A stretch of 64,000 nt of DNA from Bradyrhizobium sp. CCBAU 53338 (lineage in GTDB: Bacteria > Pseudomonadota > Alphaproteobacteria > Rhizobiales > Xanthobacteraceae), in the NCBI RefSeq assembly GCF_015291665.1, contig NZ_CP030049.1, forward strand, positions 806,001 through 870,000, read 5' to 3'. The number at the start of each line of letters is the position of its first letter. The stretch's first letter is position 1. The notes below the pieces were generated by a model. That model did not search any database. It was not told the origin of the DNA and saw nothing but the letters and a program-made list of their open reading frames with translations. Shown piece by piece: positions 1 to 64,000 of this stretch. Position numbers and translations under genes: made by a program.

Positions 1-684
1 CTGGTGATCTTTCACGGCGATGTCGGCACCGGCAAGACCGCAACAGCGGAGTGCATCGCCAACAAGTTGGTAATCGAGGCCAGAAGCGAAGATTCGATCC
101 TGTTCAAGCTGAGTAACCGCGTCCGCGGCAGCGGCATGGTCGGCGAGATGGGAACATTGATCGCGGAAGCCTTCAAGAAGGTCATTCAATCGGCCGGCAA
201 GCACCGCCGCGCGGTCCTGATCATCGACGAAGGCGACAGCCTCGCCGCCTCGCGCGCCCAGGAGCACAGCCACCACGAAGACAAGGTAGCGGTGAACACG
301 CTCATTCAGGGCGTCGATGACCTGCGCCAGTACGGCGGCCGGATCGTGGTGATCCTGTGCACCAACCGGCTGTCGGTCCTGGATCCTGCCTTGTGCCGCC
401 GCGCCGCCATCATCGAGGAGTTCCGCCGTCCAACGGACGACGAGCGCCGCCAATTGCTCACGATGGATCTGGCCGGGTTGTCTCTGACGCCCATTCAGCT
501 ATCGCAGCTCGTCGAAGCCACCGGAGCGCGGGCAGGCAAGCCGTCCTGGACCTATTCGGATATCAGGACGAGGCTCTATCCGGCCGCGCTGGCAAAGGCC
601 TTCCCGAGCGGGCCACTGCGCTTCGATCAACTCAAGCTCGCCGCCGCGGCGATCACCGCGTCGCCGGTGATGGAGGATCGCTGA
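1..684 (+). CDS. AAA+ ATPase, 5' end outside the window
   Basis: This is the C-terminal 227 codons of an AAA+ ATPase; the reading frame is already open at base 1, so the true start lies upstream. A Walker A motif (GDVGTGKT) is near residue 6, Walker B (AVLIIDEGD) near residue 75, and a sensor-1 asparagine (LCTN) near residue 120. A paired arginine follows (CRRAAI), placed like an arginine finger. The type is the FtsH/CDC48-like remodelling ATPases. The stop overlaps the next gene's start (ATGA), so the genes are translationally coupled. The partners (a SLOG/deoxyribosyltransferase-like protein and a DEDDh exonuclease) suggest a defence operon in which this ATPase senses or remodels a target; that role is inference. 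Confidence 0.85.
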   Translation: MVIFHGDVGTGKTATAECIANKLVIEARSEDSILFKLSNRVRGSGMVGEMGTLIAEAFKKVIQSAGKHRRAVLIIDEGDSLAASRAQEHSHHEDKVAVNTLIQGVDDLRQYGGRIVVILCTNRLSVLDPALCRRAAIIEEFRRPTDDERRQLLTMDLAGLSLTPIQLSQLVEATGARAGKPSWTYSDIRTRLYPAALAKAFPSGPLRFDQLKLAAAAITASPVMEDR

Positions 685-1850
685 TGGCGCGCTCCCCTCT
701 GTTCGGCCGGCGCATCCACATTGCCGGCAGCATCGTCGAAGACCTTGCCATCGCCTCGACCGCCGACGTCAATCAGGCCCGCGAGCTCGTTGCTGCGCTG
801 GTCAAGGAATTGGCCCGTCGCGGTGCGAATTTCGTCGTGCCTGTCGACGCTGAACCTCTGCGCAAATCCGACGGGCTTCCGATCTGCTTCGACTGGCTGA
901 TCTGGAAGACGCTCAGGGAGAGCCTCGCGTCACGCCCGGCGAATGTTCCGGGCCCGCTCGCGGTCGCCGTGCAGCACCACAAGAGCGAAGATCAGGTCCC
1001 GGCTGAGTATGCCGACCTATGGGACGAGCTGCGCAGCTCGCCAATGGTCAAGATCGAGAACGCCGCGCACTGGAACATGGCCAGCAAGCGCATGGAAGCC
1101 CAGGCCCGCTTCGGCGATATTCTTGTCGCGCTCGGGGGGACGGAAGGGGTCCTCTACCTCGCAAATCTCTACCACGATGCCGGAAAGCCGATCATTCCCC
1201 TCAATCTTCCCGTGTCGCCGGAAACGGCGGGCGCTCGCCGGCTCTACAGCTTCGGATTGACTAGCAGCCAAACCCGCCGCCTGTTCCAGGTTGCGGATGA
1301 CGGCGACGCCCATGACTGGCTCAACAAGATCCGGTTTCCGCCGCGCCAGTCCATCCCCGATCGCGTCGCGGTCCTCGTCGACCTGCTCGAGTCCCTGGAA
1401 AGACCAAAGGCCTTCGCGGTGCGGCTGCTGAATCCGGCGCTGCCGGACTATGCCGACGTGCAGGACTTTTTCGACACCGTCGTGCAGCCGGTGATCGAGA
1501 ACGAGCTTGGCTACCGGCTCGTCGTCATCGACGGCCGGCAAGCCCACGACCATGCCCGTATCGATCAGGAAATCTTCGCCAAGTTGCACCGCAGCGCCGT
1601 CGTGATCGCCGACATTACCGGCGGACGATCGAATTGTTTCCTCGAGCTGGGATATGCTCTGGGTCGCGGGCTGCCTACTATGGTGACGGCGCGTGAGGGC
1701 TCGGACCTGCCGTTTGACATCACCACGCTCTCTGGCCTGCATTGGAAGAACAGCGGCGCGGCCGAGGATCGCCGGCGCGCCTTCCGCGAACATTGGCAGG
1801 CGATCCGCACGCGACCCTCGCTCGTGCCGGCGGAGCCATTGATCTCATGA
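684..1850 (+). CDS. SLOG / nucleoside deoxyribosyltransferase-like protein
   Basis: A 388-residue protein starting at the ATG that overlaps the ATPase stop. The N-terminal half begins with a Rossmann-like strand (RRIHIAGSI) followed by a long region resembling SLOG-type nucleotide-binding domains. The C-terminal 150 residues contain the pattern VVIADITGG...CFLELGYALGRGLPTM, which is typical of nucleoside 2-deoxyribosyltransferase-like and TIR-like folds. In prokaryotic conflict systems such domains sense or cleave nucleotides such as NAD or ADP-ribose derivatives. It sits in a tight operon between an AAA+ ATPase and a DEDDh exonuclease. The family call rests on motif resemblance only; the substrate is unknown. 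Confidence 0.6.
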   Translation: MARSPLFGRRIHIAGSIVEDLAIASTADVNQARELVAALVKELARRGANFVVPVDAEPLRKSDGLPICFDWLIWKTLRESLASRPANVPGPLAVAVQHHKSEDQVPAEYADLWDELRSSPMVKIENAAHWNMASKRMEAQARFGDILVALGGTEGVLYLANLYHDAGKPIIPLNLPVSPETAGARRLYSFGLTSSQTRRLFQVADDGDAHDWLNKIRFPPRQSIPDRVAVLVDLLESLERPKAFAVRLLNPALPDYADVQDFFDTVVQPVIENELGYRLVVIDGRQAHDHARIDQEIFAKLHRSAVVIADITGGRSNCFLELGYALGRGLPTMVTAREGSDLPFDITTLSGLHWKNSGAAEDRRRAFREHWQAIRTRPSLVPAEPLIS

Positions 1851-2401
1851 GGCGTAAAACCGAAGTGTTCGTCTCAGTCGACGTTGAAACCGCCGGGCCG
1901 ATCCCCGGTGAGTACAGCCTTCTGTCGATCGGCGCCTGCGTTGTCAACGATCCGGCAAAGACCTTCTCCTGCGAATTGAAGCCGATCAATCGCAATGCCG
2001 ATCCGAAAGCCCTGCAGGTTTCCGGCCTGTCGCTGGATGAGCTTGCCAAGAACGGGCTCGAACCGGCGGAGGCGATGCGGGCCTTCGCGCAGTGGCTCGA
2101 CGCGCTTGTTGAAAAAGACGGCTCGGTCGTCTTCGTCGGGCTCAACGCGCCGTTCGATTGGTCATTCGTAAATTATTATTTCCATCGGTTCACGGGCGAT
2201 AATCCATTCGGGTTCACGGCTTTGGACATCAAGGCGCTTTTCATGGGTGCGACGGGGTGCGATTGGGCCGATACGCGATCGAGCAAAATGACGGAGCGCC
2301 TGTCGCCTCGGTTGAAGGGCGATCATCAGGCCCTGCATGATGCGCAGTATCAGGCCGAGTTATTCAGTCTCATTCGAACCAAGCTCTTGGGAAATCGGTA
2401 G
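1847..2401 (+). CDS. DEDDh-type 3'-5' exonuclease (DnaQ-like)
   Basis: A 184-residue protein. The start ATG at 1847 overlaps the upstream stop by four bases. The ExoI motif appears as VSVDVETAG near residue 10 (DxE), ExoII as FVGLNAPFDWSFV near residue 97 (conserved D), and the C-terminal motif as GDHQALHDAQYQ near residue 163 (H and D). These match the DEDDh exonuclease superfamily that includes the DNA polymerase III epsilon subunit and RNase T. It stands alone rather than fused to a polymerase. Its place downstream of an AAA+ ATPase and a nucleotide-binding protein suggests it is the nuclease of a defence operon. Confidence 0.85.
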   Translation: MRRKTEVFVSVDVETAGPIPGEYSLLSIGACVVNDPAKTFSCELKPINRNADPKALQVSGLSLDELAKNGLEPAEAMRAFAQWLDALVEKDGSVVFVGLNAPFDWSFVNYYFHRFTGDNPFGFTALDIKALFMGATGCDWADTRSSKMTERLSPRLKGDHQALHDAQYQAELFSLIRTKLLGNR

Positions 2402-2524
2402 AGCATGGCGGGAGACATGAAGCGACGCTCGCTCATTGTCGAAGGACCACTCGCATTCGCGATGCAACTTTTTGCAAAGCAACTACGTTTGATCGGTCGC
2501 TTTTCTATTAAAGGGGAACAATAG

Positions 2525-3199
2525 GTGGCATCAGTCGCGCGATATGTCGTTGAGCGGTCGCCGGACCAGGTCCGGCTCGCTTTCAAGAGCGTCCTCGAAA
2601 TTTGCAAGGAAAGGAATATCTCCAGCGTGACGTTGGTGGTGCCGCAGAAGGGCGGCTTCGATCGGACCATCGTGGCCGAATTCCTCGGACCGAACGTCGT
2701 AAAGGCGCTCGTCAAGGGGCAACCCGTTCTGGTGGCGCAGGGCGTTCAGATGAAGTTGGAAAGTGCGCAGACCTCCCGGGGGAGTTGGTCAGATGGGCTG
2801 CTGATCGGCGGCCACATCTCGGACAAAGACATGAACAAGCTGGACGATGCGATCGGCGCGCAAGCGATCGTCTACCTTCCTTGGAACGATACCGACGGCA
2901 AAAACTGGCGAGCGACATGGGGAGCTCAGATCGTAGGAGCCACTACTGCACCGGCACCGACCGTTAGTTTGCCCGAGCCCGTGGAGGAGGCGCTGCAGAG
3001 CCTGACCCAAGCCGTCAATTTGGGTACGGGTCTCAATCATCCCTCAGACAAGAAACACGCAGAGCGCACAATCGCGCAGCTGCGTCAGGAAGGGCATTCG
3101 TTTGATCCAGTTGAGGTCCGCCGATGGGCTCAGCGGAACGGCTGGTCGTCAAGTGCGGCCGCAGACCTTGAAAAGGTAGCTCGCAAAGCATTCCGATAA
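2525..3199 (+). CDS. Uncharacterised protein ending the AAA/SLOG/exonuclease operon
   Basis: A 224-residue protein with a GTG start, preceded by a clear ribosome site (aaagggga, about 6 bases upstream). I do not recognise the family. Residues 1-140 alternate strands and helices, consistent with an alpha/beta domain, and include the runs SVTLVVPQKGG and SDGLLIGGHISD. A proline-rich linker near residue 145 leads to a helical C-terminus (HPSDKKHAERTIAQLR onward). It lies 123 bases after the exonuclease on the same strand, so co-transcription is likely but not shown. The codon use and absence of other long frames support a real gene. Confidence 0.6.
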   Translation: MASVARYVVERSPDQVRLAFKSVLEICKERNISSVTLVVPQKGGFDRTIVAEFLGPNVVKALVKGQPVLVAQGVQMKLESAQTSRGSWSDGLLIGGHISDKDMNKLDDAIGAQAIVYLPWNDTDGKNWRATWGAQIVGATTAPAPTVSLPEPVEEALQSLTQAVNLGTGLNHPSDKKHAERTIAQLRQEGHSFDPVEVRRWAQRNGWSSSAAADLEKVARKAFR

Positions 3200-3279
3200 G
3201 GTCAGTGTTGGATTCTAGTTTGGGATCCAGAGAAGGCAGCCGTTGAGAAGAATATATCGATGTCTCCTGCGCATTCGCC

Positions 3280-3648
3280 GTGATGGCGGACCTCAAGCGC
3301 GGCGAGCCGGATTGGAGCCTGCTGGGCGTCCCTGGCGCGGCGGACCTGCCGGCTATACGCTGGAAGCAGATCAATCTGGACAAACTGCCTGCCGAGCACA
3401 GGGCGAAGCTCGTCGCGCAAGTCGAGAAAGTCTTGCGCAACGCATGGGGTCGGAGGAGGAAACCCTCCATTTACCTGGCGGCCATGCGATGGCAACTTGT
3501 TCAGACGGCTTCTCCAGGGGAGACGCTGCCACCCAGCGAGGCCGGAGCGCGCCTCAGCTCAGTCGCCCATCGCGAGCCTCGCCGCGACCTGTCTCGTTGT
3601 CAGCATGAAATTTTTGAATCGTTGGCGCTGATCGATTCATTTATTTAA
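3280..3648 (+). pseudogene. Gene remnant running into the WGR repeat
   Basis: A 122-codon frame. Its first 55 residues look like real protein, with the phrase DWSLLGVPGAADLPAIRWK followed by a helix. I associate this loosely with the C-termini of rhizobial nucleotidyltransferase-like proteins and am not certain. No ribosome site is evident and the expected N-terminal part is absent. The last 14 codons read into the repeat that carries WGR copy 1 (from about 3607), so the 3' end is a chimera. It is best treated as a truncated remnant. Confidence 0.3.
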
Positions 3649-4080
3649 TTGGACGGTCGATTCGGCGGCTGCGATTCTGGCGCATGTCCGAACTCACCGT
3701 GCAATATCTCGTGCTCGAGCGTCGCGATCCGGCCCGTAACATGGCGCGGTTCTATGTGCTCACGATTGAGCCGACGCTCTTTGGCGATACGGCATTGGTG
3801 CGCGAATGGGGCCGTCTCGGTGGGCGCGGTCGACGGCGACTCGATCTGTTCAAGCCGTCGAGGCTCTTGAGTCCTGGCTCAGGCGCAACGCCCGTCGCGG
3901 TTACGTCCAGCGGCACTTTCCGGGCTCGGAGCCGGCGTGCGACACGCCACAAGTCGGCTGATCTGGACAAAATGTCAGTGGAAGTATATCAAAGTAATCC
4001 GAGATCATACTCGACCATATTCCAAGAATTGCGAAAGTATTCCATAATTAATTATGCGAATTTAAATAGTGTCATGGTTT
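3607..4080 (+). repeat. Long repeat, copy 1 (WGR unit)
   Basis: This stretch is a diverged direct copy of 38661-39130. Identity is high from gaaatttttgaatc through the WGR reading frame. It falls in the middle and recovers downstream at tatatcaaagtaatc and at caagaattgc(g/a)aaagtattccataat. Copy 1 lacks 13 bases after GATCTGTTC that copy 2 keeps. The two copies have the same orientation and bracket about 35 kb of sequence rich in defence genes. Confidence 0.85.
3684..3961 (+). pseudogene. WGR-domain protein, frameshifted copy
   Basis: The first 57 codons encode a WGR domain (VREWGRLGGRGRRRLDLF), near-identical to the intact gene at 38739. A 13-base deletion after codon 57 shifts the frame. 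Reading on in the other frame restores the expected tail (AVEALESWLRRN, then RGYVQRH) to a stop at 3961. Taken literally, the shifted frame would run to 4109 with unrelated residues. WGR domains are thought to bind nucleic acid and occur as small proteins on rhizobial symbiosis replicons. This copy is probably inactive. Confidence 0.85.
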
Positions 4081-4395
4081 CAGTAGGAGAGATCAACCGA
4101 ACTCCATAATAGAAATGCTCCATCAGTTGCTATTCAAGCGAGGCGTGGATCCGTGCGGCGCCAGATCGCCGGGAATGAGTGAAACAGATCGAGTCGACCG
4201 CGCTGTTGCCCACAAGCAGAGCATGTGTCATTCGACATGGTCACCGGCTCCCGCCATCCGGAACTGACCCCCCGCATTGCCTCACTAAAAATGTTACCGG
4301 ACAACTTCTCTGCCGTGTCTGGGGCGGAGCTGCCGAATCAGTTCGGTGGCAGGTATGGCAGGGAAGATCAGCATGCGCGCAAAGCGCGAGATCAG

Positions 4396-5338
4396 ATCAG
4401 CGGGTGGACCGAATGCTTTCCGCTTGTTGTGCGTGAAGCAGCTCTTGTGGTCGAAGCTCTCGAGCGCGCAGAACCTATTTCCCTGGCCCGTTCGGGGGCT
4501 CGATTTTGACAACGACAGCGCCTTCATGAACGACACGGTCGTGTCGTGGTGCCGTTCTCACGATGTCGAAGTCACTCGTTCCAGGGCCTACAAGAAGAAC
4601 GATCAGGCATTCGTTGAACAAAAGAACGGAGCTATCGTTCGCCGCCTGGTGGGCTACGGGCGGTTTGAAGGCATTGATGCCGCCCGTTCATTGGTTCGCC
4701 TGTTTGCGGCGGCCCGGCTATACATCAATTTCTTCCAGCCCTCGTTTAAGCTGAAGGAGAAGCACCGCGAAGGTGCCAAGATGATCAAGTGCTATCTTCC
4801 TCCCGCTACGCCGTACGAAAAAGCATTGGTCCACCCGAGGCTCAATGAGGCATTCAAAGGTCGGCTGCGGGAGATTTACCGGACGCTTGATCCTGTGGCA
4901 TTGCTGGCACAGATGCGGGACGCTCAGAATGAGTTGGGTAAGCGTGTCGATCAACGGGCTGGAAAGTCAGCGATGACTGTCGCGCAGGGGCACAGTGATT
5001 TGGCGGCCTTTGCCCGAGAGCTCGGCGATGGTTGGAAACAGGGTGAGCAGCGAGGCATTCATCGGCGTCGCTATGTGCGGCGCAAGCCTGTGCCACGTCG
5101 GCCATCGATGCTCGACCCATACATTCCCATCATCGAGGAATGGCTCGCCGCAGCTCCGCACTTGTCTGCGGTCGATCTTCTCTCCCTGCTGGAAGCGCAT
5201 GCGCCCGGTCGGTTCAGCGGCCATCAGCGGCGCACGGTGCAGCGATTGGTGAAGAATTGGCGATCAAAGGCCGCTCGACAGCTCATCAGCAACACAGAGA
5301 TCACACTATCGGTCCAAGCTTCGCGCCTTCGTATTTAA
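4396..5338 (+). pseudogene. Integrase-core (ISNCY-like) transposase, truncated and frameshifted
   Basis: The catalytic core is visible: GLDFDNDSAFMND supplies the second acidic residue and NDQAFVEQKNGA the glutamate of a DDE integrase fold. The C-terminal region continues to 5338. The preceding segment (SGWTEC, then a helix) lies in a different frame, so there is a frameshift near 4470. The N-terminal domain and first catalytic aspartate are missing. The sequence after the stop (cctgacaggttc) resembles the conserved right end of such elements. This is a dead insertion-sequence remnant, closest to ISNCY-type transposases in my judgement. Confidence 0.75.
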
Positions 5339-5538
5339 TCCTGACAGGTTCTTTCGCTGAAGCACCGCAAGCCGCTCGCTCGCTACGGCGCTCTGGGGGG
5401 CGAGCTTCGCGAGCGGCTTGCTCCGACTCGCGGCAGTCGATCCAGAAGACACCAGGGTGACTTCGGTAACATTGTCATCTGAGGCAATATGGGGGGCAGT
5501 TTTCCATGGCGCGCGACACATAAGGAATGCGGTATTTG

Positions 5539-5759
5539 CCGCTTTGCGAGCAAGACCGTTCCTGTGCCGGGATCGCTGGTCGATTTCTTGGCTCCGCGGT
5601 CCACCAAGGCTTCGAGGTTTTCGAGCCCACCGAGCTTGCGATAAGTCGGCCCCGTACCGTATGTGCGATGCTTTTCCAAAGTTCGGCGGACAGGCCGAGA
5701 AAGCGTGCCGCTTCGGGGCTCCGCAAGTATCGCGGCGGCAGCCGGCGGTGGTCTGGCAT
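5539..5759 (-). pseudogene. Excisionase/AlpA-like helix-turn-helix gene, broken
   Basis: Reading leftward from an ATG at 5759, the protein begins MPDHRRLPPRYLRSPEAARFLGLS, the helix-turn-helix start of small AlpA/excisionase-like regulators common in rhizobial integrative elements. After about 25 codons the continuation (KHRTYGTGPTYRKLGG) is in another frame. About five codons also appear to be missing before ALVDRGAKKSTSDPG. The gene is therefore doubly damaged. It marks the former presence of an integrative element next to the transposase remnant. Confidence 0.65.
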
Positions 5760-5963
5760 TTGAGATGCTCCCTGCTCTTCTGGAGGGCTCGCGCGGCTGA
5801 TCGCGTGCCGACGAGCATGATGGTGTGGAGTAGAAGAGCGCTTAAGGGGATGCCGAAGATGCGGGAATGATTTCGGCACCCCTGCTCTGTTCCTTGCGAG
5901 ATGACAGGCAGAGCACGGCCGTGTCTCTTTGGATGCAGAGGCCGTTGGCCGGTTAAGCCATCA

Positions 5964-6012
5964 ATCCACGGTATGGATGTGCTCCATCAAAACTATTGAG
6001 TTTTGCCGATCC
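5964..6012 (+). promoter_or_regulatory. nod box (NodD-binding promoter element)
   Basis: The 49 bases contain the ordered elements of a nod box: ATCCA, then GATG, then ATCAAAAC, then the TTTTGCCGATCC end. The spacing fits the 47-base consensus (ATCCA-N7-GATG-N6-ATCNAAAC...TTTTACCAATC). The orientation is rightward, toward the sulfotransferase that starts at 6658. NodD proteins bind these elements and activate transcription with plant flavonoids. I saw no functional nodulation gene between the box and 6658, so the leader would be about 600 bases or once carried another gene. Confidence 0.8.
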
Positions 6013-6657
6013 TACGAATGGCGGATATTGGGTTCAGATGGCGCACTTAGACATCGAGATGAGCTACCGTCTTCTTTGGCTGGCGAGGGAATGGCATCGT
6101 GGCGGCTCGAAGCGACGGGCTTCCGCGGTCGCTTTGCCGCTTATTTCCGATAAACCACGGTATAGCTTTTCTGATGGTCTCAATATGGCTTAGCTCCGCG
6201 CGGCGGGGCGATGCTTGGAGGCTCCGGCCCCGAAAGGAGCTGGGCGCAGCCGATCTCAGGTGCGGTGCTGTGGCTGGCTAAATGGATTGAATTCATGGCA
6301 CCCAGATCATGCGAAACAGGGATAGGGTCGTCTTCCATTTCCGCTACGAATGGGATCGATGAGAGTTACGGTCTATCTGCAACAAACCTGAACAACGGGC
6401 AATCTACGTACGCATTGCCAATCGGAGATGGCGCGCGTCCATCCGAAGCGCGCAGTAGGCGCTCATGCAGCGAACAAGCCAAAGCTGCCACAAGGGCCAT
6501 CGAATGTTGTCGCGGCATGATGTCATCCTCGCGGATGTCACGTCATCTGAGGATAGGGATGGTTGACCCTATCTGGATTGCCATTGCTGGTGTTGTCTCT
6601 TTCTACCGGACGAAGGTTTTAAGACGGACGCTCGGTCTGTCCAAGATAGGCTGTTGA
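6013..6657 (+). other. Leader region between nod box and sulfotransferase
   Basis: No convincing gene is present. Short frames at 5996-6193 and 6211-6657 have no recognisable domain and no ribosome site. The stretch may be an untranslated leader or the decayed remains of a first gene of the nod-box operon. Confidence 0.5.
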
Positions 6658-7863
6658 ATGATGAACCGCGATGTAAGCCATGCGCCTGCGGTGTGCTTTT
6701 TGCTCGGTCTTCCCCGCTCGGGGACGACGCTGCTAGCGCATTTGCTGCAGCGGCACCCGGATATTTTGGCTCCGCCTGAACCGTGGCTCATGTTGGCACT
6801 TGAGGCCTTCGGTAAAGTCGACCACCGCCACCCAGCCGGCGCATCATTGGTTCAAAGCGCAACCTCGCAGTTCTTGGGGCGAATAGATCGGATGATCGTT
6901 ACCCGCGCTTTTTCCGATGCAGCTTATTGCCAGTATTTAGCTGCTGCAGGCAAACGCACTCTCATAGACAAGACGCCGCGCTATTGGACGGTGCTCGACT
7001 TTTTGGATTCCCTTTATCCGGAAGCACCGCGTCTCGTTCTCATGCGTAACCCCTACGCCATCGCCGCATCACTGAAGACGACATGGGGCGTCCCTCTGCT
7101 GGCCGCAAGTTCCCCGCCCGCCATCGCATCGTGTCTCGCCGATATCGCGTTGGGCCAGCCCACGCCCGCGATCGCATCTTCTCTCGCAGATCTTGTCCTG
7201 GGCCTGCCTGCGCTAGCAGCATACCGCAGTCGACCTCAGACGCAGGTGGTCCACTATGAGACCCTTGTGGCGCACCCCGATGACGAAATTCGGCGCGTGC
7301 TTGCCGGCCTCGGTTACACTCCGACCGAGACGGGATCGGCGCCGGGGGGGCAGACGGACTATCTCCGCTCCAGCACTTTCGGAGATCGCAAGATCCTGGA
7401 GCGAAAGGCCGTCGATGACCGCTCAGTGGAGGCTTGGCAAACTGACTTGAGCATCGAAGAGATGCAAGTCGTGACCGACCTGGTTGGGGCGAAGCTCTTG
7501 ACAGAGCTCGGTTATGAGCGGGATTTTCAGTACGCAAAGCAAGCCGGCGTCGTCGATAGGGGGCCGGAAGCAACCCAAGGCTATCGCCACTTATTTCGGA
7601 CCTGCTGGGATTTTCTGGACGGCAAGACGGGAGGATCGTTCGAGCTCCCCGCCGAACTCAATAATAGTGGTGGGCAAGCGGAGGAACACGCCGCGGTTGC
7701 TTTCGCAGCCTCAGTGTTTCAGCAAGCGCAACGTCTGGCCGCCACTAAGAAGGAAGAGAATCTGCGGGTGGCAAATTCAATCGCGGCGCAGTTGAACGAG
7801 GAGCTCACGGCGGTCGTGTCCTCGGAGGTGAGGCGACAGCTTGCGCCGGCGGGCCGACGATAG
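6658..7863 (+). CDS. Sulfotransferase, probable NodD-controlled
   Basis: A 401-residue cytosolic sulfotransferase that would transfer sulfate from PAPS. The 5'-phosphosulfate loop is LGLPRSGTTLLAHLLQRHPD at residues 14-33, and the 3'-phosphate-binding motif is VLMRNPYAIAASLKTTW near residue 125. An internal tandem duplication of about 19 residues is seen near residues 145-185 (PAIASCLADIALGQP and PAIASSLADLVLGLP). With a nod box upstream, a role in sulfating Nod factor, as NodH and NoeE do in other rhizobia, is plausible; the substrate is inference. It is flanked by transposon debris. The gene looks intact and starts at an ATGATG. Confidence 0.88.
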   Translation: MMNRDVSHAPAVCFLLGLPRSGTTLLAHLLQRHPDILAPPEPWLMLALEAFGKVDHRHPAGASLVQSATSQFLGRIDRMIVTRAFSDAAYCQYLAAAGKRTLIDKTPRYWTVLDFLDSLYPEAPRLVLMRNPYAIAASLKTTWGVPLLAASSPPAIASCLADIALGQPTPAIASSLADLVLGLPALAAYRSRPQTQVVHYETLVAHPDDEIRRVLAGLGYTPTETGSAPGGQTDYLRSSTFGDRKILERKAVDDRSVEAWQTDLSIEEMQVVTDLVGAKLLTELGYERDFQYAKQAGVVDRGPEATQGYRHLFRTCWDFLDGKTGGSFELPAELNNSGGQAEEHAAVAFAASVFQQAQRLAATKKEENLRVANSIAAQLNEELTAVVSSEVRRQLAPAGRR

Positions 7864-7976
7864 GACAAACGCGTGACCACCGCGCGCCCGATCGCCCCAC
7901 CGGCCCACAGGTCCCTCCCGCGCGCGCTGCTGCGTCGCTTGACGTGCAGTGGGAGCGAATAAGTCGAGGTAGTCGG

Positions 7977-8675
7977 TCATGATGTATCGCAGCGAGGTGC
8001 GCGTCGCGGCGGCGCACGCGGCGCAGGCCCAATCTCGACCATGCGGCCTCCGCAGATGGGGCACACGTCGAGGCGGTGACCAAGGAGGATGGCGCAGCGC
8101 TCACGATAGTCGACAGCTTCGGCAGGCGGAGGTGGCTGCGGGGCTTCAAGTGCCGCTCGGATGCGCGCGAGTTTGGCGGCGCGGCAGGCGTTCGCCAGGA
8201 AACCAAAATGACGGATGCGGCGGAACCCCTTCGGCAATATGTGAAGCAGAAAGTGACGAAGGAACTCCTCAGTGTCGAGCGTCATTACTTTGGATTTGTT
8301 CCCGGCGCGATAATCTTTCCACCGGAAGCGGACGTGGCCCTGCTCACAGGTAAGAAGCCGGCCGTTGGCGATCGCAACGCGATGAGTGTAGCGCCCGAGA
8401 TAAGTCAGAACCTGTTCTGGTCCGCCGAAGGGACGCTTGGCGTAGACGACCCACTCGACCTTGCGGAGGGCGTTTAGATGGCGGGCGAATGCCGCTGGCT
8501 CGACGAGGTGCGCGAGATGGCCGAACAACTGGAGCTTGGTGCCATCGAACGCCGCCTGCAGGCGCTCCAGGAATAGCCGACGATGCAATCGTGATAGCAC
8601 GCGAACGGGAAGGAAGAAGCCGGGGCGACAATGAACCCAGCTTCCATCAGGAGCGATCCCGCCGCCTGGTATGCC
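7977..8675 (-). pseudogene. IS91-family transposase, C-terminal fragment
   Basis: On the minus strand, the frame entering at about 8675 reads GGGIAPDGSWVHCRPGFFLP, then about 200 residues typical of IS91-type rolling-circle transposases. These include YAKRPFGGPEQVLTYLGRYTHR, which carries the catalytic-tyrosine region, and HRLDVCPICGGRMV, a C-terminal zinc motif. The N-terminal third is absent and no start codon remains. It lies just downstream of the sulfotransferase in convergent orientation. It is an inactive remnant. Confidence 0.85.
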
Positions 8676-9592
8676 GGAATTTCTCCGGTCGAAGCTTGCG
8701 GGCTCGTCAATCCGTGCAGTGTATGAACTCTACCAGGCTTGGCGTGAGCAGCCCAACGCCGTCGAGACCATATGTGCAGCACAGGAGAGCTTCACCGACG
8801 CCCACGCCCGCCAGCTGGCTCGCAAAATTCGTAGCGGAGTTGGGGGCTCCCATGCTGATAGCGAAGGTGCCGCTGGAGCTCAATCGGCGCGAGGCCCGAT
8901 CGCACCGCAAGTAGCATTGCGACCCATAGAGAGAGACCGTGTAACGGCGGCCGCGGAGAAGAGCTCCAGGTCTTCCGTCCATCGAAATGAGCGAATGAGT
9001 TCGTCAGTGACGATCAGAGTGCGCCACCAAGATCGCGCGGGCTGTCTTCTCGTCGATCGGCTCGCGTCTCAAGGCTCACGCCATGCCGTGCTGTTGGTCG
9101 ATGGCGCAGAAGAAGTGGAAGAGGTGCCGGCATCGACCATCACCATCGAAGAGATCATTTTCGCATGAAGCTGGCCTTCGACTGTCTCCTCAGAAAGACC
9201 GCTGCGCTTGGCATGCCGGCGGAGCGGATTTCCCATCCGAAGGATGGCGCGTTAGCGCAGCAGCCGGAGGCCGAACGCGCCCCCCACAGCGCCGTAGAGA
9301 GGCCGGAGGCTGCTGGTAAGCCGCGGTCCACATACCCGGTGCCAATGTTGCCGGTCTCCACGCGCGGCGTTCGTGGAATAAGAGCACCGGGGCTGACGGC
9401 GGCGCCATTCCCGGAGGAATTCTGCGCATCGATCGTCGGCTGGGTTGGATCTCACCTGCAGCAAATCCCGAGCTTTGAATGCCGAGCCTGTTGGTTCGAA
9501 CCAACACGGAGGGAGTGGAAGGATTCGCTTTTTCTAGTGCAGGATAGGCTTCGCGCCAGCGATGTATTAGATCGCGATTGGGATTGGAGTGC
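8676..9592. other. Region without a confident gene, upstream of mobC
   Basis: Two frames (8671-9168 and 9165-9602, plus strand) are long enough to be considered, but neither has a recognisable domain or a good ribosome site. The stretch ends with a perfect palindrome (9489-9506) and the mobC leader. Any origin of transfer would be expected here. Confidence 0.4.
9489..9506. promoter_or_regulatory. 18-bp perfect palindrome upstream of mobC
   Basis: TGTTGGTTCGAACCAACA is a perfect inverted repeat 86 bases before the mobC start. Ribbon-helix-helix accessory proteins such as MobC bind short palindromes at oriT or at their own promoter. The site may be an operator or part of oriT. No nick site could be assigned. 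Confidence 0.5.
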
Positions 9593-10111
9593 ATGGCTCT
9601 GATCTCGCTTCGCGTCTCTGACGAAGTCGCTGCGGAGTTCTCAGCTTTGGCAGCGACCCAGGGCGGCAAATCCGCGCTCTTGCGGCGTCTCATTGCTGAG
9701 GCACTTGCTGAACCAGTGCCGCGCATCTCCGTGCTGCCTGTCGGGCGACCGGAGAAGGTGACGGTGCGATTTCGCGAGAGCGAGATGCGGCAGCTCGCGG
9801 AAGTGTCACATCAGCGCGGCATGACCCGAACCGGCTGGATCGTTGCATTGGTGCGCTCGCGGTTGGGATCACCGGTGCAGCATTCTCCAGGCGAGCACGA
9901 GGCGCTCCGCGCGATTGTTCGCGAGCTCAACCAGATCGGCGGCAACATCAATCAGATCGCGCGCGCAGCGAACGCCAGTGTGCTGCAGGGCAGGGCGGTC
10001 GAGCCCGATCTGTCCGCAATTCAAGAGGCCCAGTTGGTCATCGAAAAAGAGCTCGCGCAACTACGCAATGCGCTGCACGGCAACGCGGATTATTGGGATG
10101 GGCGGCGATGA
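9593..10111 (+). CDS. mobC: MobC-like relaxosome accessory protein
   Basis: A 172-residue protein. Residues 1-30 (LISLRVSDEVAAEFSALAAT) resemble a ribbon-helix-helix DNA-binding domain. The second half carries the MobC signature LNQIGGNINQIARAAN near residue 115. ATG 9593 is chosen because ttggagtgc gives a ribosome site; an upstream TTG at 9578 is less likely. The stop overlaps the relaxase ATG (ATGA), so the pair is coupled. MobC helps the relaxase recognise and melt oriT in mobilizable plasmids and islands. Confidence 0.85.
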   Translation: MALISLRVSDEVAAEFSALAATQGGKSALLRRLIAEALAEPVPRISVLPVGRPEKVTVRFRESEMRQLAEVSHQRGMTRTGWIVALVRSRLGSPVQHSPGEHEALRAIVRELNQIGGNINQIARAANASVLQGRAVEPDLSAIQEAQLVIEKELAQLRNALHGNADYWDGRR

Positions 10112-11184
10112 GTCGGCGCCATAAGCCGCGGCCGGCAGACCTGGCCTCCGAGCTTCCGCCGATCTCATATGTTTGGGAAACGCCCAATCGGCGCCCGCGG
10201 CGGGCCGAGTGGGATATCCCCGATCCGGCGGTTCCTAGTCGCCTGACGCCGGCTATGCGCGCGAAGCTCGAACGGATCGTGCGCCGAGCGCCAGAGGTGA
10301 TGGTCAAGATCACCGGCCGCACCAAGGACGTGGCGCATCTCAAGTCGCACCTTGCGTATATCACGCGAAACGGCGAGCTCGATGCGGAAACAGAGCAGGG
10401 CGCGAGTCTGGCCGGTCGTTCCGGATTGAAAGACCTACAGCAACGCTGGGAGGATGATGCCGGCCTTGACGACAAGCGCCGCCGTGATGGGTCGCTTTCG
10501 ATCAACATCATTCTGTCGATGCCGGCTGGCACCGATGCCGTCGCCGTCAAGGATTCAGCCCGGGCATTTGCCATCGAAACGTTCGGGGACAATCATGACT
10601 ATGTCTTCGTCCAGCACCTCGACGACAAACATCCCCACGTGCACTTGACCGTCCGGTCCCTGGGCCACGACGGCAAGCGTCTCAACCCTCGGAAGGCAGA
10701 TCTGCAGGCTTGGCGGGAGCGATTTGCTGGCGAACTCCGGCTTCGCGGGATAGCGGCCGAGGCAACGCCGCGGCGAACCCGCGGGCGAGTTCAAAAGGCC
10801 GATCGCGGGGCGGTGCTCGCTATGCGCAAGCGAAAAATCGTACCTGATGTCGACCGGCTCGCCCGGAAAGAGGTGCTTTCGGAGGTGAGGGGCGGCACGA
10901 CTGCAAAACGTCCTTGGGACGAGCAGATCAAGTCACGTCAGGATGCGATCCGGCGGCGATATCTCGATTACGCAGCCGAGCTGCAGCATTCTGGAGCGGC
11001 GGCAGATCACGCGCTCGCGCGCCAGGTTAGGCAATTCGTGAACGACATGCCCGCCGTTGAAACCCGGCGGCATGCACTAAAGAATGAGCTTTCGGAGCTC
11101 ACCAATAGCCGTCGCCGCAAGGCAGAGCAGGGAATCGATGCCGAGTTGCGCGGTCACAAGCGAGACGATGAGCGGACGAGGTAA
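10108..11184 (+). CDS. MobA/VirD2-family relaxase
   Basis: A 358-residue relaxase of the relaxase/mobilization nuclease family. The metal-binding histidine cluster is visible as HPHVHLTVRSLG near residue 175, following FGDNHDYVFVQHLDDK. An upstream segment (HLKSHLAYITRNGEL) near residue 75 is usual for MOB relaxases. The C-terminus is charged and helical. No coupling protein or type IV secretion genes are in the window, so this looks like the mobilization module of an integrative mobilizable element or island. It is co-transcribed with mobC. Confidence 0.88.
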   Translation: MSRRHKPRPADLASELPPISYVWETPNRRPRRAEWDIPDPAVPSRLTPAMRAKLERIVRRAPEVMVKITGRTKDVAHLKSHLAYITRNGELDAETEQGASLAGRSGLKDLQQRWEDDAGLDDKRRRDGSLSINIILSMPAGTDAVAVKDSARAFAIETFGDNHDYVFVQHLDDKHPHVHLTVRSLGHDGKRLNPRKADLQAWRERFAGELRLRGIAAEATPRRTRGRVQKADRGAVLAMRKRKIVPDVDRLARKEVLSEVRGGTTAKRPWDEQIKSRQDAIRRRYLDYAAELQHSGAAADHALARQVRQFVNDMPAVETRRHALKNELSELTNSRRRKAEQGIDAELRGHKRDDERTR

Positions 11185-11460
11185 GGCGCCCGCGCGCTCC
11201 GCCAACCGTTTCATCGGTTGGCACGTAGATGTGCACTGGCGGCTTGTCATGTTCCTCGAGCGCGCGAACAGCATTGGAGCCGTCAACGGGAAGTTACACC
11301 CCTATGGAGCGGCTGCCCTGAGGCGCCTAGGTCCTTGAAAGCTGGCTGATAGATCGTGCATTCTTCGAATCGGCCGTCTCGCCGGACCTGCCACAGGGTC
11401 AAAGTGGGCACTATTTCAAATCCTTGGATCGACCGTCATATCCAGGTCGGTGCGTAATCT

Positions 11461-12282
11461 GTGGACATCGGCCGCCGATATGAACAGGTGGATCCTTTGA
11501 CCGCTATCCCTTTGACTGAATCTGCGCTCACGTCCGTGAAGCGTGCGGTTAGGCAGGGCTATCCGAACTACAAATCATCCCATCTGACCGAGGCGATCGC
11601 AGCCGCATGCGGCTTTGCAAGTCATGCAGCGCTGCGAGCCCGCATGTTGGAGCGTGCACCGGTGCATCCGGACTTTGCATTGCTCGAGGAATTGCCGTTC
11701 CTGAGCCGGCTCGCGGCGATGACGGGTGTTCCGACATCGGACGAAGACCTCCGCGGATTCTCCTTCGATCGCCTCAACTACGAGGGTGCGGACGTGATTC
11801 CGACCGCGTCCAAGGGGGTAACCAAGGTGAAATACGACGGGTCCCGCAGGCGGCGGGCCTGGCGCAATGTGATGGTCGCCGGGATCAATGCTGGCATCGA
11901 CCAGGGATTGTTTACGCCGCGTGCAGGAGAAAACAGCTGGCCGCTGCTGGATCCGAGGTACGGGGACGATGGTCGAACGTACCGATTCATGATCGAGGAT
12001 ATTGCGGCGATTGCCAGCGTTCACGACGCGGATTGGGACGAGCTATCAATCCACGTTGCTCTGTGGCCTGCGATCGACGGCGAACGCTGGGTCCGAACGG
12101 CAAATGGCGGTTTCCTGGCGGGCGAGGTGTTTGCATCCGGATGGCTTGAGCGCCGTGACGGAGCGTGGCTCCAGGTGGGAGATCACCCCGAGTTTGGTTG
12201 TCGGAAGCAGCGCCTGGACCTGATCGCCGCGCTGGATATTCGGCCCAAAGGTTATGCGGATCGCGGCAGCTTTAGGCTTTGA
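11461..12282 (+). CDS. Uncharacterised 273-residue protein
   Basis: The family is unknown to me. Residues 17-62 (LTSVKRAVRQGYPNYKSSHLTEA, then ACGFASHAALRARM) form a helical domain of a kind I have seen in plasmid-borne hypothetical proteins. The remainder is mixed alpha/beta with several tryptophans (WPLLDPRYGDDGRTYRF). The GTG start at 11461 has no strong ribosome site. It lies 276 bases after the relaxase, and the intervening bases show no gene. It may be cargo or an accessory gene of the mobilizable element. Confidence 0.6.
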   Translation: MDIGRRYEQVDPLTAIPLTESALTSVKRAVRQGYPNYKSSHLTEAIAAACGFASHAALRARMLERAPVHPDFALLEELPFLSRLAAMTGVPTSDEDLRGFSFDRLNYEGADVIPTASKGVTKVKYDGSRRRRAWRNVMVAGINAGIDQGLFTPRAGENSWPLLDPRYGDDGRTYRFMIEDIAAIASVHDADWDELSIHVALWPAIDGERWVRTANGGFLAGEVFASGWLERRDGAWLQVGDHPEFGCRKQRLDLIAALDIRPKGYADRGSFRL

Positions 12283-12944
12283 TTACGAACGAGGTGCGGG
12301 CTGCACGACAGTGCCAAGAAGGAGACGCTTCGCTCTCTCTACGCCTTTGCGTGCTGCGCGCCCCGACTGCGGGATGCCTGTGAAGGCGGCTGTCGGGATC
12401 AGACTGATGATGCCGGCGAAAAGTGAGTTTCCTCGGTGGCGATGATGTGCCAGTACGGAGAGCGACATAGTAGGCGCCGGGCAGGAGATGTGTGCTACCG
12501 GTGTCGAGGACCAAACGGCTGCCTGGATGGATGATCTGCAGGCGATCGGCAGGCAAGTCTCGCCACCGTGGCGACACGATCAGCACGACGGCGGTCGCCG
12601 GCTGACAGCCTAGCGTCTCAACAAGATAGACTTCGGGAAGCCGCGTCTCGTGGGCTCGATAGGGGCCAGATGCCACCAAAGCGGGCAGCGGCCTCTCAAC
12701 TGGACTCGAAGCCGGCCGCTTTTCGGGCGGCGTGAAGTCGTTAGCCCGATCCGTGTCCCGCTTGTTAAGGCTCCTTCATCCCCGATCTTTTCCGACGACC
12801 TACCCCTTCGGGTTGGCCCTGCCCGTCGATTTCAAGGAGTCGTTTGCCCAGCTCCTTCTTTAGAGCGTTGCGATCGCCACCGGACAGGGGTGTTGGATGG
12901 TGGTTAAGCGCCATTGAGTAACAAACCGATCGCGAGCGGATCCT
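12283..12944. other. Region without a confident gene
   Basis: The only frame of note is 12272-12679 on the minus strand (135 codons). It includes a plausible strand-rich stretch (IIHPGSRLVLDTGSTHLLPG) but matches no family I know and overlaps the end of the preceding gene. I make no gene call. Confidence 0.35.
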
Positions 12945-13278
12945 TTAGGAGCTCTTGAAAGATAGCCAGCAGCCATCCTCCTCGTAGCGCGCGCTACGAT
13001 TCTGACATGTCCGATCGGCCGACTTCTGCCCGACGTCCTTCCAGACTGCATGCTGATCGAAAGACCCGACCGCATCTGCCTTTTCGGATCTCAACGATTC
13101 GACTGCAGCGCTGGCAGGTCACCCGCAAAACGTGACGAGGGATCTCCGATAGCCGTCGCTGCTGAATTGGCACGCCTGGACTCGTTCCGACGCTCGCGTC
13201 AGCCAGGATTGAATCCCAATACTCTTGCGGTAAATCTGCGTCTGAACCGACGGAATGCGATGACGACGACCGAGTAGC
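12945..13278 (-). pseudogene. Small CxxC rhizobial protein, frameshifted
   Basis: On the minus strand the frame reads LSEIPRHVLRVTCQRCSRIVEIRK, with a CxxC pair. One base later the conserved continuation is in another frame (ADAVGSFDQHAVWKDVGQK, then ARYEEDGCWLSF) ending at a TAA at 12945-12947. This kind of small protein is often found near mobilization genes in rhizobia, to my recollection. A one-base insertion near 13068 breaks it. The upstream limit is approximate. Confidence 0.55.
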
Positions 13279-13381
13279 GGCGGTCCATTTTTCAATCTGT
13301 TTTGGTGACGGCATTCGCCAACTCGCGCGTCGGGACGACACTCCCGCGGAAGGGGAGGGGGACAAAGCAGGTTCTTTTTTC

Positions 13382-13420
13382 TGACATATTGTCAAAATAC
13401 GAAGGACAAATTATCAAAAC
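13382..13420 (+). promoter_or_regulatory. Paired operator-like repeats before the HTH gene
   Basis: Two direct copies of GACA(T/A)ATT(G/A)TCAAAA lie at 13383-13397 and 13405-13419, 22 bases apart or two helical turns. The first also forms the palindrome TGACATATTGTCA. They end 13 bases before the ATG of the helix-turn-helix gene, the usual place for autoregulatory operators. Confidence 0.6.
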
Positions 13421-13432
13421 GGATTTTACATA

Positions 13433-14203
13433 ATGACAAGTATTGAGCTGACTGAAATTTTGACATTTCTGGGCCTCGACCTGGCCGAGGCTGCGCAACT
13501 GTTGGGAGTTTCGACGCGAACGCTTCGAAGATGGATGGAAGGCGAGGAAATTCCCGGTCCGGCCCAAGCCGCTCTGCGTGCCTGGCACCAACTCCACGCG
13601 CGGCACTTGGCTTGGAAGCCGGACGCCATTTCCATATTCGAGAACGACCAAGCTCAGCTCGAGCGTGCGCGACTTCATGCGCGAGAGGTGAGCGGGCTGA
13701 TCAAAGCGGTCGAAGCTCGCGGCGGGCCGCAAAATCCATGGTCGGTCAATATCGCTAAAGGCGTTGCGACGTTCGGTCCTTTTGAGATCGGGTTTTACAA
13801 CCTGCAAAACGGAAGCTTCTCTCTCAGCGGGTACCGCCGCAAAGACAGCTCGCCGGACCTCGTGCGGGACAGGCCGTACCTTGAAGATGCCGCGTACAGC
13901 ATCAGCATGGCTTTTTCAAAGGCCGGCGAAAGCGAAATTGCGCTGGACAACGTCGCGGAGTACGTCCGAAAACATTCGGCCGCGTTTGTTGTCGATGGCC
14001 CGCAGCGGCTGTCGCCTGCGGACTCCAAACGCCGCCAGCGGGACATCGAATTACTCGCCGGCAAAATCGATGAACTGGCGAAGCTTGCCGCCAAGGGCAG
14101 CGCCAATCACCTTCAATTTGAGGAATTACTGCATCAACTCCACGAACTCGGGTTCTTCCCGACTATCGATCTGGTTTCAGCAGTAGCTAAGGCTATGGTC
14201 TAA
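13433..14203 (+). CDS. Helix-turn-helix regulator of a two-gene module
   Basis: A 256-residue protein. Residues 3-36 form a YdaS/XRE-like helix-turn-helix (LTEILTFLGLDLAEAAQLLGVSTRTLRRWMEG). The remaining 200 residues have no recognised domain; the middle is strand-rich (ATFGPFEIGFYNLQNGSFSLSG) and the end helical. It starts 13 bases after paired operator-like repeats and ends 3 bases before a predicted nuclease gene. This is the arrangement of an autoregulated control protein with its toxin or restriction partner. The functional link is inference. Confidence 0.7.
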   Translation: MTSIELTEILTFLGLDLAEAAQLLGVSTRTLRRWMEGEEIPGPAQAALRAWHQLHARHLAWKPDAISIFENDQAQLERARLHAREVSGLIKAVEARGGPQNPWSVNIAKGVATFGPFEIGFYNLQNGSFSLSGYRRKDSSPDLVRDRPYLEDAAYSISMAFSKAGESEIALDNVAEYVRKHSAAFVVDGPQRLSPADSKRRQRDIELLAGKIDELAKLAAKGSANHLQFEELLHQLHELGFFPTIDLVSAVAKAMV

Positions 14204-14206
14204 AAT

Positions 14207-15775
14207 ATGAAGAATTCAGTGAGCGTTCCAGATCTTGGCGCGCGAGGTGAGAATGTGTTCATCGGTTGGTGTGAACCGGAAGGGTTTCGTGCCCAGAAAT
14301 CACAGGCAGACCGTCTCGGCTGGGACTACCTCCTTGAAGGCGAGCCTTTGCGGATGAAAGAGCGTCCGCTTGATTCCCAGAACGATCTTCCGAAATTCTT
14401 GATCCAAGTGAAAGCGACAGAAGGATCTCAGCCGCCGAGGATCAAGCTGTCGGCGCTCAAGCATCTCGTTGATGCTGACCTGCCGGCGGCGATCGTCGTC
14501 ATGTTTTTCGTCAAAGACGGGCGGACGCCGATTCGCACTCTCCTCGTCCCGGTCGATCAAAAAATGATCTACGACACCCTCAAGCGGGTTCGCAGCGAGG
14601 AAGCCAAAGGAAAGCGGAACATTCACAGAATCACGATTCTTGTGCCACTCGATCGTGCGGTAGAATTGTCTCCAGCAGGAGAAGGGCTGGCAAAGGCTTT
14701 AAACGGAATGCTCGGAGGGGCACCTGCCGATTATATTGCAGGGAAGGTCGACTACCGCAAGACTTGCGGTTTTGATAACAGATCCATTGTCGGTCGATTT
14801 TTCGTTCCAGGAGAAAATGCGGGCGAAAAGATCGGTCAGCTCTTTTTGGGTGGCCCTCGCACGCTTAAGGTGACGGACCTGACGATTGAGCGACGCCGGT
14901 TCGGAATTCCGCTCGACAATGATCGCGATGAGTTTCGGGAAGCGGTGCTGGAGCTAAACGTATCGTCATCGATGTCAACCACGGTTGAACTTTCTTCGGA
15001 AGCAGGCGAGTGGACCTCGGTAGAGCTCGAGATGTTCGTCACTCCGATATTCGATGGAAAGCTCGGGCCGGTGCGACTTGCAAACAACTTCCTTGAATTT
15101 TTGATCGACTTTCCGAAGGCGGAGGCGAACCTAACGCTCAACTATGACGGTGAACGAATTGTCGACCTGGAGGAGGCGGTCGCCATCATCGAGATTGGCG
15201 TCATACTGGCCAGGCCGCAGAAATCGATAACGCTCCGTTTCAAGGGAAAAGAGCTCAAGTTGGAAATGGCACCAGGCGAAGGGCCATTTGCGCATTGGAT
15301 TCCGGCCGCGCCAGTTCTTCGTAGGATTGTATCGGCGATGGTTCGGGCAGGTCGGCAGACAGCGCGCCGCTTTAAATTTGCCGACTTCGTCGATTGGGTT
15401 GATACTCACATCGAATTTCTTGCCGTAGCATCAACGCCAGGCGTCAATATCATCTTCAACCATTGGCCTGACGAAATTCAACTGACTTCTGACGATGCTT
15501 TGTTGACGCCTTTTTCGCTCGAATGTTTTGGGTCGTGCTATACGGCGCTTATCGAACTTCCGATTGTATCATCGAGCCGCTCGGAGCCGGAGGTCACGCT
15601 CATCGGTGGTCGGCCCCATATTGTATCAGAGGTGGTGCGGGCATTGAATGCCGATACGTCTGACTTTGTCGAGAGCGCAGTTGAACGATCGAATAAGGAT
15701 CGGGGGTCGAAAAGACCGGCCTTTTTCGCGGAGGGATTCTCTAACTGGGATAAGGTCATGCTCTCCATCTCGTAG
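14207..15775 (+). CDS. Predicted PD-(D/E)XK nuclease-like protein
   Basis: A 522-residue protein. The N-terminal 110 residues fit a restriction-endonuclease-like fold of the DUF4365 kind: GARGENVFIGWC (E in the first helix), then LGWDYLLE (acidic residue), then KFLIQVKAT (QxK active-site strand), then LVDADLPAAIVVMFF. The remaining 400 residues are of unknown family. The gene follows the HTH gene by 3 bases, so the two form an operon. A DNA-cleaving effector under tight control is the simplest reading, but activity has to be inferred from motifs alone. GC content seems a little lower than the later genes, consistent with transfer. Confidence 0.6.
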   Translation: MKNSVSVPDLGARGENVFIGWCEPEGFRAQKSQADRLGWDYLLEGEPLRMKERPLDSQNDLPKFLIQVKATEGSQPPRIKLSALKHLVDADLPAAIVVMFFVKDGRTPIRTLLVPVDQKMIYDTLKRVRSEEAKGKRNIHRITILVPLDRAVELSPAGEGLAKALNGMLGGAPADYIAGKVDYRKTCGFDNRSIVGRFFVPGENAGEKIGQLFLGGPRTLKVTDLTIERRRFGIPLDNDRDEFREAVLELNVSSSMSTTVELSSEAGEWTSVELEMFVTPIFDGKLGPVRLANNFLEFLIDFPKAEANLTLNYDGERIVDLEEAVAIIEIGVILARPQKSITLRFKGKELKLEMAPGEGPFAHWIPAAPVLRRIVSAMVRAGRQTARRFKFADFVDWVDTHIEFLAVASTPGVNIIFNHWPDEIQLTSDDALLTPFSLECFGSCYTALIELPIVSSSRSEPEVTLIGGRPHIVSEVVRALNADTSDFVESAVERSNKDRGSKRPAFFAEGFSNWDKVMLSIS

Positions 15776-15786
15776 AGAAGTGCTTA

Positions 15787-16020
15787 TCAGTCACAACGGT
15801 GGAAGTACGACCGTAAAAAGCAAGGCCAGCGCAGCCGGCAAAGTCGGCTGAGCTCTCTAAGGCTGGAGACGAGCTTGCGGGGAAAGCAGTCTGCTATTGG
15901 GAAGGCAGGTGCTATTCTTTCGATTTCGTCGACACCCTCATCCTCAAAAACTTGGCGCCAGTTGATTGCAATGGTGTCGATCCGATCGATCTCGGCCCTA
16001 GCCTCGTCTGTGCTCAGCAC
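15787..16020 (-). pseudogene. Possible HipA C-terminal remnant
   Basis: A 77-codon frame whose first 50 residues (RIDTIAINWRQVFEDEGVDEIERIAPAF) resemble the last helix pair of HipA-type toxin kinases. No kinase core precedes it. The remainder of 15776-16354 has no recognised gene. This is a weak call based on remembered sequence texture. Confidence 0.25.
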
Positions 16021-16354
16021 GAAGTCCCCGCAACACGAAACGCAGTTAGCAATGCTCGGGCACTTGCTGCCGGATCAGTGTTTCCGTCGAAGCGATCTCA
16101 TCGCCTGCTGACGCCGGCCGACTTACGCCACTCAACTTAGCGGGCAAGCTGTCATTCGGCATGCAAAATTGGATGCTGAAGGGATCAATTGTGACGCCGA
16201 ATGACAATAGCGGATTCGACGAACTCGACCTCGCTCTCCGTCTCGTCCTGCAAGCCATTGAGCAATGAGATCACCAGCTCACCTTGTTTTCTCCCGTCGG
16301 ACTCATAAGGCGTGCGGCAGTCATGGAAACGTCTGATCGAGGAGCGCAGTCTGT

Positions 16355-18448
16355 TCAATTCTGCGCACTGCCGGTCCAATCGCCGACGAGGGTGGGCCAA
16401 TCGATCGGACGTGGGTTCTTGCCGATCCAAACGTCCCAGAAATCTGGGTCTGACGATTGCGGCCGATGTGCCTCGGCAAGTTCATCCATCTCCACGAGCA
16501 AAGGAATCGGCGTGGCCCATCCCAGCAAAATTGCCTGACGGGATGGTAGGCTAGGTAGCTCCTTTAGCAAGCCCGCCACATTGTCGGGAACGAGACGTCC
16601 AACTAGCGCCTGATCGAGGTCGTTTACGATCCGGTGCAGTAGGAAAGTATTGCACTGTGCAAGGATCGTGGGCGAGAGCTCCGATGGGCGTTGTGACGAT
16701 AGCATCAATCCAAGACCAAACTTGCGACCTTCGCGCGCGATCTTTTCGAACGTCTCGCGACAGAGCTGGGTCGGGTTTTCTGCCGGCCCATCTTCGTTGG
16801 CGCCTCGCCGAACAAAGTTGTGTGCTTCCTCTAGAACCAAGGTCGTGGGCAGAGGTTTGCCATCAGGATGAAGCCGTCGGTAGCGCTGCAATGCCTCAAA
16901 CGTCAGCCGTCCCAGAACCGCAACGACTACGTGGATTATTTCTGAAGGCACCAACGAAAGGTCAACGATTGCGACCTGTCCGTTGGCCGAGGCGTTGCTG
17001 CCCACGAACGCGTCAAGCCAGGCATCGAAGGTGATCGCCGGGTCACTTCCAATCACTTGACCGAGTCTCGGGTCCGACATCATGCCGCGGATGCGCATGC
17101 CGAGCGTGCTGATGAATCCGGCCAACGCACCTCCCTCCGTCGCTGCTATCCTCTCAAGGTGCTCTGGCAGCATGTGTACGTCGAATGGTATCGGTGCATC
17201 TTCCGTAAGATGCGCGATGGCGAAAGCATCCTCTACCAGATCTACGAAGCTCTGCAGTGACCTCCGCACCGCTTCCATGTCCTGTACTGAGAAGGAGTTG
17301 AACCAGTCTCCTGACCGACGGGAATTAGCGATAGTTTCGATAATGCTGCTTATCTCTTCCAGAGCTGTCTTGTGCTCACCATCAACGGATTCCGTCATAT
17401 TGCTGCAGTCTGATGCAATGTTGTCTAGCAGTTCGCCGCAGCGCCGCCGATTGCTTGCGCTGCCAGCGTAGGTCGCGGCACCTTCGGCCAACATAGCGGC
17501 GATCATGATGCGATAGGAATACAAATGCCGCCTGACGATAGTTTGGCGAGGCGTCCCCGCCAGCTGCCCGTTCTTTAGTTCACGAAGCGCTTGGAGCAGC
17601 AGGGGCCGCTGCGCTCCGGGTCGTGCGAACGATACCGCGGTCCACTCGTGACCGTTCCAGAGCCAGGCCGGCAGACGGAGCGCGCGTTCACCCCTGTTGA
17701 GGTCGATGGGCGGGACACGAAACAGGCGGATATTTCCGCCCCTATCTGCAAATGCTTTGGCGTACTCCCCATTAGGATCAAGAATAATAAACCGCGCATT
17801 CGGCTGTTCTGTGCCATTCTCAAGAGCGGCCTGCGCCGCATCGAGTGACCAGCGGATCAGCCCAGCGACGGAGCAGGATTTTCCACTACCGGTGTTGCCG
17901 AGTACGGCGACGTGCCGCCCGAAGATCTTATCGGGATCGACCATAATTGAGGTATCTGCAGCCAGCGGTGACGAGCCGATGCGAACGCGGCGGTCCTTGT
18001 CCTTTGCTCCGACGATAGCTGTGATTTGTTCCGGCGTTGGGATTGGTATCTGATCGCCTACCGAAGGGAACGCAACGATTCCTCGACTCAATTCGAACAT
18101 ACTGCTTCCCTCGCGTCGGTTTCGAGCGACAGACAGGGTGCCGATCGGAGTGAGCGACATCTTCCGCAGAGGGAATGGCAGATCGATCAGGCCGAAATCC
18201 TTAAGCCCCGACCGTTTGGGGTACGGCGATCGTTCAATCCCGATCCACGTGACGTAGGCGACGGTAGCACCAGCCTCATTCGGTATCAGCACGTAACTAT
18301 TGAGCCTTGGGAAGCTCATCGGTGTGCCGGTGTTGAGCGCAGTAGCCTGTGGCGCATCGAGATCGAGCAGCACACGGATCTCATCCGAGGAGATCGACTC
18401 GACCGTGCCGATGACCAGTTCAGCGAGCCGTTCGATCGGGGAGCTCAC
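16355..18448 (-). CDS. herA: HerA-family ATPase/helicase of a SIR2-HerA defence system
   Basis: A 697-residue hexameric-type ATPase. An N-terminal HAS-barrel-like region of about 120 residues precedes Walker A (GNTGSGKSCSVAG, near residue 185). Walker B is VLEEAHNFVRRG near residue 540, followed by SSQRPSELSPTILAQCNTF, a HerA/FtsK-like sensor. The GTG start overlaps the SIR2 stop by four bases, so the two are coupled. SIR2-HerA pairs form large complexes that deplete NAD or cut DNA on infection (Nezha-type systems). This motor subunit looks intact although its SIR2 partner is frameshifted. Confidence 0.88.
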   Translation of the reverse strand: MSSPIERLAELVIGTVESISSDEIRVLLDLDAPQATALNTGTPMSFPRLNSYVLIPNEAGATVAYVTWIGIERSPYPKRSGLKDFGLIDLPFPLRKMSLTPIGTLSVARNRREGSSMFELSRGIVAFPSVGDQIPIPTPEQITAIVGAKDKDRRVRIGSSPLAADTSIMVDPDKIFGRHVAVLGNTGSGKSCSVAGLIRWSLDAAQAALENGTEQPNARFIILDPNGEYAKAFADRGGNIRLFRVPPIDLNRGERALRLPAWLWNGHEWTAVSFARPGAQRPLLLQALRELKNGQLAGTPRQTIVRRHLYSYRIMIAAMLAEGAATYAGSASNRRRCGELLDNIASDCSNMTESVDGEHKTALEEISSIIETIANSRRSGDWFNSFSVQDMEAVRRSLQSFVDLVEDAFAIAHLTEDAPIPFDVHMLPEHLERIAATEGGALAGFISTLGMRIRGMMSDPRLGQVIGSDPAITFDAWLDAFVGSNASANGQVAIVDLSLVPSEIIHVVVAVLGRLTFEALQRYRRLHPDGKPLPTTLVLEEAHNFVRRGANEDGPAENPTQLCRETFEKIAREGRKFGLGLMLSSQRPSELSPTILAQCNTFLLHRIVNDLDQALVGRLVPDNVAGLLKELPSLPSRQAILLGWATPIPLLVEMDELAEAHRPQSSDPDFWDVWIGKNPRPIDWPTLVGDWTGSAQN

Positions 18449-19748
18449 GTTCCTCCTCCAGAGCCCGCTGGCGGCTGACTCGGTTCGGCTGGCGCCAGGC
18501 CCGCAGCGGCATCTGCGAAAGCGCGGTTCTTCAGCAAGTCAGACATACGCCCGGTGATGTAATCGAGCGCGGGCTTTGGCAGATAATCGTCGACGAGGTG
18601 CTGGAGGCTTCCGAAATGGTTGCCGGCGAGGAGGCTGACTTGTGCAGGACGAGTTTGATTGAGAAATCCCTTGATGCGATCGTCTAGTTCAAAGGCGATG
18701 ATCACGAGGTGTGCGGACGGAACCGACAGCATATCGAGCAGAACACGGTTGATGTGGTCATCACCGAACCCGTAGCCGTAGGTCACCACCACCGAGTTGG
18801 GTCTGCAAGTTGCCGAGGCGAAATCACGGAATAGCTCCGCATAAGGATATTGGGTGGTCTCCACGTCCTTAGCCGGATTAGGATAGATCATCACGGTATC
18901 AACTGGAGAATCTGGTAAGCTCGGATGATCGTCGTCGGCACCAAATGGTGTCTCTGACCGATAGATCCGATGCGCGATGGGGTCGAAGCGCCAATCAAGG
19001 CTGCCGTGGAGCTTGGTCAGACGGACGACGCCTTCCATAAAGCGCGGCTCACCGCGGATCCCGGGTGGGTTGTAATGATAATCGAGCTCGATCCGAGTGT
19101 TGCGGAACAGTGGACGCAAGCTCCCCACAAAGCGATCAATGATCCGTAGCCCCGCTTGATCGCAGCCATGTTCGATCAACCGGTCGTAGTTGGTCGTGAA
19201 GATATGTAAACGCTCGCGTGAAGCGGCGCGGCTGACGAAGCTGAGCAGAAATGACTGCACCGTCGCCAGTGCTGATGCACTGTTTGCTTCGAAAATACCT
19301 CGCTCGGTAGCAAGCAGTGAGGTTAGGAATGTCGCGATTGCGGAGTTAATGTCGTCGCGAACACCTTGCGCCGACCCCTTATCGATGATGTCAAGACCAT
19401 CGAGCACAGCAATGGCGCTACGCAACTGATCTTCGATGTTAGCTTGACCGCGACCCATCTTTTTGGCGCTTGCGGTCGCGTGACGAGGATTGCCTTGGCA
19501 TGTTTCGACTTCCCCGTCGCAATCGCCATACCCGTCGCCTTGACGCCGGCAGCGAAGCCCACAGCAATGGTAAAGCCGCTGCCAAGCAGGAGGTTCAGAT
19601 GCTCAGCTTGGAATACCGCCGAGAGCCACGGCTCGATCTTTCGGCGGTGTAGCGCGATGAACCGATCAAGTTCGTCTGCGCTTTCTGGGATGCTATCGAA
19701 GGTCTCGCTCGATGCACCAACCCGGTAACCGTGCGCCTTCCACTCCAT
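18445..19748 (-). pseudogene. SIR2-domain effector, frameshifted
   Basis: The first 85 codons from ATG 19748 encode the SIR2 start, including the nucleotide-binding stretch HLNLLLGSGFTIAVG. Near 19480 the frame must shift to continue as ATASAKKMGRGQANIEDQL. From there 337 codons run on with IFTTNYDRLIEHG, KLHGSLDWRF and VTYGYGFGDDHIN, all SIR2-family signatures. A downstream ATG at 19458 could yield a 337-residue protein lacking the GSG loop, which should be unable to bind NAD. This is either a real inactivating mutation or a sequence error. Confidence 0.8.
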
Positions 19749-20064
19749 GGACCCTCGCGACGAGTTGCAGGACCGACCTGAGTCCCCGCTAGTAAGTCTT
19801 AAAGCAACATAATCAGAGGTTGCAAGGCGGGCAGGTAGTCAAAGTGAAAAAGGTAAGCAGCGAAGCGGCGAGGGGATGAAGGGCATCGAGATTAGCTTCC
19901 TCGACTAATCGCTTGAACCGGTGAGGAGACGAGATCTGACGAGGAGTGCCGCTATCCTGGCTCCCTCACGCCTCCAGCTTCAGTCGATCCCGTCCGCCGG
20001 CTCGGGTGGAGGCGGCGGGAGCGAGGTATGCTCTCCGACTCGAGCTCGCCATCAGCTTCCGCCA
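19749..20064. other. Intergenic region upstream of the SIR2-HerA operon
   Basis: No gene is seen. On the minus strand a TTGCAA element and TTAAGA element 17 bases apart (about 19785-19825) could be the promoter of the SIR2-HerA operon; the match to consensus is poor. Confidence 0.3.
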
Positions 20065-21378
20065 TCATCCCACCTTTCGTTCAGGAGCGGCGTGGCTCTC
20101 AAGCAGTGGCATATCCAGGCTCGGAATCTCTGGCATGGCTTTGCCGGCGATCGCCTGCAAATCGCCCACCATGCCAACGGTCGACTCCACCACGGCGAGG
20201 ATCTGAGTTTCGCGCTTGGCCCATTGCCGGCCCATGAACTTGCGTTCCTTGTCCAGGTCGTCGCGCATATCGTTGAATTTCTCAACCACAGCTTCTACCC
20301 GCTGCCGAAACTTCGTGCCGGTCAGGTAGTGATAAACCTGCTCCATCTTGGTCTGCTGACCCTGCTGAACGAGGCGCGATCCGCTTACGTCGATCAGCCC
20401 CTGGCGCAGCGCCACGGCGACCGGCAATGCGCAACGCGGATGGGCCACCCATACGCCGTCGACTAGGTCAAATTGCTCGACGTGCTTCGGCAGCGCATGA
20501 GAGATGATCAGAGCGACGTCGGCGGCGGAACGACGCTGGTCGTCACGCAGTTTGGCAAGCCATCCGTCACTCCATGCCTTGGTTCGCTTGGTTTCCCAAA
20601 GGATGATGCCGGCAGGTTTGCCAATGGCGCCATTTATCTGTTGAATAACGTCCGCCCCAAGCTCACCTTTTCCAACCGGCTCAATCGAATCGGTCGGAAA
20701 ACGTCCGCGCAGAAGCTCTTCGAGCTCGAGCTCGAGTACTTCCCCTTGGGATTGCTGTGATCCCTGCTCGGCCTTGCGCTTGAGCTCCTCGATCGTTCGA
20801 GACATCGACTCGATAGTCTGGTCCTTCTCTGCAACGCGTAAGCGCGCAGCCTCGTCGGCTTCCTGCCTGGCCTTGATCTGGATTTCGCTGATTGAGGCCT
20901 GCACGCGCTTCTCTATTGTCAGGTCGAGCTCGCGCTTTTCCCCCTCGAGTGCGCGCTGCTGTCGCATCAGTTCGGCTTGCTGCTTTTGGGCCTCGGCAAG
21001 CTTTGCGTTGTTGGTAAGCAGGTTGGCTCGCAGCTCCGCGGCTTCCGCTTCCTTCGCCTGCAGCTCGGCCGCGGCCGCCTCTCGCGCCTTCTTGCTTTCG
21101 GCCGCGACCAGCTGGGCACGTTCGGCGATCAATCGTTTCGCAACGTGGTCCTCGATTTGCTCGCGGTCCTTAGCGACCTGCTCGCGTTCCAGCCGCAGTG
21201 CCTCGGTCTTACGCTCCATCTCTGCATCTTTGCTGGCCAGCTGCTGTTGAAAGCGCTGACGAATTTCAGCGAGGAGGGGAGCGGCCAATGATTCCGTCAA
21301 CCGGATCTCGTGATTGCAGTTGGGACAATGCAGGGTAGGTTCGTGTGAAGCGCCGGCTGCGGTTACTTTGAAACTCAT
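20065..21378 (-). CDS. DUF2130 protein: coiled coil plus nuclease-like domain
   Basis: A 437-residue protein. ATG 21378 is chosen because GGGGGA lies 7 bases upstream; a longer frame to 21528 adds 50 unlikely residues. A zinc-ribbon-like start (LHCPNCNHEI) leads into about 190 residues of coiled coil rich in Ala, Glu, Gln and Arg. The C-terminal DUF2130 region follows (LELEELLRGRFPTDSIEPVGKG...GADVIQQ...IILWETKRTKAWSDGW), whose D...ExK pattern suggests a PD-(D/E)XK fold. The family is widespread and of uncertain function, often near defence genes. It is monocistronic here. Confidence 0.85.
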   Translation of the reverse strand: MSFKVTAAGASHEPTLHCPNCNHEIRLTESLAAPLLAEIRQRFQQQLASKDAEMERKTEALRLEREQVAKDREQIEDHVAKRLIAERAQLVAAESKKAREAAAAELQAKEAEAAELRANLLTNNAKLAEAQKQQAELMRQQRALEGEKRELDLTIEKRVQASISEIQIKARQEADEAARLRVAEKDQTIESMSRTIEELKRKAEQGSQQSQGEVLELELEELLRGRFPTDSIEPVGKGELGADVIQQINGAIGKPAGIILWETKRTKAWSDGWLAKLRDDQRRSAADVALIISHALPKHVEQFDLVDGVWVAHPRCALPVAVALRQGLIDVSGSRLVQQGQQTKMEQVYHYLTGTKFRQRVEAVVEKFNDMRDDLDKERKFMGRQWAKRETQILAVVESTVGMVGDLQAIAGKAMPEIPSLDMPLLESHAAPERKVG

Positions 21379-21882
21379 GAATTCCCCCGTCATCGTAGAG
21401 CAGGATTGAACACCATCCGCGCGCGATTGCGATGTCGCCGCTCTCGATGTCCACATCCGCGTCGCCGATATCGACCTGGCCGGGGGATTTTCCACGGAAG
21501 GCATCACGACATGTCGACGTAAGGCCACGCCTCAGGGCGAGCCGTTCTATTGGGAATATATTCTAGATGAGAACAAAACAGGATCAAGCGCCAATTGGCT
21601 GCGCAGGCTGGTGGAATAACCCTGTCGTTCCATCCAGGCAGCATCGACCAGAAGCCCCTGAGGGAGAGTCCTTTCGAGCTTGTTTAGCTTTCTGTCCTTT
21701 TGCTCAGCCATACTAAGTAAATTAGCACTTTTCCAAACCAACCCGAGGGAATCCTCTATTTTACGTAATCTGACTGGGCAAAGACGCCGAAACAGCCGGA
21801 AATCTCGCGATGGCTCCTGGAAGAGGCCCATCGCGTGGTGCTTCGCTGCTCCGATATGTTCCGGCGCCGAAATTAGACGGCC
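21379..21882. other. Intergenic region between DUF2130 and abiE genes
   Basis: No coding sequence could be supported; short frames on both strands lack ribosome sites and known domains. Confidence 0.45.
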
Positions 21883-21952
21883 GTAAGGAATATGAGTCAT
21901 ATTTCTTACGCGGTCTTGACTTTGTAAGATTTAAGGCGCAAATTTCTTACAA
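21883..21952 (+). promoter_or_regulatory. Tandem inverted repeats, probable AbiEi operators
   Basis: Two imperfect inverted repeats precede the antitoxin gene. The first is GTAAGGAATATGA-g-TCATATTTCTTAC (21883-21909, one mismatch per arm). The second spans 21920-21952 with arms TTTGTAAGATTT and AAATTTCTTACAA. A TTGACT element at 21916 lies between them. AbiEi antitoxins are known to repress their own operon by binding paired inverted repeats, and the shared GTAAG/CTTAC core fits that. Confidence 0.7.
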
Positions 21953-21964
21953 GGGAACCGTAAA

Positions 21965-22633
21965 ATGGCTAGCACAGCGAACCAGATATACGATCGGATG
22001 AGCCATGACCCTCAGCCGAGCAAGGTATGGACCGCACGCGATTTTGCGGACACCGGCACTCGATCGGCTGTCGACGTCGCCCTCCACCGCCTCCGGAGTG
22101 ACAACCGCATCAGGCGCATCGACCAAGGTCTCTACGATCTTGCTCGCACCAACCAACTGACGAAGAAGATTTCGCCACCGGACTACAAGTCGGTGATTCA
22201 GGCGGTCGCGAGACGGGACGGCGCCAAAGTACTGGTCGACGGAATAACCGCCGCCAACAACTTGGGACTTACCAACGCCGTCCCGGCGAAGGTGGTCGTG
22301 TGGACGGACGCCCGCGTGAAGCCGATCCAACTCGACCAAATGGTCATCGACTTCAAGAAAGTCGCGCCAAGTCGACTTCTGTGGGCTGACCGCCCGGCCG
22401 CGCAGTTGGTGCAAGCTCTGATTTGGCTGCGCGACGTTCTTCCTTCGGATGGCGACAAGATCGCAAAGCGCCTCAAGTCCATCCTGAACGACGGCGACGA
22501 CGGGCACCGCATGCGAAAGGATTTGCAGGACCACTTGGGTGATCTCCCCGACTGGCTCGTTCCTATCGTAAAAGATATCCTCAAGTCCGACGCAACGGCG
22601 CCAGATCCGCTCCCGCCGATCCGCGGCCAATGA
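21965..22633 (+). CDS. abiEi: AbiEi-like antitoxin (DUF6088 type)
   Basis: A 222-residue antitoxin of a type IV toxin-antitoxin pair. The N-terminal winged helix (WTARDFADTGTRSAVDVALHRLRSDNRIRRIDQGLYDL) is the DNA-binding part. The rest is the antitoxin domain characteristic of DUF6088/AbiEi proteins (VIQAVARRDGAKVLVDGITAANNLGLT). It begins 12 bases after the second inverted repeat and ends 9 bases before the toxin gene. Such antitoxins repress the operon and counter the nucleotidyltransferase toxin without direct contact. Confidence 0.88.
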   Translation: MASTANQIYDRMSHDPQPSKVWTARDFADTGTRSAVDVALHRLRSDNRIRRIDQGLYDLARTNQLTKKISPPDYKSVIQAVARRDGAKVLVDGITAANNLGLTNAVPAKVVVWTDARVKPIQLDQMVIDFKKVAPSRLLWADRPAAQLVQALIWLRDVLPSDGDKIAKRLKSILNDGDDGHRMRKDLQDHLGDLPDWLVPIVKDILKSDATAPDPLPPIRGQ

Positions 22634-22642
22634 GATGCGATC

Positions 22643-23674
22643 ATGACCGACCTGCCGCAGATCATTCGAGCAAGCGCTGAAGACCGGCGGGGACTGTTCC
22701 AACAAACCGGACAGCGTCTCTCGTGCCCCCCGGAGAACATCGAAAAGGACTTTTGGGTCTGTTGGATCCTCGACGCGCTCTACAACAAGGCGGGCATCGA
22801 GCAGCGTCTGCTTTTCAAGGGCGGCACGTCACTCTCGAAGGCCTTCGATCTGATCCAGCGGTTCTCGGAAGACATCGACATCACCGTATTCCGCGACGAC
22901 CTGCCCGGCGAAAACTTCCCGTCAGATGACGATCTCCGCGCGATGGGATCGAACGAACGCAAGCGAAAGCTTGACGAAATAAAGGAGCGGTGCAGCAGTT
23001 TCATTAACGGCGAATTCCAGAACGCGCTGACGAACTTCGCCGCTGGTGAGCTCGAAGGACTGACGTTCAAGATCGAGCCCGATCCGGACGACCCCGACGC
23101 TCAATCCCTGCTCTTCCACTATCCAAGCGCATTCGCGGATTCCGACGAGCGGTACGTCCGACGCGTCGTGAAGATCGAATCCGGCGCTAAGTCGGCGCTC
23201 GATCCGCATGAGACGAAAACGATCAGTCCATATTCTGCCACCGACACCGACGGCCTGGACCTCACCGTGCCAAACGTGCTGACGATCAAGCCCGAGAGGA
23301 CGTTCTGGGACAAGATCATCATCCTACACGGACAGCGACACTGGTTCCAGAACAGAGGGGAGCTCTACAAGGACGGGCAGCGATTGTCGCGCCATTACTA
23401 CGACATATTCCGGCTTCTGACCTCCGAACACGGCGAAGCCGCACTTAAAGATCTGGAGCTCGCGGAAAGCTGCGTTCGCCATGCCCGCCTCTACTTCAAC
23501 CGGAAGCCTCTCGATCTCGACCAGGCGACTCCCGGAACGTTCGGTATCGTACCGGTCGACGGCATGCTCGAACCTTTGAAGGCGGACTACCAGAAGATGG
23601 CCGGCATGATCTTCGGAGGATCCCTTCTTTCGAGGATATCCTCGGCAAGATTAAAGCAGCCGAAGCGACCTTGA
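22643..23674 (+). CDS. abiEii: AbiEii-family nucleotidyltransferase toxin
   Basis: A 343-residue toxin. The nucleotidyltransferase active site is KGGTSLSKAFDLIQRFSEDIDITVF near residue 58 (GGTS and DxD). Further family features are TIKPERTFWDKIIILH near residue 212 and a histidine-rich segment RLSRHYYDIFRLL near 245. AbiEii-type toxins add nucleotides to RNA acceptors, such as tRNA 3' ends in related enzymes, and arrest growth upon phage infection. The gene is intact and downstream of its antitoxin. Confidence 0.9.
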   Translation: MTDLPQIIRASAEDRRGLFQQTGQRLSCPPENIEKDFWVCWILDALYNKAGIEQRLLFKGGTSLSKAFDLIQRFSEDIDITVFRDDLPGENFPSDDDLRAMGSNERKRKLDEIKERCSSFINGEFQNALTNFAAGELEGLTFKIEPDPDDPDAQSLLFHYPSAFADSDERYVRRVVKIESGAKSALDPHETKTISPYSATDTDGLDLTVPNVLTIKPERTFWDKIIILHGQRHWFQNRGELYKDGQRLSRHYYDIFRLLTSEHGEAALKDLELAESCVRHARLYFNRKPLDLDQATPGTFGIVPVDGMLEPLKADYQKMAGMIFGGSLLSRISSARLKQPKRP

Positions 23675-23968
23675 ACGCCACCTGACCAAAGTCTCAATCG
23701 GTCCTCCACCGGCTACAACCCTGCCGATGGACTTGCCGACGTGCCTGCCGTCGGCGGCCGTCGCGAAGTCGGGTACCCACATCATCGGCGAAACCCGGTG
23801 GAGCGATTGAAAACGAGTTCGCTGGACGCTTAGCCTCGATACGGCTTCGATGCCAGGCGCACGCCGCCGTCAGGGATTCCTAAGTTCGGACGGGCAAAAG
23901 GCTGCACTTGACGATTGCGAAGAATGTGCGACCATAGGTTGTTCACGGAAACGGGGCGGGAGGAAGCC
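23675..23968 (+). other. Intergenic leader of the RiPP genes
   Basis: No gene is seen. A TTGACG element at 23908-23913 may be the -35 box of the RiPP operon; the -10 match is poor. A strong ribosome site (gggaggaag) ends the stretch. Confidence 0.3.
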
Positions 23969-24175
23969 ATGGCGCGAAAGCCGACCAAGAAGCCGAAGGT
24001 GAGCTTGATCGTCTCCGACGACAAGGACGTAAAGTTGAAGGTCCGACCCGGCAAGCTGCACGTCGTTCAGGTCGAAACTATCACTCCGGATCTGAAGAAG
24101 GCCGGTCGCGTCGGTGCTCGGCTTTGCGGGTACGGCACGAATATCTGCCTCGCCATCGTCGATATCGACAAGTGA
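23969..24175 (+). CDS. RiPP precursor peptide candidate
   Basis: A 68-residue peptide starting at ATG 23969 after a strong ggagga site. It has a lysine-rich N-terminus (MARKPTKKPKVSLIV), a charged leader, and a C-terminus with two cysteines six residues apart inside LCGYGTNICLAIVDIDK. The radical-SAM/SPASM maturase gene begins at a GTG overlapping this stop. A small peptide coupled to such an enzyme is the usual precursor of a ribosomally made, post-translationally modified peptide. The modification (thioether or carbon-carbon crosslink) cannot be told from sequence. Confidence 0.7.
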   Translation: MARKPTKKPKVSLIVSDDKDVKLKVRPGKLHVVQVETITPDLKKAGRVGARLCGYGTNICLAIVDIDK

Positions 24176-25602
24176 CTGCAGCGCGGCATCGTCTGCGATC
24201 ATCGCGCTACAACTTCTGCGTCCCGCTAGGCGACGACAACGTCCTGTACAACGCGGGTACGGGCGCTTCGGTTCGGCTGTCGGGCCAGGACGCGCGCGAG
24301 CTTGCGCAGCTGCTTTGCGGTCCTCCGCGGAGGGTCGCCGCCAAGACGATCCCGCGTACGCTCCTCGCCACACTACGGCGAGGGGGCTTTCTCGTCGACC
24401 ACGAATTCGACGAGCTAGACATGATCCGCGAGCGCTATTGGCATGCGCGTGGACGGACGCCTATGGTCATCACCCTCACGACGACGCAGGACTGCAACCT
24501 GGGTTGCTACTACTGCTACGAAGAGAGATCCCGCGATGCTCTCGCAGAAGGCGATGTTCCGGCGATAGTCGATTGGACCCGACAGCGCCTTGTCGCGTCG
24601 GGTAAGGACAGCCTTCACGTCGACTGGTACGGCGGAGAGCCGCTCCTCAACGTCGATTTCATCGATGCAGCGTCCGCTGCGCTTCAATCGTTATGCAAGG
24701 AGATCGGGGTAAGTTACTCCGCTTCCGTAATTTCGAACGGGACATGCTGGCCGGACGACATCGCCGGCTTCGTGAGGCGACACCGCCTCCGGCAGGTGCA
24801 GATTTCCTTTGACGGCCTCAAACCGAACCACGACAAGAGACGCCGATATAGAAGGGGCAGGGCGCCCGATCCGTCTGTCTCCTCGTTCGATCAGGCGACC
24901 GCGGTGGTCGACGGATTGCTCGAGGTGGTACGCGTCGACGTAAGGTTCAATGCCGATCACGGAAACCAATGCGATTTGGACGGCTTCATCGCCTTCTGCA
25001 AGGACCGCGGCTGGTTCGACAGAGCGTTTCCGTGCGTTTTTCAACTCGCACGGATATCCGACTTTTCCGAGCGCGCCGGATTTCTTAGCCGCACGAAGCT
25101 TTCTGAGGAAGAGTTTGAGAGACTTCGCGAACGGTCCCGGCAGATGGTCCCCGACGAAGCAACTCTCGACGAAACCACAACCCGCTCGCTCTATCCTTTG
25201 CCAAGGACCTCCGTTTGTGCAGCGCTGGCCAACGATTCGATCGTGATCGGAGCGGACGGCAATCACTATCGGTGCGGGCTTCAAGTGGGCGAGAAGGACC
25301 GCCCCGTCGCCATCCGCCGTGCCGGAGGCGACATGGTGCCCGGCCGCGATGCGGCCTGGTGGACCGGCTTCGACCCAACGCGGCAGCCCAATTGCAGCCG
25401 CTGCTCGTTCCTTCCGGTCTGTTGGGGCGGCTGTCCGAAGAAGCACTTGGAAGGCGACTCGCATTCCTTGCACGAGCAGAGCTTGTACTGGCGCAAAGCT
25501 TTGCCGCAGAAGATCGCCTGGCAATTCGGAGTGGCCCTCCAGGAAAGCGAATTCACATTCGCCGAGTCCGACCAGTTTAGGCCGGCTTCTCTCGACCCTT
25601 GA
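24172..25602 (+). CDS. Radical-SAM/SPASM peptide maturase
   Basis: A 476-residue enzyme with a GTG start overlapping the precursor stop (GTGA). Residues 13-95 form the winged-helix-like region common at the N-terminus of such maturases (NVLYNAGTGASVRLSG, then GGFLVDHEFDELDMIR). The radical-SAM cluster motif is CNLGCYYCYE near residue 108. The C-terminal SPASM domain holds further cysteines (CAALANDS...YRCGLQVG...CSRCSFLPVCWGGCPKK), giving auxiliary Fe-S clusters. These enzymes install crosslinks on peptides; the substrate is most likely the 68-residue peptide. The 3' end overlaps the convergent M48 protease gene by 26 bases. Confidence 0.88.
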   Translation: MTAARHRLRSSRYNFCVPLGDDNVLYNAGTGASVRLSGQDARELAQLLCGPPRRVAAKTIPRTLLATLRRGGFLVDHEFDELDMIRERYWHARGRTPMVITLTTTQDCNLGCYYCYEERSRDALAEGDVPAIVDWTRQRLVASGKDSLHVDWYGGEPLLNVDFIDAASAALQSLCKEIGVSYSASVISNGTCWPDDIAGFVRRHRLRQVQISFDGLKPNHDKRRRYRRGRAPDPSVSSFDQATAVVDGLLEVVRVDVRFNADHGNQCDLDGFIAFCKDRGWFDRAFPCVFQLARISDFSERAGFLSRTKLSEEEFERLRERSRQMVPDEATLDETTTRSLYPLPRTSVCAALANDSIVIGADGNHYRCGLQVGEKDRPVAIRRAGGDMVPGRDAAWWTGFDPTRQPNCSRCSFLPVCWGGCPKKHLEGDSHSLHEQSLYWRKALPQKIAWQFGVALQESEFTFAESDQFRPASLDP

Positions 25603-27295
25603 TGTCCACCTGGTTCGGTACCGACAGCTGGACCTCGAATGGATGTCGAGTCCAAAGCTTTGGCAGAGACAAATGGTCCCTCCCGCAACTGCATCGCGTC
25701 GACAGCCGCAGAGCAGAAGTGCGCCTGCGACCGCAGTCCAGACATCGACAAACTAATGCAAACAATATTGCATAAGCGAAGATCAGAGGCGCGCAGAATG
25801 CCAGCACGCCGATAGCGAACTGAAGGCTCGATAGGCTTGCGATGGTGAACGCTCCGACCACCAGAATGGCGGCAACCGCGTCACCTATAGCGCTCCATTT
25901 GCCCGGCCTTGTTTCGCCGGTTGCGGCGATGCGGACGCCGTTCAGGAAGGCGAGCAGGCCGAGGATGGCGGCCGTCATGAGCGCGATGCGAGCACCCCCG
26001 ATCAGCGTTCCGCTCCAAATCCGATCGGCGATCTGGTCGAGCGAAAATTCATGACGCCAGCCGTATAGGACTTCCAGCACGATGCGCGGGATCTGTGTGG
26101 CTAGACCCGCGACCAGAGCGTAGATCGGAACGAACAGGGCGTACCGACGTGGGTCCAAAAGCAGACCCAAACCCAACCTTGCAAGATCAGCGCGCAGAAC
26201 GGCATACAGGAAGAGGCCGGAGGCGACAGTCAGGCCGAAATTCCAAGCCTCTCTCGCCACGCCGAAAAAGTCGCGCCAGCCCGCCGTCAGCAACAATGTC
26301 AACGGCTGCAAGCCCGACATGACCAACGGATACAGGATCACCGAAATCAGGATCAGGTCACGATTTCTGATCACGCGGGTTCGTGCGGCCGGATCAGGAT
26401 GCAGATTGAAGAAATCTTTGAAGGCGTCGAACGGCCGGAACGCCGGCGGCTGCTGGGCGGCGAAGACGTCGGCCAAGGCGTCCGTTCCGGCAAGTTGGGA
26501 GCCGCGGAAATCGTGGATGTGCTCGCGGCGAACGACGAAGAAGTATGAATAGACGAAAACGATCGCGCTCGAGAGGATCAGAACCGCGAACTGGGAGGAC
26601 AGGCCGGCAAAGATAGCGCCATCGAAGACCGGAATGAAGCCTCCGAAAGGGGGATGGCTGCCGATGCCTCTGCGATCGATGAAACCGAGCACCAGGCAGA
26701 ATATCGCGACCGCCCAGCCGAGCGTTCGAAAATGCAGGAGGATGCCGCGTCTTGCCCAAATTTCAAGCCAGGTTTCGCCAAGTTCGAGGTGCGATACTTC
26801 ATGCCCAATCATGGCTTCGAAGGCACGTGGTTGATCGCGTTGTCTAGCACGCTGATTGAGACCGACGACGACCGCATCGCCGGACGGCGTCACGCGTTCT
26901 CTGGCTTCCAACGCGTCACCGTTCTTCGGAGTGTACAGGAGGCGAGGCTGCGAACGCAGGGTCGAACGTGCCGCGATCTGCTCCAGCGTTGATCGGATGG
27001 GATCGAAGGACGGGTTCACGGCAAGTCGTTCTAGTTTCGACGCGGCATTCGTTCCGTTTCGCCATCGGTACAGCGATGCAGCTGCGATGACGATCGCGCC
27101 AAGCACGGTCAGGCCGATCATCGAAAGCACGACGTTCTGATGGATGACGTCGCCCATGTACCGTATCGGGTAGCCCTCCCATAATTTTGCGAGAAAAAGA
27201 TACTGCAGACAAACCGAGATGATGATCGCCGCCGCGGCGGGGCCGTCGGAAATGCCGAGGCGGCGCAGCAAACTCCTGGGATGGGTCCCCTTCAT
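25577..27295 (-). CDS. M48-family membrane metalloprotease
   Basis: A 572-residue integral membrane protein with HEVSH (HExxH zinc site) near residue 165, in the context AMIGHEVSHLELGETWLEIW. Two transmembrane segments precede the protease domain (around residues 17-35 and 58-75), and about seven follow. A cysteine-rich tail ends the protein (CRCLDCGRRR, TRCSCG). It is the last gene of a three-gene minus-strand operon and faces the radical-SAM gene, overlapping it by 26 bases. A membrane protease beside a RiPP maturase could trim and release the peptide; that link is inference. Confidence 0.82.
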   Translation of the reverse strand: MKGTHPRSLLRRLGISDGPAAAAIIISVCLQYLFLAKLWEGYPIRYMGDVIHQNVVLSMIGLTVLGAIVIAAASLYRWRNGTNAASKLERLAVNPSFDPIRSTLEQIAARSTLRSQPRLLYTPKNGDALEARERVTPSGDAVVVGLNQRARQRDQPRAFEAMIGHEVSHLELGETWLEIWARRGILLHFRTLGWAVAIFCLVLGFIDRRGIGSHPPFGGFIPVFDGAIFAGLSSQFAVLILSSAIVFVYSYFFVVRREHIHDFRGSQLAGTDALADVFAAQQPPAFRPFDAFKDFFNLHPDPAARTRVIRNRDLILISVILYPLVMSGLQPLTLLLTAGWRDFFGVAREAWNFGLTVASGLFLYAVLRADLARLGLGLLLDPRRYALFVPIYALVAGLATQIPRIVLEVLYGWRHEFSLDQIADRIWSGTLIGGARIALMTAAILGLLAFLNGVRIAATGETRPGKWSAIGDAVAAILVVGAFTIASLSSLQFAIGVLAFCAPLIFAYAILFALVCRCLDCGRRRTSALRLSTRCSCGRDHLSLPKLWTRHPFEVQLSVPNQVDIKGREKPA

Positions 27296-27723
27296 TTCTT
27301 CGGGCCAACCTTGGCAAACAGCTTGGCGAAACCGGCCTCGAGTTTAGCCTTCTCGGCCGCGGAGAAGCGGCTCTTATTGATCGCCGACGACACTTCCTTG
27401 CGAAGCTTCTCCACGTCGTCCTTCCTGGCACGACGATCCAGCACCCGATCGAGCAGGGACCCTATGGCCGTCTTTACTCTGTCCTTCACGACGTCCTTGG
27501 CGACGTCCCCGAAGAACGCCAGAAGAAACGGAGCGACCATGGCGGCGAAAGTCGCGACTTCGGCCCCGCCGATGAAGCGGCCCTCATCCTGTGCGTCCGC
27601 GCGATGCCATTCTTCCACCAGCGCATCGAAGCCGTCTTCCACGACGAACGTGTCGTCAGGCTCGACCTCGGCGACGATAGCAAGGGCCCATTTCTTGAGG
27701 TTTTCACTATTCACTTCCGTCAT
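27292..27723 (-). CDS. Uncharacterised 143-residue protein with one hydrophobic helix
   Basis: The start at ATG 27723 follows a ggagag ribosome site; the longer frame to 28152 overlaps another gene and is unlikely. An acidic N-terminal part (EVEPDDTFVVEDGFDALVEEW) is followed by a hydrophobic stretch (ATFAAMVAPFLLAFFGDVA) and a lysine/arginine-rich helical tail. The stop overlaps the M48 start by four bases, so the two are co-translated. No family is recognised. Confidence 0.65.
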   Translation of the reverse strand: MTEVNSENLKKWALAIVAEVEPDDTFVVEDGFDALVEEWHRADAQDEGRFIGGAEVATFAAMVAPFLLAFFGDVAKDVVKDRVKTAIGSLLDRVLDRRARKDDVEKLRKEVSSAINKSRFSAAEKAKLEAGFAKLFAKVGPKK

Positions 27724-27773
27724 GATCTCTCTCCAAGGAAAGGCAGTGCAGGTGCCGCCATCGACATGGTCCG

Positions 27774-28772
27774 TCAGCAATTGTTGCCGGAATGCTGCGG
27801 CGCGGCAATGCACAGCCGAGCAATAGGTCTGTCGGCCAGAGGATCGTTGAGAACAAGGCCGGGTGGGCGGCCCCATTCGACCTGCTGAAGGAAGGGCAGG
27901 TTCACCTCCGCCTTGGAGTTGCAGGCTTTGAGGGGAGCCACTAAGGCCGAGTTCGAGTGGCTCCAGCCGGCGAAGTCGACCGAAAAGCAATATTCTCGTG
28001 GCATCTGCTCCGTACTGTCGTCGATTGTAGCCAAAAGAGTATTTATCGACCGGCTTCCCTGCGGAGTGATCAGCTTCCCACCGACCATCAGCCTGTATTT
28101 GATTCCAACGAGGATATCCGCGATGTCCGAATGTACGGTTTGTCCACTCCATTCGATGACCGTGCGTACCCGGTTCTTACCGCGATAATTCCGGTTGCTC
28201 GCGACGTCGTGGAGATCGTCGGCACTGAAAGTCACGCTCCGGACGTCCGCCAATACCGCCTTCTTGCTCGTTCTCGCATTCGTGTCGACGTTCTCTAGGA
28301 AAACGCTGACGCTTTCGGTCAGCCCCTTCGCATCCCATTCGACCTTCACCAGATCGAGAACGGTCAGCGCGAGGTCGGCGTTCGCACGTGCGGCAACGGG
28401 CGGTCTGGCCACGATTGACAGGGGCTCAGGCCTTGCGATGAGCCAAATGCCGAGGCCGACGAGTGCGGCGCAGACTAGAAGCACTATCAAGGTCAAGACG
28501 TTATGGAGAATGACGATGAGGCGGATCAGTTTCACGTCCTGATCGTTCACCACACTGCGGACGGCCGTGTCCCGTTCGATCAATTGACCGATGCGCGTCG
28601 GCGTGAGCGATGCGTAATCCTTGATGTCGACATTTGGAGCGGCGCGCAGCTTATCGACGACGCCCTTCATGAGGTCACCGCCGATGCGGTACTGGCCGGC
28701 CCAGAGATAGACGAAGAAGCCCACGATGCCGAGAACGGCTGGCAATCCCTTCAGAAAAACGAATGCATCCAC
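27774..28772 (-). CDS. Membrane protein of the M48 operon, unknown function
   Basis: A 332-residue protein with an N-terminal hydrophobic segment (GLPAVLGIVGFFVYLWAG) and a second near residue 90-112 (LTLIVLLVCAALVGLGIWLIA). About 190 residues follow that are probably on the periplasmic side. The second half is strand-rich and has three cysteines. It begins the operon that continues with the 143-residue protein and the M48 protease. I recognise no family. A complex of membrane proteins around a protease is a reasonable guess. Confidence 0.65.
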   Translation of the reverse strand: MDAFVFLKGLPAVLGIVGFFVYLWAGQYRIGGDLMKGVVDKLRAAPNVDIKDYASLTPTRIGQLIERDTAVRSVVNDQDVKLIRLIVILHNVLTLIVLLVCAALVGLGIWLIARPEPLSIVARPPVAARANADLALTVLDLVKVEWDAKGLTESVSVFLENVDTNARTSKKAVLADVRSVTFSADDLHDVASNRNYRGKNRVRTVIEWSGQTVHSDIADILVGIKYRLMVGGKLITPQGSRSINTLLATIDDSTEQMPREYCFSVDFAGWSHSNSALVAPLKACNSKAEVNLPFLQQVEWGRPPGLVLNDPLADRPIARLCIAAPQHSGNNC

Positions 28773-28929
28773 GTCGATTGTCTCCGCACGGTAGAATTTT
28801 GCTCAATTTTCGCTTGCAGGACAAGTCCGGCGCAATCTAAGTGAATCCATGGTCGCGCGGGAGGAAAGGCTGCGACATTCGTGCATGGTATTAGATTTTA
28901 ACGGAGATTTGTGAGGGGCGTGGGGACAG

Positions 28930-30052
28930 ATGAGCGTTCACAAGATTCGCTATGTAGTCCGGCCGCCCAGCGCCTGCCCAAAGGAGTTGCTTTCCGGCAT
29001 AAGTCCCGGCGGCCAATGCGAGGTGGATACCGATTTCGTGGCCGCATGTGCCATCGGAGAGCTCCTTCAGACCGGTGGCGGATCGAGCAGGCCATTGGCC
29101 CTGCTGTTCGAAGAGCTCCTCGTCCCCGGCGGAGACGGACTCATTTGGAAGGGCAAGGGGCCTGGCCGCGGCAAGGAGATGCGGCGCGCGTTTTCGGGGT
29201 TGTTCGGGCGATTTTTCGCCCGGGCTTACCTCGCCCGATACCACGGTTTCGATTGGTTCACACCGATCGACGGAGATCCAACGAACGTCTCGAAGCGTCT
29301 GCGTGTCACCAGACTAGCCGGAAAGGGGACCGAGCTTCCGGATTGGATCTGCGGCTCCGGATCGGGTCGAGTTGCGGTCGCCGAGGCAAAGGGTACCAGT
29401 CAGGCATCGAACGGCACCGGCACCGGGTTGCCTGGTCCTATAAAAACTGCCGACGGCCAACTCAAGGGAGTCGTGGTCGAGAGATTGCGGAACGTGGCCG
29501 GGAAGGAATAGCTGGACCGCGGTTCGCGCAAAGGGCTGGGCGGTCATGTCGCGTTGGGGGGTCGAAATCCCACCACGAGGTGCTTTCCTCTACGTGCTGG
29601 ATCCGGACACGCACGGCGAACCCCCGTCGGCCCACGAACGGGACGATATAGTTCAGGACATTGCCCGGGCTCATGTCGGCTACCTTCTGGCCGGCATGGG
29701 GTTCAGCGAGATGGCATCGCAGCTCTTGGCGGAGCACGTTGCCGGCGGCAACAGGCCTCTGGAGGGAGCGTTCCTCGGGTCTGACGGTGAGGACTCCGCC
29801 ACCTATCTAGGCGTACCCGTTGGGCCGCTTGGCGTGCTGCCGTTTCCCCTCGGTCAAGCTCAGACCCTCGCCCAAGCGATGCCGAACTCGATCCGGTTCG
29901 TAGGGGTCGATGCGGATGTCATCCGGAGAGCTCTCGCAGGCCAACGCCTCGACGCGAGGGCGCGCCGCAGCGACGGACCGGTTCAGATCGGCGGAGACGG
30001 TCTGCTCTATGCTCCGATAGATCGCGTTGCGCCGCGTTCCTTGGCGATCTGA
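28930..30052 (+). pseudogene. Predicted PD-(D/E)XK nuclease-like gene, frameshifted
   Basis: Two frames probably form one gene. Codons from ATG 28930 run 193 residues to a TAG at 29509. They contain TELPDWICGSGSGRVAVAEAKGT, a PD...EAK pattern like a restriction-endonuclease active site. About 29480-29511 the frame shifts, and the protein resumes as SWTAVRAKGWAVMSRWGVEIPPRGAFLYVLDPDTHG and runs to 30052. The whole would be about 370 residues. ATG 29546 inside the second part could start a separate protein, but it lies within a continuous-looking strand. The family is unknown. Confidence 0.5.
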
Positions 30053-30128
30053 CGGAAGGACGATCCCTCTCGTTCGATAGATAGGGCAGGTTCCGACACT
30101 TGGAGCTCGAAGACAACCGAGGACTGAA

Positions 30129-31025
30129 ATGCCCCAGCCAGAATGGGAGCGATACAAGATTGCCGACAAGTACGCCGAACTCACTACCGTGCGGCATATC
30201 GTGCACCTGCCTGTCGCCCGCCGGATCATCGAGGACGGACGGATAAAGTCCGGGCTTGTCTTCGACAAGAGCCGGCTCAACAAATCACGCATCAGCGTCA
30301 CCTGGCTGTCGGCCAATAATTGGTCGCTGGGGTCACTCTATGGGACCGTCGAATTTCAGTTCGATTGGGAGAAACTCGTCAAACACAAGAAGATCTACTG
30401 GGTCGAGGCGATGCCGAACTACCACCCGCCGGCCTTCCGTTTTCTCATGGCGTTCGAGGATATCGCTTCGCCGTTGGTGACGAAGTACGATCCGGAGAAG
30501 GATGACGGCCCATTGAGGCGTGTCGACGGGAAGTGGCGGTGGCATCCGGATTTCTGTTCAGAGTTTATGGTTGCGGATGATTTTCCGTTGTCGGACATCT
30601 CGGGATTGGACTTCGTCCGGCATCACCAGAATTACTGTCGAACCAAGCCGGATTGCTTCGAGAAAATCGCAGACCCCTCGCCTCAGACGACGTCAGGCAA
30701 GCTTTTGTCCTACGTTCTGGCGCATGGAGTCCACGCCTTGGACAAACACATGCAACCGGATGGCAGCGGAAGGAATCGGCTCCTCGACATGGCCAGCGCC
30801 TGGTTGTCGATCGGTTTCAATCAGGTGGAATATGCTGGATCGGTCGCCTCGAACGAGGATTGCGATTCCGTCATGAAGGGCGCATTGGCGCTCTTCGCAG
30901 TCGATAAAATGGATGACGGCAAGAGGCTTTTGAAGCTGATCGCAGGAAGCGCGCAATCTGTTTCCGCACTCACTAGGCTGATCCGAATTCATTTCGGCTC
31001 GCCTACCTGGGACTTCGGCTTGTGA
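30129..31025 (+). CDS. Uncharacterised protein, possible partner of the preceding gene
   Basis: A 298-residue protein of unknown family. The first 130 residues (VRHIVHLPVARRIIEDGRIKSGLV, then WLSANNWSLGSLYGTVEFQFDW) have the texture of an ADP-ribosyltransferase-like fold, such as DarT-type proteins, in which a histidine strand is followed by I..G.I. I could not identify a catalytic triad, so this is only a hint. It follows the broken nuclease-like gene by 76 bases and converges on cap3. Confidence 0.5.
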   Translation: MPQPEWERYKIADKYAELTTVRHIVHLPVARRIIEDGRIKSGLVFDKSRLNKSRISVTWLSANNWSLGSLYGTVEFQFDWEKLVKHKKIYWVEAMPNYHPPAFRFLMAFEDIASPLVTKYDPEKDDGPLRRVDGKWRWHPDFCSEFMVADDFPLSDISGLDFVRHHQNYCRTKPDCFEKIADPSPQTTSGKLLSYVLAHGVHALDKHMQPDGSGRNRLLDMASAWLSIGFNQVEYAGSVASNEDCDSVMKGALALFAVDKMDDGKRLLKLIAGSAQSVSALTRLIRIHFGSPTWDFGL

Positions 31026-31053
31026 TTTGCGGGAGATCAGCGCTTGCGCCGGC

Positions 31054-31506
31054 TCAACCGATCTTGCCCATGGCGACGAGGTGCCCGTCGGAGCCGATCT
31101 CACAGTACGTCGCGGCTGTACCGACTATGATGAATACCAAAGGGTCGGACTTGTGCCTTCGCAACTGCTTGCGCCACGACCGCCGGTCGACCCAGGACGG
31201 CGTTGGATGCCGCTCGGGATGGGTGTGCCACTCGCCCACGAAGTTCACGGCCCCTCCACTTTCGAACCACTCTCTGCTCGCGATTTCCTGATGGCCCTTG
31301 TCCTGCCGCACGAATCCGAAGCGGGTGCGGCGGTCTTCCGGCATCGGAGTCGTGCACTTCAATACTTCGACGTGCGGGCCTCGGTAGCGTCCCAAAAGTA
31401 TGCCGCCGGCCTCGCGATCCGACTCCGGCGGAGCCGCGAAGCGCGCGAGCTCTTGCGCGACGGCGTCGGCGAGGGTCACCAGACGGCCCTTCGCGAGAAA
31501 GATCAT
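31054..31506 (-). CDS. cap3: Cap3-like JAMM deconjugase
   Basis: A 150-residue JAB/MPN protease. The conserved glutamate precedes GGILLGRYRGPHVEVL, and the zinc site is EWHTHPERHPTPSWVDR (HxH...S..D). The start ATG 31506 overlaps the cap2 stop (ATGA). In type II CBASS, Cap3 removes the CD-NTase from the proteins to which Cap2 conjugates it. Its position as third gene after the CD-NTase and cap2 matches the canonical order. Confidence 0.88.
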   Translation of the reverse strand: MIFLAKGRLVTLADAVAQELARFAAPPESDREAGGILLGRYRGPHVEVLKCTTPMPEDRRTRFGFVRQDKGHQEIASREWFESGGAVNFVGEWHTHPERHPTPSWVDRRSWRKQLRRHKSDPLVFIIVGTAATYCEIGSDGHLVAMGKIG

Positions 31507-33191
31507 GCGCTTCCGCCGCAGGCGGGACACTTGACGACCCGCTTGGGATTGCCGTCCTTCACCTCGTTGGCGGTCCGATGATCCATCGTGAGAGACCGCC
31601 AGCGATGACGCTCGCCGTTGTTCGCCCAATCGAGAACCATGTCGCACGCGAGGCCGGCCGCGCTAGCCGCCCGCGACACGGGGAAGGGGATGTAGTGGGC
31701 GTCTCCGCACGCGAGATTCCGGGCGGTCTCGATTTCCACTCCCTCGCGTAGCAGCCGGAATCTCTTCTCGCCTGCGAGCTCAACCTTCAGACACTTGAAG
31801 CAGGCGAGATCGGGATCGTGCGACATGAAGCCGACGGCGGCGGCACCGTTTCCTTCGAGCCAAGTATAGAGGATCGGCGGGAAGTCAGGACGCTTTCTTA
31901 CGGCGTAGTCGTTCAGCGCGATCGACAGCGCTTCTTCGCCTGTGGCATCGATGCACAGGTCGTACCGCTGCAGGATTGCCAGCTGCTTCATGATCGAATC
32001 GCAGCTGAACCCGATGTCCAGGTGCGGCAGCTGCTGGCCCAGAAAATCGGCGCAGGCTTCGGCCTTGTTCCACGTGAGATACGGCGCGCCGAGGAGGTGC
32101 CGGCCGAGATTCGCGCCCTGGAGTTCGTCGTCGTCGACGAGCATCAATCTTCCGCCGCCGGCGCCGGCACCGCTTTGAGCCAGGTGCTGCGCAAGAAATC
32201 CGCCGACCGTTCCGCATCCGATCAGCAGGATGCGCTTTCCTGCGAGGTTCTTCATGTGACCGAGATTCCTCGAAAAGACATAGCCTTCATCGGCGGGGAC
32301 TCCCACATAGCCCGAAATTTCGACAGCGGCCGGTATCCGATCGAGCGTTCGCGCGATGCTGGCTCGCCTGTTCTTCAGGAATTCCGGCGTCCGATAGGGT
32401 TTGGCGATCTCCGCCGATACGAAGAACCTTCCGTTCGGCGCGGACAGGCAGATCCATTGGATGTGGAGATCTTTCGTCCTGGCGAACGCCGCTTCGATCG
32501 ATCCGAGCGCATTGGGGGCCATTTTCTTCAGCCAGCCGTTGAGCTGCGCCAGATCCTTGGGCGGCCACGGCAGCTTCGGATCGAACGAAAGCGGCGGCAC
32601 CAGAATTATCGGGCAAAGGATACCTGGACCAGGATCCTTCACGGTGTTCCTCCGGTGCAGCTTCGCGAAACTTGTTTTGTCGTGGGAGACGACGATGGTT
32701 TTGTGCTCCGGATCGCGGTCCAGCCTGAGGATGTGGACCTTCGCGTCGCCTTCGAAAGAAGGGGGCAGATCGACCAAGACCTCGCCGTCCGACCAGTAGC
32801 CGCCGAACTCCTCGGCGAGGTCGTCGACCAGGCGGCCCCTTACGGCGTCACGCAGCACCTGGTCCGCACGCTCGAGGCACTGGATGATGGTCTCGGCGGG
32901 CTTGTAGCGGTCGAGCACGACGCTCTTGCGGTCGAGATAGCAGAACGTGCCGTCCGAGCGGAGCACATGCGGGACCTGCCCCTTCGATCCCGCTTCCGGG
33001 TCGGTCAGGCAAATGACCGGAGGCCTGATGAAGTCGAGGTCGTCGACGGATACGACCGCCGGGACCTTGAGTCCGGTCTCGTCGAGAAGGCCGATGTAGT
33101 GAAGGCCACGACGCGAAAAGTCGCGCCGGAAGTTGCGCTGACTGAAGGCGTCGTGAATGCGCCGGACAGAATCGTCGTCCCGCTCAGGCAC
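31503..33191 (-). CDS. cap2: Cap2-like E2-E1 fusion enzyme
   Basis: A 562-residue fusion. The N-terminal E2-like domain has its likely catalytic cysteine in SDGTFCYLD near residue 100. The C-terminal ThiF/E1 domain begins LAGKRILLIGCGTVGGFLAQHL near residue 322, with the adenylation aspartates in LMLVDDDEL, and ends in paired cysteines (CFKC, CPACGG). The GTG start at 33191 overlaps the CD-NTase end by eight bases. Cap2 ligates the CD-NTase C-terminus to target proteins to prime cyclic-nucleotide synthesis. Confidence 0.9.
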   Translation of the reverse strand: MPERDDDSVRRIHDAFSQRNFRRDFSRRGLHYIGLLDETGLKVPAVVSVDDLDFIRPPVICLTDPEAGSKGQVPHVLRSDGTFCYLDRKSVVLDRYKPAETIIQCLERADQVLRDAVRGRLVDDLAEEFGGYWSDGEVLVDLPPSFEGDAKVHILRLDRDPEHKTIVVSHDKTSFAKLHRRNTVKDPGPGILCPIILVPPLSFDPKLPWPPKDLAQLNGWLKKMAPNALGSIEAAFARTKDLHIQWICLSAPNGRFFVSAEIAKPYRTPEFLKNRRASIARTLDRIPAAVEISGYVGVPADEGYVFSRNLGHMKNLAGKRILLIGCGTVGGFLAQHLAQSGAGAGGGRLMLVDDDELQGANLGRHLLGAPYLTWNKAEACADFLGQQLPHLDIGFSCDSIMKQLAILQRYDLCIDATGEEALSIALNDYAVRKRPDFPPILYTWLEGNGAAAVGFMSHDPDLACFKCLKVELAGEKRFRLLREGVEIETARNLACGDAHYIPFPVSRAASAAGLACDMVLDWANNGERHRWRSLTMDHRTANEVKDGNPKRVVKCPACGGSA

Positions 33192-34332
33192 TGGTCGATT
33201 TGCCGACCGTGGGGGCGGCGGCGATCCTCGGAGCATGCGAGCGTATCTCGGCATGCGCGGCCTTGGTGACGTCGACGAGATCGATCTGATCCGGAATGCG
33301 GTCACCGAACAATGCGGTCAGCCTTTCAATGGCTTCTTCGGGATCGAAGCACTTCTCGACGATCTCTGTGAGCTCCGCATCGAACTTCTTGGCCATGTCG
33401 ATCGCGATACGGCGGCTGGCCGCACTCAGTCTGCCGTCGACGCGCTCGTCGCGGTCGGTGGGATTGTAGACCGGGCCTTCCAGCAGGCGCGGAAGACGTT
33501 CGGCGATCCGCAGCAGCGCCAGGTCGTCACGGCCGGGAACGTTCGGACGGCCGAGGTCCTCGCACGCTTCGAAGGCGCACACCATCAGAAGGATCGACGA
33601 TACGTCGTCGAGATGGGGGCGGTGGTGGTCGCGCCAGGCCTTCAGGTACCGGCAGACGCGGCGAAGCACCGGACCATAGATCTTGATGGCCTCGACGAAC
33701 CAGTCCCGGATCTTGCGCGGATCCGACGAGATCCAGTCGTGCTCGCGATGGGCGAGCAGGACGCAGTCCGACGGCAGCGCGTCCCAACGATCATCGCTGT
33801 CGACGCGCGCATCGCGGGCCATAGCGTCGAACGACTTCATCTGCTTCTCGAGCTTCTCGAATTCCGCATCTGGAATCGCGTACAGCGGCACGTCGATGTG
33901 CGAGTTCGACGAGATCACCAGCCGCGAGCAGGTCGGCTTCTTCCCGAACTGCCAGCCTTCTTCCTTCGCGAGCTTCTCGAGCGCGGCGTCAACCACCTTG
34001 AAGAAGGCGGTAGCGGCGACGGAAGGCCGCTGTACGCCCTGGATAAACGTCATCGGGAGGTAGGCGCCGTCGTCGAGGTCCATCTGCTGCGGCGGGGTCC
34101 AGCACGGATCGTTGATGGTCCGATATGCGAAGCTGCCCTGCGTGAAAAACCGGGGATGGACTGTCACGCCGAGCTCCTGCTTGGTCAAAGCCGCGAACGT
34201 CTTGCGCAGGCAATCTCGAACCTTCTCGCGCGCTTCCATGAGGCACGCGCGGTCGGTATCGGCGATGTTCAGGTTCTTCAGGAAACACGCCGCGTCGCCA
34301 GACGCGTGCAGCACTTTCGAGACGTTGGCCAT
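33184..34332 (-). CDS. cdnA: CD-NTase of type II CBASS (DncV-like)
   Basis: A 382-residue cyclic oligonucleotide synthase. ATG 34332 is chosen because ggagatc lies 6 bases upstream. The nucleotidyltransferase motif is FTQGSFAYRTIND followed by MDLDDGAY (residues 63-90), and the third acidic residue is in SHIDVPLYAI near residue 148. The type resembles DncV, which makes cyclic GMP-AMP. The C-terminus ends GKSTSA; conjugation by Cap2 normally uses the final residue. It is first in the operon with cap2 and cap3; the effector capV is divergent. Confidence 0.9.
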   Translation of the reverse strand: MANVSKVLHASGDAACFLKNLNIADTDRACLMEAREKVRDCLRKTFAALTKQELGVTVHPRFFTQGSFAYRTINDPCWTPPQQMDLDDGAYLPMTFIQGVQRPSVAATAFFKVVDAALEKLAKEEGWQFGKKPTCSRLVISSNSHIDVPLYAIPDAEFEKLEKQMKSFDAMARDARVDSDDRWDALPSDCVLLAHREHDWISSDPRKIRDWFVEAIKIYGPVLRRVCRYLKAWRDHHRPHLDDVSSILLMVCAFEACEDLGRPNVPGRDDLALLRIAERLPRLLEGPVYNPTDRDERVDGRLSAASRRIAIDMAKKFDAELTEIVEKCFDPEEAIERLTALFGDRIPDQIDLVDVTKAAHAEIRSHAPRIAAAPTVGKSTSA

Positions 34333-34524
34333 GGCCGATCTCCATCTGGAAAAGCGAGGGAGATCTAGACGGTGGACAATGCCCTCCAGTCGCACAACCG
34401 CGCGAATCAGACTCTATCTTGAGAGTCCACTAGATTGTAGAACAGAAAATGAACATTTCATACGGGATTCCCGAGCCTCGGTGGATCTCCGATGCCACAG
34501 CGTGCTCCGAAACTAGAGATTGCA

Positions 34525-35508
34525 ATGACTTTTCAGATACTTGCTCTCAGCGGCGGTGGCTTTCGAGGCCTGTTCACAAGTTCGGTCCTGGCGCGCCTGG
34601 AGGAGCAGGCAAAGCGCCCCCTTCACGAATGCTTTGACCTGATCTCGGGGACATCGGCAGGCGGCATTATCGCCCTCGGTCTGGCGATGGGAAAGAAGGC
34701 CGAGACGATTCAGGAGATGTTTCTCAAGCACGGGGAAGAGATATTCCCCCGCGGGGAGACGCCGAAAAGCCGGCTGGCGCAAATGCAGGCCCGGTGGTTC
34801 GAGTGGCGACATCCCAAGTACGACGGTACGGTGCTCCGGAGCAAGATCGAGGGCGTGCTCGGCGCCGACGCCAAGCTCGGCGACGCGAAGACGCGCGTGC
34901 TTGTTCCGACGGTCAACATGACCAAGGGAAGCGTCCAGATGTTCAAGACCGCGCATAATCCGAGGTTCATGACCGATTACAAGGTGAAGGCCGCGGACAT
35001 CGCCATGGCGACGGCGGCCGCGCCGCTGTACTTCCCGATGGCCGAGATCGGGAACAGCTATTTCATTGACGGCGGCGTGGTCGCGAACGCACCTGACCTT
35101 TGTGCGCTGCACGAAGCTGTCCAGTTCCTGGATCAAAAGATCGAGGACGTATCGGTGATGAGCATTGGCACGACCACCAGCAAATTCTCGCTGCCGACGT
35201 CGGCGGGACGCAATTTCGGCCAAAGGGACTGGCTCGAGAACAACCGGCTTCCATCGACCATCATTTCCTCGCAGCAACAGCTGGTCGATTTCATGCTCAA
35301 GCATCAGCTCGGCGATCGCTACATCAGGTTCGACGAGCAGCCCTCCGCCGAGCAGATTTCCGATCTCGGGATGGACCTCGCGACCGAGAGCCGGCGGAAG
35401 ACCCTGCTAGGGATGGCGGACGGTTGCTATCAAGCGCTGTGCAACGATAGGCGCGTCATCGATATGTTGGCACATCGGCCTACCAAGCCGACGTTCTATC
35501 ACGTGTGA
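34525..35508 (+). CDS. capV: CapV-like patatin phospholipase, CBASS effector
   Basis: A 327-residue patatin. The oxyanion motif GGGFRG is at residues 10-15, the nucleophile serine in GTSAGG near residue 44, and the catalytic aspartate in FIDGGVVANAP near residue 180. CapV enzymes are activated by cyclic GMP-AMP and degrade the inner membrane. ATG 34525 gives the usual family start; an ATG at 34492 is also open. The gene is divergent from the CD-NTase, with about 190 bases between, rather than upstream on the same strand as in the classic operon. Confidence 0.9.
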   Translation: MTFQILALSGGGFRGLFTSSVLARLEEQAKRPLHECFDLISGTSAGGIIALGLAMGKKAETIQEMFLKHGEEIFPRGETPKSRLAQMQARWFEWRHPKYDGTVLRSKIEGVLGADAKLGDAKTRVLVPTVNMTKGSVQMFKTAHNPRFMTDYKVKAADIAMATAAAPLYFPMAEIGNSYFIDGGVVANAPDLCALHEAVQFLDQKIEDVSVMSIGTTTSKFSLPTSAGRNFGQRDWLENNRLPSTIISSQQQLVDFMLKHQLGDRYIRFDEQPSAEQISDLGMDLATESRRKTLLGMADGCYQALCNDRRVIDMLAHRPTKPTFYHV

Positions 35509-35636
35509 ACTACGCAAGAGGGATCCAACGCGTAACATCGGCAGATTGCCTGAAGGCCGCGAGCAGGTTGAGATGCGAGCTACTCGTGGGGCCGGAAAGC
35601 TAGTGCGGGATCATCGAGGTTAAAGTTTCGGTCAAT

Positions 35637-36316
35637 GTGTCGCAATCGAGATTTGCCAAATGGAACGTTGAAGTGAAACAACACGACTATTCGTTGCACG
35701 GTGGACTGAACCGAGCCAAGGTCGGACGCTACCTAACGTTGATCGCCGCGTCGGTATCGGCTGCGATCGTTTTCACGCTGCTTTCCGTGGTCGACGTGGC
35801 GAACCGCTTCGGGCTCAATGTCAACCTGCCACCATCGGTCCTTTCCCTCGTCGGTGCGGGCATGGTCTTTGCGGCGCTCTATTGGACGCTCGATCGGTAC
35901 GCGTGGCGATGGCCCTTTCTGAATGCGGCGCTGAAGGTCCCGGATCTCGCTGGGAGCTGGTCCTGCGAAGGACGAAGCCTCAAGCCCGACGGGAGCCTCG
36001 GCTACGCATGGAGGGCGACCCTCACGATCTTTCAGACCTGGGACAAGATCCGAGTGAGGCTGAAGACGGATCAATCGGGCTCCGACAGCATTGGGCAGCC
36101 CTGATCTGCGACGACGCAGAGGGATATAGGCTTCTGTACAACTATCGGAACGACCCGGCTATCGGAGAGGTGGACTTAAGAAGCCATCTCGGTTCCTGCA
36201 TGCTTATTTTCTCGAAAGATCTGGAATCAGCAGAGGGCGAGTATTTCAACGGTCACGGCCGCTTCACATTTGGCACGATTAGTTTGAAGAGGGACCATGG
36301 TAAGGGACATCAATAG
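35637..36316 (+). pseudogene. Cap15-like 2TM/beta-barrel effector, frameshifted
   Basis: A GTG start leads to two transmembrane helices (residues 32-52 and 67-85), then the start of a beta-rich domain (VPDLAGSWSCEG, then GYAWRATLTIFQTWDKIRVRL). A stop follows at 36104 in this frame. From about 36090 the other frame continues the domain (AALICDDAEGYRLLYNYRN, LIFSKDLESAEGEYFNG) to 36316. One missing base would explain it. Cap15 effectors bind cyclic dinucleotides with the beta-barrel and disrupt the membrane. The end overlaps the CD-NTase start by 20 bases. Confidence 0.75.
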
Positions 36317-37415
36317 TCGACTGAACAAACTGCGCCTGCGTCGCAGGGGCGTCGACCGTCTTGGAAAACTCAACGAGGCTTCCCGCAAGGAAGTGTTGTC
36401 GAAGAGCTTGGCTGCGGAAAGCTGGCAGAATAGGGCTCCGTCGCATGCTTACACGCGATATGCGCTTGGCGCGATGCAGGAGGTGGGACCTGAGTACACC
36501 AGAATCAGTGTCGAAACGGCCGAGCGCGTGGGCAACCAAATCCAGAAATCCATCGATTCGGTCGAATTTCGGCTTCAGGGGTCGGTGCCCCTCAACGTCC
36601 ATATCCGGGGAGTCAGCGACGTCGATCTGCTCGTGCTGGAGACCGGTTTCCTCATATTCCACTCGTCGGGGCCCGCGGCAGGCACCTATGTTCCCACGGC
36701 GCGCAACTCGCTTGGAGTGCTAGGCGAACTACGTTCCTCGATCGAGAAGATCCTGCCATTGAACTTTCCAGCCGCCGACGTCGATACGTCCGGTGGGAAG
36801 GCGGTCGCCGTTTCTGGAGGGTCTCTGGCGCGACCGGTGGATGTTGTTCCGTCCCACTGGTACGATACCGTCGTCTACCAGCAGTCTAGACAGATTCACG
36901 ACCGAGGAGTTGTTATTCTCGATCGCAAAGTGCCGAAGACAATCGAGAACTTCCCATTCAAACACATAAAGCTGATCGAAGATCGTTGCAGTTCGTGTCT
37001 CGGCGGCCTGAGGAAGGCCATACGGCTCTGCAAGAACGTCAAGGCTGATGCGGTCGAGGAGGGTACCAAGATCAATTTCCCCAGCTTCGACATAGCCGCT
37101 ACCATGTATCACGCGGATCAGACGGCCTTGAAAATCGGATATCTCTACGAGTTACGGGTCCTCGCGGAGGTGCAGCGACATTTGGATTACCTGTATCACA
37201 ACCCTGAAGAAGCAAAGAAGTTGCGCGTCCCGGACAGCTCCCGGTTCATTTTCGACACACAGGAGAAGTACGAAGGCATGAAGGCGCTCTCACATGAAAT
37301 CGATGATCTCGTGAAGAACGTCGCCAAGGAGCAGAAGCCGCAACTGACGTTCGATCTGGGCATACCCTGGGGGGTGGCGCGAGGCGCCATCGAGTCGATC
37401 GAGATACCGAGTTAA
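36297..37415 (+). CDS. CD-NTase of a second CBASS-like locus
   Basis: A 372-residue nucleotidyltransferase. The active-site pattern is LQGSVPLNVHIRGVSDVDLLV near residues 93-113 (GS...DxD), with a third acidic residue in ARPVDVVPSHWYD near residue 180. It begins within the broken Cap15-like gene after a gaagaggga ribosome site. The sequence differs from the CdnA-type enzyme 2 kb away, so this is a separate synthase. Cap15-type effectors are known to accompany clade B and E enzymes; the clade here was not determined. Confidence 0.82.
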   Translation: MVRDINSRLNKLRLRRRGVDRLGKLNEASRKEVLSKSLAAESWQNRAPSHAYTRYALGAMQEVGPEYTRISVETAERVGNQIQKSIDSVEFRLQGSVPLNVHIRGVSDVDLLVLETGFLIFHSSGPAAGTYVPTARNSLGVLGELRSSIEKILPLNFPAADVDTSGGKAVAVSGGSLARPVDVVPSHWYDTVVYQQSRQIHDRGVVILDRKVPKTIENFPFKHIKLIEDRCSSCLGGLRKAIRLCKNVKADAVEEGTKINFPSFDIAATMYHADQTALKIGYLYELRVLAEVQRHLDYLYHNPEEAKKLRVPDSSRFIFDTQEKYEGMKALSHEIDDLVKNVAKEQKPQLTFDLGIPWGVARGAIESIEIPS

Positions 37416-37427
37416 GTCGTCGGGCCG

Positions 37428-37880
37428 CTAAAGCCTATTGACGCTGCCGCGTTCGAATCTCCACGTCGTGCCCTTGGAGACCAGGTAGAGAGCCAGGATC
37501 CCGGGAACGAGGGACATCGCCACGCAACTGTTGAACGCCGATCCTTTGTTGACAGGTGGGGGTATCTCTGAGGGGGGAGGGAAGAGGCGGTAGGACCACC
37601 CCGTGATGGTACAGCGCGAATGATGATCTACGGCAGCCATGATCGCTCCATCGTGAATCGCCTCGTTAAAAGCGATTGCTGCTCGCACGGTCTCCGCAAA
37701 ATTCTGGTCGAGGAATTGGCCCACCTCGGGGGAAGGATCGCGCGGCATTGGCTCGGCGAAACGTGGTAGGTTATTCTGATGGTAGAGACAGCAAATCAGC
37801 GGATCGAAAGCTGCTGGACGTCCAGCCAGAATCCTGAAGATTTCGTCTATTCCAGTCATCGCGGCTTCGGTCTTCGACAT
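37428..37880 (-). CDS. Small protein resembling a diadenylate-cyclase (DAC) domain
   Basis: A 150-residue protein read leftward from ATG 37880. Its second half lines up with DisA/CdaA-type domains: NEAIHDGAIM matches the LHDGAVII strand with the DGA motif. NKGSAFNSCVAMSLVPGILALYLVSKGTTWRFERG then matches the region of GTRHRAA...VSEETG...G. The catalytic RHR is replaced by AFN, so cyclase activity is doubtful; a nucleotide-sensing role is more likely. The gene lies between a CD-NTase and an intact Cap15-like gene, its start overlapping the latter's. The assignment is motif-level inference. Confidence 0.5.
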   Translation of the reverse strand: MSKTEAAMTGIDEIFRILAGRPAAFDPLICCLYHQNNLPRFAEPMPRDPSPEVGQFLDQNFAETVRAAIAFNEAIHDGAIMAAVDHHSRCTITGWSYRLFPPPSEIPPPVNKGSAFNSCVAMSLVPGILALYLVSKGTTWRFERGSVNRL

Positions 37881-38472
37881 GATCAACTTTCTTCAGACCC
37901 GGCTTCTATTTACGATAGTCGTCTGTCTGGCGATAGCGATATTCGCAGGGTTGAAGTTTGCCGATGTATTCACCGGCAACACCTACGAAGACGTCTGGAT
38001 ATTCTCCAGGTATGTCTTTGGCATACCTGCTGCTCTTGCTGTCGTCATCTACGGGGCATGGCGTGCTATCCCGATACTTCAGCGTATGACATTCCCCTAT
38101 TTGGGTGGCCGGTGGACCGGTGTGCTGCGCTATGGTCCACCCGACAGGCAGGAGCTCAGGGATGCCACGCTGACGATCCGACATCACTTGAGCGGGATGT
38201 CTCTTGTCCTCGAAACCAGGGAATCGACCTCGACTACGCTGGCGGTTGTAGCCACACGCGATCCTACCGGCACGCAATACCATGTGTACTACGTCTTCGA
38301 GAATCGACGGAAGGCTGAGTACACTAAGCCTGGGCTTCCTACGATTTATCGAGGCGTGGCTATAATGAGTGTTGGGATGTCGGGGACGAAGACTTTAAGC
38401 GGTGAATATTTTACGGACCAGCCGACAAATGGCATCGCCGAGTTCAAACTGGAGAGGCACGCCTGGTTTTAG
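37879..38472 (+). CDS. Second Cap15-like effector, intact
   Basis: A 197-residue protein with two transmembrane helices (residues 8-27 and 44-66). A beta-rich domain follows, starting FPYLGGRWTGVLRYG and running through TLTIRHHLSGMSLVLETRES and YHVYYVFEN to AIMSVGMSGTKTLSGEYFTD. This layout matches the Cap15 effector of CBASS, in which a cyclic dinucleotide binds the barrel. It is the intact relative of the frameshifted gene at 35637 and is likely the working effector for the CD-NTase at 36297. The ATG overlaps the divergent DAC-like gene's ATG. Confidence 0.75.
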   Translation: MINFLQTRLLFTIVVCLAIAIFAGLKFADVFTGNTYEDVWIFSRYVFGIPAALAVVIYGAWRAIPILQRMTFPYLGGRWTGVLRYGPPDRQELRDATLTIRHHLSGMSLVLETRESTSTTLAVVATRDPTGTQYHVYYVFENRRKAEYTKPGLPTIYRGVAIMSVGMSGTKTLSGEYFTDQPTNGIAEFKLERHAWF

Positions 38473-38660
38473 GCGACGATGCCGCGCCCGATCTTGCGAT
38501 CGGCGGGTGTGGGCGCATCCATGACCGGGCTGTACCGCTAAAGGCCTCGCAATCGATTGGGCGCAGTTGTCGACGCAACGGCATAAGCTCTATCGGGCGG
38601 CGCTTGACGGGGTCATCGGCGGAAAGCGGATACGCTTGGCCTCGGCGTTTGTTGCCACAA

Positions 38661-39130
38661 TGAAATTTCTGAATCTTAGGCCCTGATCGGTTCATTTATT
38701 TAATTGGACGGTCGATTCGGTAATTGCGATTCTGGCGCATGTCCGAACTCACCGTGCAATATCTCGTGCTCGAGCGTCGCGATCCGGCCCGTAACATGGC
38801 GCGGTTCTATGTGCTCACGATCGAGCCGACGCTGTTTGGCGATACGGCATTGGTGCGTGAATGGGGGCGCCTCGGTGGGCGCGGTCGACGGCGGCTCGAT
38901 TTGTTCGATGGTCACGCGCAGGCCGTCGAGGCCCTTGAGTGTTGGCTCAGGCGAAAAACCAGTCGTGGTTACGTCCAGCGGCACTCGTCAAGCTGTGACC
39001 CGGCGTGAGATGCTGGGCTGGACGAAAAGCCGAAATAAGTATATCAAAGTAATCTAAGGTCGTTTCAGTCCTATTCGCAAGAATTGCAAAAGTATTCCAT
39101 AATCTTCATTATGCGAATCCAAGTAATCCT
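38661..39130 (+). repeat. Long repeat, copy 2 (WGR unit)
   Basis: This is the direct-repeat partner of 3607-4080, with the same orientation. The 3' part contains CATAAT-CTTC-ATTATG (39098-39113), a short palindrome in a stretch also similar to 4036-4060. The unit contains the WGR gene intact here. Confidence 0.85.
38739..39008 (+). CDS. Small WGR-domain protein
   Basis: An 89-residue WGR protein (VREWGRLGGRGRRRLDLFDGHAQAVEALECWLRRK). It retains the 13 bases lost in copy 1. Its last ten residues (HSSSCDPA) differ from the copy 1 tail, which suggests local decay. The domain is named for the Trp-Gly-Arg motif and is thought to bind nucleic acid, as in PARP regulators and MolR-type proteins. It lies alone between the second CBASS and the Ubl operon, next to recombination-prone repeats. 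Confidence 0.8.
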   Translation: MSELTVQYLVLERRDPARNMARFYVLTIEPTLFGDTALVREWGRLGGRGRRRLDLFDGHAQAVEALECWLRRKTSRGYVQRHSSSCDPA

Positions 39131-39305
39131 AGCCGATCACAACCTCTTTTAGTATCGAGCATTTGCAGAACGAGCTATTTGCCAGCGCAGCAATTCAACC
39201 CAACTTGCCCTGCCCCAACGCGCTCTCGTGCTGATCAATCAAGTGACGAGTACGCGAGCTGACTATTTTATCTTCGATATTCGCAGCCGTTTGAAGCAAA
39301 CGTTC

Positions 39306-39866
39306 TCAAGCCGTGAAGTCGACCTTGTCCGTCCTTCCCAAGGCCGAACGTAAACGGAAGTGGCTTCTCAGCTTGCCAGTTCCCTCCTCGGCCACCCGCT
39401 TGCGAGCGAGGGTCCGACAGGCCTCCAGAACGTCCCAAGGGATCTCTCCGAGGTCATCGGCGACCTCGACAAATGACCGCCAAGCGGCGGACGACAATCG
39501 TTTCGACACTGGCTCGAGCAAATCGTCCAATGCAATACCAGCGTCTGTTTCCGCATCATTGTCTGATCCGAACAGATAAATACGTCCGCGCCAGATGATG
39601 TAGTGACTTTGACAGCCGGTATCGCGCCAAACAGAAGGAAACACACTCATTTTTCCTCCTTCCGCATTGTAGATACGCCAGGCGGGCCCACTTCTTGGAT
39701 CGAGGTTGACTGGAAATCGTTCGCCGCAACCGCAAGGACAGGACAACACAAGCCAACGTGGACCACCGCGGTTGACCAGGACAGCATCGCCGGGTTTCGA
39801 CAGGTGCTGGTCCGCCTCGCCTCGTGAAGAAACCTTCGCCCGAAAGTTGAGAATGACGATGCCCAT
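39306..39866 (-). CDS. DUF6527 family protein, last gene of the Ubl operon
   Basis: A 186-residue protein with a cysteine cluster (VLSCPCGCGERFPVNLDP) and the family phrase SVFPSVWRDTGCQSHYIIWRGRIYLFG. DUF6527 proteins recur in ubiquitin-like conjugation operons in bacteria; their role is unknown, though the cysteines suggest zinc binding. The C-terminal 70 residues are charged. It follows the kinase-like gene by 9 bases, so it is co-transcribed. Confidence 0.8.
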   Translation of the reverse strand: MGIVILNFRAKVSSRGEADQHLSKPGDAVLVNRGGPRWLVLSCPCGCGERFPVNLDPRSGPAWRIYNAEGGKMSVFPSVWRDTGCQSHYIIWRGRIYLFGSDNDAETDAGIALDDLLEPVSKRLSSAAWRSFVEVADDLGEIPWDVLEACRTLARKRVAEEGTGKLRSHFRLRSALGRTDKVDFTA

Positions 39867-39875
39867 GAATTCGCC

Positions 39876-41447
39876 TCACTGCGGTGCGAAGTTGTTGTTG
39901 AGAATGCGCTCTGCTAACACGTACGCAGCGGCGCGACGCTCATCCTCAGGACCTTTCAGGTTTGGATCTTTGGCCGCCTTGTTCAGAAGGGCCAGTGCAA
40001 GAGCCGCTCCGTATTGATCTGCTGACGCGACACGCGCGGCATAGTGCCGGATCTGTCGCACGGCTTCGTGAAACCAGCGATGCGGATCGCGCGGATCACC
40101 GTGCCCGAGCAGCATGTCGAGCGGCTTACCACCATACGGTTGCTCAATCGACCTCCACCACTCATCGAAGGACCAGAGCTCATGATTATCGAAGGCATCG
40201 ACCAATAGGCTGGCCTCCAAGGTCGCTATGTCCCACACCAGCGGTCCATCCTGATTGGCATAGAAGTCGATGACGAGCGCCTCGTGCCCCCTCACCTGAA
40301 CATTGTCGACGTGGAGATCGCCATGAATCTTTGCGAATAACACCGGAGAACTTGCGCAGTATTCGAACAATGTAAACAGTCGATCGCGGTCGCATCTCGA
40401 GCCGATCGATCGCGCCCTTTGCATCCGGCGCCGGTCAAATTGCTTTGGAAAGCGCGGACCCAGGGTCTGCGAAAGTGGCGTATCTCGGCGTTCGATATTT
40501 CGATACCACGCTTGCAGCGTTCGATCGAACAGGCACGATATTGCCGGCCCGGCCCGGCCGCTCCGTGCGGCAAGCCTTAGACTCTCGCAGGATTCGATGA
40601 GATCGCCGACCAGCACACCGCGTGTCGATCCGAGACAGCATAAATCGTAGTTCAATCGCGGCCCGAGATTGAAAGGCACGTATTTCTCGACATTCAATTG
40701 GTAATTCTGAAATTCTTGAAAGATCTTGCTGCGATCACCGAGTTTGACAAAACGCGGCATAGTATGAAAGGCGCCGAAGACCGGGTAGGCACGGTATACG
40801 GCAGCCCCGGACCGGCCTTCGGTCATTGGACTGAAATGCACGGCCGTGTAACCTCTGAATGCGCGCTTCAGAAGGACTTGGCCAACACCAGCGTCGTTCT
40901 CTCCAAACTCGCATTCGGGAGCGAAGCTGAAACTGACAGACTCTTGTACGGCCTCGCCGGGGAGATGCCGAACCAAGAAGTTGGCCGCTTCCGACCAATT
41001 GGCAATGGGCGACAAGATGGTGACGTGCGGCAGCGGGGGGAGAGGCATCGGATCGCCCAATGATCTCTGCCACGTGAACTGATTGCGCAGGACGTCGCTC
41101 GGAAGGTTGCTGGCAAACACACGCGCCTCTTCCAGACATCTATACACTTGCGGAAGACCAGCAACGCCGAACGGCACGACAAAGACGCGGCATTCGTAAT
41201 CAAGCAGGTGCTTAAGGCAGCTTCGAACGATTCGCTGGAATCTTGATGGGTAATCTTGTTGCTGGACGATTACGACGGCGGCAAGGCTCGCCAACAGAGC
41301 AGGCTCCATCGGCTGAAAAGCGGTAATCTGCTGTTGTCTGATCGTGAGGCCGCGGTCTTGAAACGGCGCCTTAGCCTCAGCCGGGGGATCGGCGCCGATC
41401 CAGCCAACCTCCGACCGACCAAAAGCTGTAACGTCAACGATTGACAT
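39876..41447 (-). CDS. Aminoglycoside-phosphotransferase-like kinase in the Ubl operon
   Basis: A 523-residue protein whose start ATG 41447 overlaps the JAB-E1 gene end by 14 bases. About 200 N-terminal residues (SIVDVTAFGRSEVGW, then LAAVVIVQQQDYPSRF) look like a receiver-like or other alpha/beta domain. An APH-type kinase follows: a nucleotide-loop-like GRSGAAVYRAYPV near residue 215, the catalytic loop KIHGDLHVDNVQ near residue 375, and the metal site VIDFYANQDG near 392. Key residues appear present. I know of no established kinase component in such operons; it may modify the Ubl, its enzymes or a target. Confidence 0.7.
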   Translation of the reverse strand: MSIVDVTAFGRSEVGWIGADPPAEAKAPFQDRGLTIRQQQITAFQPMEPALLASLAAVVIVQQQDYPSRFQRIVRSCLKHLLDYECRVFVVPFGVAGLPQVYRCLEEARVFASNLPSDVLRNQFTWQRSLGDPMPLPPLPHVTILSPIANWSEAANFLVRHLPGEAVQESVSFSFAPECEFGENDAGVGQVLLKRAFRGYTAVHFSPMTEGRSGAAVYRAYPVFGAFHTMPRFVKLGDRSKIFQEFQNYQLNVEKYVPFNLGPRLNYDLCCLGSTRGVLVGDLIESCESLRLAARSGRAGPAISCLFDRTLQAWYRNIERRDTPLSQTLGPRFPKQFDRRRMQRARSIGSRCDRDRLFTLFEYCASSPVLFAKIHGDLHVDNVQVRGHEALVIDFYANQDGPLVWDIATLEASLLVDAFDNHELWSFDEWWRSIEQPYGGKPLDMLLGHGDPRDPHRWFHEAVRQIRHYAARVASADQYGAALALALLNKAAKDPNLKGPEDERRAAAYVLAERILNNNFAPQ

Positions 41448-42780
41448 TTTGAGCGAGACGGCCTTGGAGAGCCAATCCATCGCCCCTTGCCAAAACGCCT
41501 GCCCGCGAGCAGACGATGCAGTCCTGGACGGGCTCACCCTTGACCGACCGGAGGCGACTTCTCAGACCATCATACAGAAGATGCCGCGCCGGCGATGGCA
41601 CGCCGACAACAGCGGACAAGAACATGGTGATGGCGAGCGAGGTAATAGTGCTGTTGATCGAGATCACCGCGGGCGCAGGTTCACGAGCGCCGACGAGATA
41701 AGGATCCTGCTTGCGCTCGGCCTCCGACATCATGTCGCGGCGGACCTCGTTACCGTCCAAGAGGCCACCGCAGGTGAGGCAAGCCAATCCAGGCGACAGC
41801 ATCTGGGCGCGGCCGGTAATGTGAGTGATCTTGCCCCCCTTAACGGCGATAACCGTCCCGATATCGATGCAAGGAATGAGATATTGATAAGCTAATTGCT
41901 GAAGGACGGCTCGACTACCGTGTGAATCGGTGCAGCAAAACAGCACATCAACGTCTCGCAATTTCTTTGCGGTTTCGACGAAGACGACGTTCTCTTGAAA
42001 AGAGGTGACTACGGCACGAGGTTGAACTGCGCGAATATATCGCTCGGCCACCGCGACTTTGGCCTGCCCCGTATCGGCAGATGCGGACCCTGCCAAGCGG
42101 TTCAAATTAGTCAGCTCGACGTCATCTGGATCAACTAGAACGAACTCCTTGACGCCGAGGTGAGCCAATTGCTGCACGGCCAGCGATCCCGTGCCACCAA
42201 GTCCCACGATCCCCACCCTGAGGCTTTGGAGGATGCTCTGCCCGGCACGACCGAAGGCCCGAACCTGCCGATCGTAAAGATCGGAAGGGTCGTGTGATCG
42301 ACTGGGATCAAACAGGACTCGTCGATCATCCCCTACCGCAATCAGACGAAGATGTCGGTCGCTTCCAAGGTAGCGACATGCATACCCTCCGTCGCTCACA
42401 ACAAGGGCCAGATGCTGCAAGTCAGGGGTTCGATGCCGAAAGAAGTGTGCGAGAACCTCCTCGCCCGCATCGTCAATGCGCGAAAACTCGGGCGCGGCCC
42501 TCCCGGGATGGCTATGCACAAACACCAGGCTACTTTTGGTCCGCGCAGCAATCTTTGCCCACCTGGCGATGAACGCAGGCCGCAGCTCTGCTTCGAGTTG
42601 GCTGCGCCGAGTGTAGTCGTCTTCAGCGGGCACTACGACCTCTCGCACCAACACCCTTGCACGACCGTCGGCCCGAGACGTTCTGCCGCACATCAAGACC
42701 AAGCATAACTCGGTTCGACCGCCCAGCACGGAGCGCCGGACGAAGTCGAGATCGGCAAAGGTGATGAGAAGATCGTCCAC
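41434..42780 (-). CDS. JAB-E1 (ThiF) fusion of the Ubl conjugation operon
   Basis: A 448-residue fusion. The GTG start at 42780 shares one base with the E2 stop (TAGTG). The N-terminal JAB domain has FVHSHPGRAAPEFSRIDDAG near residue 85, the JAMM zinc site. The C-terminal ThiF/E1 domain begins SLRVGIVGLGGTGSLAVQQLAHLG near residue 190, with VDPDDVELTNLNRL and a later CLTCGG. It would both process the ubiquitin-like precursor and adenylate its C-terminus. JAB-E1 fusions with a multi-ubiquitin-type Ubl and an E2 are a known bacterial arrangement. Confidence 0.88.
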   Translation of the reverse strand: MDDLLITFADLDFVRRSVLGGRTELCLVLMCGRTSRADGRARVLVREVVVPAEDDYTRRSQLEAELRPAFIARWAKIAARTKSSLVFVHSHPGRAAPEFSRIDDAGEEVLAHFFRHRTPDLQHLALVVSDGGYACRYLGSDRHLRLIAVGDDRRVLFDPSRSHDPSDLYDRQVRAFGRAGQSILQSLRVGIVGLGGTGSLAVQQLAHLGVKEFVLVDPDDVELTNLNRLAGSASADTGQAKVAVAERYIRAVQPRAVVTSFQENVVFVETAKKLRDVDVLFCCTDSHGSRAVLQQLAYQYLIPCIDIGTVIAVKGGKITHITGRAQMLSPGLACLTCGGLLDGNEVRRDMMSEAERKQDPYLVGAREPAPAVISINSTITSLAITMFLSAVVGVPSPARHLLYDGLRSRLRSVKGEPVQDCIVCSRAGVLARGDGLALQGRLAQNVNR

Positions 42781-43163
42781 TATCGTGCGGGGTTTAGACG
42801 TTGCGCGATGACGTTGACATAGGTCAGCATGTTGTCGCGATTTGGATTCCAAGATTGCAAGTGCCACGAAAACCAAGTGCCTCGCGGCTCACCCCCTGGG
42901 ACCGGATTGGCATCGTTCGAGGCGGTTGGAGCGCCGCCGTCCACCAAGCGAACAGGCCCCGGTTCCAACCAGAAGCAATCCGGTTGTGCCGAAGGATATC
43001 CCGGTGGCAGCAGAAAAATGACGGTCCCTTTAGCGATGCTCCAACCTTCTGGAAGATCGAATTCCGGAATCTCAACCAATACAGCTCCGTTGGACATCGG
43101 GGTTCGACGCGCCAAGGGAAAATGCTGTTGGAGCGCCGCAAACTGCTTATCAATGATTTCCAT
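42780..43163 (-). CDS. E2-like protein (prokaryotic E2 family E)
   Basis: A 127-residue protein with the UBC-like order LVEIPEFDLPEGWS, then VIFLLPPGYPSAQPDCFW, then RGTWFSWHLQSWNPNRDNMLTYVNVI. This matches the small E2-family E proteins that accompany multi-ubiquitin genes. Only one cysteine (near residue 63) is present, so a thioester role is possible but not certain. The ATG at 43163 overlaps the Ubl gene end by 14 bases; an upstream TTG would give a longer form. Confidence 0.82.
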   Translation of the reverse strand: MEIIDKQFAALQQHFPLARRTPMSNGAVLVEIPEFDLPEGWSIAKGTVIFLLPPGYPSAQPDCFWLEPGPVRLVDGGAPTASNDANPVPGGEPRGTWFSWHLQSWNPNRDNMLTYVNVIAQRLNPAR

Positions 43164-43401
43164 GTCCAAATGTCGCCGGCGGCACTGCAAAAAAATGCTT
43201 GATCCGATCGTTCAGGGGCACTGTATCTGGGTCAGCGATCGGACGATCCGGCGTGTCTCCCTGCTCTTCCAAAAAAAGCTGATAATTCGCTTCGATCTTG
43301 GCGATCCGCTTAATGTCGGCCCCGGAGAGATAAGAATGCTCGGTCTCGTATTTCACCCCATCAACGAAAAAGTGGAATTCCTTTTCTTTTTTGTCGTTCA
43401 T
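43150..43401 (-). CDS. Single-domain multi-ubiquitin-type protein (Ubl)
   Basis: An 83-residue protein with the Multi_ubiq signature: FHFFVDGVKYETEHSYLSGADIKRIA, then NYQLFLEE, then KHFFAVPPATFGHGNH. The family usually carries two or more tandem domains; here there is only one. A glycine is four residues from the end, so JAB trimming could expose a conjugatable glycine. It is the first gene of the minus-strand operon and is preceded by a TTGACA-type promoter. It is the protein modifier of the system. Confidence 0.88.
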   Translation of the reverse strand: MNDKKEKEFHFFVDGVKYETEHSYLSGADIKRIAKIEANYQLFLEEQGDTPDRPIADPDTVPLNDRIKHFFAVPPATFGHGNH

Positions 43402-43856
43402 GATCTCCTACCTGCTCCGGTGCGGCCTCCCGACGAAGACCGATGCGCATGCTATCAGCTAGAACAAATAAAGAACAGTGTCAAGGTCTTCTCCCCTTGG
43501 ATCTTGCAGCTAGGTGCCTGTCAGTTGCGCCGAGTTCGTGCGGCTCAACGTGACTGGCGGCTACCAGCGAGTGGCGAAACGCCGCCGCTTCGCGCGGGCC
43601 TAGCTGCGTCCTGGATCGCGGAAGCAATCTAAGCGGCTGCTTGCGGCGCCGCGCGCGGGTGAATTCTTCAAGCTTGCACGTCAACTATCCTCAATCCCGA
43701 CGCGGGCATGACCGTTCCGAGCTGGAGTGCTACGCCATCACCACGCCCGCACCTCCAAGACAAACCAACGAATGAATGGCGTGAGTCGACAGGAGGTCTC
43801 GAGTGCCTCTAAGATGTAGGGAAGTAAGTTCGCGGAAGCCGCGTACGGGTGGGGCA
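43402..43856. other. Promoter region of the Ubl operon and gene-poor stretch
   Basis: No gene is seen. On the minus strand TTGACA (43484-43479) and TAGCTG (43461-43456) are 17 bases apart, a fair promoter for the Ubl operon that begins at 43401. Confidence 0.45.
43456..43484 (-). promoter_or_regulatory. Possible sigma-70-type promoter of the Ubl operon
   Basis: A perfect -35 hexamer TTGACA is followed after 17 bases by the weak -10 TAGCTG, about 55 bases before the Ubl start. Confidence 0.4.
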
Positions 43857-44273
43857 GTGAACTTCCAGGTGACGGTTCTCAAGGTGCTGGTCAGCTATCC
43901 GGACGGGTTCGCCGTCCTGGAGGACATCAAGCGCGATATGGCGATTCTGGCCACCAGCGGACGGGACTGGGCCGAACGCACGAAGCGATTGGCGGCCCGC
44001 GTGCCTGACCTGGATATCTTCTCCCAACGTCTCATCGAGCGAAGGAACGGCGGCTGGCGCATCACTGATAAGGGACGCGAGGTTCTCGCGGTCATGGAGG
44101 CGCGGCCCGCACCAGCTCAGCCAATGGAGCTGCCTGATGCCCGCGCGGTCGAGGAGCCGGCGCCAGCCACGACACTGTCGCCGATGCCGTCGATCACGCC
44201 GGTTCGACGCCTGCGCAAACAAACCCGACGCCAAGCGTTGCGGCAGTTGCAACGTGCGAGAGCTCGCTCGTGA
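43857..44273 (+). CDS. Small winged-helix protein, rhizobial type
   Basis: A 138-residue protein (a longer 156-residue frame opens at GTG 43803). The N-terminal 80 residues (NFQVTVLKVLVSYPDGFAVLEDIKRDM, then GWRITDKGREVLAVME) fit a winged-helix DNA-binding domain. A proline-rich linker and a basic tail (RRLRKQTRRQALRQ) follow. Very similar small genes occur in rhizobial symbiosis regions, to my recollection. GTG 43857 is preferred for its ggtgggg site. Function is unknown. Confidence 0.65.
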   Translation: MNFQVTVLKVLVSYPDGFAVLEDIKRDMAILATSGRDWAERTKRLAARVPDLDIFSQRLIERRNGGWRITDKGREVLAVMEARPAPAQPMELPDARAVEEPAPATTLSPMPSITPVRRLRKQTRRQALRQLQRARARS

Positions 44274-44309
44274 GCAAAGGACGGGCCTTGGCTCCAGCAT
44301 CGAAGATGA

Positions 44310-44382
44310 TTGATTCGTATAACCTTCATTATGTAATATCCGAAGTTGAGTTTGCATCAAATTGTGTAGTCTGAAGTTGGTC
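44310..44382 (+). repeat. Diverged 73-base repeat, copy A
   Basis: This stretch resembles 49145-49217: ttgattcgtataaccttcat against ttgatttgcacaaccttcat, then aatatccgaa, gcatcaaa and ttgtg. The two lie in the same direction and bracket the LacI/IS remnants and the type III effector. The rest of 44274-44647 holds no gene. Confidence 0.65.
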
Positions 44383-44647
44383 CCTAAGTACCTGCTGTCG
44401 TCGGTTGCGTAGTCGCGTGATCCCCGCTAGAAAAGTCATCTTCAGCAAGGGTGCTCACAATGGACGACTATTCGGACGACATAAGACGACCGTTGTGGCC
44501 GCGTATCGAAGTGTATGCTGGCGCAGGTCGCAAGCGTCGGCCGGATGTTGGTGCTGGACGCTGTAGCGGAACCGTTGGAACGTTCAAAGAAGTGTGGGCC
44601 TCAGAGGCAGGCCTCGCGCAAGAACCGGCTTTGCGCAAGCCCGCCAT

Positions 44648-45125
44648 TTAACCGATGGCAGCATCATTAGCCGTGAACACGGCGTCTACGCCGGGAAGCT
44701 GCGCATGCGCCAGCGTCGTGCAGGCCGTGTTGCGGTCCAGGATCAGCCGACGTGGGTCAGTAAGGCCGCTCGCAACGGCGTTGTCGCGAAATCCGAGCCG
44801 GCGGCGGGTCGTGCGCGGGTCGGTGCCGTCGATGAACGCTAAGTTCTTGCGTCCTTGCGCGACGAAGTGCCGGGCGACGGTATCGCCCGCCTGGTAGTTA
44901 TCGAAACCGACGACTGCATCGATTGGAGACGATGGCAGCTCCCGTGTTTCACCTACGGGACTGCGTGCATGCCGCAGCAGGCGAGCGCCCTCCTCCGTTG
45001 CGGGTGATCCGACCATGATGATCGCCTCCGGCCGCCGCGACAGCAGTGCAGTCAGCAGGCGATCCTGCGAGGGGAGAGTCGTAGCGCGACTGCGCGAGAA
45101 TGACTGAGAATCCGAGCGGTTCGAG
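44648..45125 (-). pseudogene. LacI-family regulator fragment
   Basis: Reading leftward: [19 protein letters not shown], then, after a frameshift near 45085, [23 protein letters not shown] and on to [20 protein letters not shown] and [10 protein letters not shown]. This is the ligand-binding domain of a LacI/GalR-type regulator, truncated at both ends. The DNA-binding headpiece is missing; instead an IS110 fragment abuts it at about 45125. It cannot be functional. Confidence 0.75.
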
Positions 45126-45388
45126 CACTGACAAAGGCGCCTGCGCATGCCGAGCGTCGATACAGACCACTGGAAGATCAGCCCTACGAAGCTCGTGCCA
45201 CAGCCAACTCGCCATCGTCCCGGTCTCAAAACAAATGCGCTCGGCGTGTGGAGCTCGCTTGCGGAGCAGTGCCGTGAGCGCCCGGGGTCGGACTTGGCCT
45301 TTCCCTCTAACAAGACCTGACCGACCTCGTCGAGCACACACACTGACGTTTCATTCTGCGAGACATCCAGCCCAACATATTGCTTCAT
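45125..45388 (-). pseudogene. IS110-family transposase N-terminal fragment
   Basis: From ATG 45388 the frame reads [21 protein letters not shown], the DEDD transposase start of IS110-type elements. After a frameshift near 45290 it continues [37 protein letters not shown]. The protein ends there, joined directly to the LacI fragment. About 85 of roughly 340 residues remain. Confidence 0.75.
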
Positions 45389-45566
45389 AGCCCCTCCGAT
45401 TCGTAAGATGGTGGAGGGCTTGAAGATAGTGGACCTTTCGTGCCGCGGGCGCGACCGCAATTACGTCATCGTCTGCAATATTGCCCCCCTAAGCCGGGAT
45501 CGCGCCCAACATTGACCCAGTTGGGCTGTTGCGCTGCCTGCTTTGGAATGAAGCAGGTGGTCGGCG

Positions 45567-45851
45567 ATGCTGGTCATGGAGACGATTGCGCGAATACGGC
45601 GTGAGCACTTCATCAGAGGCAAGACGATCAAGGAGATCGCCTGTGACCCGAAGGTGTCGCGGAACACGGTCCGAAAGGTACTGAGGTCTGGGGAGACCTC
45701 CTTCGAGTTTGACCGCCAAGTGCAGCCGCGGCCAAAGCTGGGAGGATGGCCAGTAGAGCTTGACGGACTGCTCGCGGCGAACGATGCTAAACCGGCTCGT
45801 GAACAGCTGACGTTGATCCGGATCTTCGAAGACCTGCGCCGGCCGTGGTAA
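45567..45851 (+). pseudogene. IS21-family IstA fragment
   Basis: This is the N-terminal 94 residues of an IS21 transposase: METIARIRREHFIRGKTIKEIACDPKVSRNTVRKVLRSG, the helix-turn-helix, then REQLTLIRIFEDLR. It ends in a stop where a full-length protein would continue into the catalytic core. It is a truncated remnant. Confidence 0.8.
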
Positions 45852-45900
45852 CGCGGTTATAGTTCTGGAATTCAAGTAGAGGCATTCAACCGCTGCTCGC

Positions 45901-46122
45901 CTAAGCGACTGGCGCAATAGCCACCGTTAGCCTTCTTAGGAGAGCCAGTTCGGCCTCACCAGCGGCCGTGCGCCTAAGTACCAGCTTGGCAAGCTCTGTT
46001 CGATTGACGGGAGTTCGCATACTTGCAGGCAGCGCCGCCACCGCTTCATCATAGATCTTTCCCAACACCGAAAGAATTTCCGCATCGAAGACCTCACCTC
46101 GTACCTGCAACACTTGTACCAA
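45901..46122 (-). CDS. Small uncharacterised protein
   Basis: A 73-codon frame whose helical sequence (IYDEAVAALPASMRTPVNRTELAKLVLRRTAAGEAELALLRRL) has the look of a conserved rhizobial small protein. A ribosome site is not obvious. It lies between IS debris and the effector. It may be the end of a larger decayed gene. No gene is seen in 46123-46385. Confidence 0.35.
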   Translation of the reverse strand: MVQVLQVRGEVFDAEILSVLGKIYDEAVAALPASMRTPVNRTELAKLVLRRTAAGEAELALLRRLTVAIAPVA

Positions 46123-46385
46123 ATCTCCTGTCGAAACATCGCGCTGGCGACTCGCTGCAACAAAGCCTGCCTGACCTACTTACGCGGGCTGATCGTCCGC
46201 GTCGGCGAAAGGGTGCGCCCGACGCTCAGTTTGTCTCCTTCCAATCGCTGCGGCCAGACCGGACAGTCGCGCGCAAGCTGTCGCCGGCCAGCTTGTAGGC
46301 CCACGACCCCGATTACGGCCCACTGGCTTCGGATTTCCTGGTCTGACCAATGATGTCGCCACTCGGTACTCTACCGTTAAAGCCC

Positions 46386-48659
46386 CTAGATCCCAAGTCG
46401 AGCGGCCTGCGTTGACAGTTGCTCCGCCTCGGCAAGCCGATAGGGTGGGATGTCACTACGCACTGTGGCCAACAAGGACTTACAGAACGCAGGCGTGAGC
46501 TTGCCGCGGTGAATCACGACGTTTTCGCAGCCCGTCGCCGCCCGGGCGTTCTGCCACTGCTGATTATAGCCGCGTTGTTCGTTGGACTTGACGTGGCAAG
46601 CGGCGAAGTCGGCGTCATCCAGCGTCGCCAACTGGCCCGTATGTACCGGTCGCTTCGTATGGATGTGAACCCACATGGGGCTCGGCATTGCACCATTGCG
46701 CAGCGCCTTGGGTTGCAGCTTAACCTGAAACAGCACCCCTGGCTCGCCCTTTAACGCGCGCGGTAGATCGGCAGGCGCCAACTCCCCGGCCGCGCGCAAC
46801 TGTTCAAGGTACTTCTGCGACGGAAAGCCGTAGGTCTTCATGCATTCAATCCTAGTCAATGCCCTTCGCTCGTCCAAAGTCTTGGCGAGCCCCTGCGCCT
46901 CGGCCCGCATCATCTTGAGTCGGACTAGCTTGCCATGCACCTCGGGCACTTGCGTTGGCGTGAGTAGGATACGTCGACCAGGCTCCGCGAGCGAACCCTC
47001 ACAAGCCTGCATTTCGGCGGCCTGGGTCTGCAGGCGCTCGATCACGGCATCCACAACGTGGTCGGCGTCCTCGGGCTTCATTTGGCGGGCTTGCGAGACG
47101 GCCCGTTGCTGACCAGCCAGATCAAACTGCAAAAGTGCGTCCAACCGCTCGAGTAGGCGCGCCAGCGTCTCCATTGATGGCGGGGCCTGCCAGATCGCCA
47201 AGTGTGCCGTCGCCGAGGATGTCGCCCTCGCATGCGCCTCTTCCGCGCTCACGAGCTTCTTCGTACCCAGATCCGAGAGCACCACAACTTTGGCTGCTGG
47301 CGCCGTGGCTTTGTCGGTTGTAGCGATCTGCAGCTGCGTCCCGTCGCGTGCCGAACTCCCGGCGAGAGTGCTCGGTGTACGTTTGGCTTTACCCTTCCTG
47401 CGCGCAGAAGTGCCTTCGGCCGCTACAGCCTCTCGCGTAGCGTTGGCCGGCTTCGCAGCCCCTGCTTCGACCGCCGGTGAATTGATGGCCGACGTTTTGG
47501 GCTGTAGATCCAGCAGCCGCATAACGTCGTGTGCAGTGACCCACGCGCTTTCCACGATCTGATGCAACAGTTTCAATGGCAGGTCGTCACCGGTCCCCTG
47601 ACCCCTTAGCTTTGAAACGAGGTTGTGCACTCCCAACGCAAATTCAGAAAGCCGCTCCATAACTCCTTCCAGGACCGCGCAGTGCGCCGCGTCGAGTGCG
47701 CGTCCTTGGCTCTGTAGAACTGCGTCCTTTGTCGATATGAATGCCGGAAAAACGTCATCGATGAAAGTGCCGAGCAGGCGAGCCCGTCCGTTCTCGGCCA
47801 TGAGGATTTCCCTCGTGGCTGGGTCGAACGTGCTTTCGAGAGGCTCAATCATGATTTGTGCGAGAGCGACCTGCGATTGCAGATGCATGCACTTGGTGTG
47901 CAGTGCCCAACCGCTGTGCAGCCGCAGTGCGGCCTCGTCGGCCTGCCGCTTTTGGGCCGTTACATTGGGTAAATTAGCAGTAGCGGCGCAGACGCATTGC
48001 ATCCGTTCCGAACGCAACGCCTTCTTTCCCCACCACTCCATGCAGTCCGCATAGCGGTTTGCTACGCCGGAAACCGCTCGGTTCAGTAGGTCAGAGGGAG
48101 TGTTGGATAGCATCCGTTGGAGCACGACGGTTGCACTTTTCCTGCTCTGCTCCAAGGCGTAGATGGTCGGGGTGGCCAGAGCGTTACATTGCTCCGCCGC
48201 ATGGAGCACCTCGTCCCGGAGACCGCGAGCCTGATCGTCAGACAGAATCCTGCGCGCCTCGTGCTGGGGCAGGCTGGCGTAGTACTCCAGAACTTTTGAG
48301 CCGACCTGGATGAGCTTGTCGATCAGCTCTTGTGCCTCTGACGAGCTCCGCGCTTGCATGGCCGCCTTACTGCGAGCGCCAACTTCCGAGAGCAGGCTTT
48401 CCATTTGTCGCTTTGTTGCCTTGATCTCGTCACCCGTCGATGAAATGGGGACTGCCATATCCGAAGTTCGCGGCTGGCTGCCGACCAACGCCGCTCTATC
48501 CTGAGGCCAAGAGCGCATTCGCTCCACGATGGAATAGAAGGATTGGCCGCCCTCCCCAGCGGCGAGACTCGATTCTGAACGCAAACTGCTCGAGTCCCAA
48601 GTGCTGTCGGCTCCGGGAGCCCCAACGAGCGATTTGCCAGGCCGGCCAATACCCGTCAT
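46386..48659 (-). CDS. Type III effector candidate of the XopP/HLK (RipH) kind
   Basis: A 757-residue hydrophilic, largely helical protein. The C-terminal region (MWVHIHTKRPVHTGQLATLDDADFAACHVK, then NQQWQNARAATGCENVVIHRGKL) resembles the conserved end of XopP/HLK effectors of Xanthomonas and Ralstonia. The first 60 residues are rich in Ser and Gly and lack a Sec signal, as type III signals do. A tts box lies about 47 bases upstream of the ATG, so expression should need TtsI and flavonoids. XopP-type effectors interfere with plant immunity. The family call is by motif memory and is moderate; the tts box strengthens it. Confidence 0.72.
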   Translation of the reverse strand: MTGIGRPGKSLVGAPGADSTWDSSSLRSESSLAAGEGGQSFYSIVERMRSWPQDRAALVGSQPRTSDMAVPISSTGDEIKATKRQMESLLSEVGARSKAAMQARSSSEAQELIDKLIQVGSKVLEYYASLPQHEARRILSDDQARGLRDEVLHAAEQCNALATPTIYALEQSRKSATVVLQRMLSNTPSDLLNRAVSGVANRYADCMEWWGKKALRSERMQCVCAATANLPNVTAQKRQADEAALRLHSGWALHTKCMHLQSQVALAQIMIEPLESTFDPATREILMAENGRARLLGTFIDDVFPAFISTKDAVLQSQGRALDAAHCAVLEGVMERLSEFALGVHNLVSKLRGQGTGDDLPLKLLHQIVESAWVTAHDVMRLLDLQPKTSAINSPAVEAGAAKPANATREAVAAEGTSARRKGKAKRTPSTLAGSSARDGTQLQIATTDKATAPAAKVVVLSDLGTKKLVSAEEAHARATSSATAHLAIWQAPPSMETLARLLERLDALLQFDLAGQQRAVSQARQMKPEDADHVVDAVIERLQTQAAEMQACEGSLAEPGRRILLTPTQVPEVHGKLVRLKMMRAEAQGLAKTLDERRALTRIECMKTYGFPSQKYLEQLRAAGELAPADLPRALKGEPGVLFQVKLQPKALRNGAMPSPMWVHIHTKRPVHTGQLATLDDADFAACHVKSNEQRGYNQQWQNARAATGCENVVIHRGKLTPAFCKSLLATVRSDIPPYRLAEAEQLSTQAARLGI

Positions 48660-48699
48660 ATTCTAACTCCGATCCAGGCGAGAACGTGAAGCCTAATTA

Positions 48700-48730
48700 G
48701 ATAGACGGCTTGGCTGACGATCAGCTGACG
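48700..48730 (-). promoter_or_regulatory. tts box (TtsI-binding promoter element)
   Basis: Read on the minus strand from 48730: CGTCAGCTGATCGTCAGCC then AAGCCGTC. The GTCAGCT, TCG and AGC elements and their spacing match the rhizobial tts box that drives type III secretion genes. It sits about 47 bases before the effector start, in the right orientation. Confidence 0.72.
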
Positions 48731-49284
48731 AACGGCATTCTCCCGGACTCACCACGAAAATCAGAATCACCGTGCTTCCAATTCCATAGAAGATGCCTTG
48801 GTTTGAGGTTTCCGGTCTGCAGACACGCGTCCTGCTTTGCAACCAGGCCGTGGAGACGGAGCGCAACACTCCCCGCCCTAAAGCAGAGGCTGGTGGGCCC
48901 TCAGCAGGCGAGGTATCGGACGCGCACGCTGCAGAGCCGATGGTGCGATCACAGTCGGGCTGAATACGCAGAGCATTCGATTGACCTTCGCGGGCAGTTG
49001 GAAGCGATGATCTATCGGTGGTCCAGTCGCGGGAATACTGCCTTTGATAGCGCTAGTTCGGCGCAGAGACCGAGAGTGGCGCGAGTGCAGGAGACAGCCA
49101 GCGGGTCGTTTTACACGCAGGCGATTGATCTCAGTCAGCTTTCGTTGATTTGCACAACCTTCATTTTGGAATATCCGAAATCAGAGCTGCATCAAAATTG
49201 TGCTGCCTGAGGCCAGTCTATTTTTGAGGGCACTCGCAAGGGAGCACGCATCGACGAATGCGGTGAAACGATTCGCAAACAAGC
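48731..49284. other. Gene-poor stretch with repeat copy B
   Basis: No gene is supported; a 166-codon frame on the plus strand (48710-49210) crosses the tts box and has no domain. Bases 49145-49217 are the diverged partner of the 73-base repeat at 44310. A PIN-type toxin gene, the expected partner of the following antitoxin, is absent. Confidence 0.5.
49145..49217 (+). repeat. Diverged 73-base repeat, copy B
   Basis: This is the partner of 44310-44382, with the same orientation. The conserved core is aaccttcatt followed by aatatccgaa and gcatcaaa. Confidence 0.65.
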
Positions 49285-49737
49285 TTACAGATGCTCCGCG
49301 TCCAGCTCGGCGAGATTCGCAAGCGCGTTGCCTCGCTTCTCATCACGCGTGCGCTTATAGGCGAATAGATCCTCTGCCCTAATCCTGCGATGACGCCCCA
49401 CTGTCACGTGCTGAATTTCGTTCTTCTCTAGCAGAGAAACCAGAAACGGACGTGAGACATTTAGGATGTCGGCAGCTTGCTGTGTGGTCAACATCTCATG
49501 CACAGGCACAAGGGTCACCGCATCGCCGCGGCCGATGTGCCGAAGCAATTCCATTAAGAGGCTCGACAGGGCCGGCGACAAGGTTATCTCAGCAGCCTTT
49601 TGAGCATCGTCGAGCACGCGTAGCTTGGCATCCCCAGTCGCATGCGACGCGAGTATTTGACGAAGCTGGTTGGCTGCCGCCTTCTCGCTCGCGGAAGGCA
49701 GGCGAGTACCTCCCAGCTCTTCGGCGTAGGCTGGCAT
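49285..49737 (-). CDS. Excisionase-type helix-turn-helix antitoxin, orphan
   Basis: A 150-residue protein. The C-terminal half is a MerR/excisionase-like helix-turn-helix ([47 protein letters not shown]), typical of antitoxins paired with PIN-domain RNases. The N-terminal half is helical. The PIN toxin that normally follows is missing; the downstream bases hold no such gene. Two GAAATAAACG repeats upstream suggest autoregulation. The gene may be left over from a lost toxin. Confidence 0.78.
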
Positions 49738-49784
49738 CGTAATCGTTGTTCTCCTCGGTACGGCATTGTATGTAGGCTATATTC

Positions 49785-49812
49785 GAAATAAACGCAACAA
49801 GTGAAATAAACG
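49785..49812 (-). promoter_or_regulatory. Direct repeats before the antitoxin gene
   Basis: GAAATAAACG occurs at 49785-49794 and 49803-49812, 18 bases apart, about 50 to 75 bases before the antitoxin start. The spacing suits a dimeric operator. Confidence 0.5.
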
Positions 49813-50398
49813 AAAATACTGAAGTTCCGGTTGGCTGGGGTCCCCTCCCCGGGGTCAAGTAGCTCAATGCAAGGTGAGACTTTCGGGGCCGCCCCGGATA
49901 AGCATGGAATGCTGCGGAACTGGCCCAGGACCGGGCAACCGCCCGGTGAAGTCCAGAAGTAATTCTGGGCAGAGCCTACGCATAGGGGGAAGGCTGTTTT
50001 ATCAAGACTGATCTTTTTCCGTTCAGCCCCCCGGCCCTGCTCTCACATCCTAACAGGACCGACGGCTTCATCCGCAATGTGGCTCGGCTCTGACCCTCGA
50101 TACGCATCCGAGGGTCGTGCAGTCGGAGCTTGCGCTCGTGCGCTTCTCGTTCCACGCCGATTAAACGGACCTAGCGAGGCATGGCTGGGGAGATCTTCAT
50201 ATTCTTTCAGCACCTGAGCCCAATCCGCCCCATTGGCGATGACATGGGTAGACAACGGCCAGCCGCGTCGCGGTCGGCTGCGTGGAGTATAACCTATAGC
50301 TGTTAGAACGGTCTATCTGGACCCTCAACTGATGCTCGCTTGGGCTGCTTGCGCTCTGGCTAATCGAATGACAGGAATAATGAAAGTAAGATCAACCG
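49813..50398. other. Noncoding stretch between antitoxin and IclR gene
   Basis: No gene is supported. It contains a cluster of strong hairpins at 49884-49970 and otherwise shows nothing recognisable; a frame at 50043-50255 (minus) is not convincing. Confidence 0.45.
49884..49970 (+). ncRNA. Candidate structured RNA
   Basis: Four perfect stem-loops occur in 87 bases: CGGGG-ccg-CCCCG (49884-49896), AGCAT-gga-ATGCT (49901-49913), CCGGGC-aacc-GCCCGG (49931-49946) and CCAGAA-gtaa-TTCTGG (49953-49968). GCCCAG at 49923 can also pair with CTGGGC at 49965, which would exclude the last hairpin. Such alternatives occur in switch RNAs, but no known class was recognised. The strand is uncertain. Confidence 0.35.
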
Positions 50399-51265
50399 AT
50401 GAAACGCCACGACGAACAAATGTCCAACAACGCGAGGACAACCGAACGGGCCTTCAGCGGCCCTCGTTCGGCGCTTCGGGTGATGGATATCCTGCAGGCG
50501 TTAGCGGCCGAACCGGAAGGTCTTACGCTGGCAAAGCTCAGTGACCGCCTAAAACTGCCGAAAACGAGCGTCTTCAGCCTCATGCGCGCGCTCGAAGGCG
50601 GGGGATATGCTCGCAGCGACAACGGCCACTACATTCTCGGCGATCAAGCGATCAAGCTTGGCGCGAGCCTGGCTCAGGCTCGATCGTTCCCGAAATGTGC
50701 GCGTCCCGTCCTGGAGCGGCTCGCACGAGAGACCGAGGAGACGATCCTGCTCGGTGTCCTCTCCGAGGAGGGCCACGAGATATCTTACGTCGATGTCATC
50801 GAATCGGAAAAGCCGCTGCGCTTTGCGGTCCGCATCGGCAACCGGCGGCCGCTGTATTGTACGGCCGCAGGAAAGGCGATGCTGGCATTCCTACCAGAGA
50901 ATGTTCAGACGGCGTATCTGACCCAGACCAAGTTTGTAAAGTTCACGGACGACACATCCTCGAAAGAGGAACTCGTCGCCATGTTCCCCGAAATCCGTCA
51001 CCGCGGCGTCGTTGTCGACGCTAATGGTATAATTGATGGCGCCACCGGCATCGCGAGCCCCTGTTTTGACGAGGCCGGCCTCGTCAGCTGCTCGGTGACG
51101 ATCGCCGGCCCTACCGCGCGCCTGCTGCTTGCGCGCGAGCACATCGAGCGGCTGACCTTCAAGGCCGCCGAACAGATCTCGCAGATCCTCGGCTATCGCG
51201 GCCCATATCCGCCGGCAGAAGATTCTGCCGAGCGGGCCGACACCGGCAAGCGGCGCAAGAAATGA
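50399..51265 (+). CDS. IclR-family transcriptional regulator
   Basis: A 288-residue regulator. The N-terminal winged helix is SALRVMDILQALAAEPEGLTLAKLSDRLKLPKTSVFSLMRALEGGGY. The C-terminal effector domain includes RRPLYCTAAGKAMLAF and GIASPCFDEAGLVSCSVTIAGP. IclR proteins commonly control aromatic-acid and hydroxy-acid catabolism. It is divergent or convergent with catabolic genes here (the LigK-like gene converges on it), so it is the likely local regulator. A second ATG at 50420 is possible. Confidence 0.9.
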   Translation: MKRHDEQMSNNARTTERAFSGPRSALRVMDILQALAAEPEGLTLAKLSDRLKLPKTSVFSLMRALEGGGYARSDNGHYILGDQAIKLGASLAQARSFPKCARPVLERLARETEETILLGVLSEEGHEISYVDVIESEKPLRFAVRIGNRRPLYCTAAGKAMLAFLPENVQTAYLTQTKFVKFTDDTSSKEELVAMFPEIRHRGVVVDANGIIDGATGIASPCFDEAGLVSCSVTIAGPTARLLLAREHIERLTFKAAEQISQILGYRGPYPPAEDSAERADTGKRRKK

Positions 51266-51289
51266 CCTCGCGCCAGGGACGCCGTCCGG

Positions 51290-51997
51290 TCAGCCGTCAA
51301 TCCAGAGAGTATCCCTGATTTCAGCGCCGGCGGCCTGCACGTTCTTGTCCATCTGCAGCAGCTCGAACAACGACGAGCCGGTCTTCAGACGGTCGCGCAG
51401 CTCGATCTCCTTCCGATTGCGCTCCCGTGCGCCCTTCACCGCACGCTCGAGCGAGCGCAGCGGAATCGCGAGCGCCCCGTCATCATCGGCGACGATCACG
51501 TCACCGGGATCCACACGTACGCCGTCGCAAACGATCGGCACGTTCACCGCGCCGGGGCCGCGCTTTTCGGGATGACTGGAGGAGATCGACGTCGACCAGG
51601 TCAGCGAGCCGAGCTCACGCAGCGCAGCGACATCCCGGGCCGGACCATCGACAATGATGCCCGCAATCCCCTTCTGCTTGGCGAAGGTCGCGGCCACGTC
51701 GCCCCACAACGAGCCGTGCGCGCCACCGCCGTTGACGAGGACGAGCACCTGGCCTCGCTGCGCGACGTTGAGGGCGGCATGGATCATGAGGTTGTCGCCA
51801 GGGAAATTATACGACGTGACGGCTTGGCCCGCGATCCGCTGGCCTGGCGCGATCGGCCGCATGCGCGAGCTCATGAGCTGCATGCGCCCCTCGACCGGGC
51901 CGAGTGCCTCGTGCAAATCGGAGACCGGATATTTTGCGACCTCGGCCAGGAGGTCTGCCGGGCATTGCGGAATGCGCTTGTAGATGACGGACTGCAT
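51290..51997 (-). CDS. RraA/LigK-like 4-carboxy-4-hydroxy-2-oxoadipate aldolase
   Basis: A 235-residue protein of the RraA/HMG-CHA aldolase family. Features are VSDLHEALGPVEGRM near the start, GDNLMIHAALNVAQRGQVLVLVNGGG, and the metal-site region GIIVDGPARDVAALRELG. Members cleave 4-carboxy-4-hydroxy-2-oxoadipate to pyruvate and oxaloacetate and decarboxylate oxaloacetate, the last step of the 4,5-cleavage and gallate pathways. The neighbouring LigI-like lactonase supports this assignment. Confidence 0.78.
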   Translation of the reverse strand: MQSVIYKRIPQCPADLLAEVAKYPVSDLHEALGPVEGRMQLMSSRMRPIAPGQRIAGQAVTSYNFPGDNLMIHAALNVAQRGQVLVLVNGGGAHGSLWGDVAATFAKQKGIAGIIVDGPARDVAALRELGSLTWSTSISSSHPEKRGPGAVNVPIVCDGVRVDPGDVIVADDDGALAIPLRSLERAVKGARERNRKEIELRDRLKTGSSLFELLQMDKNVQAAGAEIRDTLWIDG

Positions 51998-52112
51998 GTT
52001 TCCTCTTTCTGTAAGCGTTCTTCACGTACGAAGGGTTTTCAAGTTGCCCGGAGCCGCATCCTCGGGTGCTCACACGAGCCGCATCTGCCAACGGTCATGA
52101 TCGAGCATTGCA

Positions 52113-52979
52113 TCAGCCAAATCCGTACAGAGCCGCCGGATTTCGAACCATGATCTTGGTCAGGACGGTTTCGTCGCACCACGAATAAAGCGCCGAAAGG
52201 AGATCTGTCGCGTCAGGGGTCGGTCCATGCGTTGCGGCATGCGGCCAGTCGGTCGCCCACAGCAGACGATCCGGTGCCTCAGCCAATAAGGCTTCGACGA
52301 GCGGCTCGAGCTCGTCATAAGCCGGTGCAGCGGTATTCATGTGATACGGCGCCGAAATCTTCGTCCAGCAATTGCCCGATCGGAGCAGCCGAAGGAGAGC
52401 CTGAAAAGCAGGTTGTTCCGTTCCCTTTTGGGCGTCGGGATCGGCCAGGTGATCGATCACGAAGGGGCACGGCAATTTTTGCAGCCGGTCCTCAAGCGCG
52501 ACGATGGAGCGACCGTCGAGCATCAGCGCGACATGCCAGCCCCATCGCCGAATCCGGGATGCAATTCGCTCCAGCTGTGCGAGCGGCAAGCTGCCTGGCC
52601 GGGTCGCAATGAACCTCACGCCTCTCGCGCCCTTGTGGTGTAGCTCGTCGAGTTCTTCGTCCGAGACATCGGGATCGACGACGACAACTGCACGTGTTTC
52701 CACGCCTGCGATTTCGCGCATCGCATCGAGCTGCCGGCTGTTATCCGATCCATAGACGCTGGCCTGGACGATGACGGCACGATCGATGCCAAGCCGCTCG
52801 GCCAACGCCATATAGGCTGCGGGTGTTGCAGCAGGCGGCGCGTAGGTCAGCTCGGTCCGATAGGGATATCGGGCCTCCGGGCCGAAGACATGGAAATGGG
52901 TATCGGTCCGTCCCGGCATGGTCTTGAAACTTGCTTGAGAACTCCGGGTCACCGTTCTTCTTTCTTCTTGGCACGACAT
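52113..52979 (-). CDS. Amidohydrolase, 2-pyrone-4,6-dicarboxylate lactonase-like
   Basis: A 288-residue amidohydrolase-2 family protein. Motifs are GRTDTHFHVFGPEARYPY, FVIDHLADPDAQKG and LLWATDWPHAATHGPTPD, the metal- and substrate-binding sites of LigI-type lactonases. LigI opens 2-pyrone-4,6-dicarboxylate to oxalomesaconate. The gene lies upstream of the aldolase on the same strand. A GTG at 52952, after a gaagaa site, is an alternative start. The exact lactone is not certain. Confidence 0.75.
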   Translation of the reverse strand: MSCQEERRTVTRSSQASFKTMPGRTDTHFHVFGPEARYPYRTELTYAPPAATPAAYMALAERLGIDRAVIVQASVYGSDNSRQLDAMREIAGVETRAVVVVDPDVSDEELDELHHKGARGVRFIATRPGSLPLAQLERIASRIRRWGWHVALMLDGRSIVALEDRLQKLPCPFVIDHLADPDAQKGTEQPAFQALLRLLRSGNCWTKISAPYHMNTAAPAYDELEPLVEALLAEAPDRLLWATDWPHAATHGPTPDATDLLSALYSWCDETVLTKIMVRNPAALYGFG

Positions 52980-53016
52980 CGTCGAGACCTTCGACCGCGG
53001 CAGACGGTCCGGAGCC

Positions 53017-54885
53017 TCACTTCCCGATCAGATTTGGCAGCGCGTGCGTAAACCAGGGGACATAGGCGATGAGCAGCACGCCGAGACAGAGCACAACGAG
53101 GTACGGCACCATCGATCGCGACGCCTGGTCGATGTCCGCGCGTACGACAGCGCAAGCGATATAGAAGCCGATGCCGACAGGCGGCATGAAGACGCCTACG
53201 CCGATCGACAGGATGATTACCATCGCATAATGAATGGAATCGATGCCGAGTTGATTGGCGATCGGCATCAGGACGGGTGCGAGGATGATGATCGCCGGCA
53301 ACCCCTCCAGCAAGGCCCCGACGATGATGATCAGGGCGATCGAACCCAGGAGAAACAGCAACTTGCTGTTGCCGAGCAGCGCGACGACCTGGCTCAGATG
53401 CGCGTTCAGCCCGGCGGCGGTCAACACCCAGCCGAATGCGCCCGCGGCCGCGACGATGAACAGAACCATCCCTGTCAGCCGTCCGGCTTCAATCAGGATT
53501 CTGGCGCATGCCCTGAGCGTGAGCGCGCGATAGAACACGGATGCGAGGACAAGCCCATACAGCACGGCGATCGAGGACACTTCGGTCGGTGTGGCGAAGC
53601 CGAACTTGATGCCGAGGATCATGATGACCGGCATGCCGAGCGGCAGCAACGCGTCCGTGCCGGCCCTGGCTCGCTCTCCGGCGGTCGCTTTGGGATTGGC
53701 GGACAAACCGCTGTTGCGGGCGGAAACATAGATCAGCAGCATGAGCATCACGGCAATCACTGCCGCGGGTATCAGACCGGCGACGAACAGCGTGCCGATC
53801 GAAACCGGTGTCACCGTTCCGAGGATCAGCATCGCGATGCTCGGCGGGATCGTCTCGGACATTGCGGCCGATGCCGCCAGCGCCGCGGCGGATTCCTGGG
53901 GCTTGTAGCCCGTTCTTTCAAGCTCTCGCCGCATGACGGATCCTACGGCGACCACGTCGGCCGCTTTCGATCCGGAGATACCCGACACGAGATAGGTCGT
54001 GATCACCACCACCTGGAGCAGACCGCCACGGAAATGGCCGACCAGCGACATCGCAAAGCGCACGAAGCGCACGCTGATTCCGCCCTGATCCATGATACCG
54101 CCGGCGAGGATGAAGAACGGTAACGCCAGCAGGATGAAGTTGCTGTTGGCGTCGATCATGCTCTGCGCGATCGCGACCAGTGGAATGTCGTTGGCCAGGA
54201 GGTAGATCAGCGAGCCCGCCATCAGTGCGAAGCCGATCGGCATGCCGATGCCGATCATGGCGAACAGCACGATCAAGAGCGCCACCAGCGAATATCGCGA
54301 GCTGAAAGTCTGTGTGAAGAGGCTGGCATCGGCGAACAGGCAGCCGGCAAGCACGGTAGCGGCGGCAAGCGCGACCAGGAGCGGTCGCCCGCGCTTTGCC
54401 AAGAGCCGCTCGGCGGCGGTCAGGGCGATCAGCAGCAGCCCGAGCCCGAGCGGCACGACCAGGGTGGCGGTCGGCCAACCCGTGATCGGCAGATGCTCGT
54501 CGAGACGGACCATGAACAGCGAGGCGCTGCCCCGGAGGATGGATATCGCCGTCACCAGCACCCCAAGGTCGACCACGCAGCCCAGGACCTGTCGCCAGTG
54601 CGGGGTCAAACGCTTTGTGATGACCTCGATCGAGGCATGTTCGGCGCGCCGATAGGCGATGGCGCCGCCCATGAAGGCAATCACGCTCAGCGACAATTTT
54701 GCGGTTTCGTCCACCGACAGGATGGAGAACGGCGTCACCTCGCGAATCAGCACGGAGAGCAGCGTGATGGCCAGCTGCAACGCCAGCGCGATCGCCACCA
54801 TGATCTCGGCGATGGCACCGAGACCAAAGCGCGACAGAGCGTGGCTGTGCCCTGAAGCCGGAACATCACAGACCTGCTCGGTCAT
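53017..54885 (-). CDS. TRAP transporter fused small and large permease (DctQM)
   Basis: A 622-residue membrane protein. The first 170 residues carry four transmembrane helices and the DctQ-like stretch VDETAKLSLSVIAFMGGAIAYRRAEHASIEV. The remaining 430 residues are the DctM permease, with GIGMPIGFALMAGSL, VSGISGSKAADVVAVGSVM and AMSETIPPSIAMLIL. It imports organic acids with sodium or proton symport. It overlaps the solute-binding protein gene by four bases. Confidence 0.9.
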   Translation of the reverse strand: MTEQVCDVPASGHSHALSRFGLGAIAEIMVAIALALQLAITLLSVLIREVTPFSILSVDETAKLSLSVIAFMGGAIAYRRAEHASIEVITKRLTPHWRQVLGCVVDLGVLVTAISILRGSASLFMVRLDEHLPITGWPTATLVVPLGLGLLLIALTAAERLLAKRGRPLLVALAAATVLAGCLFADASLFTQTFSSRYSLVALLIVLFAMIGIGMPIGFALMAGSLIYLLANDIPLVAIAQSMIDANSNFILLALPFFILAGGIMDQGGISVRFVRFAMSLVGHFRGGLLQVVVITTYLVSGISGSKAADVVAVGSVMRRELERTGYKPQESAAALAASAAMSETIPPSIAMLILGTVTPVSIGTLFVAGLIPAAVIAVMLMLLIYVSARNSGLSANPKATAGERARAGTDALLPLGMPVIMILGIKFGFATPTEVSSIAVLYGLVLASVFYRALTLRACARILIEAGRLTGMVLFIVAAAGAFGWVLTAAGLNAHLSQVVALLGNSKLLFLLGSIALIIIVGALLEGLPAIIILAPVLMPIANQLGIDSIHYAMVIILSIGVGVFMPPVGIGFYIACAVVRADIDQASRSMVPYLVVLCLGVLLIAYVPWFTHALPNLIGK

Positions 54886-55898
54886 CCCTCGGCGGCTTTC
54901 AGCAGTTTGTCGATGAGCTGCTCGCCCATCGACGTGCGGAACTGAGCGAACACGGGCTCGACCTTTTGCCTGAACGGCGCGTAGTCGACGGGGTTGAACT
55001 GGATGCCGGCATCTTGGCAGGTTTTCTTGGCCGCGGCGGAGGCCTCGACGATCGACTTGCGGGTGTCGTTGCCGAACCGCAGCGCTTCCTCACGCAGGAC
55101 CTTCAGGTGCGTCGGATCGAGCTTGTCGAGCTTGAACTTCGAGCCGAGCAGCGCCATCGCGTTGTAGGTGTGATTGGTTTCGGAAACGAATTTCGTCACC
55201 TCGTGCAGCTTGGTCGCGACGACGGAGAGCAGCGGGAATTCGTAGCCGTCGATCGTGTTCTGCGTCAGCGCCAGATACATCTCGGAAACGTCGAGCGACA
55301 CGGGCTGGGCGTTGAATGCCTTGGCCATCGCGACGAAGACCGGGCTTTGCTGGATCCTGAACTTCATCCCGGAAAGGTCGTCGGGAGCTCGCACGACCTT
55401 TCTGGTGGTCTCCACCACCCGCCAGCCATTGGTGCTCCAGGCCAGGCCATAGACATTCTTCGGCGCGAGGCTGGCGAAGATCATCTGGCCGATCTCGCCA
55501 TCGGTCACCCTTTCGCCGCTGCGCGCGTCGCGGAACAGGAACGGCAGATCGAGCACCTGCATCATTGGGAAGATGGAGGAGAGGAATCCCGCGGTGTGGT
55601 ACACGAGATCGACCGTCCCGGTCGCAACGCCGGTCGCGATGCTGACACTGGAGCCAAGCTGTCCGCCGGCGAAGATATCGATCTTGACAGCGCCATTGGT
55701 GCGTTCGCCTACCCGGCCCGCAAAGGCTTCCGCCATCTTGTGGTTGGGATGGAGGTTGCTGTCGGGATGAGCGAATTTCAGGGTGACCGCCCCCTGCCCC
55801 CGCGCGATGTTCGGCGCGAAAAGACCAAGGGCCGGCGCGCCGATGCCCGCGAGCAGCGTCGTCTTCACGAACGCTCTCCGAGTGTGATTCATTGTCAC
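54882..55898 (-). CDS. TRAP transporter solute-binding protein (DctP family)
   Basis: A 338-residue periplasmic protein. A Tat-like signal (NHTRRAFVKTTLLAGIGAPALGLF) precedes the mature start near GQGAVTLKFAHPDSN. The DctP signature lies around GTVDLVYHTAGFLS and SGMKFRIQQSPVFV, which supplies the carboxylate-binding arginine. It delivers its ligand to the fused permease encoded next. An aromatic or organic acid degraded by the neighbouring enzymes is the likely ligand. Confidence 0.9.
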   Translation of the reverse strand: MTMNHTRRAFVKTTLLAGIGAPALGLFAPNIARGQGAVTLKFAHPDSNLHPNHKMAEAFAGRVGERTNGAVKIDIFAGGQLGSSVSIATGVATGTVDLVYHTAGFLSSIFPMMQVLDLPFLFRDARSGERVTDGEIGQMIFASLAPKNVYGLAWSTNGWRVVETTRKVVRAPDDLSGMKFRIQQSPVFVAMAKAFNAQPVSLDVSEMYLALTQNTIDGYEFPLLSVVATKLHEVTKFVSETNHTYNAMALLGSKFKLDKLDPTHLKVLREEALRFGNDTRKSIVEASAAAKKTCQDAGIQFNPVDYAPFRQKVEPVFAQFRTSMGEQLIDKLLKAAEG

Positions 55899-55961
55899 GA
55901 TCTCCTCCCTGCTCGTAACGATACTCGTTGGAACGCGGCCAACTCGCGTGGCCGTTGCCGT

Positions 55962-57260
55962 TCAGTTCAGCAAATTTTCGCGGAACGTCTCGCCCTCATA
56001 TGCGGTGCGGAACACACCTCGTTTCTGCAGAATTGGGATCACCTGGTCAACGAATTCCTCGACGCTGGAGGGCGTGGTCGTCGGCGTGATATTGAAACCG
56101 TGGCACCCGGTCTCCCGCCAGATCGTCTCGAGCTGATCGGCAACCTGCTCCGGTGTTCCGATCAGTTGCGGCATGCCGACCGCAAGGCCCCAGCGTACCG
56201 CCGCCTCGCGCAGCGTGAAGCGGCGATTCTCGAACGAGGCCGACATGGCCTTCATCAGACCCTGCGATGCCTGCGTCTTCTGCTCCTCGAGCGGCAGATC
56301 GAGCTCGACTTGGCTGAAATCCACCCCGAGCGAACCGGACAAGCGGCTCAGCGCGGCCTCAAGCGGAATGCGCGCGGCGAATTCGTCGAGCCGGCGCCTC
56401 GCCTCCGCCTCGGAGCTTCCGAGAATCGGCTGCACGCCGAACGTCACCTTGGGCGCGGCCGCGCTCCCCGATGCTGCGCCGAGCTCCTGCATGAAGGTTT
56501 TCATGCCGCCCAGATGCGGTTGAATGGAGAACACCACGTCGGCGTGCTTCTGCGCGAAGCGCTGGCCGCGGCCGGAGGATCCGGCCTGGAACAGCACCGG
56601 ATGGCCCTGCCGCGACGGCAAAGCCGGCGGCACCGTATGGCAGCGGAAATACTCGCCCTCGTGATTGATGATGTCCACCTTGGCCGGATCAGCATAGACG
56701 CCTGTCGTCCTGTCGGCCTGGACCGCGCCCTCGCGCACCCCGCTCCAGAGCGCACGACAGACTTCCATATATTCATCGGCGCGATCGTAGCGCTGGTCGT
56801 GATCGAGTTGATTGAGACCGAGTGCACGGTACTCGCCGCGCAGATGGCCAGTGACGATGTTCCAGCCGACCCGACCGCCGCTCATATAGTCGAGCGTCGA
56901 GAGCGAGCGGACCGCCTGATAGGGATGATTGGCCGAAATGGAGAGCGTCACCGCAAGGCCGAGCCGATCGGTGGCGGCGGCGAGTGCACTCAGCAGAACG
57001 ACCGGATCGTGCGGCGGCCAGCACACGCCGTAGCGCACCGCCTCGTCGGAACGCTCCTTGTAGCGGTCGAACACACCCGGCGTATCCGCGAAGAACAGCC
57101 CATCGAACAGGCCGCGCTCATAGGTCTGCGCAAGCCTCTGCCAGCGCTTCAGGCTTCCCATCGCCTCGAGACGCTGATCGGCGGGATCCGACCAGCTCAG
57201 GATCGTGTGATTGATAGGCGAGTTGATCAGAAACCCGATCAAGTGCATGCCGCCACGCAT
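55962..57260 (-). CDS. NtaA/DszA-type flavin-dependent monooxygenase
   Basis: A 432-residue LLM-class oxygenase starting at ATG 57260, chosen for its ggagggag site (a longer frame opens at 57332). The N-terminal strand HLIGFLINSPINHTILSW, the phrase GGRVGWNIVTGHL near residue 130, and PVLFQAGSSGRGQRFAQKHADVVF near 225 are typical of the NtaA/SnaA/DszA family. Such enzymes need reduced FMN from a separate reductase, and one is encoded at 58429. The substrate is unknown. Confidence 0.88.
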   Translation of the reverse strand: MRGGMHLIGFLINSPINHTILSWSDPADQRLEAMGSLKRWQRLAQTYERGLFDGLFFADTPGVFDRYKERSDEAVRYGVCWPPHDPVVLLSALAAATDRLGLAVTLSISANHPYQAVRSLSTLDYMSGGRVGWNIVTGHLRGEYRALGLNQLDHDQRYDRADEYMEVCRALWSGVREGAVQADRTTGVYADPAKVDIINHEGEYFRCHTVPPALPSRQGHPVLFQAGSSGRGQRFAQKHADVVFSIQPHLGGMKTFMQELGAASGSAAAPKVTFGVQPILGSSEAEARRRLDEFAARIPLEAALSRLSGSLGVDFSQVELDLPLEEQKTQASQGLMKAMSASFENRRFTLREAAVRWGLAVGMPQLIGTPEQVADQLETIWRETGCHGFNITPTTTPSSVEEFVDQVIPILQKRGVFRTAYEGETFRENLLN

Positions 57261-57465
57261 GAAGTCGCTCCCTCCGAAAAGCCGAGCCGCATCGCGCTGG
57301 CGCGACGCCCCGGTTTTTCCTTGCGTTCTCATTTCGGAACGTTATCCTTATATAAGAATAGATAGCCAATCACCACGGCTGTCAAGCCGGTTGCGCTCAC
57401 GTGTCGTCACGGAATGCGCGGCTTAACGAGACGCGGATTAACTCCGCGCACGGGAGAACTCGACG

Positions 57466-58383
57466 ATGTATGCAGCACCGCCAAGCGTGGAGGCGCGCGT
57501 CTTCACTGCAATCCCCGAGCATCTGTTCAAGAGCGGCCAGCGCTCGGAATGGGCTGAGGTGCAGTTTCACGGCGCACCGACGCCGACCTTTCTCGAAGGC
57601 CCATCCTTTGACCGCAATGACGATCTCTGGGTCGTCGACATTCCTTGGGGCCGCCTGTTGCGCATCACGCCGAACGGTGAGGTCAGTGTTGGCGCGGAGT
57701 ACGACGGTGAGCCGAACGGCCTGAAGTTTCACAGGGACGGGCGCGGCTTCATCACCGACCACAAGCAGGGCATCATGGTGTTCGACCCGGCCACGGGTCG
57801 CGTCGAGCCCTTCCTGGAGCGCTCGCTGTTGCAGCGATTCAAGGGCGTCAATGATCTCGTGTTCGCCTCGAACGGCGACATGTACTTCACCGATCAGGGG
57901 CAGACCGGATTGCATGATCCGAGCGGCCGCCTCTATCGATTGCGACCCAGTGGCCAGCTCGATTGCGTGCTCGACCGGATTCCGAGCCCGAATGGCCTCG
58001 TGCTCAACAAGGCCGAGACGATGCTGTTTCTGGCGGTGACGCGCGCCAATGCGATCTGGCGGGTGCCGCTGATGCGCGACGGCACCGCAAGCAAGGTTGG
58101 CACCTTCATCCAGCTTTCCGGAGGTGGCGGCCCCGATGGCCTTGCGATCGACGAGGACGACAATATCGCGATCTGTCACGTCGGCCTCGGCGCCACCTGG
58201 CTGTTCAGCGCGCTCGGAGAACCGATGCTGCGCATCAAGTCTCCGAAGGGACTTCTCACCACCAATTGCGCCTATGGCGGTCCGGATCGGCGGACACTCT
58301 TCATCACGGAATCGAAGAGCGGTACGATCCTCGCAGCGGAAATGCCGGTGGCGGGACGGCCGATGTACTCCCACGCTGCGTGA
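57466..58383 (+). CDS. SMP-30/gluconolactonase-like hydrolase
   Basis: A 305-residue six-bladed beta-propeller of the SMP-30/LRE-like family. Repeating blade signatures are visible: FLEGPSFDRNDDLWVVDI, EPNGLKFHRDGRGFITDH, GVNDLVFASNGDMYFTDQG and GGPDGLAIDEDDNIAICHVG. The metal-ligating acidic and asparagine residues are in place. Such enzymes hydrolyse lactones. It is the first plus-strand gene of the island, divergent from the monooxygenase, and probably co-transcribed with the reductase gene. Confidence 0.88.
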   Translation: MYAAPPSVEARVFTAIPEHLFKSGQRSEWAEVQFHGAPTPTFLEGPSFDRNDDLWVVDIPWGRLLRITPNGEVSVGAEYDGEPNGLKFHRDGRGFITDHKQGIMVFDPATGRVEPFLERSLLQRFKGVNDLVFASNGDMYFTDQGQTGLHDPSGRLYRLRPSGQLDCVLDRIPSPNGLVLNKAETMLFLAVTRANAIWRVPLMRDGTASKVGTFIQLSGGGGPDGLAIDEDDNIAICHVGLGATWLFSALGEPMLRIKSPKGLLTTNCAYGGPDRRTLFITESKSGTILAAEMPVAGRPMYSHAA

Positions 58384-58428
58384 TCAGGATATTCGCAGCA
58401 ACCTCCGAGCGACTGACCAGAAGGCCGA

Positions 58429-59412
58429 GTGCACGCCATGCAGCAGTTCTCCCCGACCATCGCGGCCGTCGACAGCGGCGATCCCAAGGCAGATCCGGCC
58501 GCGTTTCGGCGCTGCCTCGGCCAATTCGGGACCGGCGTGACCGTCGTCACCGCCGCTCACGGTGACGAGCTCGTCGGAATGACGGCGAACTCGTTCTCCT
58601 CGGTCTCGCTCGATCCACCGCTCGTGCTGTGGTCGGCCAAGCGAACGAGCCAGAGCTTCCCGACCTTCAAGGTCGCCACGCATTTCGCCGTAAACATTCT
58701 ATCCAGCGACCAGATCGCTCTCTCAAATCATTTTGGCCGCTCGGGCGGCGACAAGTTCGGGGGCGTCTCCTGGAAGCGCGGCATCGGCGGCGCACCGCTG
58801 CTCGAGGGAACGCTGTGCAGCTTCGAATGCCGCAAGGCGGCCGAATATCCCGGCGGCGATCATCTGATCATGCTGGGTGAAGTCGAACGCTTCGTGCGCC
58901 ACGACCGCGGCCCGCTACTGTTTGCGCAAGGACGCTATTGCATGGCCGCCGACTTCGCCGATCCCACCGACCTGTCGAAGGCGACCGGACAGGCGCACGC
59001 CGGCGGCCCGATGAATGAGTTCATGACGGCGCTGATGTATCGTGCCCATGGCGTGCTCTCGGCAGCGCTCGACGAGGGTCGCCATGCCGAAGGTCTCAGC
59101 GTCCTGCAGAGCCGGTTGATGGCCGCGATCGAAACGTTGCCGGGACGCACGCTCGCGAGCTTGCTGCCTGAATTGTTTCTCGGGCTCAACGCCGCGGAGA
59201 GCACCGTGAACGAGCTAGTGCGCATGGGCCTCGTCGAGGCCGACGCTAGCGGCGGCTTGACACTCACGGCCATGGGACGCGACCGCAACCACGCACTACA
59301 CGCGCGCGCCCGCGCAATCGAGGCAAAGGAACTGTCCGGCATTTCGCCCGGCGAGATCGCGAGTTGCCGGCACGTTCTCGACAAGCTCGTTCGCCGCGCA
59401 CCGACGGCATAG
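58429..59412 (+). CDS. Flavin reductase with C-terminal winged-helix domain
   Basis: A 327-residue protein. Residues 1-175 are a flavin-reductase domain (FRRCLGQFGTGVTVVTA, VGMTANSFSSVSLDPPLVLWS, HFAVNILSSDQ). The last 130 residues (LQSRLMAAIETLPGRTLASLLPELFLGLNAAESTVNELVRMGLVEAD) look like a helical, winged-helix-type region, uncommon in this family. It likely supplies FMNH2 to the monooxygenase at 55962. A GTG at 58429 has an agaagg site; ATG 58438 is an alternative. Confidence 0.85.
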   Translation: MHAMQQFSPTIAAVDSGDPKADPAAFRRCLGQFGTGVTVVTAAHGDELVGMTANSFSSVSLDPPLVLWSAKRTSQSFPTFKVATHFAVNILSSDQIALSNHFGRSGGDKFGGVSWKRGIGGAPLLEGTLCSFECRKAAEYPGGDHLIMLGEVERFVRHDRGPLLFAQGRYCMAADFADPTDLSKATGQAHAGGPMNEFMTALMYRAHGVLSAALDEGRHAEGLSVLQSRLMAAIETLPGRTLASLLPELFLGLNAAESTVNELVRMGLVEADASGGLTLTAMGRDRNHALHARARAIEAKELSGISPGEIASCRHVLDKLVRRAPTA

Positions 59413-59441
59413 TAAGAACCAAGGCCGACGACGAAGGAACA

Positions 59442-60506
59442 ATGGTAATGAAGAAACGTATCGCAATCGTCGGCGCCGGCGCTGTCGGCAGCTATCTCGG
59501 CGGCCATTTGGCGCGCACCGGCAACGACGTCACGCTGATCGATCCCTGGCCCGAGCACATCGAGACGATCCGCCAACGCGGGCTGCATCTGTCCGGCATG
59601 AGGGATGAGGAAACCTGCATCGTTTCGGTCCCGACGATGCACCTCACCGAGGTGCAGAGCCTTTCGAGGCAGCGGCCGATCGATATCGCGATCATCTCCA
59701 GCAAATCCTACGATACCGAATGGTGCACGACCCTCATCAGGCCGTATCTCTCGCCGCAGGGCTACGTCGTCTCGGCGCAGAATTCGATCAACGAGGAGAT
59801 CATCGCCGGCGTCGTCGGATGGGGACGCACGGTCGGCTGCATCGTCGGCAATAATTTCGCCGTCGATCTCTATGAACCGGGCTGCGTCCGTCGCACCATG
59901 CCGCGCGACTTCGAGACCAAATCGATTCTCGTCGGTGAGGTCCATGGGCGCGTGACGCCGCGCGTGAAGGAGCTGCACGCCCTGTTTACCCCGATCGACG
60001 GCTCTGGCGTCACTACCAATCTGTGGGGCGTGCGCTGGTCGAAGCTCTGCGTCAACGGCATGCGCAACGGCGTCAGCGCCGCGACCGGCATGAGCGGAAA
60101 CGAACGCGACGCCCATCCCGTGATCCGCCGCCTCGTCATCCGCCTCGGCGGCGAAGCGATCCGGACCGGCCAGTCGCTCGGCCTCGACCTCGAGCACATC
60201 ACGGGCATCGAGCCGAACCTGCTACGCTCGGCATCCGAAGGCGACGCCACGGCGCTGGCCGAGGTCGAGCGGCACATGCAGAAGGGAACCGGTTCGCAGG
60301 CGCGCAGCAATTTGCAGCGTCCCTCGATGGCACAGGATATCCAGAAGGGGCGGCGCACCGAGATCGGTGAGATCAACGGCTTCATCGTCCGCAAGGCGAA
60401 GGAGGCCGGCTGCGCAGCGCCGGCGCATGAGCGGATCGTCGATATCGTCCGCAAGGTCGAACGCGGCGAGGTTACCCCGCGCCCGGAGCTGCTGTTCGAG
60501 ATTTGA
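59442..60506 (+). CDS. 2-dehydropantoate 2-reductase-family oxidoreductase
   Basis: A 354-residue NAD(P)-dependent dehydrogenase of the ApbA/PanE family: RIAIVGAGAVGSYLGGHLARTG at the start (GxGxxG), then SVQ-like QNSINEEII near residue 118 and a C-terminal domain with KLCVNGMRNGVSAATGMS. It is 29 bases after the reductase gene with a gaagga site before ATG 59442. In a catabolic cluster it more likely reduces a 2-keto acid intermediate than makes pantoate. Confidence 0.88.
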   Translation: MVMKKRIAIVGAGAVGSYLGGHLARTGNDVTLIDPWPEHIETIRQRGLHLSGMRDEETCIVSVPTMHLTEVQSLSRQRPIDIAIISSKSYDTEWCTTLIRPYLSPQGYVVSAQNSINEEIIAGVVGWGRTVGCIVGNNFAVDLYEPGCVRRTMPRDFETKSILVGEVHGRVTPRVKELHALFTPIDGSGVTTNLWGVRWSKLCVNGMRNGVSAATGMSGNERDAHPVIRRLVIRLGGEAIRTGQSLGLDLEHITGIEPNLLRSASEGDATALAEVERHMQKGTGSQARSNLQRPSMAQDIQKGRRTEIGEINGFIVRKAKEAGCAAPAHERIVDIVRKVERGEVTPRPELLFEI

Positions 60507-60522
60507 GATAGAAAGCCGGGCG

Positions 60523-61542
60523 ATGGAGACGATCAACATGCTGCTGCCGCCGCTCGAAGCGTGGGTCGCAACCATCTTCGCGCGGGCCGGACTCGGCGAA
60601 GATGACGCGAGGCTGGCAGCCCGTCGTCTGCTGCTCGCCGACATCACGGGCGTACGGACCCATGGCATCGCGCGTCTGCCCTCGTATTGGCGCCAGCTCG
60701 CGCGCCGCGGCTTGAACCCGAGGCCGGATATCAAATGCGGCTGGCATGGCACGGTGTTGGTAATCGACGCCGATCTTGGGCTTGGACAAATCGTTGGCCC
60801 CAAGGCGTTGGCACTGGCGATGGATGCGCTTGGCCCGACCCGACCGTTCGTCCCCTTTTTGATCCGCAACGCCGGACATCTTGGCGCAGTCGGCTCGCAT
60901 CTGCTCGACGTCGCCGAAAGCGGCAGGGTCGGCTTCCTGTCGCAGGTGACCCAGCCGGTGATGGCTCCCGGGGGCGCAACGCGGCCGGCAATCGGTAACA
61001 ATCCCATTGCATTTGCAGCGCCGAGGCCGGACGGACCACCGCTGCTGATCGACTTCGCGATGAGCAATGTCGCGCGCGGCAAGATCCACGTCGCCCTACG
61101 CGATGGCCTGCCGATCCCGGAAGGCTGGGCGATCGACGCGGAGGGCCGGCCGACGACCGACCCGACCGCGGCGCTCGCCGGCTCGATCCTACCGGCCGCC
61201 GGTCACAAGGGACTCGCGCTGGCGATGATCGTGGAAGTGCTTGCGGGAGTGCTGACCGGGGCAAGGCCCCTGTTGTCGGAAGGCGGCGCCCCGGGCGGCG
61301 TCGGCGCCTTCGGCTTCGTGTTCGATCCGGCGGCGCTCATCGGCAAAGATGCTTTCGATCAGAACATGCAGGCTTGGACGCAGCGCTATCTCGCAGCGGT
61401 CGGAGGAAATGGCCGCATTCCCGGCGAGCGCGCGGCAGAACTGCGCGCGCAAGCGGACCAGGTCGGGATCGCGATCGAGCGCAATCTCTTCGAACAACTT
61501 GCCGAACTCGGTCGAGAAGGCGGAGCGGTACTTCCAGCTTAG
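60523..61542 (+). CDS. Ldh-family (malate/lactate type 2) dehydrogenase
   Basis: A 339-residue protein of the malate/L-sulfolactate dehydrogenase family: LADITGVRTHGIARLPSYWRQL (catalytic His), IRNAGHLGAVGSHLLDVAE, and NNPIAFAAPRPDGPPLLIDFAMS. Members oxidise 2-hydroxy acids with NAD(P). It begins 16 bases after the preceding dehydrogenase gene and ends the catabolic operon. Together the two dehydrogenases fit interconversion of hydroxy- and keto-acid intermediates. Confidence 0.88.
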   Translation: METINMLLPPLEAWVATIFARAGLGEDDARLAARRLLLADITGVRTHGIARLPSYWRQLARRGLNPRPDIKCGWHGTVLVIDADLGLGQIVGPKALALAMDALGPTRPFVPFLIRNAGHLGAVGSHLLDVAESGRVGFLSQVTQPVMAPGGATRPAIGNNPIAFAAPRPDGPPLLIDFAMSNVARGKIHVALRDGLPIPEGWAIDAEGRPTTDPTAALAGSILPAAGHKGLALAMIVEVLAGVLTGARPLLSEGGAPGGVGAFGFVFDPAALIGKDAFDQNMQAWTQRYLAAVGGNGRIPGERAAELRAQADQVGIAIERNLFEQLAELGREGGAVLPA

Positions 61543-61626
61543 TTCAATCGTTCGCAGGTGAGCTCCGAGGTGCGGTTTGTGGTGGCCGTCTCGTGCGCTG
61601 GCGGCGCCGGTGGGAGGACGCGACCG

Positions 61627-62283
61627 ATGAGGGACGTGGCGGTCGTTACGGGCGCAGGGCGTGGAATCGGTCGTGCAATCGCCGACGCGCTCGGTAAGGC
61701 CAATTTCACCGTCGCCCACGTGAGTCCCGAGGATCTGGAGCAGGAGCCAATTCCGGCTCCCGACCGGTATTATAGATACGATGTTTTCCGAGATCGGGAA
61801 ACGATGCGTTGCTGGCCCGGATTGCGGGAGAGCTCGGCGAGCCACCTGCCTGGTCAACAATGCTAGCGTAAGCTCACTGCAGCACTGCAGCGCGGGGATA
61901 TCCTCGACCTTGAGCCGGAAAGCTACGATCGGACGCTGGACATCAACCTTCGTGCCGGCTTTTTCCTCACACAGTGTTTTGCGAGGAGGTGCCTGGGCCT
62001 CGTCGAAAGGCGCCCGGGATCGGTGATCTTCATCGGCTCGGCGAATGCAGAGATCATCGGCGAAAACAGGGCCGACTGTTGTATCAGCAAGGCGGGCGTT
62101 GGAATGACACCCGGCCTGACGTCGTAGATGGTGATAGGCTCGGAAGCCAGTCGTGAGGCGAACAGCTTCGTCATCATTCGCACCGAGATGACAGCCGCGG
62201 CGAAGGATCGTTATGACGATTTGATCGCCACCGGCGGCATTCCAATGGCGCGCTGGGGCCTGAAGAGATCGGCCGGGCCGTGA
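61627..62283 (+). pseudogene. Short-chain dehydrogenase, multiply broken
   Basis: Codons from ATG 61627 start an SDR (VAVVTGAGRGIGRAIADALGKANFTVAHV). The expected parts then appear in different frames: LVNNASVSSL, LDINLRAGFFLTQCFA, and IFIGSANAEIIGENRADCCISKAGVG. There is an in-frame stop near 62128, before the last helices. Several frameshifts are needed to join them. The gene follows the Ldh-type dehydrogenase by 84 bases and was probably part of the same operon. Confidence 0.7.
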
Positions 62284-62742
62284 CCCTCCCTGTTCGCGGA
62301 GAGATCCCTTATGCGATCGGCATTCATATCGACGTTGGCGGTGGCCAACAGCTCTCCCGCCTTTGAACTTGAGCTTGCAGTCTTGCGTCCGGTCGAGTTC
62401 AGAGCAGAGCGCGTCAGGCGTCAGCGATTCGCGAGGCGATATCCTCGAGCGGACGCCGGCTGAAATCCTTCGCGAGCTGGATTTTGAGCAGTCCGAGCTT
62501 CGCAGTCTTCGAGTGCTGATTTGATGGTCGGTGGTGCCAAGAAGCCTATGTCTCGCCCCAGCCGGGCGGGAGCGGCTGGTCCAACCCCGCAGGCAGCTCG
62601 GTTCCCGCGCCACCCAAGTGGGTGATGGTCTAGCGGGGTAGTTCGGCGATCTCACCGCCGCGGTCTCCCGGGCTCACTCTATGTCTGGGCGCAAGTCACA
62701 TCGTTGCGCGAGTTCCTGCCGCATCGGGCCGCAACGCCTCGC
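62284..62742. other. Gene-poor stretch before argE
   Basis: No gene is supported; the long minus-strand frame through here runs antisense to the dehydrogenase and SDR remnants and has no domain. Confidence 0.4.
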
Positions 62743-63906
62743 TCAGGGGAAGCCATGGCCGCTTGCTAGTCGGTCAATCAATCTATCTAACATCTTGTCG
62801 CAGCGGTCAATCTGGTCAATTTCGATAAACTCATCCGGCTTGTGACCCTGCTGCATCGACCCCGGTCCGCAAACGATCGTTGGAACCCCCAGTCTCTGCA
62901 AAAACAGGCCGGCTTCCGTTCCGAATGGCACCTTCACCACGTTGGCGTCACCGGTGAGAGACTTGACAAGATGGACGACCGGGGCGTCGCAGGCGATATT
63001 GAGCCCGGGATAACTGTTGACTACATCAATATTTATAGCGGCTTCGGACGCGATGGTCCTTGCGCCATTGGCGATTTCACTCGCTCTAGTTCGCAGCCTA
63101 CTCAATATCTCCTCAGGTATCTCCGCTGCGACATTCCTGATCTCGAACTCTAACTCGCATCGGCTCGGCACAATATTGAGCATTCCCCCCGATTTAATCG
63201 TGCCGACGTGAAGCGTTGTATACGGAATTTCGTAGCTCGCATCCCGCGCGCCCTCGTCGCACAACTTAGCTTGCTCTCTGCGGATGGCTTCGACAAATTC
63301 GCAACCCAAATGGATCGCGTTTATCCCGGTAGGCGCCAATGCGGAATGGCATTCCCGGCCAACGCAAGTAACGCGAGCCGCAACCTTGCCTTTGTGTCCG
63401 ATTGCAACGTTCATATTTGTTGGCTCACCAACGATACAGAAAGATTGCCGTTGCAGCTCATTCACCATCGAGTCAAGCAGACCTCGCACTCCTACACAGC
63501 CAATCTCTTCATCATATGATAGTGCCAGGTAGAGAGGCGCATTTAAGCGTGTCTTCGACGCCTTAAGCGCGGCGGAAATGGCACAGCCCACAAAGCCTTT
63601 CATGTCTGCAGTTCCACGACCATACAGCTTACCGTCTTGTCGTGTGGCGCTAAATGGCGGTTTGGTCCAGCTCTGATCATCGGCCGTAACGACGTCCGTA
63701 TGACCTGAGAGAATTGCGCCTGGCCGATCATCGGGTCCGATCGTAGCCAGCAAACTCGCTTTTCGCCCGTCCTGCGAATAGACAAGACGGCAGGTCACGC
63801 CGTTTTCGCGAAGCAGCTGAACGACAAAGTCAATCAAATTGAGGTTTGATTCCTGGCTGACGGTCGGAAACGCAACCAACCTCTGAATAATGGCGATGCT
63901 GTCCAT
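62743..63906 (-). CDS. argE: Acetylornithine deacetylase (M20 family)
   Basis: A 387-residue zinc hydrolase. Motifs are AILSGHTDVV near residue 65, YGRGTADMKGFVGCA near 95, and LALSYDEEIGCVG near 130 (catalytic and zinc-binding acidic residues). GEPTNMNVAIGHKGKV and the ArgE-like end CGPGSMQQGHKPDEFIE follow. It removes acetyl from N2-acetylornithine or a similar amide. As a stand-alone copy near an island end, it may act on another N-acyl substrate. The 5' side is the window's right edge. Confidence 0.9.
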   Translation of the reverse strand: MDSIAIIQRLVAFPTVSQESNLNLIDFVVQLLRENGVTCRLVYSQDGRKASLLATIGPDDRPGAILSGHTDVVTADDQSWTKPPFSATRQDGKLYGRGTADMKGFVGCAISAALKASKTRLNAPLYLALSYDEEIGCVGVRGLLDSMVNELQRQSFCIVGEPTNMNVAIGHKGKVAARVTCVGRECHSALAPTGINAIHLGCEFVEAIRREQAKLCDEGARDASYEIPYTTLHVGTIKSGGMLNIVPSRCELEFEIRNVAAEIPEEILSRLRTRASEIANGARTIASEAAINIDVVNSYPGLNIACDAPVVHLVKSLTGDANVVKVPFGTEAGLFLQRLGVPTIVCGPGSMQQGHKPDEFIEIDQIDRCDKMLDRLIDRLASGHGFP

Positions 63907-64000
63907 CTGTATTTTGCTCAGTTTTCCAGTTCTTCTGAGGTTCGTAGCGTTCGCTCGTCGCCAGACTACAGCGTCATCATGGTTGTCCGAGACAGCATCA

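Follow-up and report, generated by a model that had tools for sequence, protein, structure and literature searches.

A kinase-coupled variant of a known bacterial ubiquitin-like operon on a Bradyrhizobium megaplasmid

The closest described relatives of the locus studied here are the Bub operons, reportedly defined in Gong 2025 (Structure) and Ye 2026 (NSMB). Like the locus, the Citrobacter system with BubB and BubCD (PDB 9ea4, 9ea5, 9ea8, 9eae, and 9eav) has a ubiquitin-like protein (Ubl), an E2, and a JAB-E1 fusion. Bub is a bacterial ubiquitination-like system, and according to the available part of PMC13373217, Bub operons have yet to be shown to protect against phage. In the part of Iyer, Burroughs, and Aravind 2006 (PMC1779556) that was available, Table 1, row 6e comprises a polyUbl, an inactive E2/RWD-like protein, a JAB-E1, and a metal-binding protein, with no kinase listed, and one solo-Ubl case (Amac) is given. 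The logic of bacterial E1, E2, and JAB proteins in defense is shared further with type II CBASS (Cap2/Cap3) and BilABCD.

The window analyzed was a stretch of 64,000 nt from the nitrogen-fixing bacterium Bradyrhizobium sp. CCBAU 53338 (NZ_CP030049.1, GCF_015291665.1, positions 806,001 to 870,000 of the forward strand), and the replicon carrying the operon is a megaplasmid. On the minus strand, a Ubl gene encoding a single domain (43150..43401, 83 aa; Multi_ubiq in Pfam, 1.2e-6, over the cut-off) is followed by genes for an E2 family E protein (42780..43163, 127 aa; Prok-E2_E, 1.4e-13), a JAB-E1 fusion with a GTG start (41434..42780, 448 aa; ThiF, 2.6e-38), a kinase (39876..41447, 523 aa; TCAD9, 4e-17, and APH, 5e-5, the latter just above the cut-off), and a DUF6527 protein (39306..39866, 186 aa; 6.8e-18). 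The Ubl and E2 genes overlap by 14 bases, as do the E1 and kinase genes, while E2 and E1 have a single base in common (TAG/GTG) and 9 bases separate the kinase gene from that for DUF6527. The first-pass annotation had proposed these five overlapping or abutting genes, and the profiles confirmed all of them; the 14-base overlap by which it coupled the kinase was found at the E1/kinase junction. The span it gave, 39306..43484, does hold the gene set, but the Ubl coding region starts at 43401 rather than 43484. It had also called the Ubl, E2, JAB-E1, and DUF6527 set a known bacterial arrangement. This core is indeed that of Iyer 2006, row 6e, as far as the available text describes it, and of the Bub operons, and the present operon is a kinase-coupled variant of this known ubiquitin-like pathway.

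The motifs KIHGDLHVDN and VIDF, from which an APH-like kinase had been proposed, were both found in the 523-residue protein. Its AlphaFold2 model (mean pLDDT, 89.5) predicts a receiver-like N-domain at about residues 10 to 165, followed by an APH kinase fold at about residues 185 to 523. K235, E245, H375, D377, H379, N382, and D394, which include the HGDLH stretch at 375 to 379, were invariant in an alignment of 22 rows. Judged by sequence, the active-site residue set of an APH-fold kinase (Lys, Glu, HxDxxxxN, and second Asp) is complete, and activity is predicted. Among the N-domain positions that are invariant or nearly so in kinase alignments A1 and A3, there was no Asp to serve as the receiver phospho-acceptor. 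The protein scored 62.9 bits against TCAD9 (PF19974; cut-off, 40), a domain that takes its name from NTP-dependent ternary conflict systems. Its setting here is a Ubl operon, unlike the vWA-MoxR-VMAP systems, and no vWA, MoxR ATPase, or VMAP gene was seen among the scanned neighbors in the window or, on the B. guangxiense plasmid, among the genes annotated up to 12 kb away.

A recurrent link between the kinase and Ubl genes, which the first-pass annotation had suggested looking for, was evident. In 212 genomes of the genus, an E1 lay within 1 kb of 19 of the 21 kinase loci, the remaining two being isolated fragments, and a kinase was present at all 19 E1 loci scoring at least 297.9 bits. The five-gene set was also found in Mesorhizobium, Rhizobium, and Deinococcus, so that the linkage spans two phyla, and kinase-linked operons of five or six genes occurred on plasmids and on chromosome-sized contigs. 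Neither outcome that had been named as telling against a defined system was seen: the model has a kinase fold, and full-length kinase homologues sat in Ubl operons wherever the gene context was readable. In the E1 tree, the 19 kinase-linked rows formed one side of a single branch (support, 100/99), and 10 of 11 well-supported splits of the kinase tree, matched by eye, were common to the E1 tree. The E1 tree was built without L088 (a 77-aa piece), L091 (a broken E1), L099, L009, L084, remnant loci, and identical copies, and the kinase tree was built without L076, since its reading frame is interrupted by a stop. The kinase and the Ubl operon belong together; given the linkage (19/21 and 19/19) and the congruent trees, an origin of the gene as a chance neighbor was ruled out.

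That the kinase gene landed by accident in a Bub operon and is merely carried is accordingly very improbable. Such a passenger would fit the few loci with broken kinases, namely, G887, interrupted by one TAG, and G851 (three rows combined into one locus) and Rhizobium C104, in both of which the kinase is fragmented and the E1 is broken as well. It would also fit a decayed Roseomonas locus with the same kind of E1 (45.5% identity), where the E1 adjoins DUF6527 and no kinase match was found. The linkage across two phyla, the congruent trees, the invariant active site, and a kinase dN/dS of 0.094, indicating purifying selection, largely contradict this reading. At the level of the class, only 1 genome in 385 had the kinase, that of the window itself. 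The order scan gave four weak matches (29 to 32 bits over about 85 to 99 profile positions), with no Ubl-operon genes in the 11-kb stretches around them; these were taken as general APH-fold proteins. Nothing in phages matched the kinase of the window, and in viral contigs, searched with the Mesorhizobium kinase and with P0010 (two of eight scans), neither query had a relative.

The Bub-like operons divide into kinase-linked and kinase-less lineages, with the Ubl tail and the E2 changing in step. The Ubl of the window ends in ...FAVPPATFG-HGNH and is probably processed after FG. The FG tail was present in 18/18 first Ubls extracted from kinase-linked loci, whereas kinase-less loci had QTTEG in 6/8. 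The kinase-linked E2s have DCFW, in contrast to Met in the kinase-less E2s, and four Cys are constant in the kinase-linked E1s. The E2 of the window, whose best PDB match was Citrobacter BubB (2.6e-4), also has S-x-H...W-x-P. A Ser unique to kinase-linked E2s was considered and refuted: in a pattern search, S-x-H before W-x-P occurred in 18/18 kinase-linked rows and 10/11 other rows, so only the DCFW/Met difference holds between the groups. The E2 of Iyer 2006, in the text available, lacks the conserved cysteine, whereas the Cys of the kinase-linked E2s is constant, its catalytic role being putative. The E1 of the window carries the JAB motif HSHP...S..D, despite a Prok-JAB score of 22.7 bits that is slightly below the cut-off of 25, and the GLGGTGS of the ThiF adenylation domain. 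Citrobacter BubCD matched it at 3.4e-36 over residues 21 to 390, and the BilD model at only 8.4e-5; it is thus of a different kind from the E1s of type II CBASS and BilABCD, and the operon has no CD-NTase. In DUF6527, C43, C47, C85, and H88 were invariant (nine rows), forming a metal-site-like C-x3-C-x37-C-x2-H whose last two ligands are reversed relative to the C-x3-C-x(35-38)-H-x2-C given in the available part of Iyer 2006; a PDB sequence search with this protein gave no noteworthy match. The kinase-less Bub relatives that were fetched likewise carry DUF6527. At locus L092, the contig stops right behind DUF6527, and the downstream gene is not visible.

The single Ubl domain had been regarded as unusual, a view that did not hold. 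Of the first Ubls at 20 kinase-linked loci, 9 were single domain by length (about 83 to 98 aa), 10 were longer, and 1 was unmeasured; together with the solo case in the available text of Iyer 2006, this frequency led us to drop the single domain as a novelty. Another difference from Bub is a sub-lineage in which a second Ubl gene (Ubl2) stands directly before the kinase gene, which is last (7/7 loci). No report of a kinase in such Ubl operons was found in the available text of the open-licence literature (including PMC13373217, PMC7159879, PMC10910872, PMC11354881, and PMC1779556), a body that excludes the primary Bub descriptions, and the kinase-coupled form is provisionally considered undescribed.

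Distantly related bacteria have the same Ubl-kinase pairing, which makes it probable that a single defense or stress module combines tagging with phosphorylation. It is about an even call that the operon is a kinase-coupled subtype of Bub (Iyer type 6e), probably a mobile defense or stress module with the kinase as a dedicated output or control enzyme of the pathway. In such a scheme, the Ubl would be trimmed back to FG by the JAB domain, adenylated by the E1, and handed by the E2 to protein targets, while JAB, perhaps with DUF6527, would edit or recognize the conjugation products. The receiver-like domain might dock on the Ubl, E2, or E1, and a Ubl attached to or bound by the kinase would control whether the kinase phosphorylates some molecule of the cell or of a phage. 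That kinase and Ubl work as partners is hinted at most strongly by the sub-lineage with a Ubl2 gene directly ahead of the kinase. A Ubl-controlled output falls just short of an even chance; action of the kinase on the Ubl or conjugation enzymes is unlikely, and a small-molecule or other substrate with no direct Ubl contact is slightly more doubtful. Kinase-less Bub relatives exist, so the kinase is dispensable for the core set as such. Several observations count against the dedicated-enzyme explanation: no Ubl-kinase fusion was seen among the listed kinase relatives, of which 0/31, 0/120 (120 of 134), and 0/72 bore a Multi_ubiq label; the decayed Roseomonas locus is kinase-less; the Ubls have no conserved kinase-specific Ser/Thr/Tyr; no CapH, CapP, or CapW regulator is recognizable in the operon of the window; fold matches are mostly to small-molecule kinases; and phage protection is undemonstrated for Bub in the part of PMC13373217 available.

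In eukaryotes, ubiquitin and kinase signaling are closely intertwined (PINK1-ubiquitin, NF-kappaB), and PINK1 phosphorylates ubiquitin. By analogy, the kinase could phosphorylate the Ubl, Ubl2, Ubl-modified proteins, or the E1 or E2 and so alter the meaning of the tag, a second layer that seems unlikely here. The Ubl had a dN/dS of 0.03 (window versus strain 62B). The 11 aligned kinase-linked Ubls had no invariant Ser/Thr/Tyr, which is mildly against a conserved phosphosite. By eye, the most constant Ser/Thr was that of an [ST]-G motif, which kinase-less Ubls have too and which is Glu in one Ubl2. Alternatively, the kinase may phosphorylate a nucleotide, sugar, or other metabolite, leading to a growth stop or signal, with Ubl conjugation only localizing or activating it. 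The nearest folds in the fold search were choline, aminoglycoside, homoserine, fructosamine, methylthioribose, and similar kinases, mostly acting on small molecules, so the fold does not establish protein-kinase activity. Mean pairwise identity was also lower for the kinase (35%) than for the other four operon proteins (42 to 49%). In the available parts of the sources, TCAD9 domains are linked to vWA-MoxR-VMAP conflict systems (PMC10910872), and the few active APH kinases of those systems might phosphorylate small molecules (PMC7159879). The fold by itself is not decisive, however, and the links of the kinase with Ubl2 and with the E1 lineage speak for a protein partner; a small-molecule effector is improbable. 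Returning to the Ubl-kinase pairing, it is conceivable, if somewhat doubtful, that the operon is an immune pathway forming one obligate circuit, in which Ubl or Ubl2 gates, or is modified by, the receiver-like/APH kinase, as an independently evolved prokaryotic counterpart of ubiquitin-kinase crosstalk. With ubiquitin-like tagging and a kinase genetically tied in one compact operon, the locus offers a small setting for asking directly whether the kinase is under the control of Ubl conjugation or itself writes on the Ubl.

No recognizable CapH, CapP, or CapW regulator was present in the operon of the window (the regulator count was based on Pfam in seven loci and on ORF reading in five). A divergent 156-aa gene (43803-44273) was rejected as an operon regulator, as similar stretches lie on other Bradyrhizobium plasmids without an operon match. 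An invertible cassette was likewise rejected, the inverted repeats flanking the operon being short (at most 25 nt) and imperfect (72 to 89% complementary). Between 34000 and 46500, nothing reached the gathering score in Rfam, and promoter and terminator scans gave results no better than shuffles. In the window, the operon lies beside CBASS genes, and in the near-identical plasmid of B. guangxiense, the same island has an annotated CBASS that includes ThiF and Mov34 genes.

The five-gene content given for the operon in the first-pass annotation stood, with the exception of the start of the Ubl gene, which the sequence and the gene calls place at 43401. The window lies on contig 2 (981,946 bases) of the genome. 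The 4,096-base operon was found at 100.0% identity on five Bradyrhizobium plasmid records originating from peanut nodules or roots, namely B. guangxiense, B. guangzhouense, B. guangdongense (possibly the window's own record or a near copy), and two further strains. It was also found in B. zhengyangense and strain DOA9 and, at 75%, on a plasmid of Bradyrhizobium sp. 62B. In the comparison with strain 62B, the dN/dS values were 0.03 for Ubl, 0.08 for E2, 0.09 for E1, 0.094 for the kinase, and 0.15 for DUF6527; these are rough because synonymous sites are near saturation (dS 1.0 to 1.7), but all five genes look to be under purifying selection.

A kinase profile search of 212 genomes, whose genus is taken as Bradyrhizobium from the matches above, identified 21 loci in 20 genomes, with three rows from genome G851 merged into one. 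Ubl, E2, E1, kinase, and DUF6527 were all present with no break seen at 16/21 loci, of which those of G835, G890, and G969 were judged from plasmid records with the same coordinates and not from the genomes. Three further loci were damaged with E1 less than 1 kb away: G887 has a single stop in the kinase, G851 has both E1 and kinase in pieces, and at G780, Ubl and E2 were looked for and not found. The other two (G957 and G875) were isolated kinase fragments. Three kinase queries matched a total of 12 plasmid records, of which 10 contained all five genes, including Rhizobium sp. C104, where E1 and kinase are in pieces, while the Bradyrhizobium 187 record held remnants of kinase and DUF6527 and the Lichenihabitans record a lone kinase fragment. 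A complete operon with the gene order of the window was found even on a Deinococcus plasmid, its kinase being ∼22 to 29% identical to that of the window. When 397 genomes of the order were scanned, all four strong kinase matches fell inside such operons and all four weak matches outside. Protein-database searches returned 31, 134, and 72 relatives, known here as proteins alone, which show that the kinase family is much larger than the set of loci with gene context.

Linkage was also examined from the E1 side. With the window E1 as query against the same 212 genomes (E value of 1e-30 or better), 19 loci scored at least 297.9 bits, and the kinase was present in 19/19. The remaining 37 rows all scored 178.5 bits or less; one was the second half of the E1 of G851, and none of the other 36 had a kinase match beside it. 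Among the best 60 of 137 plasmid records, 11 E1 matches were at least 44% identical, with the kinase in 10. The exception, a Roseomonas mucosa plasmid, is the one case against strict kinase-E1 coupling. The locus is decayed, with an E1 that can be read from about residue 31 onwards next to an IS21 element and DUF6527 directly after it; neither Ubl nor E2 was found, and the kinase queries gave no match.

The E2 family E gene occurred in 16 of the 397 order genomes, and all 16 contexts were read. The kinase was present in 4; at the other 12, the kinase queries had no match within the sequence stretch around each. An E1 tree was built from 19 kinase-linked and 11 kinase-less rows, two of the kinase-less ones coming from a class scan. 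The kinase label changed once in this tree, with support of 100/99; the sample contains many Bradyrhizobium rows, and its kinase-linked loci had been identified through the kinase itself. Ten of 11 well-supported splits in the kinase tree recurred in the E1 tree, the eleventh conflicting with a weak E1 branch. The tree program flagged long branches (L034, L010, and L089) and possible false joins.

Two gene orders were observed. Architecture I, Ubl-E2-E1-kinase-DUF6527, was found in the window and 12 other typed loci, with G780 a partial one. Architecture II, Ubl-E2-E1-DUF6527-Ubl2-kinase, was found at 7 loci forming one clade in the E1 tree (100/100); here a second Ubl gene (Ubl2) directly precedes the kinase, and in L026 and L027 the two genes overlap. 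Both architectures are present in strain DOA9, as one operon each. The first Ubl ended in P[PK]xxFG plus 0 to 4 further residues in 18/18 extracted kinase-linked loci, and all 7 Ubl2s ended in PPT[AS]FG plus 0 to 8, whereas QTTEG was found in 6/8 kinase-less loci with a Ubl match. The E2 motif DCFW was present in 18/18 kinase-linked rows, with Met at the same place in 11/11 others, while S-x-H before W-x-P was common to both groups (18/18 and 10/11). E1 Cys 366, 369, 453, and 456 (480-residue numbering) were constant in the 19 kinase-linked rows, and each was present in 45 to 64% of the others. Mean pairwise identity across 17 loci was 35% for the kinase, 42% for Ubl, 43% for DUF6527, 47% for E1, and 49% for E2.

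From family knowledge, the conjugation arm would proceed by JAB processing, E1 adenylation, and E2 transfer, with DUF6527 as a putative metal-site partner. The coupling suggests that the kinase may be an output or control enzyme whose activity is tied to Ubl. This role is favoured over the kinase marking Ubl itself, since no Ubl phosphosite was conserved. The available part of Iyer 2006 (PMC1779556) describes the four-gene core, in a row from which the kinase is absent, and no description of the kinase link was found in the open-licence literature searched, a scope outside which recent papers on bacterial ubiquitination-like (Bub) operons fall. We class the kinase-linked operon provisionally as a variant of the known Bub-type core, the kinase link being the new part.

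Regulator-type genes were present upstream of 12/17 kinase-linked operons, as a divergent pair of HTH and M78 peptidase genes, a divergent gene in which HTH and M78 are fused, or, at two loci, a WYL gene oriented towards the operon. These are the kinds named in PMC13373217, where CapH+CapP and CapW are DNA-damage-responsive controllers of CBASS and Bub operons. No regulator of the HTH-M78 or WYL kind was recognised at the window operon, which neighbours a CBASS cyclase and 2TM/Cap15-type genes. This CBASS region (35637-38472) comprises the CD-NTase (36297-37415; PADLOC, 1.4e-149), a Cap15-like gene (37879-38472), and the first 2TM effector gene, which appears as two overlapping ORFs in different frames (35637-36104 and 35882-36316); its strain 62B counterpart is one annotated gene of 645 bases. 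A small WGR-domain protein (38724-39008), so annotated in strain 62B and on the B. guangxiense plasmid, lies between the CBASS genes and the operon. On that near-identical plasmid, a second CBASS is annotated, with a phospholipase, a DncV-like enzyme, a ThiF-family protein, and a Mov34 protein; projected from there, it would span about 31054-35508 of the window. On this annotation, two ubiquitin-like E1 systems would share the island.

Across window positions 33579-49036, the flanks were 97.8% and 94.7% identical to strain 62B, but the five-gene operon was only 74.7% identical and lay in the same place in the opposite orientation. Near-identical flanks around a divergent, inverted operon point to divergent forms of one whole cassette in the same slot, and from this alignment we infer a probable allele-like replacement. 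Nearby, a 757-residue protein (46386-48659) resembles a symbiotic-plasmid relative of type III effectors, judging from matches to a PRK09169-type model and, more weakly, XopP, both far below cut-offs. The Ubl2-type operons L026 and L080 to L083 have a recurrent small ORF (∼110 to 158 residues) that lies divergently beside the HTH-M78 regulator, upstream of Ubl. Upstream of the three-Ubl operon of Rhizobium sp. C104, a gene at about 621-4064 of that locus is annotated as an ATP-dependent helicase, and its N-terminal part resembles an M78-type peptidase by eye.
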